Part shown: piece after piece, positions 1 through 35,078 of the stretch
Layout: each line of letters opens with the position of its first letter
Numbering within the stretch: the first letter of the stretch is position 1
IMG/VR virus record: IMGVR_UViG_3300006922_000078
Span: 1-35,078 of that record
DNA: 35,078 nucleotides
Reading direction: 5' to 3' (one strand)
From: a virus
Made by a program: the position numbers and the translations under genes
Notes under the pieces: generated by a model
Databases searched by the model: none
Told to the model about the DNA's origin: nothing
What the model saw: the letters and a program-made list of their open reading frames with translations, nothing else

Positions 1-1
1 A

Positions 2-1630
2 GAAGAAGCAAATGAAGATTCTATAGACGCAATTTATAGTAACGATGGAAAAACAATTACGATATCAGATTACGAACCTCAAGGCATGGCAAACGCACAT
101 AAGAAATTTAACTTGAAAAAGCAGATACATAGAGGTGAAAATGGCAAATTAATAACTTCACCGTGGGGTGGATATAAAGTTTCATTTCATGGAGATGCAG
201 AAGATGTAAAAGCATATGCTAAAAACCATTTAGGTGAATCAGTAAACGAAGCAGGTGGTGAATTTGCACAACCAATATATGACTTAATTAATGATTTAGG
301 TGGTGATAATGATGCACATGAAATCGTATTAAACGATATGGTTCGTTACTTAGGCAGTGATACTATTAAAGATTTCGTAGCAGATTTTCGTAGAAACAAT
401 GACTTGGGCGAATCAATAGAAGAAGCACAAGTCCTAGCACATGGTGGCAAAGGACAGTATAAAGCAGTATCAGATGGTGGCGTTGTTCGTATTATGCATA
501 AAGGAAAAGAAATCGCAAGTGGTGACTTTGATAGTGGTGCAGATGGCTGGTTTGTAAGCCGTGAAGATGATAAAGGACAAAAGTTTTTTAGTGACGCACA
601 GGATATGGTAGATTTCTTCGTAGAGCAAAAAGTTGATGAACATGTACGAGATAGTTCAGAACAAGGCTTTGGTGGACAAGAGAGAAACTTTATACACGAC
701 TTGAGTATGATGTACGATGGTGTTAAAAGAGACCCAGCAGGATTAAAATATCTTGGAACATCTGAAATGTGGGATGAAGGCAATATCCTAAAAGATAAAG
801 GTAAATTAACTACTCTAATGCTTTGGGTTAAGAAAAACAAAGACGTTGTTGAAAAACGTTTTTCACGTATGTTTGGTACATATAGCAACAAAGATGAAAA
901 TGGAAAAGTAACAGCATCAGATGGTAATCAAATTCTTCTTAACATCATTAAGAAAATTGGCACAGTAAATGAAAACTGGAAAGATGTTACACCAGCAGGT
1001 TACGGACCAGATGATTACGATGATAAAGATGTTGCGCCTGAAGACCACGGCGGTGACTTGAAAAAGATGCAAGACACATATAAGCATAATGAAGATAGAA
1101 ACAATCATTCAGAAAACATTCTTATGTTAGCACAAGCATTCGGTGATAGAGGTGAGATTAAAGCAGTTGAAGGTCTTTTAAAGATAATCAAACGCCAAGG
1201 TTACACAACACCTGAACAATCAGAGATGATGTATAAAGCAATACATAAAAAATACTACAAGCAATTGTTTCCAGAAACAGAAACAGAAGGTAATGAATTT
1301 TCTGGTGCATTAGCAAAAGCAAAAATTGATGGCAAAAAGACATTTGACGTTGATGGAAAAACTTATAAAGTTAAAGAAGCACTAAGCAAACTACTAGATA
1401 GTCAGAAAACAAACGAAGCAGGCATCATGCATTATTCTAATGCAAAGGGAACACCTGAATACAAAGAAGGTCAAAAGGCTGCCAAGAATGGTGAGCCATA
1501 CGACAGCAATCCATACAGTGGCGCAGAGAAACTAAAATGGTCAAAAGGTCACAACGAATGGAGACATGCCAATAAAAGAAAAAAGAGTGAGCCCAATTTC
1601 GGTGCTAGAGGACAATTTGAAGGTAAATAA
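2..1630 (+). CDS. Large modular phage protein with RMF-like C-terminus (5' partial)
   Basis: The reading frame is open from base 2 with no stop before the first ATG at 86, so the gene very probably begins upstream of the window and 86 is an internal Met. From residue 1 at the ATG of 86, short segments are delimited by similar acidic motifs: LGESVNEAGG (49-58), LGESIEEAQV (107-116) and a related TNEAG near 440. Between them lie a small SPWGGYKVSF module, a GGVVRIMHKGKEIASGDFD module, and a long charged helical region. The last 60 residues contain YKEGQKAAKNGEPYDSNPY followed by W and GHNEW, resembling the ribosome modulation factor (RMF/CrpP-like) pattern of Gly-x-x-Ala, Pro-Tyr and Trp. I do not recognise the whole protein. 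A virion or injected internal protein is an inference from the motifs that resemble T4 capsid-targeting/gp21 cleavage sites. Confidence 0.8.
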   Translation, partial: EEANEDSIDAIYSNDGKTITISDYEPQGMANAHKKFNLKKQIHRGENGKLITSPWGGYKVSFHGDAEDVKAYAKNHLGESVNEAGGEFAQPIYDLINDLGGDNDAHEIVLNDMVRYLGSDTIKDFVADFRRNNDLGESIEEAQVLAHGGKGQYKAVSDGGVVRIMHKGKEIASGDFDSGADGWFVSREDDKGQKFFSDAQDMVDFFVEQKVDEHVRDSSEQGFGGQERNFIHDLSMMYDGVKRDPAGLKYLGTSEMWDEGNILKDKGKLTTLMLWVKKNKDVVEKRFSRMFGTYSNKDENGKVTASDGNQILLNIIKKIGTVNENWKDVTPAGYGPDDYDDKDVAPEDHGGDLKKMQDTYKHNEDRNNHSENILMLAQAFGDRGEIKAVEGLLKIIKRQGYTTPEQSEMMYKAIHKKYYKQLFPETETEGNEFSGALAKAKIDGKKTFDVDGKTYKVKEALSKLLDSQKTNEAGIMHYSNAKGTPEYKEGQKAAKNGEPYDSNPYSGAEKLKWSKGHNEWRHANKRKKSEPNFGARGQFEGK

Positions 1631-1632
1631 TA

Positions 1633-2499
1633 ATGAACTTATTTGAACTAACTCAATACAAAGTCGCACAATCAGAGATATTATCTGAGGGTGGTTCATT
1701 GCCAGGAGTTGGCGCAATTCATATTGATGAAATCAATCCAACACTTATTCCATTAGAGAAAGAACTTGGTATAGATTTAAGAAACAATGCATTGGGTAGT
1801 GTTGGCAAAAGAGAGTTCAGTGGCGATATAGATGTTGCACTAAAGATTGATGCAGACAAGATACCAGAATTTGTAGAACGTCTTAAAAAGAGTAAGCAGA
1901 TACATGATATTGCAAAGTCAAGTGTGATTATGACTAAGGTTAAAATCATGGACTTTGATGAGACTAAAGAAGATGGTAGACCAAGAACTGGATATGTTCA
2001 AATTGATTTTATGCCAGGTGACCCAGATTGGTTAAAGACATATTATCATTCACCACATGAAAAAGACAGCCAGTACAAAGGCGTATATCGTAACTTAATG
2101 ATTGCCTCAATTGCTGGTAATTTAGATATAGAAAACAGTGAACAAACAATTGAAGATGGCAGACCATTACAATCAAAAAGATTTATGTTTAGTCCGAGAG
2201 ATGGACTAGTAAGAGTTTTACGCAGACCAGTTCCAAAAGCATCTGGTGATGGATATACTAAAAAGAACAACAATAAGATTATTGCTGGACCATGGAAGAC
2301 AGCAGACGAAATTGCTAAGAACCTAGGTCTTGATAACGGCGAAGATTTATATAGTTATGAAACGTTGGTCAAAGCGATTAAAAAGAACTTATCTAATGAA
2401 GACCAGAAAAAGATATTTACTGCATTTGCAGATAACAATACTATAAAAAGTATGGGAATACCACCAGAACTTCAACAATATGACTCGGGCGAACTATAA
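1633..2499 (+). CDS. Nucleotidyltransferase-fold (pol beta-like) protein with capsid-targeting-like N-terminus
   Basis: 288 aa. The signature of the DNA polymerase beta/minimal nucleotidyltransferase superfamily is visible: GS at 55-56, then FSGDIDVAL (Asp65 and Asp67 as the DxD metal pair), and a third candidate acid in YVQIDFM (Asp125). These folds transfer NMPs to proteins, RNA or small molecules; the substrate here is unknown. The N-terminus MNLFELTQYK...ILSEGG resembles the short amphipathic capsid-targeting peptides of T4 internal head proteins, and LSE-G would fit the gp21 protease consensus (L/I-x-E). The start lies two bases after the upstream stop, and the downstream gene starts inside this stop (TAATG), so the three genes are translationally coupled. 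Fold assignment fairly good; role unknown. Confidence 0.8.
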   Translation: MNLFELTQYKVAQSEILSEGGSLPGVGAIHIDEINPTLIPLEKELGIDLRNNALGSVGKREFSGDIDVALKIDADKIPEFVERLKKSKQIHDIAKSSVIMTKVKIMDFDETKEDGRPRTGYVQIDFMPGDPDWLKTYYHSPHEKDSQYKGVYRNLMIASIAGNLDIENSEQTIEDGRPLQSKRFMFSPRDGLVRVLRRPVPKASGDGYTKKNNNKIIAGPWKTADEIAKNLGLDNGEDLYSYETLVKAIKKNLSNEDQKKIFTAFADNNTIKSMGIPPELQQYDSGEL

Positions 2500-4088
2500 T
2501 GAGATTAGACGAATTAGACAAACAAATTACTCCATCTGACCTAGAAGCGTTAGAAACATTTGCTGATAGAATATTTGGTAAAGTCGGTATTGATGTAGAA
2601 TTTACACGTCACTTCCTCGACAGAGTAAATGATGAACGTAATGGTAAACAAATCACAGCAAGTGAACTTACACGTTTATTCAAACAAGAATACAAACGTT
2701 GGGGTCAACCAATCGCACAGATGGGTCCAGACCAAGAAGCAGTAATGAAAGATTTAGTAACTGATATTAATATGCCATTTGCATTACGTTGGGATAGAGA
2801 AAACGAAGAACTTGATTTAATCGTAAAGACAGTAATGCGTAAACCAGATTTCAAAACATCTAATAAAGAATTTCCAGTAGAAAGTTCTGGCTCCGCTTCA
2901 TTAGACTCATATTATGAGATGATGCGTGCCAAAGAAATGGCTGAAGAAGACGGCCTAGACTCACGCAATCTATCATATGGGGTATTGATGGATTATATCA
3001 AAAAAGCGAGAATAGAACGTGCAAAGAAGAATGAGGGTAGAGGATTATACAGTATGAGTGGCAAGACAGGTTTACGTCATACTCCAACAATTAGGTCAAG
3101 AACATCATCTGCATCATTTCTACCAAAAGCAACTAAGAAACCTTCATTAATTAAAAGAATTTTTAGTGACGAGTTTAGTGAGCAAGAATTAGAAGAAGAT
3201 TCTCAAATCTGGAAGTGGAACAAAGAAGACCCTAATAATCCTGAAGTATTAATTCAAGGATACGGCAGACTTATGCTTAATCAAATAGAAGATAGTATAG
3301 TTGGCAAACTTAAAGAACTTACTAAGATGGCAGAACGAGGCGACTTTGAGCAGATACAAAAACTTTTAGATAGAGATGTCATGCAGTCAATGATGAAAGC
3401 AGTCGTTGATACGAAAGCAGAATTACAAGCAACTCGTAAAAGAGGTGGACCAAAATCTCGTGGTATTAATAAAGAATCGATTCTGGATGTAATTGGTAGA
3501 AGTGAAATAGAAGAATTTGAATTAAAAGAATTTACTCTTACAGATGTCAAAGACATGGTTAAAAAAGGTTGGATGGCTAGACCAAGTGAGAAACAATGGA
3601 AAGAACTTATAAAGATATACAATAAGTACAAAGGAAACGTAACTAGAAAAGATTTACTGGACTTGGGCATTGCAACTCTAGGTCGTAAAGAGTCAGTTAA
3701 AGAAAAAAAAGAAAAGACAGATGATGAGTTAAAAGCCTTTGACCCTAAAACTGCAAGAGCAATGATGATGTTGAAAGCAAAATATCCTCAAGCAGATAAT
3801 ATTCTTTCGGCTCTATTAGCAGATGTTGAGAATAATGAAAAAGATAGTGATGTTGCTGATTTGTCACACGAATTTAAAATGGAGGAATTAACAAAAGCAG
3901 TTGATATCTTACAAAAAGAAATCAATCTTTTGAAAAGAAAAAAAACTAACGAAACTGGTGGTGTAGGCAAAATCGTACCAGGTATTAACACTACTGTTGA
4001 TGTAGGTCCTGATGAGATTAAGAAACAAGCGGCCAAGTTTGGCAATGCAGTTGATAAAGACGGAGTTCCAAAGAAAAATTTACGATAA
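2499..4088 (+). CDS. Conserved marine-phage protein, charged, with C-terminal coiled coil
   Basis: 529 aa, ATG overlapping the previous stop by one base. The N-terminal 110 residues form a compact domain: FTRHFLDRVNDERNGKQI at about 36-53, then LRWDRENEELDLIVKTVMRK, a layout reminiscent of small RelE/BrnT-like toxin or nuclease folds (His, Arg, then beta strands). That is a weak analogy. The middle is a long Lys/Glu-rich helical region, and the end carries a Leu-rich coiled coil (MEELTKAVDILQKEINLLKR) followed by a DVGPDEIKKQAAKFGN tail that I associate with marine T4-like phage proteins. It again begins with a short M-R-L-x-E-L peptide like its neighbours. No catalytic residues can be assigned. 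It may be a virion-associated protein, by context only. Confidence 0.75.
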   Translation: MRLDELDKQITPSDLEALETFADRIFGKVGIDVEFTRHFLDRVNDERNGKQITASELTRLFKQEYKRWGQPIAQMGPDQEAVMKDLVTDINMPFALRWDRENEELDLIVKTVMRKPDFKTSNKEFPVESSGSASLDSYYEMMRAKEMAEEDGLDSRNLSYGVLMDYIKKARIERAKKNEGRGLYSMSGKTGLRHTPTIRSRTSSASFLPKATKKPSLIKRIFSDEFSEQELEEDSQIWKWNKEDPNNPEVLIQGYGRLMLNQIEDSIVGKLKELTKMAERGDFEQIQKLLDRDVMQSMMKAVVDTKAELQATRKRGGPKSRGINKESILDVIGRSEIEEFELKEFTLTDVKDMVKKGWMARPSEKQWKELIKIYNKYKGNVTRKDLLDLGIATLGRKESVKEKKEKTDDELKAFDPKTARAMMMLKAKYPQADNILSALLADVENNEKDSDVADLSHEFKMEELTKAVDILQKEINLLKRKKTNETGGVGKIVPGINTTVDVGPDEIKKQAAKFGNAVDKDGVPKKNLR

Positions 4089-4098
4089 AGGCATTCAA

Positions 4099-5340
4099 GT
4101 GTATAACAAAGACACAATGTGTTATAAAACTTGGAATGATATTATCATATCATTACCCAAGAAAACAGTTAGTTGGTGTTGTAAAACAGACTTAACTGCT
4201 CAACAAACAAAAGAAACTACATTTGATTTAGAAACTCTAAACACGAATGGTATAGATTTTCTTTTCAATCATCCAATTCTTCAAAAGAGAAAAAATGACT
4301 TAGCAACTGGCGTAAGATGTCCAGATTGCCATGTATGTTGGGAATCAGAAGATAGGTATGGACAAAGTCACAGAACATTATATACTAATCATTCTATTAA
4401 ATTTGATTATGAGACTCCTGCTACCTTTATCGAACTTGAACTGACAAACAAGTGTAATCTAGCCTGTGTATATTGTGGACCACAACTCAGTTCAAGATGG
4501 CAAAAAGAATTAAAGGAACGATATCCTGATACTGAAGATGAGATATTTCATAAAGTAATGGATTTACTGACCGAGTATTTCAATACTACATTAGCAGATG
4601 CTCCTACTATTAATTTAAGTCTATTAGGCGGTGAACCTTTCTTTACTGACCATATGTATGTATTCCTAGAATACCTTTCAAAATTCCATGTAAAGCCAGA
4701 GCAAGAAGTAACAGTTACAATTACAACTGGTATGGCTTTTCCTAAAAAGAAATTTACGAAATTTATTGAATTGATTGAACGTACTCCTAACATAATATAC
4801 ATTATGCAATTATCTGGAGAAGCAATTAACGAGAGAGCAGAACTAATTCGGTGGGGAATGGACTTTAAGACGTGGGACAATAACTTAGATATGTTCTTAA
4901 CAGAGTCAACAAGATTGAAGAATCTAGTTATAGGATTTGGTTGTGCCCATAATGCCTTATCTCTGCCGTATTTTAAAGACTATCTTGTCTATATAAACAA
5001 TAAGTTAGCAGAACATGACTATAAGCGAAAGGTATGGTTTCTAATCAACTATATAGAAGAACCACGACATTTATCTATATCAATGTTAAGTAGTCGCCAT
5101 GCTGATGCTGTGTCAGAACAGATAGAGTATATGGAGAATGAAATGACTAACCTTTATAAGAAAAATGAGTATATTACCATGTTAAAATCACTCAGAAATC
5201 AAATTTTAAATTCTAGGGTCAGTTCAGAGATGAAGAATCTTGCTTCAGAAGAGTTTAAAATGCTAGAAGATAGAAGAGAAATCTCATATAAGTCTGAATT
5301 TCCACATTTTGATGAACTCGTTTTAAAACAATTTAGATAA
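4099..5340 (+). CDS. Radical SAM protein (twitch-type)
   Basis: About 413 aa. ELTNKCNLACVYCG holds the CxxxCxxC cluster (Cys119, 123, 126 from the GTG) that binds the [4Fe-4S] of radical SAM enzymes, which cleave S-adenosylmethionine to start radical chemistry. LGGEPF supplies the GGE motif. An N-terminal CYKTW...VSWCC and a CPDCHVCW segment before the core look like auxiliary cysteine elements. The frame extends back to an ATG at 4012 inside the previous gene. I prefer GTG at 4099, which follows TAAAGG at 4086-4091 with 7-base spacing and removes the overlap; ATG 4117 is another option. The substrate is unknown. Phage-encoded MetK (12.7 kb) could feed it. Confidence 0.85.
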   Translation: MYNKDTMCYKTWNDIIISLPKKTVSWCCKTDLTAQQTKETTFDLETLNTNGIDFLFNHPILQKRKNDLATGVRCPDCHVCWESEDRYGQSHRTLYTNHSIKFDYETPATFIELELTNKCNLACVYCGPQLSSRWQKELKERYPDTEDEIFHKVMDLLTEYFNTTLADAPTINLSLLGGEPFFTDHMYVFLEYLSKFHVKPEQEVTVTITTGMAFPKKKFTKFIELIERTPNIIYIMQLSGEAINERAELIRWGMDFKTWDNNLDMFLTESTRLKNLVIGFGCAHNALSLPYFKDYLVYINNKLAEHDYKRKVWFLINYIEEPRHLSISMLSSRHADAVSEQIEYMENEMTNLYKKNEYITMLKSLRNQILNSRVSSEMKNLASEEFKMLEDRREISYKSEFPHFDELVLKQFR

Positions 5341-5343
5341 ATA
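5333..5343 (+). promoter_or_regulatory. T4-type late promoter
   Basis: TTAGATAAATA matches the late-promoter octamer (T4 TATAAATA; marine relatives NATAAATA). It overlaps the stop codon of the radical SAM gene. If the T4 spacing holds, transcription starts at about 5349, which is the first base of the next ATG. Confidence 0.6.
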
Positions 5344-5348
5344 CTATT

Positions 5349-5555
5349 ATGAAAATACATGAGATATTAGGTGAAATGACAAGTGCTGGTGGTATAGCCA
5401 CAGTGGCGGCACCTTTAGGTGGTGGTGACCCAAAACAGAGCATATATGCATCTAAAAAATCTAAGAAAAAAAAGAAAACTAAGATGGGATATAGTGCCGA
5501 AGTAGGCAACTTATCTTATAACCATCCAGTTAAAACACCAATGATTAAAAGGTAG
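5349..5555 (+). CDS. Small basic phage protein
   Basis: 68 aa: MKIHEILGEM, a Gly/Ala-rich TSAGGIATVAAPLGGG segment, then a run of lysines (KKSKKKKKTK). The TSGGIATV-type segment is familiar to me from small proteins of marine myoviruses, function unknown. The N-terminal peptide resembles those of neighbouring proteins and of T4 capsid-targeting sequences. No Shine-Dalgarno stands before ATG 5349, and the late promoter would place +1 on that ATG. An internal start at Met10, preceded by AGGTGA, is a possible alternative. The basic tail suggests nucleic acid or head-interior association; inference only. Confidence 0.65.
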   Translation: MKIHEILGEMTSAGGIATVAAPLGGGDPKQSIYASKKSKKKKKTKMGYSAEVGNLSYNHPVKTPMIKR

Positions 5556-5562
5556 AAGGCTT

Positions 5563-7527
5563 ATGAAACTGACACAACTTACAGAACAAAAAGAACGTCC
5601 TTACATTTGCGTTCATGCCAAAAAAGGCAAACATGAAACTCATGCAGTATCATCTTATGATGCGGCAAAGAATGCGGCTAAACATTGGGGAATGAAATCA
5701 ACAGCAGGTATTGATGCACATTTGGCAGAAGGTAATTATCCTGAACCACGTAAAATGGAAGTAACACAAGCAGACAAAGATAATAATACTGAAGCATGGA
5801 AACGTTTTAAAGCAGGTGACCCAAGATATGAATGGAAAGATATGATACTTTCTAAAGCAGAATCTTATGATGACTATCATGGTGATATGTCTAAAGAAGA
5901 ATATGACAAAACAGTAAAAGGTTCTCAAATGGAATATACTGTTTGGGTTGGTGGTACTGAAGTTAATGACAAGTGGCTAAATTACGAAGAAGCCAAAGAG
6001 TTATATGACTTATGGAGAGCCAAAGGCTACGATGATGTTCAATTAGATGCTCGTTTAAAAGAAGGTTCATTTTGGGGCAGAGATGATATGGTTGCTAAAA
6101 TGAAAAAAGATGAACTAGCGGCAGGAATGAGAAAGTACAGAAAACAAGACGGTGGTTCTTATTCTGGCACGACTACTTCTGACCCAGAAAAGTGGAAAGA
6201 ATTAGAAGCAGATGGCTATGAATGGGATAAAGATTATTATAACGACATAGAAGAATTAGAAGCAAAATGGAAAGCCAAAAATGAAGGTGCAAAGCCAGAC
6301 TTCTTAGACTTAGACAAAGATGGTGATAAAAAAGAGCCAATGAAAAAGGCAGCCAAAGATAAGAAAGCAGTCAAAGAAGGTCTAGATAACGATGACACAC
6401 GTAATATTGCTATTCGTTGTGTTGATGAAATGGTTAAAGAAGGCTTAATTGCTAATGATATGGACACAGACGGCGATACTGAATTTCAAATACAAGATAT
6501 TATTCATGACCAAATAAACAAAGCGTTGAATGTATCAGATAAATTTGAATCAGTAAAAGAAGCAGAAGTATCAGTTGACAACGAAGGCAATATAGCAGGC
6601 TACTTAAACACAATTGACGAGTATGCACATATGTTATATAAACTGGGATTAGATTTAGAAATTCAAAAATTAGAACCCGCAAGTAAGAATGCGATTGAAA
6701 TGGCTTACAGAATTCAAAATGCTGTTGATGATATTAGAACTAGAGAACTTAATGTCAAGCCAAGTTTAATTAGAACTAAATTTGAATCAGTGAACGAAGA
6801 TGAAGAAGCAATTGCGGCCAGAGATGAATTCTTAAAAGTTATGGATATGAAACCAAAGAGTAGTAATAAAGCAATTGATACGATTAAAAAGATTGTAGCA
6901 GACAAACAAAACATGCAAGTCAAATTTGACGATGGCAAGATGAAAGTAGATTTATACACAGCATCAGCAGTATCACAAGTATATGACGCAGTAAACGATG
7001 CTAACAAAGAAAAAATTGATAATATGCTAAGAACTAAAGAAGGCATGCTTAGAATGTCAAACTTTGCATTTAGCAAACTTAAAGAAGGTATTGCAGAAGG
7101 CAAACGTATTGATGAGATTTTACCAGCATTAGGACAAGCGGCAAAAGCAGTTGGCGGTGCATTAGCATCTAAAGGTGTTAAAGGTCAAATAGCCAGAGGT
7201 GCGGCAAAGGGTGCAGTAAATGGAATGATAAAAGATAAAAGTGGTAAAATGCATAAGGCCGATAGTCCACAAGGCAAGATGATTGCGAATATGGGCAAAA
7301 AAGTTGGTGGTGCAGGCACTACTCCAGCCCAAGTAGCACAAGCGAAAAAAGATTTAACGAAGAATAGAATAAAAACAGTTGGCACCAAAGTTAAGAATTT
7401 TGCCACGGGTGCTTTAGCAAAAGCGGCCGATAAATCTGGTTTCGGTAATCCTCTTGTGGCATCAAAACAACATGCGAATGATATGGTAGAACAGGCCATG
7501 AAAAAAGCACAAGAATTAGACAAATAA
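5563..7527 (+). CDS. Large modular phage protein with repeated ESV-E motifs and membrane-active-like C-terminus
   Basis: 654 aa. It starts MKLTQLTEQKERPYICVHAKKGKHE followed by an AKHWG...GIDAHLAE module known to me from marine phages. Other segments: a YTVWVGGTEVND module (~125-165), LDLDKDGDKKE (~250) and MDTDGDTEF (~305), both resembling EF-hand/dockerin-like acidic loops; KFESVKEAEV (~326-335) and KFESVNEDEE (~406-415), a near repeat also visible in DNA; and a Gly/Ala-rich C-terminus (about 520-654) with alternating small and basic residues that could be amphipathic. The design (short modules joined by E-rich linkers) parallels the gene at the left end of the window. Function unknown; a processed internal virion protein is my inference. 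Confidence 0.75.
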   Translation: MKLTQLTEQKERPYICVHAKKGKHETHAVSSYDAAKNAAKHWGMKSTAGIDAHLAEGNYPEPRKMEVTQADKDNNTEAWKRFKAGDPRYEWKDMILSKAESYDDYHGDMSKEEYDKTVKGSQMEYTVWVGGTEVNDKWLNYEEAKELYDLWRAKGYDDVQLDARLKEGSFWGRDDMVAKMKKDELAAGMRKYRKQDGGSYSGTTTSDPEKWKELEADGYEWDKDYYNDIEELEAKWKAKNEGAKPDFLDLDKDGDKKEPMKKAAKDKKAVKEGLDNDDTRNIAIRCVDEMVKEGLIANDMDTDGDTEFQIQDIIHDQINKALNVSDKFESVKEAEVSVDNEGNIAGYLNTIDEYAHMLYKLGLDLEIQKLEPASKNAIEMAYRIQNAVDDIRTRELNVKPSLIRTKFESVNEDEEAIAARDEFLKVMDMKPKSSNKAIDTIKKIVADKQNMQVKFDDGKMKVDLYTASAVSQVYDAVNDANKEKIDNMLRTKEGMLRMSNFAFSKLKEGIAEGKRIDEILPALGQAAKAVGGALASKGVKGQIARGAAKGAVNGMIKDKSGKMHKADSPQGKMIANMGKKVGGAGTTPAQVAQAKKDLTKNRIKTVGTKVKNFATGALAKAADKSGFGNPLVASKQHANDMVEQAMKKAQELDK

Positions 7528-7531
7528 TCTA

Positions 7532-7560
7532 TTGACTTTCAAAGTCACCTATGTTAATAT
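7532..7560 (+). promoter_or_regulatory. Sigma70-like promoter of dsbA-43
   Basis: TTGACT (7532-7537), 17-base spacer, TAATAT (7555-7560). A perfect palindrome GACTTTCAAAGTC (7534-7546) overlaps the -35 and could be an operator. Confidence 0.8.
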
Positions 7561-7562
7561 AT

Positions 7563-7587
7563 AAAGAGTGTGAAAGCACTCTTTTTT
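7563..7587 (+). terminator. Terminator-like hairpin overlapping the transcription start
   Basis: AAAGAGTG (7563-7570), loop TGAAAG, CACTCTTT (7577-7584), T run to 7587. An 8-bp stem followed by Ts, placed right at the expected +1 of the promoter above. It can end transcripts from the upstream gene while the promoter starts new ones. Confidence 0.7.
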
Positions 7588-7612
7588 ATTGTCCAACTTA
7601 TAGGAGATTTAT

Positions 7613-7873
7613 ATGTCAATAGATGCAATTAACGAAGAAGAAAAAGCAAAACTCATTCAATTAGTGAATGAAGGTTGTCTGGTTCTACAAGAATGCGAAG
7701 ACCTCAAAGGTGGATTACGTGATACAGTAAGAGCAATTGCTGAAGAAATCGATGTAAAACCAGCGGTTTTAAACAAGGCAATCTCAGTTGCACACAAGGC
7801 GAAACTCGCTGAAACTCGCCAAGACTTTGAAGATATGGAAACTATCTTAGAAACTGTAGGACGCACTCTTTGA
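7613..7873 (+). CDS. dsbA: DsbA-like dsDNA-binding protein (late transcription)
   Basis: 86 aa. The all-helical pattern, with LKGGLRDTVRAIAEEIDVKPAVLNKAISVAHKAKL followed by an acidic ETRQDFEDMETILETV helix, resembles T4 DsbA (89 aa), which binds double-stranded DNA near late promoters. In T4-like phages such a protein is expected beside replication/transcription genes. A good Shine-Dalgarno (TAGGAGA) precedes the ATG. The stop (TGA) overlaps the TTG start of the DNA polymerase gene, so the two are coupled. Assignment rests on pattern memory and position, not on a diagnostic motif. Confidence 0.75.
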   Translation: MSIDAINEEEKAKLIQLVNEGCLVLQECEDLKGGLRDTVRAIAEEIDVKPAVLNKAISVAHKAKLAETRQDFEDMETILETVGRTL

Positions 7874-10677
7874 GTTATGTAGATGCCTTCTACAACAAAG
7901 ACAAAGATATTGTTCAAGTTGTAGAACGAATAAAAGGCAAAAGAGTCTACAATGATTACCCAGCGTGGCGGACTTTCTATGTGAAAGACCCACGCGGTGA
8001 CCATGTAAGTATTCATGGTGACAAAGTTCGTCAAATAAAATGTAAACGTCTTAAAGACCTCCATAAAGAACGAAAGATAAACGTAGGTAAAACATTTTAC
8101 GAAAGTGATATGAAGCCTGAAGTCAAGTGTTTGAGTGAGAACTATAACGGTATAGATTCACCAACACTTAATACTGCTTTCTTCGATATTGAGACCGACT
8201 TCGATGCAAGTCGAGGGTTTGCTGACCCTAGTGACCCATTCATGCCAATCACGGCAATCACAGTACATCTTCAATGGCTAGATTTACTTGTAACTCTTGC
8301 TATTCCACCAAAGTCAATGAGAAGTGGTGAAGGCCTCGAAGAAGCCCAACGTATTTGTGACCAGTTTGAGAATACTCAATTATATCTAAGTGAAGCAGAT
8401 ATGCTCAATGACTTCTTAGATGTGATTGAGGATGCTGATGTAATAACTGGATGGAACTCTGAAGGTTATGATATTCCTTATACTGTTAATAGAATAACTG
8501 AAGTGTTAAGTAAGTCGCATACACGCAAATTATGTTTATGGGACTTAGTACCTCAGAAACGTAAGATAGTAAAATATGGTAAAGAACAAGAAACGTTTGA
8601 TTTGTTCGGAAGAATTCATTTAGACTACTTAGAACTATATCGTAAGTATACTTACCATGAAATGCATTCCTATTCACTTGATACAATTGGTGAACACGAA
8701 GTAGGTGAACAAAAAGTTGCATATGACGGCACACTCGACCAGTTGTATAATAATGACTTCTACAAATTCGTAGCCTATAACAGACAAGACGTTGCACTAC
8801 TTGATAAGATTGATAAGAAACTAAGATTTATTGAACTAGCAAATGAGATTGCACATGATAATACAGTGAACATCAAAACAACAATGGGTGCTGTTGCTGT
8901 TACTGAACAAGCAATCATTAACGAAGCACACAGACGAGGCATGGTGGTTCCTGACAGAAAGAGACGTGACCGACAAGACGATGATGTTGATTTAAGTGAT
9001 GAAGAATTGCATGATTTAGAAATGCAGAAGGCCGCAGGTGCTTTCGTGGCAGTTCCTAAGAAAGGTTTACAGAAGTGGGTAGCAGGTATTGATATCAACT
9101 CTCTTTATCCATCAGTTATTCGTGCAATGAATATGTCGCCAGAAACTATTGCTGGACAACTAAGACCAGACTTTACAAATAAACTTATTGGCGATAGAAT
9201 ATCAGAGGGCAGAAAGACTGGTGCTAAAACATACGGTTCATCTCAAGCATGGGACGAAACGTTTAGTTCAGAAGAATTTCGTTTAGTTAATGAGAAAGAC
9301 AAAGCAAGTAGTATTACTTTAGTCTTAGAAGATTCCCCATGGGAAGATAACAAAACAACACAAGCACTTTCAGGTCAAGAAGCATACGATTTAATATACA
9401 ATAGTGAATTGAACTGGACTCTTACAGCCAATGGTACTATTTTCAAACAAGATGTTCAAGGTATCATTCCAAGTTTATTAGAACGTTGGTATGCAGAACG
9501 ACAAGTGATGCAACAGAACAAGAAAAAGGCAATTGAAGACGGTGATAAAGAAGAAATAGCATTCTGGGATAAACGACAACTTGTTAAGAAGATTAACTTG
9601 AACTCATTATATGGTGCGATTTTGAATCAAGGTTGTCGATTCTATGATAAACGTATTGGTCAGAGTACAACTCTAACAGGTCGTTGTATTACTCGACACA
9701 TGGGTGCTAAGACAAATGAAGTTATTGCAGGTGCATATGATTACAAAGGTCCAGCAGTTATCTACGGCGACACAGACTCCATTTACTATTCAATGTATCC
9801 TGTATACCAGCAAGAGATTGATGATGGAACTATTGAGTGGGATAAAGATAAAGTGTTATCTTTGTATGACGAGGTAGCGAATCAAGTTAATGAAAGTTTT
9901 CCAGATTTTATGAAAACATTCTTTAATGTTCCTAGAAAAGAAGGTGAGATTATTGTTGCTGGTCGTGAGAACTGTGCGACACAAGGTATCTTTATTAAGA
10001 AGAAACGATATGCAATGCTTATCTACGATGATGATGGTGAACGCCGTGATGTAGATGGTAAACCAGGAAAGATTAAAGCGATGGGTCTTGACCTTAAACG
10101 TTCTGATACTCCTGGTTATATGCAAAACTTTCTCAGTGAAGTGCTATTGAAAGTGTTGACTGATGGTACACGTGAAGACGTTATCGATATGGTCAAAGAG
10201 TTTAAGAAAGAGTTTAGAGCAAAACCTGGTTGGGAAAAAGGTTCTCAATCTCGTGTGAATAACTTGACTTCATATAAGAATCGTGTGAATGCCGCAAAGA
10301 AGGCAATGGCAAGAGATTTGAATAATGGCGGCGATAAATCTAAAAGAGATAAAGTACATCTTCCTGGACACGTATCAGCCGCACTAAACTGGAATATGTT
10401 GCGAGAACTTAATCAAGACCGATATGCAGTAGAAATTGTAGATGGTATGAAATGTATTATATGTAAACTAAAGCCAAATACATTTAAGTTGAAAAGTGTT
10501 GCATATCCTGTAGATGCTACAAAAATACCACAATGGTTCCAAGATTTGCCATTTGACCATGAGTTAATGGAACAGACTATTGTTGATAAGAAACTAGATA
10601 ACCTAATTGGAGTACTAAATTGGGATATGAGTGATGCAAATGCATCAGAAACCTTTGATAATCTATTCGATTTATAG
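7870..10677 (+). CDS. 43: Family B DNA polymerase (T4 gp43-like)
   Basis: 935 aa (T4 gp43 is 898). The 3'-5' exonuclease is intact: Exo I FFDIETDF (~104-111), Exo II GWNSEGYDIPY (~195-206), Exo III YNRQDVALLD. Polymerase motifs: A DINSLYPSVI (from 408), B KINLNSLYGA (~574-583), C YGDTDS (632-637), and the KKKRY basic motif. The start is TTG at 7870 with AGGA 8 bases upstream, overlapping the dsbA stop. The C-terminus, ETFDNLFDL, fits the clamp-binding tail of T4/RB69 polymerases, consistent with the gp45 gene immediately downstream. It replicates the phage genome. Confidence 0.98.
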   Translation: MSYVDAFYNKDKDIVQVVERIKGKRVYNDYPAWRTFYVKDPRGDHVSIHGDKVRQIKCKRLKDLHKERKINVGKTFYESDMKPEVKCLSENYNGIDSPTLNTAFFDIETDFDASRGFADPSDPFMPITAITVHLQWLDLLVTLAIPPKSMRSGEGLEEAQRICDQFENTQLYLSEADMLNDFLDVIEDADVITGWNSEGYDIPYTVNRITEVLSKSHTRKLCLWDLVPQKRKIVKYGKEQETFDLFGRIHLDYLELYRKYTYHEMHSYSLDTIGEHEVGEQKVAYDGTLDQLYNNDFYKFVAYNRQDVALLDKIDKKLRFIELANEIAHDNTVNIKTTMGAVAVTEQAIINEAHRRGMVVPDRKRRDRQDDDVDLSDEELHDLEMQKAAGAFVAVPKKGLQKWVAGIDINSLYPSVIRAMNMSPETIAGQLRPDFTNKLIGDRISEGRKTGAKTYGSSQAWDETFSSEEFRLVNEKDKASSITLVLEDSPWEDNKTTQALSGQEAYDLIYNSELNWTLTANGTIFKQDVQGIIPSLLERWYAERQVMQQNKKKAIEDGDKEEIAFWDKRQLVKKINLNSLYGAILNQGCRFYDKRIGQSTTLTGRCITRHMGAKTNEVIAGAYDYKGPAVIYGDTDSIYYSMYPVYQQEIDDGTIEWDKDKVLSLYDEVANQVNESFPDFMKTFFNVPRKEGEIIVAGRENCATQGIFIKKKRYAMLIYDDDGERRDVDGKPGKIKAMGLDLKRSDTPGYMQNFLSEVLLKVLTDGTREDVIDMVKEFKKEFRAKPGWEKGSQSRVNNLTSYKNRVNAAKKAMARDLNNGGDKSKRDKVHLPGHVSAALNWNMLRELNQDRYAVEIVDGMKCIICKLKPNTFKLKSVAYPVDATKIPQWFQDLPFDHELMEQTIVDKKLDNLIGVLNWDMSDANASETFDNLFDL

Positions 10678-10678
10678 G

Positions 10679-10708
10679 TTGACAAATGGTTCTAAATTGT
10701 GTTATAAT
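10679..10708 (+). promoter_or_regulatory. Sigma70-like promoter of gene 45
   Basis: TTGACA (10679-10684), 18-base spacer, TGTGT then TATAAT (10703-10708), giving an extended -10 (TGn). Shine-Dalgarno AAAGGAG at 10725-10731. Confidence 0.85.
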
Positions 10709-10736
10709 AAATTAATATTAATCAAAAGGAGCAAAA

Positions 10737-11492
10737 ATGCGTGATATTTTAAAAGATATTGTGAAGCACACACATTCGCTAGGTATTATCCAAGCGGCTA
10801 AAGTGACAACAGATGGAGAGGGAACTACAATCGATGCAATGGATGATGACCGTACTGTTGTATTAAGTGGCAAATTACACACGCCAGTTCCTGAATTTGA
10901 AGGCAAGTTTGGTCTAGGACGTTTAGGCGTTCTTAATGGTCTTCTTAGTTATACTAGTGAAGATAAAGAAGGCAATCAAATTGAGTCAGATGTTAAAGTA
11001 GGGACAGAAACACGAAATGGTGAAAATGTTACTACTGAACTTAACTTCTCAATGCCAGGTGGTTTTGATAGTTCATATCGAGTAATCGTAAGTGAGTTAG
11101 TAGATGCACAAATTAAAACTGCAACTTTCAGAGGTGCGGCGTGGAATGTAGAAATCATGCCAACACAAAAAGCAATCAAAGACCTACAATACTTTGCTGG
11201 TATTCTAGGTGCATTTGACCCATTACTTACTGTCAGAACAGTTGATGGTAACTTAGTATTCTTTATTGGTGATAGTTCAACAGATAAAGTAGAACTTCCA
11301 TTTGCTAGTAATGTAGAAGGTGAACTAAAGACAGGTTGGAGTTTTCCATTGTCAACAGTTCTAACTATTCTTAGACTAAGTGATACAAGCACAATGAATA
11401 TGAAGATTTCAGACCAAGGTGCTATGATGATTGCAGTTGACAGTGGGTTAGGTCTATATGAGTATATTTTACCAGCAAAAGCAGGAAACTAA
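10737..11492 (+). CDS. 45: Sliding clamp (T4 gp45-like)
   Basis: 251 aa (T4 gp45 228 aa). The sequence follows the gp45 layout: N-terminal helix LKDIVKHTHSLGIIQAAKV, a PEFEGKFGLGRLGVLNGLLSY strand-helix region, and the C-terminal repeat ending with GLYEYILPAK. The trimeric ring tethers gp43 to DNA and, in T4, also activates late transcription. It directly follows the polymerase gene with its own promoter and an excellent Shine-Dalgarno (AAAGGAG, 5-base spacing). No clamp-loader genes (44/62) are in the window. Confidence 0.93.
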   Translation: MRDILKDIVKHTHSLGIIQAAKVTTDGEGTTIDAMDDDRTVVLSGKLHTPVPEFEGKFGLGRLGVLNGLLSYTSEDKEGNQIESDVKVGTETRNGENVTTELNFSMPGGFDSSYRVIVSELVDAQIKTATFRGAAWNVEIMPTQKAIKDLQYFAGILGAFDPLLTVRTVDGNLVFFIGDSSTDKVELPFASNVEGELKTGWSFPLSTVLTILRLSDTSTMNMKISDQGAMMIAVDSGLGLYEYILPAKAGN

Positions 11493-11495
11493 AAG

Positions 11496-11503
11496 TATAA
11501 ATA
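11496..11503 (+). promoter_or_regulatory. T4-type late promoter
   Basis: Exact TATAAATA octamer, 35 bases upstream of the ATG at 11538. The expected transcription start is near 11509. Confidence 0.7.
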
Positions 11504-11537
11504 CATTCAGAGAGGTCTATAATATAGGAGAAGTAAT

Positions 11538-11741
11538 ATGACTACACCCGTAAGACCAGACCAAGATGAGAAAATACGTACACGTCTCATTCACTTAAAA
11601 AAGCAACATAGAGATTTAGATAATGGTATCACTACTGCATATAAAATGCACACAGAGGACCTAGTTGTTTCTAAACTAAAACTTAAAAAGTTGCACCTGA
11701 AAGAAGAGATTGTAAGACTAGAAAAAGAACTACAAGACTAG
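11538..11741 (+). CDS. DUF465/YdcH-like small helical protein
   Basis: 67 aa. The pattern LKKQHRDLDNGITTAY followed by LKLKKLHLKEEIVRLEKEL matches the DUF465 (YdcH-like) arrangement of two helices: an H-x-x-L-D motif, then K-x-K-K-L-x-L-K-x-x-I. These are probably short coiled-coil proteins of unknown function. A late promoter and TAGGAG Shine-Dalgarno precede it. Its TAG stop overlaps the GTG start of the next gene. Confidence 0.8.
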   Translation: MTTPVRPDQDEKIRTRLIHLKKQHRDLDNGITTAYKMHTEDLVVSKLKLKKLHLKEEIVRLEKELQD

Positions 11742-12295
11742 TGACTATAATCAAGCCAACTCCAAAAACTATCCAAAACCTGATTAGAGTAATACCGGAC
11801 CATCCTCGGCCTGGTGTACTCTATCAGGATATGGCAAGTATATTCAATGCACCTAGAGGCTTACACGATGTGATGTCATTGTTTAATGATTATCTTTTAG
11901 CAAAAGGTAAGATAAAATTTGACAAAATCATTGGGTTAGATGCTCGTGGATTTCCAATGGCTGGTGCATTGAGTTCAGAAACTGGTATACCTTTTTCAAT
12001 GGCAAGAAAGAAAGGCAAACTACCAGGAGAAACAATCTTTACTGAATACGAACTAGAATATGGAACCGATGAATTGCATTTACAAATAGATGCAATACAA
12101 AAGGGTGATAAAGTTTTAATCATAGATGATGTCATAGCAACAGGTGGAACTATTGAGGCTGCCATTGAATTGACAGAAAGATGTGAAGCGACTATTTCAT
12201 GTGTATTAAGTATAATGGAACTAGAGTTTTTAGGTGGTGGTGCGAAATTACGTGATGCTGGCTATGACGTATTTTCTATATTACAAGAAAAGTGA
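11741..12295 (+). CDS. apt: Adenine phosphoribosyltransferase
   Basis: 184 aa, about the length of E. coli Apt (183). It converts adenine and PRPP to AMP in purine salvage. Visible: IPDHPRPGVLYQDMASIF (N-terminal Apt signature), GLDARGFPMAGAL, RKKGKLPGETI, and the PRPP-binding loop VLIIDDVIATGGT (~125-137). GTG start overlaps the upstream stop (TAGTG), and its own TGA overlaps the next GTG, so three genes are coupled. It could recycle host adenine during replication in an AT-rich phage, which is an inference. Alternative: another type I phosphoribosyltransferase, but the Apt-specific segments argue for Apt. Confidence 0.93.
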   Translation: MTIIKPTPKTIQNLIRVIPDHPRPGVLYQDMASIFNAPRGLHDVMSLFNDYLLAKGKIKFDKIIGLDARGFPMAGALSSETGIPFSMARKKGKLPGETIFTEYELEYGTDELHLQIDAIQKGDKVLIIDDVIATGGTIEAAIELTERCEATISCVLSIMELEFLGGGAKLRDAGYDVFSILQEK

Positions 12296-12660
12296 AGAAG
12301 TCTGACTTAGTAGTAGATAATCCTGGATTATCTTCTTACCCAACTAATGTAGGAGCACCTGCATTTACAGTTCCTGCTGTATTATCTAAGAAAAGAGAAC
12401 GAGGTGCAAATGCTCGGGCACAACTTACTTCTAAATTTGAAGAACTCAAACAAGAATACTTTAGATTAGCCAAACTAACAGAAGATACTGAAATGGTGTA
12501 TAATGCCACATGTAGCATCAATCCTGTAGTAGGCAGAATATATCATCTTTACAAGGGTAATAATGGACTGTTTTTAAGTATGATAGAACCAGAGCGTTGG
12601 AATATGCCCTGTGTTGGCAGTTTTAAATTGACTTCTGAGCATACTTGGGAAAGACAATAG
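12292..12660 (+). CDS. DUF2452-like protein
   Basis: 122 aa, GTG start overlapping the apt stop (GTGA). It has an N-terminal N-P-G-L...VGAPAF segment, a helix (LTSKFEELKQEYFRLAKLTED), and a C-terminal NPVVGRIYHLYKGNNGLFLSMIEPERW beta-rich part followed by a W near the end. This resembles the DUF2452 family found in bacteria and phages; no known activity. It is presumably co-transcribed with apt. Confidence 0.75.
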   Translation: MKKSDLVVDNPGLSSYPTNVGAPAFTVPAVLSKKRERGANARAQLTSKFEELKQEYFRLAKLTEDTEMVYNATCSINPVVGRIYHLYKGNNGLFLSMIEPERWNMPCVGSFKLTSEHTWERQ

Positions 12661-12671
12661 AATAAAACCAC

Positions 12672-12700
12672 TTGACTTTTGGTCTATTATTTTGTATAAT
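12672..12700 (+). promoter_or_regulatory. Sigma70-like promoter of metK
   Basis: TTGACT (12672-12677), 17-base spacer, TATAAT (12695-12700). The -35 lies between ACCA and TGGT, a short inverted repeat. Confidence 0.8.
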
Positions 12701-12734
12701 GGTAAATAACTATTAACTTTTATTAAGGATTCAA

Positions 12735-13823
12735 ATGAATAACTATATTTTTACAAGCGAAAGTGTGAGCGATGGACATCCAGATAAAGTTTCTGACCAG
12801 ATTAGTGATAGAATGGTCGATGCTGGACTAAAAAATGGTGACGAAACTACAAGAATCGCAGTCGAAACACTTGTAACCACTAACCATGTAACGGTAGCGG
12901 GTGAAGTAAAGAACTTTAACGTTAGCAAGGACGATGTAGAAGAAATTATACGCTATACCGTTAAAGAAATTGGATATGAACAAGAAGGCTTTCATTGGGA
13001 CAAACTAAAGATTTACAATGAGATTCATTCACAGTCAGGTGATATCGCACTAGGAACCGATGATTTCGGCGCTGGAGACCAAGGATTAATGTTTGGTTAT
13101 GCGTGTAATGACAACGAAGCAATGCTACCAGCACCTATATATTACGCACACGAGATACTTAAAGACATCAAAGAAAAACGCAAAAGTGCTTATAGATATC
13201 TGTTACCAGATGCAAAATCACAAGTAAGTTTGGAATATGAAGGTGGTAAAGTAAAACGTGCTGACCAGATTGTTGTAAGTACGCAACACAAAGAGGGGTT
13301 TGAGGACATGCTTAAGGCTATGGTATCTGAAACTGCTAATACTGTAATGGGAGATTTGATTGATGAAAACACTACATGGCACATTAATCCTACAGGCAAG
13401 TTTGTCATTGGTGGTCCTGATGGTGACACAGGACTTACCGGGCGTAAGATTATCGTTGATACTTATGGTGGCTATGCTCCCCATGGTGGCGGTGCTTTTT
13501 CTGGAAAAGACCCCACAAAAGTCGACCGAAGTGCCGCCTATATGGCACGATGGTTAGCAAAGAATGTTGTAGCAGATAACATGGCAGATTGGTGCCAAAT
13601 TCAATTATCATATGCTATTGGCGTTAAAGAACCAACAAGTATCTATGTAGATTCAAACGGACACAATAGAACTATTCAAAAGTATATTGAAGAAAATATC
13701 GACCTAACACCAAAAGGAATTATTGATAGATTTGGTTTATTTAATTTTTATAAGTATAGTGAGAATTGTGTATACGGACATTTTGGTGATAAAGATGTTC
13801 CGTGGGAGAAAATAGGATGGTAA
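12735..13823 (+). CDS. metK: S-adenosylmethionine synthetase
   Basis: 362 aa (E. coli MetK 384). It makes SAM from methionine and ATP. Signatures are intact: FTSESVSDGHPDKVSDQISD (residues 6-25, ATP site), IHSQSGDIALG, GAGDQGLMFGYA (flexible-loop/hexapeptide signature), GGPDGDTGLTGRKII (~226-240), and GGGAFSGKDPTKVDRSAAY with the P-loop-like Lys residues. Shine-Dalgarno AAGGAT precedes the ATG. It has its own strong promoter. Within the window SAM would serve two radical SAM proteins and an FkbM methyltransferase. Alternatively it serves DNA methylation elsewhere in the genome. Confidence 0.97.
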   Translation: MNNYIFTSESVSDGHPDKVSDQISDRMVDAGLKNGDETTRIAVETLVTTNHVTVAGEVKNFNVSKDDVEEIIRYTVKEIGYEQEGFHWDKLKIYNEIHSQSGDIALGTDDFGAGDQGLMFGYACNDNEAMLPAPIYYAHEILKDIKEKRKSAYRYLLPDAKSQVSLEYEGGKVKRADQIVVSTQHKEGFEDMLKAMVSETANTVMGDLIDENTTWHINPTGKFVIGGPDGDTGLTGRKIIVDTYGGYAPHGGGAFSGKDPTKVDRSAAYMARWLAKNVVADNMADWCQIQLSYAIGVKEPTSIYVDSNGHNRTIQKYIEENIDLTPKGIIDRFGLFNFYKYSENCVYGHFGDKDVPWEKIGW

Positions 13824-14089
13824 ACTTCACAGTTATTTGGGAAGTTGATTACTATGATGCTGAGAAGAAATTCTTTGTACGTGAAGGAAACACTGCTGAA
13901 AGTTTAGATGATTTAATGGACGATTTGGGTGAGAATGCAGTTGACCATGAACCAGAAAATGAAACACCAGTTGGGTTAGGAGACTTTAACATTGAATGGA
14001 TTAAAATTTTAGATGAAGAAGATAACGAAGTCTGGAGAGATAAAGACTACGACTTCACTGAATATGAAAGGGGAACAAATGAGCAGTAA
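13817..14089 (+). CDS. Small acidic hypothetical protein
   Basis: 90 aa: MVNFTVIWEVDYYDAEKKFFVREGNTAESLDDLMDDLGE..., strongly acidic, ending in DKDYDFTEYERGTNEQ. ATG 13817 is chosen because GGGAG stands 8 bases before it (13804-13808). The GTG at 13802 would need to lie inside metK without a binding site. The start overlaps the end of metK by 7 bases. Function not recognised; the beta-strand-rich N-terminus could be a small ubiquitin-like or DNA-mimic fold, which is speculative. Confidence 0.7.
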   Translation: MVNFTVIWEVDYYDAEKKFFVREGNTAESLDDLMDDLGENAVDHEPENETPVGLGDFNIEWIKILDEEDNEVWRDKDYDFTEYERGTNEQ

Positions 14090-14363
14090 GATGAAAACAT
14101 TTACGTTTGAAACGTTAGATGGTACAGAAATAGAATCAAAAGAATACAAAGGACTAAAACAAGCATTGTTTGATATCCAATCAAAGATTAAAGATGTACT
14201 TGTTCGTGTTAAGTATAAGAACAAGAAAGGCAATACAATTGATAGATGGGCAAAAGTTCCTATTGGAAGAAAAAAGCGAGGATTTCAAATACCTAAACCT
14301 TATATGTCTAAAGCAATGATAAGAAAACAAAAAGAACAACCAAAGAAAGGAGTATATAGATGA
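14079..14363 (+). CDS. Small basic hypothetical protein
   Basis: 94 aa from ATG 14079, which has AAAGGGG shortly upstream; the frame extends further back but without a binding site. It begins MSSKMKTFTFETLDGTEIESKEYKG and ends in a Lys/Arg-rich stretch (RKKRGFQIPKPYMSK...). It overlaps the previous gene by 11 bases and shares ATGA with the next. Basic charge contrasts with its acidic neighbours. Function unknown; nucleic acid binding is possible. Confidence 0.65.
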   Translation: MSSKMKTFTFETLDGTEIESKEYKGLKQALFDIQSKIKDVLVRVKYKNKKGNTIDRWAKVPIGRKKRGFQIPKPYMSKAMIRKQKEQPKKGVYR

Positions 14364-14827
14364 GCAATCCACTAAATCCATCTAACTGGTTTGGCACACC
14401 AGAAGAAAAAGAAAGAGCAATTGCTAGACGAATTGTTGACGAAAAAGAACAAGCAATTGCACTTGAAAAGATTAACTTCAAGTACGGTCATATAGACCAG
14501 CATGAACATGATAAAAACATGGCAACATTAGAAGGCAAAGAATATGTCAGAGTTGTTGGCATGGAATTAGATAAAGATAAACCAGGACAAGGTTTCTTTG
14601 AATTAGATTTCAATGACCAGTTCGTAGAGTATCTAGCAGAAAACGGATATGAAGGTCTTGAACAAGACCAAATCGTTGATAACTGGTTTAATGATTTATG
14701 TAAGAATATTGTACTGAATGATTTAGAAGACGCAGAAGGTGTCAGAAAAAGTGTAATGACTGACAGCAAAGATGGGTTAATTATTAGCAAGGTTAAAACA
14801 GATAAAGATACTTCTGAGTACTATTAA
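14360..14827 (+). CDS. Conserved phage hypothetical protein
   Basis: 155 aa. It begins MSNPLNPSNWFGTPEEKERAI, then a helix with two histidine-rich positions (GHIDQHEHDKNMATLEGKEY) and an acidic C-terminal half (GQGFFELDFNDQFVEYLAENGYEG...VDNWFNDLCKNIVLNDLED). I associate similar sequences with marine T4-like phages, without a known function. ATG overlaps the previous stop (ATGA), completing a coupled metK-to-here series. Confidence 0.7.
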   Translation: MSNPLNPSNWFGTPEEKERAIARRIVDEKEQAIALEKINFKYGHIDQHEHDKNMATLEGKEYVRVVGMELDKDKPGQGFFELDFNDQFVEYLAENGYEGLEQDQIVDNWFNDLCKNIVLNDLEDAEGVRKSVMTDSKDGLIISKVKTDKDTSEYY

Positions 14828-14828
14828 T

Positions 14829-14857
14829 TTGACCAAAACAGAAAAACGTGTTATAAT
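14829..14857 (+). promoter_or_regulatory. Sigma70-like promoter of rnh
   Basis: TTGACC (14829-14834), 17-base spacer, CGTGT then TATAAT (14852-14857; extended -10). GGGGA precedes the ATG at 14888. Confidence 0.8.
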
Positions 14858-14887
14858 AGTATCAACTTATTCATAAATGGGGAACAT

Positions 14888-15889
14888 ATGGCGACATTCA
14901 TCTTAGTAGATTCATTTAATATGTATCATAGAGCAAAACACGTAGCAATGCGTGGTGCTAGTATTGATATGAAAATTGGTATGGCATATCATATTATGCT
15001 TAGTAGTGTTAAACTATGTTATAATAAATTCAATGCGGACCATGCCGTCTTCTGCTTAGAAGGTCGTAGTTGGCGTAAAGACTTCTATGAGCCATATAAG
15101 AAGAATAGAAAAGTTGCTCAAATGGCCAAGAGTGTTAGAGAACAAGAAGAAGACGAAATCATGTATCAATCGTATGATGATATGATTACATTCTTAGATG
15201 AAAAGACAAACGTAACGTTATTGCAAAATTCCGAAGCCGAAGCAGATGATATGATTGCATTATTCATCGAGGCACATCCAAATGATAATCATATTATTGT
15301 GTCAAGTGATAGTGATTACTTTCAACTTATCACCGACAATGTAACTATGTATGATGGTGTACAAAATCGTATTATTACTAAAGATGGTTTCTTTAAAGAT
15401 GATAAGAATATGACTCCTATCAAAGAGAAGAAGACTGGCGAAATCAAAGAGAAAGTAGACCCGAAGTGGGCATTGTTTGAGAAATGTGTCCGTGGCGATA
15501 CATCAGATAATATCTTTTCAGCATATCCTGGCTGTCGTAAGAAAGGTACCAAGAACAAAGTAGGTATGTTAGAAGCATTTGCTGATAAAGATATTGGTGG
15601 TTTCAATTGGAATAACTTTATGTTACAACGTTGGACTGACCACAATGGCGAAGAGCATACTGTCCGTGATGACTATGAACGCAATGTTAAACTGGTAGAC
15701 TTAACTGCTCAACCTATGGACTTAAAAGTTAAGTTTGTAGAAACAATCGCAGAAAGAAGTGTGCCAAAAAGTAATGTTGGTGTTGGTATGAACTTTCTAA
15801 AGTTCTGCGGCATACATGATTTACAAAATCTTGCTAAATCACCAGATGAACTCGCATCAATTCTTAATCAGCCATATCCGGCAAGATGA
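14888..15889 (+). CDS. rnh: RNase H / 5'-3' exonuclease (T4 rnh-like, FEN/PIN superfamily)
   Basis: 333 aa (T4 RNase H 305). It removes RNA primers and flaps from Okazaki fragments. Metal-binding acids of the FEN family are visible: LVDSFNMYHRA (Asp8), EAEADDMIA (~115-123), SSDSDYFQL (~139-147) and VRGDTSDNI (~201-209, start of the helix-hairpin region). EPYKKNRK near residue 68 is the basic bridge. It begins a new transcription unit and shares its TGA with the following tiny ORF. Function fits the polymerase and clamp genes upstream. Confidence 0.92.
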   Translation: MATFILVDSFNMYHRAKHVAMRGASIDMKIGMAYHIMLSSVKLCYNKFNADHAVFCLEGRSWRKDFYEPYKKNRKVAQMAKSVREQEEDEIMYQSYDDMITFLDEKTNVTLLQNSEAEADDMIALFIEAHPNDNHIIVSSDSDYFQLITDNVTMYDGVQNRIITKDGFFKDDKNMTPIKEKKTGEIKEKVDPKWALFEKCVRGDTSDNIFSAYPGCRKKGTKNKVGMLEAFADKDIGGFNWNNFMLQRWTDHNGEEHTVRDDYERNVKLVDLTAQPMDLKVKFVETIAERSVPKSNVGVGMNFLKFCGIHDLQNLAKSPDELASILNQPYPAR

Positions 15890-15981
15890 GAAAAAGAAAA
15901 CCAACTTCATTGGTTGAATCCTTATTAGTGTTTGCAGTCATAACATTCGTTTATGGATTAGTTATATTGTTTTGGAAGTAA
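15886..15981 (+). CDS. Tiny single-helix membrane peptide
   Basis: 31 aa: MRKRKPTSLVESLLVFAVITFVYGLVILFWK. It has a basic N-terminus (RKRK) followed by about 20 hydrophobic residues, so one membrane helix with the N-terminus inside. ATG overlaps the rnh stop (ATGA) and its own TAA directly abuts the next ATG (15982). The perfect fit between two coupled genes supports translation; no function can be assigned. Confidence 0.55.
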   Translation: MRKRKPTSLVESLLVFAVITFVYGLVILFWK

Positions 15982-16710
15982 ATGAAAAATTATATTTTTG
16001 ATGTAGATGGTACTTTAACTCCAAGTAGAGATAGAATAAACGAAAACTTTAGACTATGGTTCTTAGAGTTCATCAAGTGGAATAATGTTTATCTGGTCAC
16101 AGGAAGTGATAGAACCAAAACAGAAGAACAAGTTGGTGAAGAACTATTCAAAAAGGTAGAATGTGTATACAATTCATCTGGTAATACAAAGTACAAAAAT
16201 GGTATATGTGTAATGAACACTAAAGATTTTGAGTTACCTGAGGTAGCATACAAGTTCTTAGTAAAGAAAATGATTAGTAGTAAGTGGGAACCAAAAACTG
16301 GATTACATTTTGACTCTAGACCAGGATTATTAAACTTTAGTATACTTGGTAGAAATGCATCAAGGGCCCAAAGAAAGAAGTATGTTACACATGATACATC
16401 AACTAATGAAAGACAAAAGATTTCTGATGAATTTAATAAGAAGTTCTCAGAGAAATTTAATATTACGTCACAAGTAGCAGGTGAAACTGGACTAGATATC
16501 ATTGAGATAGGGAAAGACAAAGCCCAGATACTTAAAGATTTCACATTCCAAGATGAACTGGTATTCTTCGGTGACAATATACAACCTGGCGGAAATGATT
16601 ATGGAATCGCACAAGCAATTGAATATGGACCATATGCATTTTCTAAATGCCATAATGTAAAGAACTGGAAAGGGACATGGAAGATACTTAAAAAATATGA
16701 TATACAGTAA
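15982..16710 (+). CDS. HAD-superfamily phosphomannomutase-like protein
   Basis: 242 aa, similar to the eukaryotic-type phosphomannomutase (PMM) branch of the HAD family. IFDVDGTLTPSRDRI carries the nucleophile Asp7 and acid Asp9; LVTGSDRTKTEEQVG is motif II; LNFSILGRNASRAQRKKYV matches the PMM cap (substrate phosphate-binding Arg/Ser); and FFGDNIQPGGNDYGIA holds the Mg-binding GDN and GGND. PMM interconverts mannose-6- and mannose-1-phosphate for GDP-sugars. In a phage it might act in glycosylation or act only as a phosphatase; that is not decidable here. ATG immediately follows the previous stop. Confidence 0.85.
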   Translation: MKNYIFDVDGTLTPSRDRINENFRLWFLEFIKWNNVYLVTGSDRTKTEEQVGEELFKKVECVYNSSGNTKYKNGICVMNTKDFELPEVAYKFLVKKMISSKWEPKTGLHFDSRPGLLNFSILGRNASRAQRKKYVTHDTSTNERQKISDEFNKKFSEKFNITSQVAGETGLDIIEIGKDKAQILKDFTFQDELVFFGDNIQPGGNDYGIAQAIEYGPYAFSKCHNVKNWKGTWKILKKYDIQ

Positions 16711-17233
16711 AGAAATAGTTAAAGATAAGTTTTGGATTATAGAAAACTCAGGTATTAAAATAGGAACAATACGTTTCTGCTCATCTGATGATTTTGTAGT
16801 CAATGTAAGAAATACAGATATATCTTCTGGAATCAATAACGAACACGTTACGCATTCAGAACTCATACAATGTTTTGGTGAGAATATATTAGAAGCAAAA
16901 GAAAGTCCTGTAATTGAATCGAATCCGTTATCTGAAAGAAAAGCCTTGAAGACTTCATTAGGAATTGTAGAAGACTATCCTTCTAAACATGTGCCATATA
17001 ACACAGAAACAATAGAGTTAAAAGGAAAACAAATTCCAACCTATACTAAAACAGAAACAAGTAAAGTACGATATGCCGCTGGTTATTACGGAGTAAGATT
17101 TGCAGTTGACTGGCGATGGTTTTATGGTGGGAAACTTGATACACTAAATACTTATGAGTTTATAGGACCATTCAAAACTAAATCTGAAATGCAAAACGAA
17201 ACAAAATTAGCGATTAAACGAGATGGATTATAA
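16697..17233 (+). CDS. Conserved phage hypothetical protein
   Basis: 178 aa. N-terminal beta-rich domain (IENSGIKIGTIRFCSSDDFVVNVRNTD), then a C-terminal part with VRYAAGYYGVRFAVDWRWFYGGKLDTLNTYEFIGPFKTKSEM, rich in aromatic residues. The GPFKTKSEM ending looks like a short adaptor motif I have seen in marine-phage proteins of unknown role. It overlaps the HAD gene by 14 bases and the next ORF by 11, so it belongs to the rnh operon. Confidence 0.7.
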   Translation: MIYSKEIVKDKFWIIENSGIKIGTIRFCSSDDFVVNVRNTDISSGINNEHVTHSELIQCFGENILEAKESPVIESNPLSERKALKTSLGIVEDYPSKHVPYNTETIELKGKQIPTYTKTETSKVRYAAGYYGVRFAVDWRWFYGGKLDTLNTYEFIGPFKTKSEMQNETKLAIKRDGL

Positions 17234-17417
17234 AAGTTTAAAAGATTTTCTAGCGGCAATCAAACGAGCAAATCTTAGAGGTGACCACAAGATAACACTT
17301 CCTATGGATGAAGCAGTCAATATACAAAATGATATTGCTTTATTGCTATTAGAACTAAAAAAAGACAATACCAACGTTGGAAGCACACTGGATGGTGGTG
17401 GTTTCAATGAGGAATAA
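17223..17417 (+). CDS. Small hypothetical protein
   Basis: 64 aa, helical (LKDFLAAIKRANLRG, then IQNDIALLLLELKK) with a Gly-rich, acidic end (STLDGGGFNEE). ATG overlaps the previous gene by 11 bases. It is the last gene before a late promoter. No family recognised. Confidence 0.6.
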   Translation: MDYKSLKDFLAAIKRANLRGDHKITLPMDEAVNIQNDIALLLLELKKDNTNVGSTLDGGGFNEE

Positions 17418-17445
17418 CCATTATATACGTCTATTATTCTAATAA

Positions 17446-17456
17446 TTAGATAAATA
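17446..17456 (+). promoter_or_regulatory. T4-type late promoter
   Basis: TTAGATAAATA, identical to the motifs at 5333, 28825 and 31357; 29 bases before the ATG at 17486. Confidence 0.65.
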
Positions 17457-17485
17457 AGAGTAGAACCATTAATAAGGATACTCTT

Positions 17486-17773
17486 ATGGCAAGACCAAAA
17501 CCTACAATAATCTTGGAACACACGGATAATCAAACATACCGTAGTGAGCAAGTACTAAAAGCAACGGCAGTATATTCCGTATTTTATAAAGGAGTTGCGA
17601 TAAATCTTCGTAGCCTCAACTCGTTGGTAAACTTTCCTGGTCCAAAATACAAGAAAGTATCTTTTAGTAATCCTGGACATGCAATCAACCTAGCACAACG
17701 TTTGAATAAGTTATTTAGATGTGAAGATTTCGAAGTATACGTCTTAACTAAAGGTGACAAATTAGAGTTGTAA
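17486..17773 (+). CDS. Small hypothetical protein under a late promoter
   Basis: 95 aa: MARPKPTIILEHTDNQTYRSEQVLKATAVYSVFYKGVAINLRS..., with PGPKYKKVSFSNPGHAINLAQRLNKLF and a C-terminal beta strand. Mixed alpha/beta, basic. Shine-Dalgarno AAGGA lies shortly before ATG 17486. A late promoter suggests a structural or assembly role; inference. I do not recognise the family. Confidence 0.65.
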   Translation: MARPKPTIILEHTDNQTYRSEQVLKATAVYSVFYKGVAINLRSLNSLVNFPGPKYKKVSFSNPGHAINLAQRLNKLFRCEDFEVYVLTKGDKLEL

Positions 17774-17774
17774 A

Positions 17775-18143
17775 GTGAAAAAGATTGAGTTAATAAATTA
17801 TATTAACAAACACACAACTGGAAAAATAGCAGGTAGAAAAGAACTCACTCAAAGTGATATCTTTATAAGTACTCTATCTAATCAATTTAGAGTTTCTGCA
17901 CTTGGCCGAGATATTCTCAAAAAACATTTCAAAACATACAATATAGAGATAAAATCAAAAATTGCTACTGGTACAGGTAATCAAATACTTGCACTTGATA
18001 AGTATCTCAAAACTCCCTATTATCTAAGAAAGTCTAAATTAGTCTTATTTGAAGAGATTCCAGCGGCAGAATTGCTGATGATTGATGGTGATATCGATTT
18101 ATGGGTAGAAAATAAGACTTTTTTTAATACCTCAAAAACTTGA
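17775..18143 (+). CDS. Hypothetical protein
   Basis: 122 aa from GTG 17775, one base after the previous stop; the ribosome site is weak (GAG). Helical N-terminus, then GRKELTQSDIFISTLSNQFRVSALGRDILKKHFKTYNIEI and a C-terminal YYLRKSKLVLFEEIPAAELLMIDGDIDLWVEN. Not recognised. Its TGA stop lies inside the -35 hexamer (TTGACA) of the next promoter. Confidence 0.65.
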   Translation: MKKIELINYINKHTTGKIAGRKELTQSDIFISTLSNQFRVSALGRDILKKHFKTYNIEIKSKIATGTGNQILALDKYLKTPYYLRKSKLVLFEEIPAAELLMIDGDIDLWVENKTFFNTSKT

Positions 18144-18167
18144 CAGATACCGCTTTTGTGCTATAAT
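18140..18167 (+). promoter_or_regulatory. Sigma70-like promoter (AAAACTTGACA family)
   Basis: TTGACA (18140-18145), 16-base spacer, TGTGC then TATAAT (18162-18167). First of four near-identical promoters between 18.1 and 25.5 kb. Confidence 0.85.
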
Positions 18168-18199
18168 ACTAGTATAGTTAATTAAAAGAGAGGTTAAAT

Positions 18200-18403
18200 A
18201 TGTCAGTAAATTTCAAAAAGTTCGAAAGAGCATTCAACGAATCAGCAAATTCCGAAGAAAATCTACTAGATGATGGTAGTGTTAATTGGAACTTTGTAGA
18301 TGCAGACCTAAACTTAGATGGTTGGGCTGATGCAATAGGTGAAGATTTCTATGCCATCTTCGATGATATGGCAAACAAGTTTGATGCGAACAAGAAAATA
18401 TGA
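18200..18403 (+). CDS. Small acidic hypothetical protein
   Basis: 67 aa: MSVNFKKFERAFNESANSEENLLDDGSVNWNFVDADLNLDGWADAIGEDFYAIFDDMANKFDANKKI. It is strongly acidic with several aromatic residues. I looked for an acyl carrier protein signature (Asp-Ser-Leu) because of the nearby ligase and ketosynthase; it is absent. Monocistronic between two promoters, with AGAGAGG as Shine-Dalgarno. Function unknown. Confidence 0.65.
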   Translation: MSVNFKKFERAFNESANSEENLLDDGSVNWNFVDADLNLDGWADAIGEDFYAIFDDMANKFDANKKI

Positions 18404-18408
18404 AAAAC

Positions 18409-18436
18409 TTGACAGATTTCGGTTTCGTGTTACAAT
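18409..18436 (+). promoter_or_regulatory. Sigma70-like promoter of the moxR gene
   Basis: TTGACA (18409-18414), 16-base spacer ending CGTGT, TACAAT (18431-18436). The leader contains AGAGAGG before ATG 18466. Confidence 0.85.
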
Positions 18437-18465
18437 AATAATATATTAAATAGAGAGGTTATGTT

Positions 18466-19593
18466 ATGAATAAAGTATCAACAAACGATTTAGATGTAAG
18501 AGTAGTCAGACCTAGTGATGTTAGGGCTGAAATCAACTATGCATTTAACAGAAAAAGACCAGTGTTTATTTGGGGTCCTCCCGGTGTTGGTAAATCAGAA
18601 ATTGTAGATAGTATTACACAAGAAAGGTCAGGTTTTATGATTGACCTTAGACTTGCTCTGATGGAACCAACTGACTTAAGAGGTATTCCATATTTCAATG
18701 AGAAGTCCGGTCAAATGGAATGGGCTACTCCTTCAGATTTACCAAGTCAAGAATTAGCAGACCAATACGAGTCTGTTATCTTATTCCTTGACGAAATGAA
18801 CCAAGCACCACAATCAGTTCAAGCCGCGGCTTATCAGTTAATTCTGAATAGACGATTGGGTTCTTATGTTCTACCAGATAACGTATTAATCGTTGCGGCT
18901 GGTAACAGAGAGAGTGATAGAGGTGTTGCTTATAGAATGCCTTCACCACTTGCTAACAGATTTGTTCACTTAGAAATGGGTGTTGACTTTGAAGATTGGC
19001 AGACTTGGGCATTAGAGAATAAAATCAATGCCGATGTTGTTGGTTTCTTAACATCTAACAAGATGGACTTATTTAACTTTGACCCTAGAACGGCTTCAAG
19101 AGCCTTTGCTACTCCAAGAAGTTGGACTTTTGTTTCAGAAATGTTACCAAAAGAAGGCGAAGAAATTAGCGATAGTAGACTACACGACTTGATTGCTGGT
19201 ACAGTTGGTGACGGAGTTGCTACTAAGTTTATGGCTCACAGAGCCATTTCTGGGAAGTTACCTGTTCCTTCTGATATCCTAGACGGTACAGTTACTACAC
19301 TTTCACAAGAAGCCAGAGAGATTTCAGCAATGTTTTCATTGACTACTTCACTATGTTATGAGTTGAAAGACTTTGTAGATAGAAATGGTAAAGATAAAAT
19401 GGATGATTTGTACAAAATGGCTGACAACTTCTTCAATTTTATGATGGAAAACTTCGATACTGAAATGACAGTATTGGGTGGAAGAACTGCTCTTAAAGTT
19501 TACAAGTTACCTCTAGAACCTAGAAAAGTGCCTTGTATTGAGAAGTTCTTCAAAAAACACGGTAAGTTAATTATCGAGGCACATAACGCCTAA
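18466..19593 (+). CDS. MoxR-family AAA+ ATPase
   Basis: 375 aa. Walker A GPPGVGKS (37-44), Walker B LFLDEMN (Asp109, Glu110), sensor-1 region VAAGNRESD and arginine-finger-like SPLANRFVHLEM are all visible. MoxR ATPases act as chaperone-like remodelers, usually with a VWA-domain partner. A matching metallopeptidase-like/VWA gene lies at 25736-27052 on the same strand. MoxR and partner are normally adjacent; here 6.1 kb, including the halogenase operon, separates them. Own promoter upstream; a folded region and terminator follow the gene. Confidence 0.93.
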   Translation: MNKVSTNDLDVRVVRPSDVRAEINYAFNRKRPVFIWGPPGVGKSEIVDSITQERSGFMIDLRLALMEPTDLRGIPYFNEKSGQMEWATPSDLPSQELADQYESVILFLDEMNQAPQSVQAAAYQLILNRRLGSYVLPDNVLIVAAGNRESDRGVAYRMPSPLANRFVHLEMGVDFEDWQTWALENKINADVVGFLTSNKMDLFNFDPRTASRAFATPRSWTFVSEMLPKEGEEISDSRLHDLIAGTVGDGVATKFMAHRAISGKLPVPSDILDGTVTTLSQEAREISAMFSLTTSLCYELKDFVDRNGKDKMDDLYKMADNFFNFMMENFDTEMTVLGGRTALKVYKLPLEPRKVPCIEKFFKKHGKLIIEAHNA

Positions 19594-19599
19594 AAGAAT

Positions 19600-19661
19600 A
19601 GCCCACTAGGGGGCTGCCGGGATACGTAGGGTATCAGGTAATCCTAGACTACATAACCTAG
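19600..19661 (+). promoter_or_regulatory. Candidate structured RNA before the halogenase operon
   Basis: Hairpin A pairs AGCCC (19600-19604) with GGGCT (19611-19615), loop ACTAGG. Hairpin B pairs GATAC (19621-19625) with GTATC (19631-19635). CCTAG at 19643-19647 and again at 19657-19661 is complementary to the CTAGG in the loop of hairpin A, so a pseudoknot is possible. A terminator follows 7 bases later, giving an aptamer-plus-terminator layout. It matches no riboswitch class I can name. A 3' untranslated region of the moxR gene is the plain alternative. Confidence 0.4.
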
Positions 19662-19667
19662 AAGATG

Positions 19668-19701
19668 AAAGAGGGATGTCTATTGACTTCCCTCTTTTTT
19701 T
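19668..19701 (+). terminator. Intrinsic terminator fused to a promoter
   Basis: AAAGAGGGA (19668-19676) pairs with TCCCTCTTT (19689-19697), a perfect 9-bp stem with a 12-base loop, followed by Ts to 19701. The loop contains the -35 of the ligase promoter. Confidence 0.85.
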
Positions 19702-19711
19702 ATGGTACAAT
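19683..19711 (+). promoter_or_regulatory. Sigma70-like promoter of the halogenase operon
   Basis: TTGACT (19683-19688), 17-base spacer, TACAAT (19706-19711). The expected start of transcription, 7 bases on, is the A of ATG 19718, so the mRNA may be leaderless. Confidence 0.75.
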
Positions 19712-19717
19712 AGTACT

Positions 19718-21106
19718 ATGATATTTGAAACTATAAAGCATTCCGCTCGTGAACACGGGTCTAAGACCGCACTTATTTGTAAAGATAAGCAATATACCTA
19801 TTCTGAACTCATAGAGAGTGTAGAGACACTGGCTGCCGTCTTATCAACTGCTATAAAACCAGGTGAAAAAATCTTGTTTGCAAGTGAAAAAGAATATCAT
19901 TATGTGAGAATGATACTTGCTTGTGATATCCTAGGAGTAACATTCATTCCAACTCATCCTAATTTACCAGAAGATTACTTATTTGATATTGTCGATGCTT
20001 GTAAACCCGACCATGTTATAATGAGTGAGCAAGATGCCTTAGAACTAAAACCACATAATAAAGGTCTAGTGTATGTCAAAGAAGACAATGCTACCTATAC
20101 TATTTTATTTACAAGTGGCACAAATGGTAGTCCATCTGCGGTCGTTCATTCAGCCGCTGGATGTATGCTAGGATGTCTACATAGTATTTCAATACACAAG
20201 TTAACATCTGATGATGTAATATTATCTCAACTTCCGCCATCAACGATTGCTGGCATGTACTTGTATACTTTGCCGGGATTAATAAAAGGTGCTACTGTAA
20301 TTATTGAATCGTTTGAACCGAGAAGGTATATAGAATTATGTAACAAATGGAAGCCTACTATCGGCACGATGGTACCAGCAATGTTACTTGCTTTGCAAAA
20401 AGTTCGTAAATGGAAAGATTATAGTATGTCCCATTATCGACAGTTGAGTATTGGCAGTACCGCAATCACTGACGAAGTGATAGACATATTATTTGATAAG
20501 GGAGTTCCACTTGTTAGGCATCTTTATGGATGCACAGAAACACATGTACCTGCACTCACCCATCTTATTGAACCCAATACTGAACACAAATTACAACTCT
20601 CAGTAACAGAATTTTATGAGCATAAATTAGATAGATTTGGTGTGTTGTGGTTGAAAGGTCCAACAATAACAAAACAATACTTAAATAGTGAAGAAATGAT
20701 TATTGATGATGAGGGATATTGGTGTACTGGTGATGTATTTGAGAGGGAACATAACGAGTTGGTATTTAAGACACGAGCAAAGGACTTGATTAAGGTGAAT
20801 AGTTTTAATGTGTCACCTGTAGCAGTAGAGACTGCCATCCTTGCATGTGAGGGCGTAGATGAAGTATGTGTAACATATAGAGAACGAGGTCTCGGAGAAA
20901 AAGAACTAGTAGCCGTTATAAGAAGTACTGATAAAAGAATGAATAAATACTACGTAACAGAGCAAATAAAGACAAAGTTAATGTATTATGAGTTGCCCAA
21001 AGATATCATTGTCGTGACAGATGAATTGCCACGAAATGCAATGGGAAAGATTAGAAGACACATCGTAAAAGACATTTTACGAAAAGGAGAGAAGAATGAA
21101 ATCTAA
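19718..21106 (+). CDS. AMP-forming acyl/aryl ligase (ANL superfamily)
   Basis: 462 aa from ATG 19718 (an ATG at 19676 lies inside the terminator and upstream of the promoter, so I reject it). It activates a carboxylic acid as acyl-AMP for transfer to CoA or a carrier protein. Core motifs in order: A3 TILFTSGTNGSPSAVVHS (~127-144), A5 YGCTET (270-275), A7 GYWCTGD (333-339), A8 TRAKDLIKVNSFNVSP, and A10 LPRNAMGKIRR with catalytic Lys444. It is shorter than the usual 500-550 aa but the motifs are complete. First gene of a four-gene operon; it overlaps the halogenase by 11 bases. The substrate acid is not evident. Confidence 0.93.
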   Translation: MIFETIKHSAREHGSKTALICKDKQYTYSELIESVETLAAVLSTAIKPGEKILFASEKEYHYVRMILACDILGVTFIPTHPNLPEDYLFDIVDACKPDHVIMSEQDALELKPHNKGLVYVKEDNATYTILFTSGTNGSPSAVVHSAAGCMLGCLHSISIHKLTSDDVILSQLPPSTIAGMYLYTLPGLIKGATVIIESFEPRRYIELCNKWKPTIGTMVPAMLLALQKVRKWKDYSMSHYRQLSIGSTAITDEVIDILFDKGVPLVRHLYGCTETHVPALTHLIEPNTEHKLQLSVTEFYEHKLDRFGVLWLKGPTITKQYLNSEEMIIDDEGYWCTGDVFEREHNELVFKTRAKDLIKVNSFNVSPVAVETAILACEGVDEVCVTYRERGLGEKELVAVIRSTDKRMNKYYVTEQIKTKLMYYELPKDIIVVTDELPRNAMGKIRRHIVKDILRKGEKNEI

Positions 21107-22841
21107 AATTAAAAGTATTGTTGTAGTTGGTGGCGGTGTAGGTGGCTGGTTCTCAGCGGCCTGGATGGCAGTCAAACATCCGAATATCAAAGTAACTATC
21201 ATTGAAAGTGATAAAATTCCACCTATTGGAGTAGGCGAAAGTACTTTGCCTCAACTGGGTACAATGATGAAAGAGATTGGATTAGAAGAGAGAGATTGGA
21301 TGACCCACACAAATTCTATTTACAAACTAGGTAATAAATTTGTTGGTTGGAACATAGAAGGCAAACGTGACCATAACACTAATCATTTTTGGTGTTCACG
21401 ATGGGACGAACAATATTATGGTTTCTCTTATGCACTACCTGAAAAGAATATTACATCAGGTCTATATCATCCATTAGAAAAGAAAGACCTATTTAGAAAT
21501 TCTAAAGGACAACCTGGTGTTGATGATAAGTGGAACGATTATTGGTTACAGTTATTACGTGATGGTCGTAAAAATCATTGGGAAATGGCACAAGATATGC
21601 AAGAGGCAACATACCTTATGGATTACAACAAGTCACCATATGATTGGAATGATAATCTATTAGTTGGTACTTGGCAAGGTGTTACATATCATGTTGATGC
21701 AAATAGATTTCCAGAAATAATCAGAGATAAGATTGCAATTCCTAAGGGTGTTAATCATCTACATGGTCATATCACTGATATTAATAAAGATGATGATGGT
21801 TATATTACTTCAATTGTTACCGAAGATGGTGAAGAAATCACAGGTGATTTGTTCCTTGACTGTACTGGATTCCATAGAGTATTGACAAAAACAATGGATA
21901 TAGAATGGATTCCGATGCCGGAGATAACAACCACAGACATAGTTGTTGCTCCAATAAAATATAAAGATGTCAAAAAAGAATTTCGTCCATACACTATGAG
22001 TAATGCGATGGATGAAGGATGGTTATTTGTTATTCCATTATACAATAGAATGGGTTCTGGATATGTGTTTGACAAGACAGAGATATCTGTTGAAGATGCA
22101 ATGAAGAAATATAAAAAGTATTGGGAAGGTCATGAATTTATTCAAGAGCCACAACATATGTCTTGGGAAGCAGGCAAATATAAAACTCAATGGAATAAAA
22201 ATGTCGTATCAATTGGTATGACAGGTTCGATGATTGAACCGATGGAAGCAAACATTCTTGGCATCGCTCAAGCAGGATTTCAATTATGTAGTTCATTGAT
22301 TGCTCGTGCAGAAGAAAATGATGAAGTCATTGGCAGAGGGTCACTCCATGCATACAACAAGAACATAGATTGGTTAGTTGAAACAATTAAAAGATTTATT
22401 TTATTTCATTATACATTAACAGACAGAGAAGATACTCCATTCTGGAAGAAAAAGAAACAACTTGGTATTGATGAAAATCATAAAGAGAAATGTTGGAGAG
22501 AATACAGAGTACCTGGAAATAATGCCGAATCAGGAGTTCCAGATTTTATGTGGGCGATGATGGCGGTTGCTATGGGTAAGTTTGATGATGATATTAAGTT
22601 GAATACAAAACCAGAACTAATGGAACAAGCGAATGAAAAGTTCTCTTGGCTTCGAACATCAGCAAAACGAAATGGAGTGAATGCACCTAATGCCTATGAA
22701 TGGCACAAGAAGGTACTCTTTAGTGATAAGTCACACGATGAAGTACTACAGGAAAACCTAGAAAAATATTCAAAGATTGTTAAAATTAAGGAAAAGGTAA
22801 AGTCGTCTTCCAGCGGAACAATTGCCTCACCTGGAAATTAA
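21096..22841 (+). CDS. Flavin-dependent (tryptophan-type) halogenase
   Basis: 581 aa. FAD-binding VVVGGGVGGWFSAAW (9-23) and GVGEST (45-50). Lys77 in SIYKLGNKFVGW aligns with the catalytic lysine of PrnA (Lys79), and MIEPMEANILG carries the glutamate of the PLESTG-like motif. The usual WxWxIP motif is present as GWLFVIPLYNRMGSGYVF, with W-L-F in place of W-x-W. Halogenases of this type chlorinate, brominate or iodinate aromatic substrates using FADH2; related genes are known in marine cyanophages (for example VirX1). Good AGGAGAG site; start inside the ligase gene. Halide and substrate cannot be read from sequence. A separate flavin reductase is not seen in the window. Confidence 0.95.
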   Translation: MKSKIKSIVVVGGGVGGWFSAAWMAVKHPNIKVTIIESDKIPPIGVGESTLPQLGTMMKEIGLEERDWMTHTNSIYKLGNKFVGWNIEGKRDHNTNHFWCSRWDEQYYGFSYALPEKNITSGLYHPLEKKDLFRNSKGQPGVDDKWNDYWLQLLRDGRKNHWEMAQDMQEATYLMDYNKSPYDWNDNLLVGTWQGVTYHVDANRFPEIIRDKIAIPKGVNHLHGHITDINKDDDGYITSIVTEDGEEITGDLFLDCTGFHRVLTKTMDIEWIPMPEITTTDIVVAPIKYKDVKKEFRPYTMSNAMDEGWLFVIPLYNRMGSGYVFDKTEISVEDAMKKYKKYWEGHEFIQEPQHMSWEAGKYKTQWNKNVVSIGMTGSMIEPMEANILGIAQAGFQLCSSLIARAEENDEVIGRGSLHAYNKNIDWLVETIKRFILFHYTLTDREDTPFWKKKKQLGIDENHKEKCWREYRVPGNNAESGVPDFMWAMMAVAMGKFDDDIKLNTKPELMEQANEKFSWLRTSAKRNGVNAPNAYEWHKKVLFSDKSHDEVLQENLEKYSKIVKIKEKVKSSSSGTIASPGN

Positions 22842-23452
22842 TGAACGTTTTAGAAACGTGGATAGGTGCTGATAATTTAGAATTCAAGTTAGTTGAATAT
22901 ACTCCTAGTATTCTGAATGATGTTCTAGCATTTTGTGAAGACTGTGCGGCAGAAGGTATCGATAACAACTCTAGTCTAAAAGCAATGAAGTTTGGCAAAT
23001 GGGGTGACTTAGAACAATGGCACATGGTGTATCATGGTGATAAAATCATTGCTATTAGCGGCTCGCATTACTATCCGCATTTTCACAAAGATTGTTATCG
23101 AATAATGTATAGAATGGCCACATTGAAAGCATATCGTGGAATGGCAAGTGCAAAGATATCTCTTAGAAAAATGCAACACAACTTTTGCTTTAGAGCAATT
23201 ATGCCAGCACAAGTAGACTGGGCAGTATCAAAAGGAGCAACTGAAATTATCGCAACTACCAATTCAGATGTCACCGAAGGTGAAACAATGAATAAAGTAC
23301 ACTCACATGGACGTAATCGTAGAGAAAATGGCAAGTCTGGATGGATGACATTAATTCATAAAGATGCATCTGTTTATAATACAAAGCAAGATATCTTCCG
23401 AGTAAATGTTAGAGATTTTGTATCACTTGAAAAGATTAAATTTAAAAAATGA
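22841..23452 (+). CDS. GNAT-like acyltransferase
   Basis: 203 aa, ATG overlapping the halogenase stop (TAATG). The central part YRIMYRMATLKAYRGMASAKISLRKM resembles the GNAT core strand and pyrophosphate loop (usual R/Q-x-x-G-x-G/A; here RGMASA), followed by AVSKGATEIIATTNSD and a variable C-terminus. GNATs transfer an acyl group from acyl-CoA to an amine. Lodged between halogenase and ketosynthase, it could join an activated acid to an amine-bearing partner. Family assignment is moderate; the substrate is unknown. Confidence 0.75.
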   Translation: MNVLETWIGADNLEFKLVEYTPSILNDVLAFCEDCAAEGIDNNSSLKAMKFGKWGDLEQWHMVYHGDKIIAISGSHYYPHFHKDCYRIMYRMATLKAYRGMASAKISLRKMQHNFCFRAIMPAQVDWAVSKGATEIIATTNSDVTEGETMNKVHSHGRNRRENGKSGWMTLIHKDASVYNTKQDIFRVNVRDFVSLEKIKFKK

Positions 23453-24600
23453 CCGTATACATTAACGCAATCAGTGGATTAACTCCTTTTGGTAATTTAG
23501 ACCAAACATGGAAAGGCATAACAGATAACAAAGTGTGTTATGGTGAACTAAGTAAGTTTCCGTGGGATAGATATACTAGGTCTAAAGTTGCAGGTGAAGT
23601 GAAATTCAATGCCGAAGAGTATGATAGCATATCTGAAAGAGACCGTGAAAAGATGCCACAATATATGCAATGGGCATTAGCATCAGCACAGGAACTATTA
23701 GAGGGTAAAGAGTTAGACAAAGAAAGAACTGGTGTAATAGTTTCATCAGCACTAAGTATGTACCTTGAAACTATAAGAGCCAATGCTAATGATGTGGATA
23801 ACACTTTCACTTTTACACCAAACATGATATCTAATAATATTAACATTCAATATGGATTCACTGGTCCTAGTACCATGACTTCTAGTGCTTGTTCTACAGG
23901 AATGTATAGTGTTATTATGGGATGTATGTTGATAGAAACTGGACAAGCAGATAATATAATTGCAGGGTCTTTTGATGATTCTGTATCACCTGAATCCTAT
24001 AAACAGTTCGGAAAACTTAGAGCATTATCTACAAAATATAACAATACTCCAGAAAAGGCATCTCGACCTTGGGATACAAAACGTGACGGATTAGTACTTA
24101 GTGAGGGTGGTGCATTGTTCTTATTATCTAATAAAAAGACACCAGAGACATTGGCAGAGATATCTGGTTATTCCATGACGAATGATGCTTATCAAGTCGT
24201 GGCACCGCATCCAGAGGGGGTTATGATAGAGAAATGCATGAAAGATGCATTGAATGGGCGTATTCCAGACTTAATCAATGCCCATGCCACATCTACTCCT
24301 ATGGGCGATTATATTGAAATAGACGCACTTAATCGACTTGGACTACAAGATGTATGGGTAACTGCAAATAAGTCGCAAATAGGGCATCTCATGGGTGCTG
24401 CCGGGTCTATGGAGTTAGCATTAAGTGTGTTATCACTAAAACATGGGGTAATAACACCCTCATTGAATATAGATTACTTAGAAAACGGGTACAATATAAA
24501 GTATACTTCAACCACCAAGAATTATATGGTAGATTCAGTTCTATGTAATAGTTTTGGATTTGGTGGTGCAAATGCAAGTATTTTTCTGACAAAAACTTGA
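23449..24600 (+). CDS. Beta-ketoacyl synthase (KAS II/FabF-like)
   Basis: 383 aa. The Cys-His-His triad is intact: TSSACSTG (Cys148), NAHATSTPMGD (His279) and NKSQIGHLMGAAG (Lys308, His313), with the GFGGANAS C-terminal loop. It performs decarboxylative Claisen condensation of acyl and malonyl thioesters, in fatty acid or polyketide chains. It is slightly shorter than FabF (about 412 aa). ATG overlaps the GNAT stop (ATGA). Its own TGA sits inside the -35 of the following promoter. No acyl carrier protein or acyltransferase domain is visible nearby, so host ACP/malonyl-ACP would be needed. Confidence 0.95.
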   Translation: MTVYINAISGLTPFGNLDQTWKGITDNKVCYGELSKFPWDRYTRSKVAGEVKFNAEEYDSISERDREKMPQYMQWALASAQELLEGKELDKERTGVIVSSALSMYLETIRANANDVDNTFTFTPNMISNNINIQYGFTGPSTMTSSACSTGMYSVIMGCMLIETGQADNIIAGSFDDSVSPESYKQFGKLRALSTKYNNTPEKASRPWDTKRDGLVLSEGGALFLLSNKKTPETLAEISGYSMTNDAYQVVAPHPEGVMIEKCMKDALNGRIPDLINAHATSTPMGDYIEIDALNRLGLQDVWVTANKSQIGHLMGAAGSMELALSVLSLKHGVITPSLNIDYLENGYNIKYTSTTKNYMVDSVLCNSFGFGGANASIFLTKT

Positions 24601-24624
24601 CAGGAATGACTTTCGTGTTATAAT
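24597..24624 (+). promoter_or_regulatory. Sigma70-like promoter (AAAACTTGACA family)
   Basis: TTGACA (24597-24602) over the ketosynthase stop, 16-base spacer ending CGTGT, TATAAT (24619-24624). Confidence 0.85.
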
Positions 24625-24653
24625 TATATCATAATTCAATAAAAGTAGCGGAT

Positions 24654-25454
24654 ATGATAGACACTTCACAAAAAAACACATATATAGATTTTAATGACTC
24701 TAAAGTAGTCTTATACTTTGGTAAATATAATTTTACTGAATCAGAAAAAACACTAAAAGATATGCAAGATAAAGATTCTGTGTATTCTTTTACTAAAACT
24801 GAGATATTATCGGCATCAATTGTTGCTAATAAATTCAATGATAAGTATGTGAAATCTTCTGGTTCATTTGATGTTGTAGATGGTGAATTTAAAAAGATTG
24901 CCTTCAGTAATAAAGAAATACTGATAGGGATTCTTACTAATTATCGCCATTTGATTACAAATAAAGATTATCAAAAAGCAAAAAAAGTTATGGCATACCT
25001 AGAAGATGCATTTGCATATAAAATTCTTGCTGATAATTTAACTGAATTTGAAGATGGTATTGCTAAGTTCCTGGCTGATGATAGTTCACTGAGCAGTCAT
25101 GTAATGGGAATCGCCGCATATATTCCTACGTATTACGAAACCCATACAAAAAATGATGAACTTAAAGAAAGAAGTAATCAATCTGGACATCTAGCAAAGG
25201 TAGGTGAAAAGGTTGATACTGAAATTGAAATACTTTCATCAAAATATATAGCAACAACTCAATATGGTGGTGCTGGTTATATGGTTAATGCTATTACAAC
25301 TGACAACCATAGACTATCTTTCTTCACTTCAAATGAAGATATTGCAAATAGCAGAAACAATATTAAAGTTTCTTGTAAAGTAAAAGCACTTGGAACTGCT
25401 TGGAAAGATGATTCTATCAATGAAACTAAGGTAAATTATGTCAAATTTGTCTAA
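24654..25454 (+). CDS. Hypothetical protein with OB-like C-terminal domain
   Basis: 266 aa. The N-terminal ~170 residues are helical and unrecognised (includes ILIGILTNYRHLITNKDYQKAKKVMAYLEDAF). The last ~90 residues (HLAKVGEKVDTEIEILSSKYIATTQYGGAGYMV... then VSCKVKALGTAWKDDSINETKVNYVKF) look like a five-strand OB-fold similar to small DNA-binding domains of phage proteins. The start ATG follows a weak ribosome site. It lies between the halogenase operon and the VWA gene. DNA binding is an inference. Confidence 0.7.
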   Translation: MIDTSQKNTYIDFNDSKVVLYFGKYNFTESEKTLKDMQDKDSVYSFTKTEILSASIVANKFNDKYVKSSGSFDVVDGEFKKIAFSNKEILIGILTNYRHLITNKDYQKAKKVMAYLEDAFAYKILADNLTEFEDGIAKFLADDSSLSSHVMGIAAYIPTYYETHTKNDELKERSNQSGHLAKVGEKVDTEIEILSSKYIATTQYGGAGYMVNAITTDNHRLSFFTSNEDIANSRNNIKVSCKVKALGTAWKDDSINETKVNYVKFV

Positions 25455-25457
25455 AAC

Positions 25458-25485
25458 TTGACAAATCCCATATCCGTGCTATAAT
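25458..25485 (+). promoter_or_regulatory. Sigma70-like promoter (AAAACTTGACA family)
   Basis: TTGACA (25458-25463), 16-base spacer ending CGTGC, TATAAT (25480-25485). Leader has AGAGAGG before ATG 25519. Confidence 0.85.
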
Positions 25486-25518
25486 ATAAGTATATTAAAT
25501 AATTAGAGAGGTAAAAAT

Positions 25519-25719
25519 ATGATAAAATTTAACGAAGTAACAAACATTGAACTAGGTGGCGTTGATATGAATGACTACCCAGACTTTTGTGATGCATACG
25601 TAGAGAGTGCAGAAAAGTTAGATGGTACACCACTAACTGATGTTGAACTAGAAGCATTTAGCGAACTAGATGAAACAGTATCGTATATTAATGAGAATGC
25701 ATACGAAAGTTTATTTTAA
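25519..25719 (+). CDS. Small acidic conserved protein
   Basis: 66 aa: MIKFNEVTNIELGGVDMNDYPDFCDAYVESAEKLDGTPLTDVELEAFSEL... The pattern GVDxxDYPDFxDAY with LTDxELE is one I have met in short phage and bacterial proteins; no function is known. It is co-transcribed with the VWA gene (16-base gap). Confidence 0.7.
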   Translation: MIKFNEVTNIELGGVDMNDYPDFCDAYVESAEKLDGTPLTDVELEAFSELDETVSYINENAYESLF

Positions 25720-25735
25720 TAGATAAGGATAAAAT

Positions 25736-27052
25736 ATGCCTACAGTTACAAATGAACAAGAATTAGACAAAGCATTAGATGATGTTTTGTCTGCTAATGG
25801 CGTTGAGATAGATGATACTCTTCCTGCTCCAGTAGTATTCGATTATACTGACGAACAAGTTAAAGAGATGATTGTAAGTAGTCGAGTTAGACTTCTTATA
25901 AGACATCCATTTTTTGGCACACTTGCTACTAGACTTAAAATGGTCGAGGCAGAATGGTGTCCTACTGCCGCAACCGATGGCAGACATTTATATTATAATT
26001 CAGATTTCTTTAGAACGTTAACTCCAGAAGAAATTGATTTTGTTGTTGGTCACGAAGTTATGCATTGTGTTTATGAACATTGTGGTGAGTTCGGTAGATT
26101 GATGGACAAAAAAGAAGAAGACCGAGATATGAAACTTTGGAATATTGCGGCTGACTATAAAGTTAACCAAGCATTAGTTGAATCCGGTGTCGGTAATATG
26201 CCGAAACAAGCATTGCACGATAGAAAATATTACAGAAGTTATACAGAAGAAATTTATGAACACCTAAAAGAAACTGGTGAAGGTGATGATAAACAAACAC
26301 TAGACCAACACATGTTTGGCGATGGTGACGGAAACGGTGATGCTGAGGGCAATGACCCAACTGGAAGAAAATCACCTATTAAAGTTTCACCTCAAGAAGC
26401 CCAAGCAATTAAAGACCAGATGAAACAGGCAGTATTACAAGCGGCTCAATCAACTGATGCAGGAACTCTTCCTGGTGATATCAAAAGAATTATAAATGGT
26501 ATGACTAATCCTAAAATGGATTGGAGAGAACTTCTTAACATTTCAATTCAAAGTCTTTTGAAAAGTGATTTCACATTTATGAGACAATCTAGGAAATCTA
26601 GGTCAATGGGAGTTTATCTTCCTGGTCAAAAGAATGAAGACAAGATTGATGTTTCAATCGCACTTGATGTTTCTGGTTCTATTTCATCTTCGATGATTGA
26701 AGAATTTCTTGGTGAAGTTCATGGTATTATGCAACAGTTCCAAGACTTTAAAATTAGAATTTGGACATTTGATACCGAAGTAAACAAAGAAGGTTATAAA
26801 GAGTTTGACCCATATAATGCTGACGAACTTAAGAACTACGAGATTGTCGGTGGCGGTGGTACTGACTTCGATTGTAACTATAACTTTATGAAGGAAAACG
26901 ATATTACTCCTGATAAGTTTATTATGTTTACAGATGGTATGCCTTGGGATTCCTGGGGTGATGAAAGTTATTGTGATAGTTTGTTTGTCATTCACGGCAC
27001 TGACCAAATTGTTCCACCATTTGGCGAACACGCCTACTATAGTCAATCATAA
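25736..27052 (+). CDS. Metallopeptidase-like (DUF2201-type) + VWA domain protein
   Basis: 438 aa. N-terminal part: zinc-binding HEVMHCVYEH (His106-His110 and beyond) within EEIDFVVGHEVMHCVYEHCG, then IAADYKVNQAL, as in the DUF2201 putative metallopeptidase family. Central low-complexity Gly/Asp region (~195-220). C-terminal VWA domain with MIDAS motif ALDVSGS (Asp311, Ser313, Ser315) and TDGMPW. In bacteria such proteins pair with MoxR ATPases; the phage moxR gene lies 6.1 kb upstream. Possible role: chaperone or protease-like remodelling of a phage or host complex, inferred from the family only. Confidence 0.92.
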   Translation: MPTVTNEQELDKALDDVLSANGVEIDDTLPAPVVFDYTDEQVKEMIVSSRVRLLIRHPFFGTLATRLKMVEAEWCPTAATDGRHLYYNSDFFRTLTPEEIDFVVGHEVMHCVYEHCGEFGRLMDKKEEDRDMKLWNIAADYKVNQALVESGVGNMPKQALHDRKYYRSYTEEIYEHLKETGEGDDKQTLDQHMFGDGDGNGDAEGNDPTGRKSPIKVSPQEAQAIKDQMKQAVLQAAQSTDAGTLPGDIKRIINGMTNPKMDWRELLNISIQSLLKSDFTFMRQSRKSRSMGVYLPGQKNEDKIDVSIALDVSGSISSSMIEEFLGEVHGIMQQFQDFKIRIWTFDTEVNKEGYKEFDPYNADELKNYEIVGGGGTDFDCNYNFMKENDITPDKFIMFTDGMPWDSWGDESYCDSLFVIHGTDQIVPPFGEHAYYSQS

Positions 27053-27087
27053 AGAAATAATTTTAAACTAGCAAAGGGAGTATAGAA

Positions 27088-27864
27088 ATGAATAAAGATA
27101 GATTTTTAAATTATATTGGTGTTCAGTTTCATTCGGACCCAAACATAAACCTACAGATGGTAGATGCAACTACTGGTGAAATTCTTGACCCAGAAATTAA
27201 ATGTGGTATCACAGTAATCAACAAAGATAGTACAGATATTGGAAGAGTTGCAGAACTTGGTAGAACTAAAGCACCAATTGGCTGGCTAATACTCAAAGTT
27301 TACGAATCAAAAAATCGTAAGCAACAAATGAGAGTTGAGAATGCCTTCAAAATTCTGTGTGATAACGTTAGATGTAAAACAAATGGTCTTACAGAGTATT
27401 ATAGATTACCTGTTGATACAGCCGTGAAGTTTTATGAAGACCAAGGTTTGATAGACGTATCTGCTGAGTTGATTGACGAGTACCAAGATGATGCTGGTGC
27501 TAAACAAGTTCGTAGAGATGAGAAAGCCTGCAAAGGAATGGAAGAGAAATGGGGTCCTACTGGACTATTCACTAACTACGGTAGTAAGTATTGTTCATAT
27601 AATAATATTGATAGTATCAAAGGACTTAATAACGTATCATTTCATCCATTAAGAAAAACTTGTTATATCAATTATTATCATGCTGGAAAACTTGATGGTG
27701 ATGAAGATTTTGAGACTATGATTACCGCTCTTGCTAAAGAGAAAGGCATGGAAGACCCCACATTCAATAAGTTTGCCTGTAGACTGAATCAAAAGTCTTT
27801 AGAAGATGGTCTTGAGATGTTCAAAGCATTAAAAGAACAAGATTTTATACCTTTAGATGCTTAA
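27088..27864 (+). CDS. Hypothetical protein
   Basis: 258 aa, mixed alpha/beta. Visible segments: MVDATTGEILDPEIKCGITVINKD, several scattered cysteines without a clear CxxC pattern, VRRDEKACKGMEEKW, and a Tyr-rich stretch (YGSKYCSYNNIDSIKGLNNVSF). Good ribosome site (AAAGGGAG) before the ATG. It follows the VWA gene closely and may be co-transcribed with it. I do not recognise it. Confidence 0.75.
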   Translation: MNKDRFLNYIGVQFHSDPNINLQMVDATTGEILDPEIKCGITVINKDSTDIGRVAELGRTKAPIGWLILKVYESKNRKQQMRVENAFKILCDNVRCKTNGLTEYYRLPVDTAVKFYEDQGLIDVSAELIDEYQDDAGAKQVRRDEKACKGMEEKWGPTGLFTNYGSKYCSYNNIDSIKGLNNVSFHPLRKTCYINYYHAGKLDGDEDFETMITALAKEKGMEDPTFNKFACRLNQKSLEDGLEMFKALKEQDFIPLDA

Positions 27865-27882
27865 ATTTAATCAAATAACCTA

Positions 27883-27911
27883 TTGACTTTCAAGGTCACA
27901 TATGTTAATAT
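27883..27911 (+). promoter_or_regulatory. Sigma70-like promoter of the FkbM gene
   Basis: TTGACT (27883-27888), 17-base spacer, TAATAT (27906-27911). The palindrome over the -35 has one G-T mismatch compared with copy A. Confidence 0.8.
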
Positions 27912-27913
27912 AT

Positions 27914-27938
27914 AAAGAGTGTGAAAGCACTCTTTTTT
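27914..27938 (+). terminator. Terminator-like hairpin overlapping the transcription start
   Basis: AAAGAGTG, loop TGAAAG, CACTCTTT then Ts; identical to 7563-7587. Confidence 0.7.
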
Positions 27939-27963
27939 ATTATCCAACTTATAGGAGATTTAT

Positions 27964-28779
27964 ATGTCATTTGACGTAATTGATGAAGAAGACGAAATAA
28001 TGAACCAGATTGGTACACAGACTATTATTAAAGAAATAGAAGTAAAGGATGTTAAAGCAAAAGTCCGAGAGGGTACAAGTGACGAGTTCGTTGTCAATGA
28101 AGTTATTGGTGGCAATGAATACAGAAAACTCAAGTTACAGCCAAGTGATGTAGTATTAGATTTTGGTCTGAACATAGGAATGTTTACTATTCAAACATTC
28201 AAAAGAGGAGTGAAAGAGATACATTCGTTTGAGCCTGACCTTGAGAATTTTAATTTAGCAACAGATAATTGTAAATTAAACAATGTAGATGGTAGTGTTC
28301 AGTTGAATAATGCCGCGGTTGTTGGTAATCACGATACCACAAGAAATTTCAGTATCAACACAAAGAAAAATAAAGGCGCTCACTCACTTGTAGCAAAACG
28401 AGGACGTGATACCATAACAGTTAATGCTCAAAATATCAATGATATTATGAAACGAGTTAATCCAACTGTTATCAAAATGGATATTGAGGGCGGAGAATAC
28501 GAAGTATTACCTGCTATTACAGATTGGTCTAATGTTAGGGAATTGATTATGGAATATCATCACGCCCATTTATTAGACTCTGATTTGAAAAAGTTCCACG
28601 AAATAGTATCTTTACTTCAAGTTCACTTTTCGCACGTTGAATATCGTAAAGAACCTAAGGGAGCATGGGTTAGTATTATTTACTGTTCACAAGAATCAGA
28701 TAATGATTTAGAAAAGTACCCAATTATAGAATATGTAGAGCCAAAGCCAGAAGTATTTGACGATTTATTCGATTCATAG
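27964..28779 (+). CDS. FkbM-family methyltransferase with polymerase-like C-terminal tail
   Basis: 271 aa. SAM-binding motif I is VVLDFGLNIGMF (~62-73), with acidic EPDLENF after it. IKMDIEGGEYEVLP (~170-183) is the FkbM signature. FkbM enzymes O-methylate sugars or other small molecules. The first ten residues, MSFDVIDEED, resemble those of the DsbA-like protein (MSIDAINEEE), and the leader is shared. The last residues, EVFDDLFDS, resemble the polymerase C-terminus ETFDNLFDL. The enzyme core is in between. A clean intrinsic terminator follows. Acceptor substrate unknown. Confidence 0.9.
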   Translation: MSFDVIDEEDEIMNQIGTQTIIKEIEVKDVKAKVREGTSDEFVVNEVIGGNEYRKLKLQPSDVVLDFGLNIGMFTIQTFKRGVKEIHSFEPDLENFNLATDNCKLNNVDGSVQLNNAAVVGNHDTTRNFSINTKKNKGAHSLVAKRGRDTITVNAQNINDIMKRVNPTVIKMDIEGGEYEVLPAITDWSNVRELIMEYHHAHLLDSDLKKFHEIVSLLQVHFSHVEYRKEPKGAWVSIIYCSQESDNDLEKYPIIEYVEPKPEVFDDLFDS

Positions 28780-28784
28780 TTCTC

Positions 28785-28812
28785 AAACCCCACTCTAAAC
28801 GGTGGGGTTTTT
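28785..28812 (+). terminator. Intrinsic terminator
   Basis: AAACCCCAC (28785-28793) pairs with GTGGGGTTT (28802-28810), 9-bp GC-rich stem, 8-base loop, T run to 28812. It ends the methyltransferase transcript. Confidence 0.9.
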
Positions 28813-28824
28813 GACATTTGTATA

Positions 28825-28835
28825 TTAGATAAATA
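28825..28835 (+). promoter_or_regulatory. T4-type late promoter
   Basis: TTAGATAAATA; 27 bases before ATG 28863. A TTGACA at 28811-28816 lies upstream without a good -10. Confidence 0.6.
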
Positions 28836-28862
28836 TCTTTAAATAAGATATTGATATGATAT

Positions 28863-29393
28863 ATGAGAGATACCCTCCTTTTGAACGCAGACGGCAATCC
28901 TTTAAGTGTCGCACCCCTTTCAACACTCACTTGGCAAGAGAGCATAAAACTCGTTTGGCTTGATAGAATTAATGTCCTAGAATGGCACGAAGATTGGCAA
29001 GTACATAGTCCTAACATAACAATGACAGTTCCCAGTGTTATAATGACTAGAGAATTTGTTAAGCAACGTGTTAACACTTCGTTTAATAGAAGTAATGTTT
29101 ATTTACGAGATAACTATATTTGTCAGTATTGTAAACAGATGTTCAGTTATAAAGATTTGACTCTAGACCATGTTATTCCGAAATCTAAAGGTGGTAAAAC
29201 TGAATGGACAAACATTGTTTCAGCCTGTAGGAAGTGCAATAATGACAAAGCAAGTCACACTCATATCAAACCATATAAGCAACCTAGGAAGCCAGATTTT
29301 CTTCAATTAGTCAATGGAGTCAACACTGTACATATAGACCATGAGATTTGGTTGAAGTATATTGACCCAAATTCAGAGAAAAAAAGAGCATAA
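28863..29393 (+). CDS. HNH endonuclease
   Basis: 176 aa. The HNH core: CQYC (Cys87, Cys90), LTLDHVIPKSKGGKTEWTNIVSAC (Asp102, His103, Asn near 117), CRKCN (Cys122, Cys125), forming a zinc-bound beta-beta-alpha metal nuclease. The N-terminal domain (LLLNADGNPLSV...INVLEW) is the one common to free-standing HNH proteins of bacteria and phages. It could be a homing-type, packaging-associated or host-DNA nuclease. No disrupted host gene or intron surrounds it, so it is simply intergenic here. Confidence 0.93.
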   Translation: MRDTLLLNADGNPLSVAPLSTLTWQESIKLVWLDRINVLEWHEDWQVHSPNITMTVPSVIMTREFVKQRVNTSFNRSNVYLRDNYICQYCKQMFSYKDLTLDHVIPKSKGGKTEWTNIVSACRKCNNDKASHTHIKPYKQPRKPDFLQLVNGVNTVHIDHEIWLKYIDPNSEKKRA

Positions 29394-29408
29394 ATTGGTT
29401 AAAAATGC

Positions 29409-29437
29409 TTGACTTTGACATTTTAACCATGTAGAAT
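29409..29437 (+). promoter_or_regulatory. Sigma70-like promoter inside an inverted repeat
   Basis: TTGACT (29409-29414), 17-base spacer, TAGAAT (29432-29437). GGTTAAAAATG (29397-29407) and CATTTTAACC (29419-29428) form an inverted repeat whose loop holds the -35. Confidence 0.7.
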
Positions 29438-29504
29438 AGTATAGTGAATTGTAAAAATTCATATTATATAATATCAATTTAACAAATGACAAAGGAGTAA
29501 TTTT

Positions 29505-29756
29505 ATGTCAGAACAAGAAACAACAGCGGCACCAGAGCAAACTGCTCCTAGTGTGACCGTAAATGACCTAGTTAATATCTATAATATTATTGACCTAGCG
29601 TCAAAACGTGGTGCCTTTCAAGCGAATGAACTTTCGTCTGTGGGTGCTGTAGCAAACAAAGTCAAAGAATTTGTAGACCATGTCCAAGCGGCGCAAAAAG
29701 CGGCAGCCGAAGCGGCAGAAGGTAAAGATGCAGACGTGACTGAAGGCGGTGAGTAA
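29505..29756 (+). CDS. Small conserved phage protein
   Basis: 83 aa. Acidic/Thr-Ala-rich N-terminus, a helical core VNDLVNIYNIIDLASKRGAFQANELSSVGAVANKVKEFVDHV, and an Ala/Glu-rich tail (AAQKAAAEAAEG...). It resembles small proteins I recall from marine T4-like phages, without function. Strong AAAGGAG site; its stop overlaps the next ATG (TAATG). Confidence 0.75.
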   Translation: MSEQETTAAPEQTAPSVTVNDLVNIYNIIDLASKRGAFQANELSSVGAVANKVKEFVDHVQAAQKAAAEAAEGKDADVTEGGE

Positions 29757-30406
29757 TGGCAGCCTTTATTAAACATGTAGGCACACATAAAGGCACTAAC
29801 ACTCGTCTGAGTGTAGCGTTTTTGCGCCTACCTGATGAACCAGAAAGTGCTTTAGCAGTATACAGTGATTCATTGCCAGATAAGTACCATGAAGATTTCA
29901 TGAAGGCAGTTGAATCTAAAGAAGGACAAGCCGCAAAAGAGTTGTATGAAGTTCTTTCTCGTAAAGTATTCTGGAATGGTAATAATATGCTAGAAACTTT
30001 GCATAAAGAGGGTCTTCTGGTCAAACTACCAGTCGATTCAATTATTATGACGCCTAATTCTAATACTTCATTGCCTCTGTCTGATTTATTGAAGCAGATG
30101 GATGAAATTACTGGCGGCCAAGCATCAAGACCACCTGAAGCAAAAGGGCAAACTGTACAAGAAAACATCGTTGAGCAGGTAGATATGGCTGCCGAAGGTG
30201 ATAACAAAAAGATTGCACAGAACTTGTTAATTCAGGCAGTCATGTTAGAAGAAGAAGCAGTTAAAAAACGTGCAGAAGCGGTTAAGTATGACCCGTCTCT
30301 TACAGAGAAGGCAGAAAAACCAGCGAAACGTGGCAGAGGTAGACCTGCAGGAACTACCGCAAAAGCCATGAAGGCGAGAGCAGAAGCCGCCGCACCAACG
30401 GAATAA
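29756..30406 (+). CDS. Conserved phage protein with AT-hook-like C-terminus
   Basis: 216 aa. The N-terminal ~125 residues (FIKHVGTHKGTNTRLSVAFLRLPDEPESALAVY...LETLHKEGLLVKLPVDSIIMTPN) are a conserved marine-phage domain of unknown role. A helical middle (MLEEEAVKKRAEAVKYDP) follows. The end contains KRGRGRPAGTTAKAMKARAE, where the GRGRP core fits an AT-hook that binds the minor groove of AT-rich DNA. Coupled to the previous gene. DNA association is an inference from the tail. Confidence 0.75.
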   Translation: MAAFIKHVGTHKGTNTRLSVAFLRLPDEPESALAVYSDSLPDKYHEDFMKAVESKEGQAAKELYEVLSRKVFWNGNNMLETLHKEGLLVKLPVDSIIMTPNSNTSLPLSDLLKQMDEITGGQASRPPEAKGQTVQENIVEQVDMAAEGDNKKIAQNLLIQAVMLEEEAVKKRAEAVKYDPSLTEKAEKPAKRGRGRPAGTTAKAMKARAEAAAPTE

Positions 30407-30442
30407 GTCTGCTAGTATATTAACTTTTAAGAGGAATCTGAA

Positions 30443-30799
30443 ATGATGAACGACCCAGACTTTGATAAGTTAATGGATGAAATATTTCCGATGAGTATTC
30501 CAACAGAATACGTAGAAAAAATACTAGTAACGTTAGCAAGTGGTCAAGAGATTGAAATGTCAGGTGATGAATTATTACATCCTCTGCCACTTGCTGATGA
30601 CTTAAACTGGGAAAAACTTGTACATAGATTCGACAAGATTGCTGATGTTCAAGTAAAGATAAATGTTTCAAAGATTAAAGATGATGTTGCTACTAATGTA
30701 AAGTCCATTTTAGGCGCCCATTTTGAGAGTGACGACATAGATACTGGAACAATTGATGGCGAAATAGAAGGCAAGGATACATTGACTGGCAATGATTAA
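30443..30799 (+). CDS. Conserved phage hypothetical protein
   Basis: 118 aa, acidic: MMNDPDFDKLMDEIFPMSIPTEYVEKILVTLASGQEIEMSGDELLHPLPL..., then a helical KLVHRFDKIADVQVKINVSKIKDDVATNVKSILG and an acidic tail. The shape (N-terminal helix, beta hairpin, helix) is familiar from cyano- and pelagiphages; function unknown. AAGAGGA precedes the ATG. It overlaps the DHFR start by 8 bases. Confidence 0.7.
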   Translation: MMNDPDFDKLMDEIFPMSIPTEYVEKILVTLASGQEIEMSGDELLHPLPLADDLNWEKLVHRFDKIADVQVKINVSKIKDDVATNVKSILGAHFESDDIDTGTIDGEIEGKDTLTGND

Positions 30800-31355
30800 C
30801 ATGATACTGGCTGCCGATGAGATTGGCGGTATCGGATTCAAAAACGGCCTACCCTGGCCAAAACTCAAAGAAGATTTAAACTGGTTTAGACAATTGACTG
30901 AAGAAAATGTAATAGTCATGGGTTCTACAACTTGGAAAAGTCTTGGTGTTCATGCACCATTAAAGCATAGACATAACTATGTAATCAGTTCTGCTCACAA
31001 CAAAGACGATTTTCCTGGTTGTTTTGCTACTCGAAATCCAAAGATAGATTCGATAGAAGTAATTCTCAAAGCATTAGATTTTGCATATCCAGAACAAGAT
31101 ATATTTGTTATTGGTGGTAAAACTTTGTATGATGAAGCATATCAATATTGTGATGCTATATTTTTAACTAGAGTACACGACAAATATCTCTCAGATACTA
31201 AAGTTAATATAGAAAAATACACTGATGATTTTGTATTACTCAATCAAATGTATAGTCAAGGCAATCAGCATACTCCAGATATAACGTTTGAAACTTATTT
31301 AAGAGCGGGTGGAGAAAGTGATGAAAACGAATGGGATGATGACATACCATTCTAA
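30792..31355 (+). CDS. frd: Dihydrofolate reductase with SSB-like acidic tip
   Basis: 187 aa. It reduces dihydrofolate to tetrahydrofolate with NADPH, needed for dTMP synthesis. Motifs: MILAADEIGGIGFKNGLPWPKLKEDLNWFRQLT (substrate region), VIVMGSTTWKSL (NADPH site), DIFVIGGKTLYDEA. T4 encodes a DHFR (frd) in its dNTP-synthesis complex. Unusual: the C-terminus is GGESDENEWDDDIPF. The last six residues equal the bacterial SSB C-terminal tip (DDDIPF). The start could be ATG 30792 or Met4 (30801); neither has a strong site, and it overlaps the upstream gene. No thymidylate synthase is in the window. Confidence 0.93.
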   Translation: MINMILAADEIGGIGFKNGLPWPKLKEDLNWFRQLTEENVIVMGSTTWKSLGVHAPLKHRHNYVISSAHNKDDFPGCFATRNPKIDSIEVILKALDFAYPEQDIFVIGGKTLYDEAYQYCDAIFLTRVHDKYLSDTKVNIEKYTDDFVLLNQMYSQGNQHTPDITFETYLRAGGESDENEWDDDIPF

Positions 31356-31356
31356 A

Positions 31357-31367
31357 TTAGATAAATA
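31357..31367 (+). promoter_or_regulatory. T4-type late promoter
   Basis: TTAGATAAATA; 44 bases before ATG 31412. Confidence 0.6.
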
Positions 31368-31411
31368 AGTATAGTAATTACTATAAACTTAAAACACCGG
31401 AGTTAAATATT

Positions 31412-31723
31412 ATGATAAAAGAAACTACTATTCTTACTGGAACAGCGAATATGGCCATGGAATATGATTCAGTAGACCACTTCTTTACTGAAAATGGACT
31501 TGCTGATTGGAGAGCGGCTGAACTAAAGTTGTTTACAGATGCTGGCTTTGATGTCAATGACCCTGCTAAACAGCAATGTCAACTAAGTGAAGATAAAACA
31601 AAAGTAATCATTACAGTTGCTTATGAAGACCAAGCAGAGAAAGATGCTATTATGGCTAATGCTTCTACTGGAGATGCTCCAGCAAGCCTTCATCACGAAT
31701 TAAGTGAAACTCACTTATTCTAA
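31412..31723 (+). CDS. Small acidic hypothetical protein
   Basis: 103 aa: N-terminal KETTILTGTANMAMEYDSVDHFFTENGLADWRAAEL, then a beta-rich KTKVIITVAYEDQAEKDAIM and a tail with HHELSETHLF. Under a late promoter, so possibly structural. It converges with the minus-strand operon and the two reading frames overlap by 9 bases, with no terminator between. Family not recognised. Confidence 0.65.
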   Translation: MIKETTILTGTANMAMEYDSVDHFFTENGLADWRAAELKLFTDAGFDVNDPAKQQCQLSEDKTKVIITVAYEDQAEKDAIMANASTGDAPASLHHELSETHLF

Positions 31724-32323
31724 ATCGAATTCTAATTGATTTTCAGTTCTACCGTCTTCTATAGGCGGTAGGCAAAACACCATATGAAATCTTAAATGTC
31801 TACCGGCATTAATTGCGGTATGCATCTTCGTTGTGTCAACATGATACGTAATTCCCTCACGTAACTTTTCTATCTTCTCATCTATAATCATAAAACAATT
31901 TTCATTTGCTACTAATGGTAGATGAATTCTAGGTGTTTGGTCATAATGATATGTCAGACATGTTTTCCAGTTCATCATCATATATCTACCACGAACTGCA
32001 CCATATTTTTCATTAAAGATATTGATAACTTCTTCTGTATATGTTCCTTTTAGAAAATCACAAACTTCTGTAAAGTCTTTTTCTTCTAAAATAACATCAC
32101 GTTTCTTTGGTTTTGAATTAGGGTCACTAGCATCGTGATTGTCCCAGTCAACCTGAAGACTAAGTGTGCCTGATAAAGGTTGCTTATCTACAGGAGTTCC
32201 AGGAATAGTTTGAATTGACATCTGACCATTGTTAGAAATAAGAAACTGGTCAACGTTCAAATCATACATCTCCTTTCGAAGTCTATCGTAATCAATGTCT
32301 ATGTTTATTTCAGTAACGTTCAT
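31715..32323 (-). CDS. Aspartyl/asparaginyl hydroxylase-like 2OG-Fe(II) oxygenase
   Basis: 202 aa. The C-terminal half has the pattern of PF05118-type 2-oxoglutarate dioxygenases: YHYDQTPRIHLPLVANENCFMI (His of R-x-H-x-P-L as a candidate Fe ligand), GITYHVDTTKMHTAINAG (Asp...His-x-x-x-Asn, second ligand) and LRFHMVFCL with the arginine expected to bind 2-oxoglutarate. Such enzymes hydroxylate Asp/Asn or small molecules. AAGGA precedes the ATG. Last gene of the minus-strand operon, after a PLP-dependent enzyme. Fold assignment good, target unknown. Confidence 0.8.
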   Translation of the reverse strand: MNVTEINIDIDYDRLRKEMYDLNVDQFLISNNGQMSIQTIPGTPVDKQPLSGTLSLQVDWDNHDASDPNSKPKKRDVILEEKDFTEVCDFLKGTYTEEVINIFNEKYGAVRGRYMMMNWKTCLTYHYDQTPRIHLPLVANENCFMIIDEKIEKLREGITYHVDTTKMHTAINAGRHLRFHMVFCLPPIEDGRTENQLEFDLE

Positions 32324-32327
32324 ATCT

Positions 32328-33176
32328 TTATTCCTTATCTAACTCTGCTTGTATGCCAGATTGTATTTCATCTGTTATACAAATCTTGTTTCCATTCTCA
32401 TCAAGGACCCACATCCATATTTCTAATGCTGTATATCCTGGATGGTTATTTACATATTGTTCTTGTATCATCTTTGCTGGTGCAGTCACATATAATGGTC
32501 CAAACTTTGGTAAGATTGCATTTGCAACTGTTACTGCATTGATATTATAGTAGTTGTAGTTCATTAGTTTACTTATAGGAATAGTTAAACTTGGTGCTAA
32601 ATCATTACCAAAAATTATTCCCGCTCTTATTCCACCTAGTAGAAAAGTTTTACTAAGACTGAAAGCAACACAATCAATCTCTGGTTCGTAGACTGACATC
32701 GTTTCTAAAGACGTTCCATAGAACGCACAGTCTAAGAATATCTTACTATTTGTTTGTTCGCACTTCGTTTTTAGTTCTGAAAACCAAGTTGAAATACTAC
32801 CAGAATGATTGGGTTGACTGACGATGATGTAACTATTTTCTTCTATCGTGTCTAGGTCCGTATGGTGGATACACTCAGAGGTATATGGAGACAATAATGT
32901 ATTATAAAACTTATAATCATCTTCAAAGTAATAAAACTTATTAACAGTCTTTGACCTATAAGCAACTTGATTGACTATTGCATCGTGTATTCCATTTGAT
33001 ACAGCCCATTGAGAGAACTCATTTGTTCCACGGAAACGAGATGTCCAGTTAATCCAATTAGAATAGTAATCATCTAATTCATCTGCTGAACCTTTGTTCT
33101 TTATGTGTAGACTGTCCAATACTTTTCGAACTTGTGTTGGACAAAAACTATGAACTGCTTCTTCTGGTGATTTCAT
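32328..33176 (-). CDS. PLP-dependent aminotransferase-like protein
   Basis: 282 aa from ATG 33176, which overlaps the preceding stop (ATGA). A longer frame from TTG 33242 would run through the membrane-peptide gene. Motifs of fold-type I PLP enzymes: IVSQPNHSGSISTW, IFLDCAFYGTS (Asp pairing with the pyridine nitrogen) and DCVAFSLSKTFLLGGIRAGIIFG, with the Schiff-base Lys in S-L-S-K-T. It is shorter than typical aminotransferases (350-420 aa), lacking part of the C-terminal domain, so it may use a partner or act in a reduced role. Possible lyase or aminotransferase; the substrate is not identifiable. Confidence 0.75.
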   Translation of the reverse strand: MKSPEEAVHSFCPTQVRKVLDSLHIKNKGSADELDDYYSNWINWTSRFRGTNEFSQWAVSNGIHDAIVNQVAYRSKTVNKFYYFEDDYKFYNTLLSPYTSECIHHTDLDTIEENSYIIVSQPNHSGSISTWFSELKTKCEQTNSKIFLDCAFYGTSLETMSVYEPEIDCVAFSLSKTFLLGGIRAGIIFGNDLAPSLTIPISKLMNYNYYNINAVTVANAILPKFGPLYVTAPAKMIQEQYVNNHPGYTALEIWMWVLDENGNKICITDEIQSGIQAELDKE

Positions 33177-33277
33177 TTCTTTTCTTTCAATACTAGCATT
33201 GTTAATAATATACCTACGGACAATCCTACTGCAAACCCACAAAGAGTGTACATCATAATGAACAACTTAATAGTCAC
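33173..33277 (-). CDS. Tiny single-helix membrane peptide
   Basis: 34 aa from GTG 33277, which overlaps the bL33 stop (GTGA); its TGA overlaps the PLP-enzyme ATG (ATGA). Sequence [18 protein letters not shown] then [16 protein letters not shown]: one hydrophobic helix and a KEKK end. Met8 (33256) is an alternative start. The frame between two exact overlaps supports a real gene. Function unknown; compare the similar 31-aa peptide at 15886. Confidence 0.55.
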
Positions 33278-33429
33278 TTCTTAATTTTCTGTTCAGTATA
33301 CTTACAATGTTTACGAATATATGGGTCATACATATTCAACGTCATCTTTTCTGGATGTAGTCTTTTATTTTTATGTCTTGTATAAAAATGTGCTGACTCT
33401 GTTGATTGCATTCTTATTTTTTCTCGCAT
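33274..33429 (-). CDS. rpmG: Ribosomal protein bL33
   Basis: 51 aa. It reads [20 protein letters not shown]..., [31 protein letters not shown], which follows E. coli bL33 (IREKIKLVSS..GHFYTTTKNKR..PEKLELKKFDPVVRQHV.YKEAKIK) nearly position by position. bL33 sits near the E site of the large subunit. It is the zinc-free type (no CxxC pairs), as in proteobacteria. AAGGA lies 6 bases before the ATG, and the stop overlaps the next gene, so it is part of a translated operon. Probably incorporated into host ribosomes during infection; inference. Ribosomal proteins in phages are known (bS21, bL12 and others). Confidence 0.9.
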
Positions 33430-33438
33430 AGTTTCCTT

Positions 33439-33813
33439 CTATTTCAATTTTCCACTTTCACGTAGTTCGGAGCGAATATTAGTTGCACTGATATTGTGTA
33501 TCTTTTCGCCTAGATTGTGTTCTGTGAACGTATATCCCACATCTCTGCCATAACTAATGTCTATGATGTTTGGTACTTCTACAACTACATAATCGTACTT
33601 ATTTTTAAATCCTTGCTCATGTAAGTGACTGACAATACTACTTTTGACACTTTCTATATCAAATGGATTGTCATCTATACCACTTACGTCACGTATCATA
33701 ATACATACTTGTCTTGTCTTTCTGTATGCTTTTTTAAACAACTCTGTGTGTCCGTCATGCCAAGGTTGCCATCTACCCAACAATTGTACTGTTGGTTTTT
33801 TCCAATCGAACAT
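33439..33813 (-). CDS. HxGH-type nucleotidylyltransferase (NMNAT/cytidylyltransferase fold)
   Basis: 124 aa. LLGRWQPWHDGHTELFKKA contains the HxGH motif (HDGH) and ISATNIR fits the ISxTxxR motif of this superfamily, which adenylylates or cytidylylates phosphates (NMN, phosphopantetheine, glycerol-3-phosphate). The length is minimal for the family (typical 130-170 aa). It lies upstream of bL33 in the minus-strand operon. It could act in NAD or phospholipid-head metabolism; the substrate cannot be told. The 5' region is A/G-rich (AGAGAGAAAGAAAG), so ribosome loading is plausible. Confidence 0.85.
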   Translation of the reverse strand: MFDWKKPTVQLLGRWQPWHDGHTELFKKAYRKTRQVCIMIRDVSGIDDNPFDIESVKSSIVSHLHEQGFKNKYDYVVVEVPNIIDISYGRDVGYTFTEHNLGEKIHNISATNIRSELRESGKLK

Positions 33814-33830
33814 TTTTCTTTCTTTCTCTC

Positions 33831-33944
33831 TTATCTTCTACGAATAGCATCATGGAATTTAACCATTTTTTCTAATGCTTCTATTCGTTTGGTTAATTGT
33901 TTAATTTCCTCTAACAATTCTTCAATAGTTCTCTCAACATTCAT
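33831..33944 (-). CDS. Short coiled-coil peptide
   Basis: 37 aa: MNVERTIEELLEEIKQLTKRIEALEKMVKFHDAIRRR. A clear heptad pattern of Leu/Ile predicts a coiled coil. It begins three bases after the upstream gene's stop; the ribosome site is weak, so translation may depend on coupling. Unknown function. Confidence 0.5.
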   Translation of the reverse strand: MNVERTIEELLEEIKQLTKRIEALEKMVKFHDAIRRR

Positions 33945-33947
33945 ATT

Positions 33948-34202
33948 TTATTTTTTAGTTGTCAATTTCTTCTTCTTTTCAGTCTTTGCATTCTTAGGAG
34001 CCTTGGGTTGCACCTCCTTAATAGGCTTCTTTTTAACTGGCTTCTCAGCCGTGATTGCTTTTTCTATACTCTTATTTATTTTTTTACCTTTACCGCTTAG
34101 GTATTTCGGCGCTTCTTTATCACCTTTATATGTAGCCGGGTCTACTCCTTTGCCAAAGAATAGTTCTGTTAAAGTTGGCCACTCACTTATTGGTTTCCAC
34201 AT
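33948..34202 (-). CDS. Small lysine-rich protein
   Basis: 84 aa. It starts MWKPISEWPTLTELFFGKGVDPATYKGDKEAPKYLSGKGKK and ends in a Lys/Pro-rich, probably disordered tail (KPVKKKPIKEVQPKAPKNAKTEKKKK). It probably binds nucleic acid or negatively charged surfaces. Ribosome site AAGGAGAA lies before the ATG. Between the radical SAM gene and the coiled-coil peptide. Family not recognised. Confidence 0.65.
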   Translation of the reverse strand: MWKPISEWPTLTELFFGKGVDPATYKGDKEAPKYLSGKGKKINKSIEKAITAEKPVKKKPIKEVQPKAPKNAKTEKKKKLTTKK

Positions 34203-34213
34203 TTCATTTCTCC

Positions 34214-35077
34214 TTATTTAAATGATATATCACCTGGATAAATTGGAACTGTTGCTCCAGGTTTTCGTTTTGGTATTTTACTATCTGCACTACTAACGCA
34301 ACTCTCACTAATACAAACTTTAGGGGCATCAAATAACTTGAACCCACTCTCTACATACCCAAGTGGCTCATCCGCACAACTGTACGAACGTTTGATACTA
34401 CCATCTGGCTCTCTAATAATGATACCTTTGAACCCACTCGTACATTCCCATCCTTTAAACTTATTAAAGTTAAAAGCATTGAAACGTTCTGCCTGGTCCA
34501 TGTACCATTTCTTTCCTTTACTGTCTTGAAATTCTACTTGCATTTGGTGTGGCACTGACTTGTCATCACCATTTATCGCATCCATTTTCCACATACTACC
34601 TGATTTAGGTTTTGGTCTTACTACTTTTATGCCAGTTTCTTTCTGTAATTCTCTGGTATAATCACGTTGTGGCATGCCATTACGCATTGTCTTTAATTGT
34701 TCATCTGTATAACCATGTACTACGAAAGATGCAGTTGGGTCACTCTGAGGTTTTAATGTAACATTTATGCCACGATTGTGAAAGTATAATGCTCTTTCCC
34801 AGTCCCGGTCAAACCATTCAGGAACAAGAACCATGTTGATTGTTACATGTACATCATGTTCCATACAGTACAATAACTTATCAGCAAACTCCTCTTCTTT
34901 CGCATACTCGCTGTGAAAAGATGCTGTAATACTTGCACGGTGCATTTTTGCAACAGTTTCGCAGTATGTTTTATGCCACTTCATATTACGTGACATATTA
35001 GTTGTCATATGAACAGAAGTATAATTAGTATTATCCACATCTCCAGCGAGGTGATTGAGGATGTCCAAATAGCCAGG
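34214..35077 (-). CDS. Radical SAM/SPASM-like protein (5' partial)
   Basis: At least 284 aa visible; the frame stays open to the right edge of the window, so the N-terminus, expected to hold the CxxxCxxC cluster, lies outside. The visible start (PGYLDILNHLAGDVDN...VHMTTNMSRN) resembles the part of radical SAM enzymes after the GGEP motif. SFHSEYAKEEEFADKLLYCMEHDVHVTINMVLVPEW fits the barrel. The C-terminus has a cysteine series (CTSGF..., SYSCADEPLGY, KVCISESCVSS) like the auxiliary cluster of SPASM/twitch domains. Probably a peptide- or cofactor-modifying enzyme; substrate unknown. Confidence 0.8.
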   Translation of the reverse strand, partial: PGYLDILNHLAGDVDNTNYTSVHMTTNMSRNMKWHKTYCETVAKMHRASITASFHSEYAKEEEFADKLLYCMEHDVHVTINMVLVPEWFDRDWERALYFHNRGINVTLKPQSDPTASFVVHGYTDEQLKTMRNGMPQRDYTRELQKETGIKVVRPKPKSGSMWKMDAINGDDKSVPHQMQVEFQDSKGKKWYMDQAERFNAFNFNKFKGWECTSGFKGIIIREPDGSIKRSYSCADEPLGYVESGFKLFDAPKVCISESCVSSADSKIPKRKPGATVPIYPGDISFK

Positions 35078-35078
35078 A

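Follow-up and report, generated by a model that had tools for sequence, protein, structure and literature searches.

Tagged, modular genes beside the DNA polymerase gene of a T4-like phage fragment as candidates for phage-head cargo

Are the products of the gene row p1-p6, which adjoins the DNA polymerase gene in the viral record IMGVR_UViG_3300006922_000078 of a marine T4-like phage, proteins that travel in the phage head? We analysed positions 1-35,078 of this record (the window, 35,078 nt), with the interval 1-7527 as the feature under study. In T4, the internal head proteins IPI, IPII and IPIII and the protein Alt carry a capsid targeting sequence that is cut by gp21 at L/I-x-E, as described in passages of PMC9026906 and PMC9958956. 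A first-pass annotation had read the products of the row as packaged polyproteins of this kind, cut into modules inside the head and injected with the DNA. The N-termini and internal peptides that it quoted were all recovered, including MNLFELTQYK at 1633, MRLDELDKQI at 2499, MKIHEILGEM at 5349 and MKLTQLTEQK at 5563. Its description of four tag-like N-termini on neighbouring genes needs correction, as a radical-SAM gene without a tag (4117-5340) stands among them; the LGESVNE and LGESIEE sites are present in the first gene, whose real start lies upstream, outside the window. The features are as follows, a slash marking a tag end, junction or candidate cut.

2..1630, plus strand: p1, a modular protein of 892 aa whose last 542 aa are encoded here, its 5' end outside the window
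230..250, plus strand: p1 junction LGESVNE/AGGEFAQPIYDL (quoted as LGESVNE/AGG); the module behind it follows other sites in p6 of relative G006 (VSE/AVG) and elsewhere
404..424, plus strand: p1 junction LGESIEE/AQVL, where shared matches stop exactly (aa 113 of ORF 86-1630)
1633..2499, plus strand: p2, 288 aa, tagged, with a pol-beta-nucleotidyltransferase-like motif (LGSVGKREFSGDIDVAL)
1672..1689, plus strand: predicted p2 cleavage site SEILSE/GG, from conservation in homologues
2499..4088, plus strand: p3, 529 aa, tag MRLDEL, conserved N-domain of ~120 aa (phrog_23027)
3684..3704, plus strand: ESVKE inside p3, from the sequence
3942..3953, plus strand: KTNE in p3, then the C-terminal GINTTVDV module, from the sequence
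4117..5340, plus strand: untagged radical-SAM protein, start MCYKTW set from homologues
5349..5555, plus strand: p5, 68-aa basic protein, tag MKIHEILGE/
5563..7527, plus strand: p6, 654-aa modular protein, tag MKLTQLTE/
6364..6378, plus strand: p6 module start KAVKE/GLDNDDTRN; this module also lies behind ESIKE/ in G006 p1
6541..6561, plus strand: p6 junction KFESVKE/AEVS, from sequence and shared-match edges
6778..6798, plus strand: p6 junction KFESVNE/DEEAIAARDEFLKVMDM (quoted as KFESVNE/DEE); [LIVMF]xE stands upstream in 10 of 14 distinct contexts of the module
7075..7098, plus strand: weak p6 candidate KLKEGIAE/G; a related module in a Melnitz protein stops just upstream

N-terminal tags in the gene row

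Using a strict tag pattern, M[KR][ILV]x[EDQ][ILV], we found tags on three of the six ORFs in 1-7527 and on none of the 39 in the rest of the window (Fisher p=0.0014). Similar clustering was seen in the 221-kb relative G009, where the 25 kb that precede gp43 have tags on 11/31 ORFs, versus 2/256 elsewhere (p=2.6e-10). A short putative N-terminal propeptide ending in L/I-x-E is present in p1 (LLE, in contig L001), p2 (LSE), p5 (LGE) and p6 (LTE) and is kept in relatives, in which p5 tags read MKIYEVIGE/, MKINEIISE/, MKINELLGE/ and MKVFDIINE/ and the p6 tag ends in LIE or MIE. Clean sites are lacking right after the tag of p3 ((L/I)xE) and behind several G009 tags (IITKE, IVTKK). The idea that p5 copies the mature N-arm of gp23 was rejected, the resemblance being strong only in G009 (rank 1 of 717) and absent in the p5 of the window.

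Behind the tag and [LI]xE, the same genes in relatives encode unrelated enzyme domains, as identified using Pfam; nameable modules there include an NT5C nucleotidase, a CCA/poly(A) polymerase and a zeta-toxin-like kinase. The complete 892-aa p1, which starts MNLSELLE/DGGKDLVIIYPGRFHPFHIGH, that is, with a tag followed by a cytidylyltransferase/NMNAT-like domain and modules, is encoded by contig L001, identical to the window over the overlap (514/514); the Pfam family CTP_transf_like was found in the full-length p1 homologues L080 and L182. At the predicted cleavage site of p2, P1 is Glu and P3 is Leu or Ile in 21 of 21 homologues and P2 is free, and the site is kept in two gene contexts: the stand-alone tagged gene seen here, and the fused form of G009 and G011, in which other modules precede it. 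G55, S56, D65 and D67 of the motif LGSVGK...SGDIDVAL, by which p2 is a candidate nucleotidyltransferase, are invariant in homologues; p2 had no Pfam or profile match, and its poor AlphaFold model (mean pLDDT 68) had no match in Foldseek (best PDB E 0.14).

The N-domain of p3 is joined to p2 in a single 1075-aa ORF in G009. AlphaFold gave no usable fold for this domain (pLDDT 58.7), and because a Pfam scan of its members returned nothing credible, the idea of a BrnT/RelE-like RNase stays speculation. The domain also occurs in Sinorhizobium phage phiN3, inside a large protein that has no tag. On present evidence, the radical-SAM protein is not part of the cargo set.

Module junctions and their signature

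The internal linkers quoted by the first-pass annotation were mostly of the form ES[VI]xE; weak among its quoted sites are SKLKEGIAEG, which marks a domain edge only, and the N-terminus MRLDELDKQI, with no site behind the tag. ES[VI]xE occurs five times in the 2,053 aa of 1-7527 (shuffled mean 0.08, maximum 2 in 2,000 shuffles) and is absent from the window's other 9,151 aa. By count, the [LIV]xE triplet on its own shows no enrichment (33 versus 28.5 in shuffled sequence) and is therefore uninformative without position or context, so that its count was dropped as evidence.

Modules have been reshuffled between genes among relatives, and the shared stretches stop precisely at [LIV]xE. We measured this in 190 related proteins, taking high-identity matches with sharp edges and adding motifs as controls, a stricter test that replaced a first scan of every BLAST end in all proteins, in which the signal was weak and noisy. 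[LIV]xE lies at most 4 residues from 127 of 314 module starts (random 41.4 +/- 5.9, maximum 60 in 500); 60 of 364 shared matches stop exactly at its E and 7 stop one residue later, with other proteins from the same contigs at random level (3/25 and 4/44). [LIV]xE ranks first for enrichment among 98 P3-x-P1 classes (86 found where 11.7 were expected), and at C-boundaries enrichment reaches 7.3x for LIV-x-E versus only 1.4x for A/G/S/T-x-E. P1' favours A, S or G, and the commonest P3 is V, not L/I as in T4. The rule has exceptions: P3 is T in KTNE/TGG of p3, and GNEFS and HYSDAKG modules follow it in 4/9 and 0/2 cases. Modules gained and lost account for the lengths of p6 relatives (587-1287 aa), and most p3 and p6 modules had no counterpart in the named phages searched. 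The tag, its clustering, the shuffling of modules and the junction signature are evident from sequence, as is the protease in relatives described below.

Protease and virion proteins in related phages

The window, a 35-kb fragment, contains no head genes. Relatives with an S77 prohead protease are G009, G016 and Melnitz; gp23 and S77 are missing from most of the contigs nearest to the window because these are fragments. The close relative G016, with a polymerase 92% identical, encodes a gp21 with S77 catalytic regions (PDB 5jbl, 2.4e-15). Matching candidate sites lie in gp21, gp22 and gp23 of G016 (IITE/, VLSE/, LSE/A and YLSE/).

Six non-structural virion proteins, two of them endolysins, are listed in a mass spectrometry study of cyanophage S-CREM2 (PMC10665884). 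The other four (a SAM hydrolase, a kinase, a cytidylyltransferase and a Cas9-like nuclease) all have an F[LM]xE N-terminus (4/4). At residues 7-14, F[LIMF]xE is found in 5/26 S-CREM2 virion proteins that are either non-structural or of unknown kind, 1/167 undetected and 0/26 structural proteins (p=1.7e-4), the F[LM]xE pattern having been sharpened after these proteins were seen (looser form p=0.018). Once fixed, the pattern fitted 9 of 12 further proteins, and the S-SZBM1 cytidylyltransferase, detected in the virion, fits with MRFRQFIIE/A; those of Syn1 and CBB failed, the N-terminal extension being absent as annotated. A link between the F[LM]xE tag and virion-borne enzymes was not found in the literature searched, and in the accessible parts of the cyanophage studies the authors named no targeting signal and could not exclude contamination (PMC10665884, PMC9146016).

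Head cargo, its rivals and known systems

Taken together, this comparative evidence lends good support to capsid targeting of the window proteins and, with linkers that are module junctions bearing a protease-site signature, partly supports the packaged-polyprotein reading. From here we infer packaging, internal cutting, injection and function. In the explanation that we consider likely, p1-p6-type genes would encode phage-head cargo: an N-terminal tag of ~8-10 residues (M-K/R-I/L-x-E/Q-I/L-x-x-E) would dock the precursor in the prohead core, and the S77 prohead protease (gp21) would remove the tag after (L/I/V)-x-E and, in the long proteins, also cut ES(V/I)xE/(A/S/G) junctions, so that few precursors would give many small modules, which would be retained with the DNA and go into the host upon infection. 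The head thus probably holds ready-made enzymes for use when infection starts, and the nameable modules, here an NMNAT-like cytidylyltransferase and a pol-beta-like nucleotidyltransferase and in relatives the nucleotidase, CCA/poly(A) polymerase and kinase named above, suggest a part in counter-defence and in controlling NAD and nucleotides early on. Evenly balanced, in our judgement, is the broader proposal that marine T4-like phages carry swappable cargo with a common tag and one protease, whose modules recombine exactly at protease sites, so that the set of injected effectors would evolve in the manner of a cassette array and would include NAD- and nucleotide-directed enzymes acting before phage gene expression. 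If true, sequence alone would tell which 'hypothetical' proteins of these phages are head-borne and where they are cut, and a large class of injected effectors would be predicted, likely against NAD, nucleotides, RNA and defence of ocean bacteria; the NMNAT-like enzymes, kinases and Cas9-like nuclease of cyanophage virions would have a possible explanation.

Removal of the tag alone, with ES(V/I)xE as uncut flexible linkers in intact, injected multi-domain 'polyvalent' effectors, seems to us unlikely. It has precedents in T4 Alt, cut only close to its ends, and in the virion RNA polymerase of phage N4, packaged as a large multidomain chain, and mass spectrometry detected the virion protein S-SZBM1_139, which is 457 aa long and has several [LIV]xE triplets, in a report whose accessible text does not say whether it is cut. 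However, a fixed P1, restricted P3 and free P2 suit the needs of a protease, where a linker needs none, and the P1' preference for A/S/G also speaks against this view. Less probable still is a core or scaffold function comparable to that of T4 gp22, gp67 and gp68, with the proteins chopped to peptides that largely leave the head and with no cargo role. This would fit the low-complexity, charged composition and an RLKELSGI stretch of relatives resembling the gp22 C-terminus of G016 (EIINLKKLAGIN), but not the conserved enzyme domains behind the tag, the conservation of p2 over its full length (mean column identity 72%) or the cytidylyltransferases that remain in mature cyanophage virions.

We give very little weight to linkers that are DNA-level recombination points, with the motif a by-product and nothing packaged. 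The same codons (GTA, GAA) are mildly preferred at junctions, GTA encoding 37 of 56 Val, which makes some common descent at the DNA level conceivable; the use of both TCN and AGY families for the Ser of ES[VI]xE speaks against a linker copied purely as DNA, and variation falls on P2, with P1 and P3 conserved. Moreover, the same triplet stands behind the N-terminal tag, where recombination is unnecessary, and cyanophage virion mass spectrometry agrees with the tag. Chance or a compositional artefact of Glu-rich proteins, with which the flat count of bare [LIV]xE would agree, is scarcely credible, being refuted for the tag and ES[VI]xE by tests of position, context and conservation that are far from random.

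The tag-and-protease logic of the head-cargo reading is that of T4: an N-terminal propeptide of ~10 residues ending in L/I-x-E, in a T4-type phage, one tag before diverse unrelated proteins, and an S77 protease, here seen in relatives. Its new element is a modular kind of polyprotein whose junctions are of protease type, in long precursors with repeated internal sites. The tag letters (MK-I/L-x-E-I/L) and the tolerance of V at P3 also differ from T4, as does a payload with nucleotide and NAD enzymes rather than IPs and an ADP-ribosyltransferase. In phiKZ and SPN3US, inner-body and ejection proteins are cut by the prohead protease, and many head proteins are cut on the C-terminal side of Glu by a relative of gp21 in head maturation, as is predicted here; in the accessible text of the sources (PMC10052503, PMC9026906) the site is A/S-x-E, versus L/I/V-x-E here, and modular exchange at sites is not reported. 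The polyvalent proteins known from phages and plasmids (Iyer et al. 2017, PMC5512222) likewise join unrelated domains, including pol-beta NTases, in one presumably injected chain that is expected to be processed, as the NMNAT-like domain with its modules and the G009 fusion of the p3 N-domain to p2 do here. Their processing would be mainly by a zincin metallopeptidase in the same chain, whereas the sites here match a separate prohead protease; Pfam scans of p1-p6 and tagged relatives matched no zincin metallopeptidase, ArdC-N or similar hub domain, and the N-terminal head tag is a further difference. Finally, the virion cytidylyltransferases (NMNAT-like) of S-CREM2, S-SZBM1 and S-CRM01 belong to the enzyme family that heads p1 (PMC10665884, PMC9146016), and the virion enzymes of these cyanophages carry an F-(L/I/M)-x-E tag at the N-terminus in those sequences that we inspected, although they are single- or few-domain proteins, unlike the modular p1, p3 and p6.

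The gene set and its N-terminal tag

The finding concerns the genes immediately upstream of the DNA polymerase in this 35,078-base fragment of a T4-like marine myophage, whose closest named phages by polymerase are Sinorhizobium phage Phosso and Agrobacterium phage Atu_ph07 (~47% identity):

2-1630, p1, 5' end missing
1633-2499, p2
2499-4088, p3
4117-5340, radical-SAM gene
5349-5555, p5
5563-7527, p6
7870-10677, family-B DNA polymerase

PHROGs and Pfam gave no function for p1, p2, p3, p5 or p6. The start of p1 was recovered from contig L001, which is identical to the window across the 514 aa available for comparison, yielding an 892-aa protein in which the N-terminus MNLSELLE↓DGG (arrow, predicted cut) precedes an NMNAT/cytidylyltransferase-like domain; full-length p1 homologues match Pfam CTP_transf_like. 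Judged by a motif, p2 may be a nucleotidyltransferase.

The first-pass annotation had proposed packaged polyproteins bearing a T4-type targeting peptide, and the peptides it quoted are all present in the window where it had placed them. A strict form of this capsid-targeting-like tag, M[KR][ILV]x[EDQ][ILV], begins 3/6 ORFs of the set versus 0/39 elsewhere in the window (p=0.0014). The linker ES[VI]xE occurs five times in the set (mean 0.08, maximum 2, in 2,000 shuffles) and is absent from the window's other 9,151 aa. Since the count of the bare triplet [LIV]xE, the putative site of the prohead protease gp21, shows no enrichment, it was never used as evidence alone.

The same arrangement was found in the relative G009 (221,643 bases), where the strict tag marks 11 of the 31 ORFs in the 25 kb upstream of the polymerase versus 2/256 elsewhere (p=2.6e-10), on proteins unrelated to one another beyond the tag. 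Tagged ORFs of relatives, some of which match a looser tag form only, include NT5C nucleotidases, a CCA/poly(A) polymerase, a zeta-toxin-like kinase and cytidylyltransferases. Across relatives, p5 and p6 keep an xE ending behind the tag whose P3 residue is L, I or M (LGE, IGE, ISE, INE; LTE, LIE, MIE).

Module exchange at predicted protease sites

Close relatives of p1, p3 and p6 differ through gain, loss and exchange of modules. For example, the p6 proteins of four phages measure 587, 654, 773 and 1,287 aa, modules of the window's p1 are found in p6 of the relative G006 and vice versa, and the p3 N-domain and p2, separate genes in the window, lie at opposite ends of one 1,075-aa ORF in G009.

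Using the sharp ends of high-identity matches among 190 related proteins, we asked whether module edges coincide with protease sites. [LIV]xE lay within 4 residues of the module start in 127/314 cases (random, 41.4 ± 5.9), while at module ends its E was the last shared residue in 60/364 and lay one residue farther on in just 7. The remaining proteins of these contigs were at random level, and [LIV]xE was the most enriched among 98 control classes P3-x-P1. The junction consensus was (E)-S-(V/I/L)-x-E↓(A/S/G). Counts for individual modules were high, if incomplete: GVNTTVDV 22/25, p2 9/9, YQGR 7/7, GKSPHKK 8/9, DEFLKVMDM 10/14, GNEFS 4/9 and HYSDAKG 0/2.

At the p2 site, P1 is E and P3 is L/I in 21/21 homologues, several of them aligned only from about P4 onward, where the tblastn match begins. 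Because P1 and P3 are kept, P2 is any of seven residues and the upstream sequence is unrelated, this is a protease-site signature and not a copied linker. Both serine codon families encode the Ser of ES[VI]xE, and some codons are mildly preferred.

Protease of a relative and virion enzymes of cyanophages

The fragment contains no head genes; a close relative, G016 (polymerase 92% identical), has gp20-gp23, and the catalytic regions of its gp21 align with the T4 prohead protease structure 5jbl (2.4e-15). The candidate sites in G016 are IITE↓S (gp21), VLSE↓E and TLSE↓A (gp22) and YLSE↓S (gp23). The T4 cleavage rule, L/I-x-E (PMC9026906), thus appears to hold in this lineage.

Mass spectrometry of cyanophage S-CREM2 virions has been published (PMC10665884). 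Its virion-borne enzymes begin MKDFDSFLEE (SAM hydrolase), MKRFDAFLTE (kinase) and MKNFSSFLTE (cytidylyltransferase), and a Cas9-like nuclease carries the same type of N-terminus, RFASFMAE, at residue 25. In the same data, F[LIMF]xE at residues 7-14 occurs in 5/26 non-structural or unknown virion proteins, 1/167 undetected and 0/26 structural proteins (p=1.7e-4 for this tight pattern, fixed after seeing the data; p=0.018 for a looser form). Once fixed, it matched 9 of 12 further proteins, two of the three misses being short annotated forms lacking the N-terminal extension. The S-SZBM1 cytidylyltransferase, detected in virions, also matches (MRFRQFIIE↓A).

In the most likely mechanism, the tag would dock precursors in the prohead core, gp21 would take off the tag and cut the junctions, and the modules would remain with the DNA and then be injected, as the first-pass annotation had envisaged. 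Targeting and tag removal are probable, with strong comparative evidence and the T4 precedent behind them; internal sites may also be cut, to judge from the junction signature; and we infer injection and function of the modules. Short N-terminal capsid-targeting tags, gp21-type cutting, cyanophage virion enzymes and injected multidomain proteins are each already known separately. In the open-access literature searched, we found no report linking the tag to cyanophage virion enzymes and no description of module exchange at prohead-protease sites.

Further observations in relatives and in the window

A similar set (p3 N-domain, NMNAT, NT5C, MKKLIRIVE↓ and ESVNE/ESLNE linkers) adjoins the terminase of Flavobacterium phage immuto, a Bacteroidetes phage. 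The scheme may therefore extend far outside the marine T4-like phages of Proteobacteria and cyanobacteria. G016 (56806-65277), G009 (187030) and immuto (L196:4209) share a second N-terminal/linker motif, R(L/M)xKL(S/A)GI(I/K)xE, which is also similar to the C-terminal end of the G016 scaffold protein gp22 (EIINLKKLAGIN) and is perhaps a second core-docking tag. Small proteins repeating the first residues of mature gp23 directly behind an xE site, possibly gp23-arm mimics, occur in G009 (199154-199648; L069:19154), where this one ranks top of 717 post-[LI]xE 22-mers for likeness to the mature gp23 start, S-SM2 (L198:11471-11899) and S-SZBM1 (L215:6940-7311). Radical-SAM genes stand amid tagged genes in the window (4117-5340), in G009 (192786-194976 and 208409-209569) and in the relative G011 (49541-51914), often beside a short tagged peptide of the p5 kind; they might conceivably modify peptides.

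Elsewhere in the window, an AMP-binding (acyl/aryl-activating) enzyme, a tryptophan-halogenase family flavoprotein and a beta-ketoacyl synthase form one run (19676-24600) that looks like a small biosynthetic cluster, unusual in a phage. A complete S-adenosylmethionine synthetase, of unknown function in its PHROGs entry, lies at 12735-13823; S-CREM2, by contrast, has a virion-borne SAM hydrolase. An aspartyl/asparaginyl beta-hydroxylase-like protein is encoded at 31715-32323 (minus strand).
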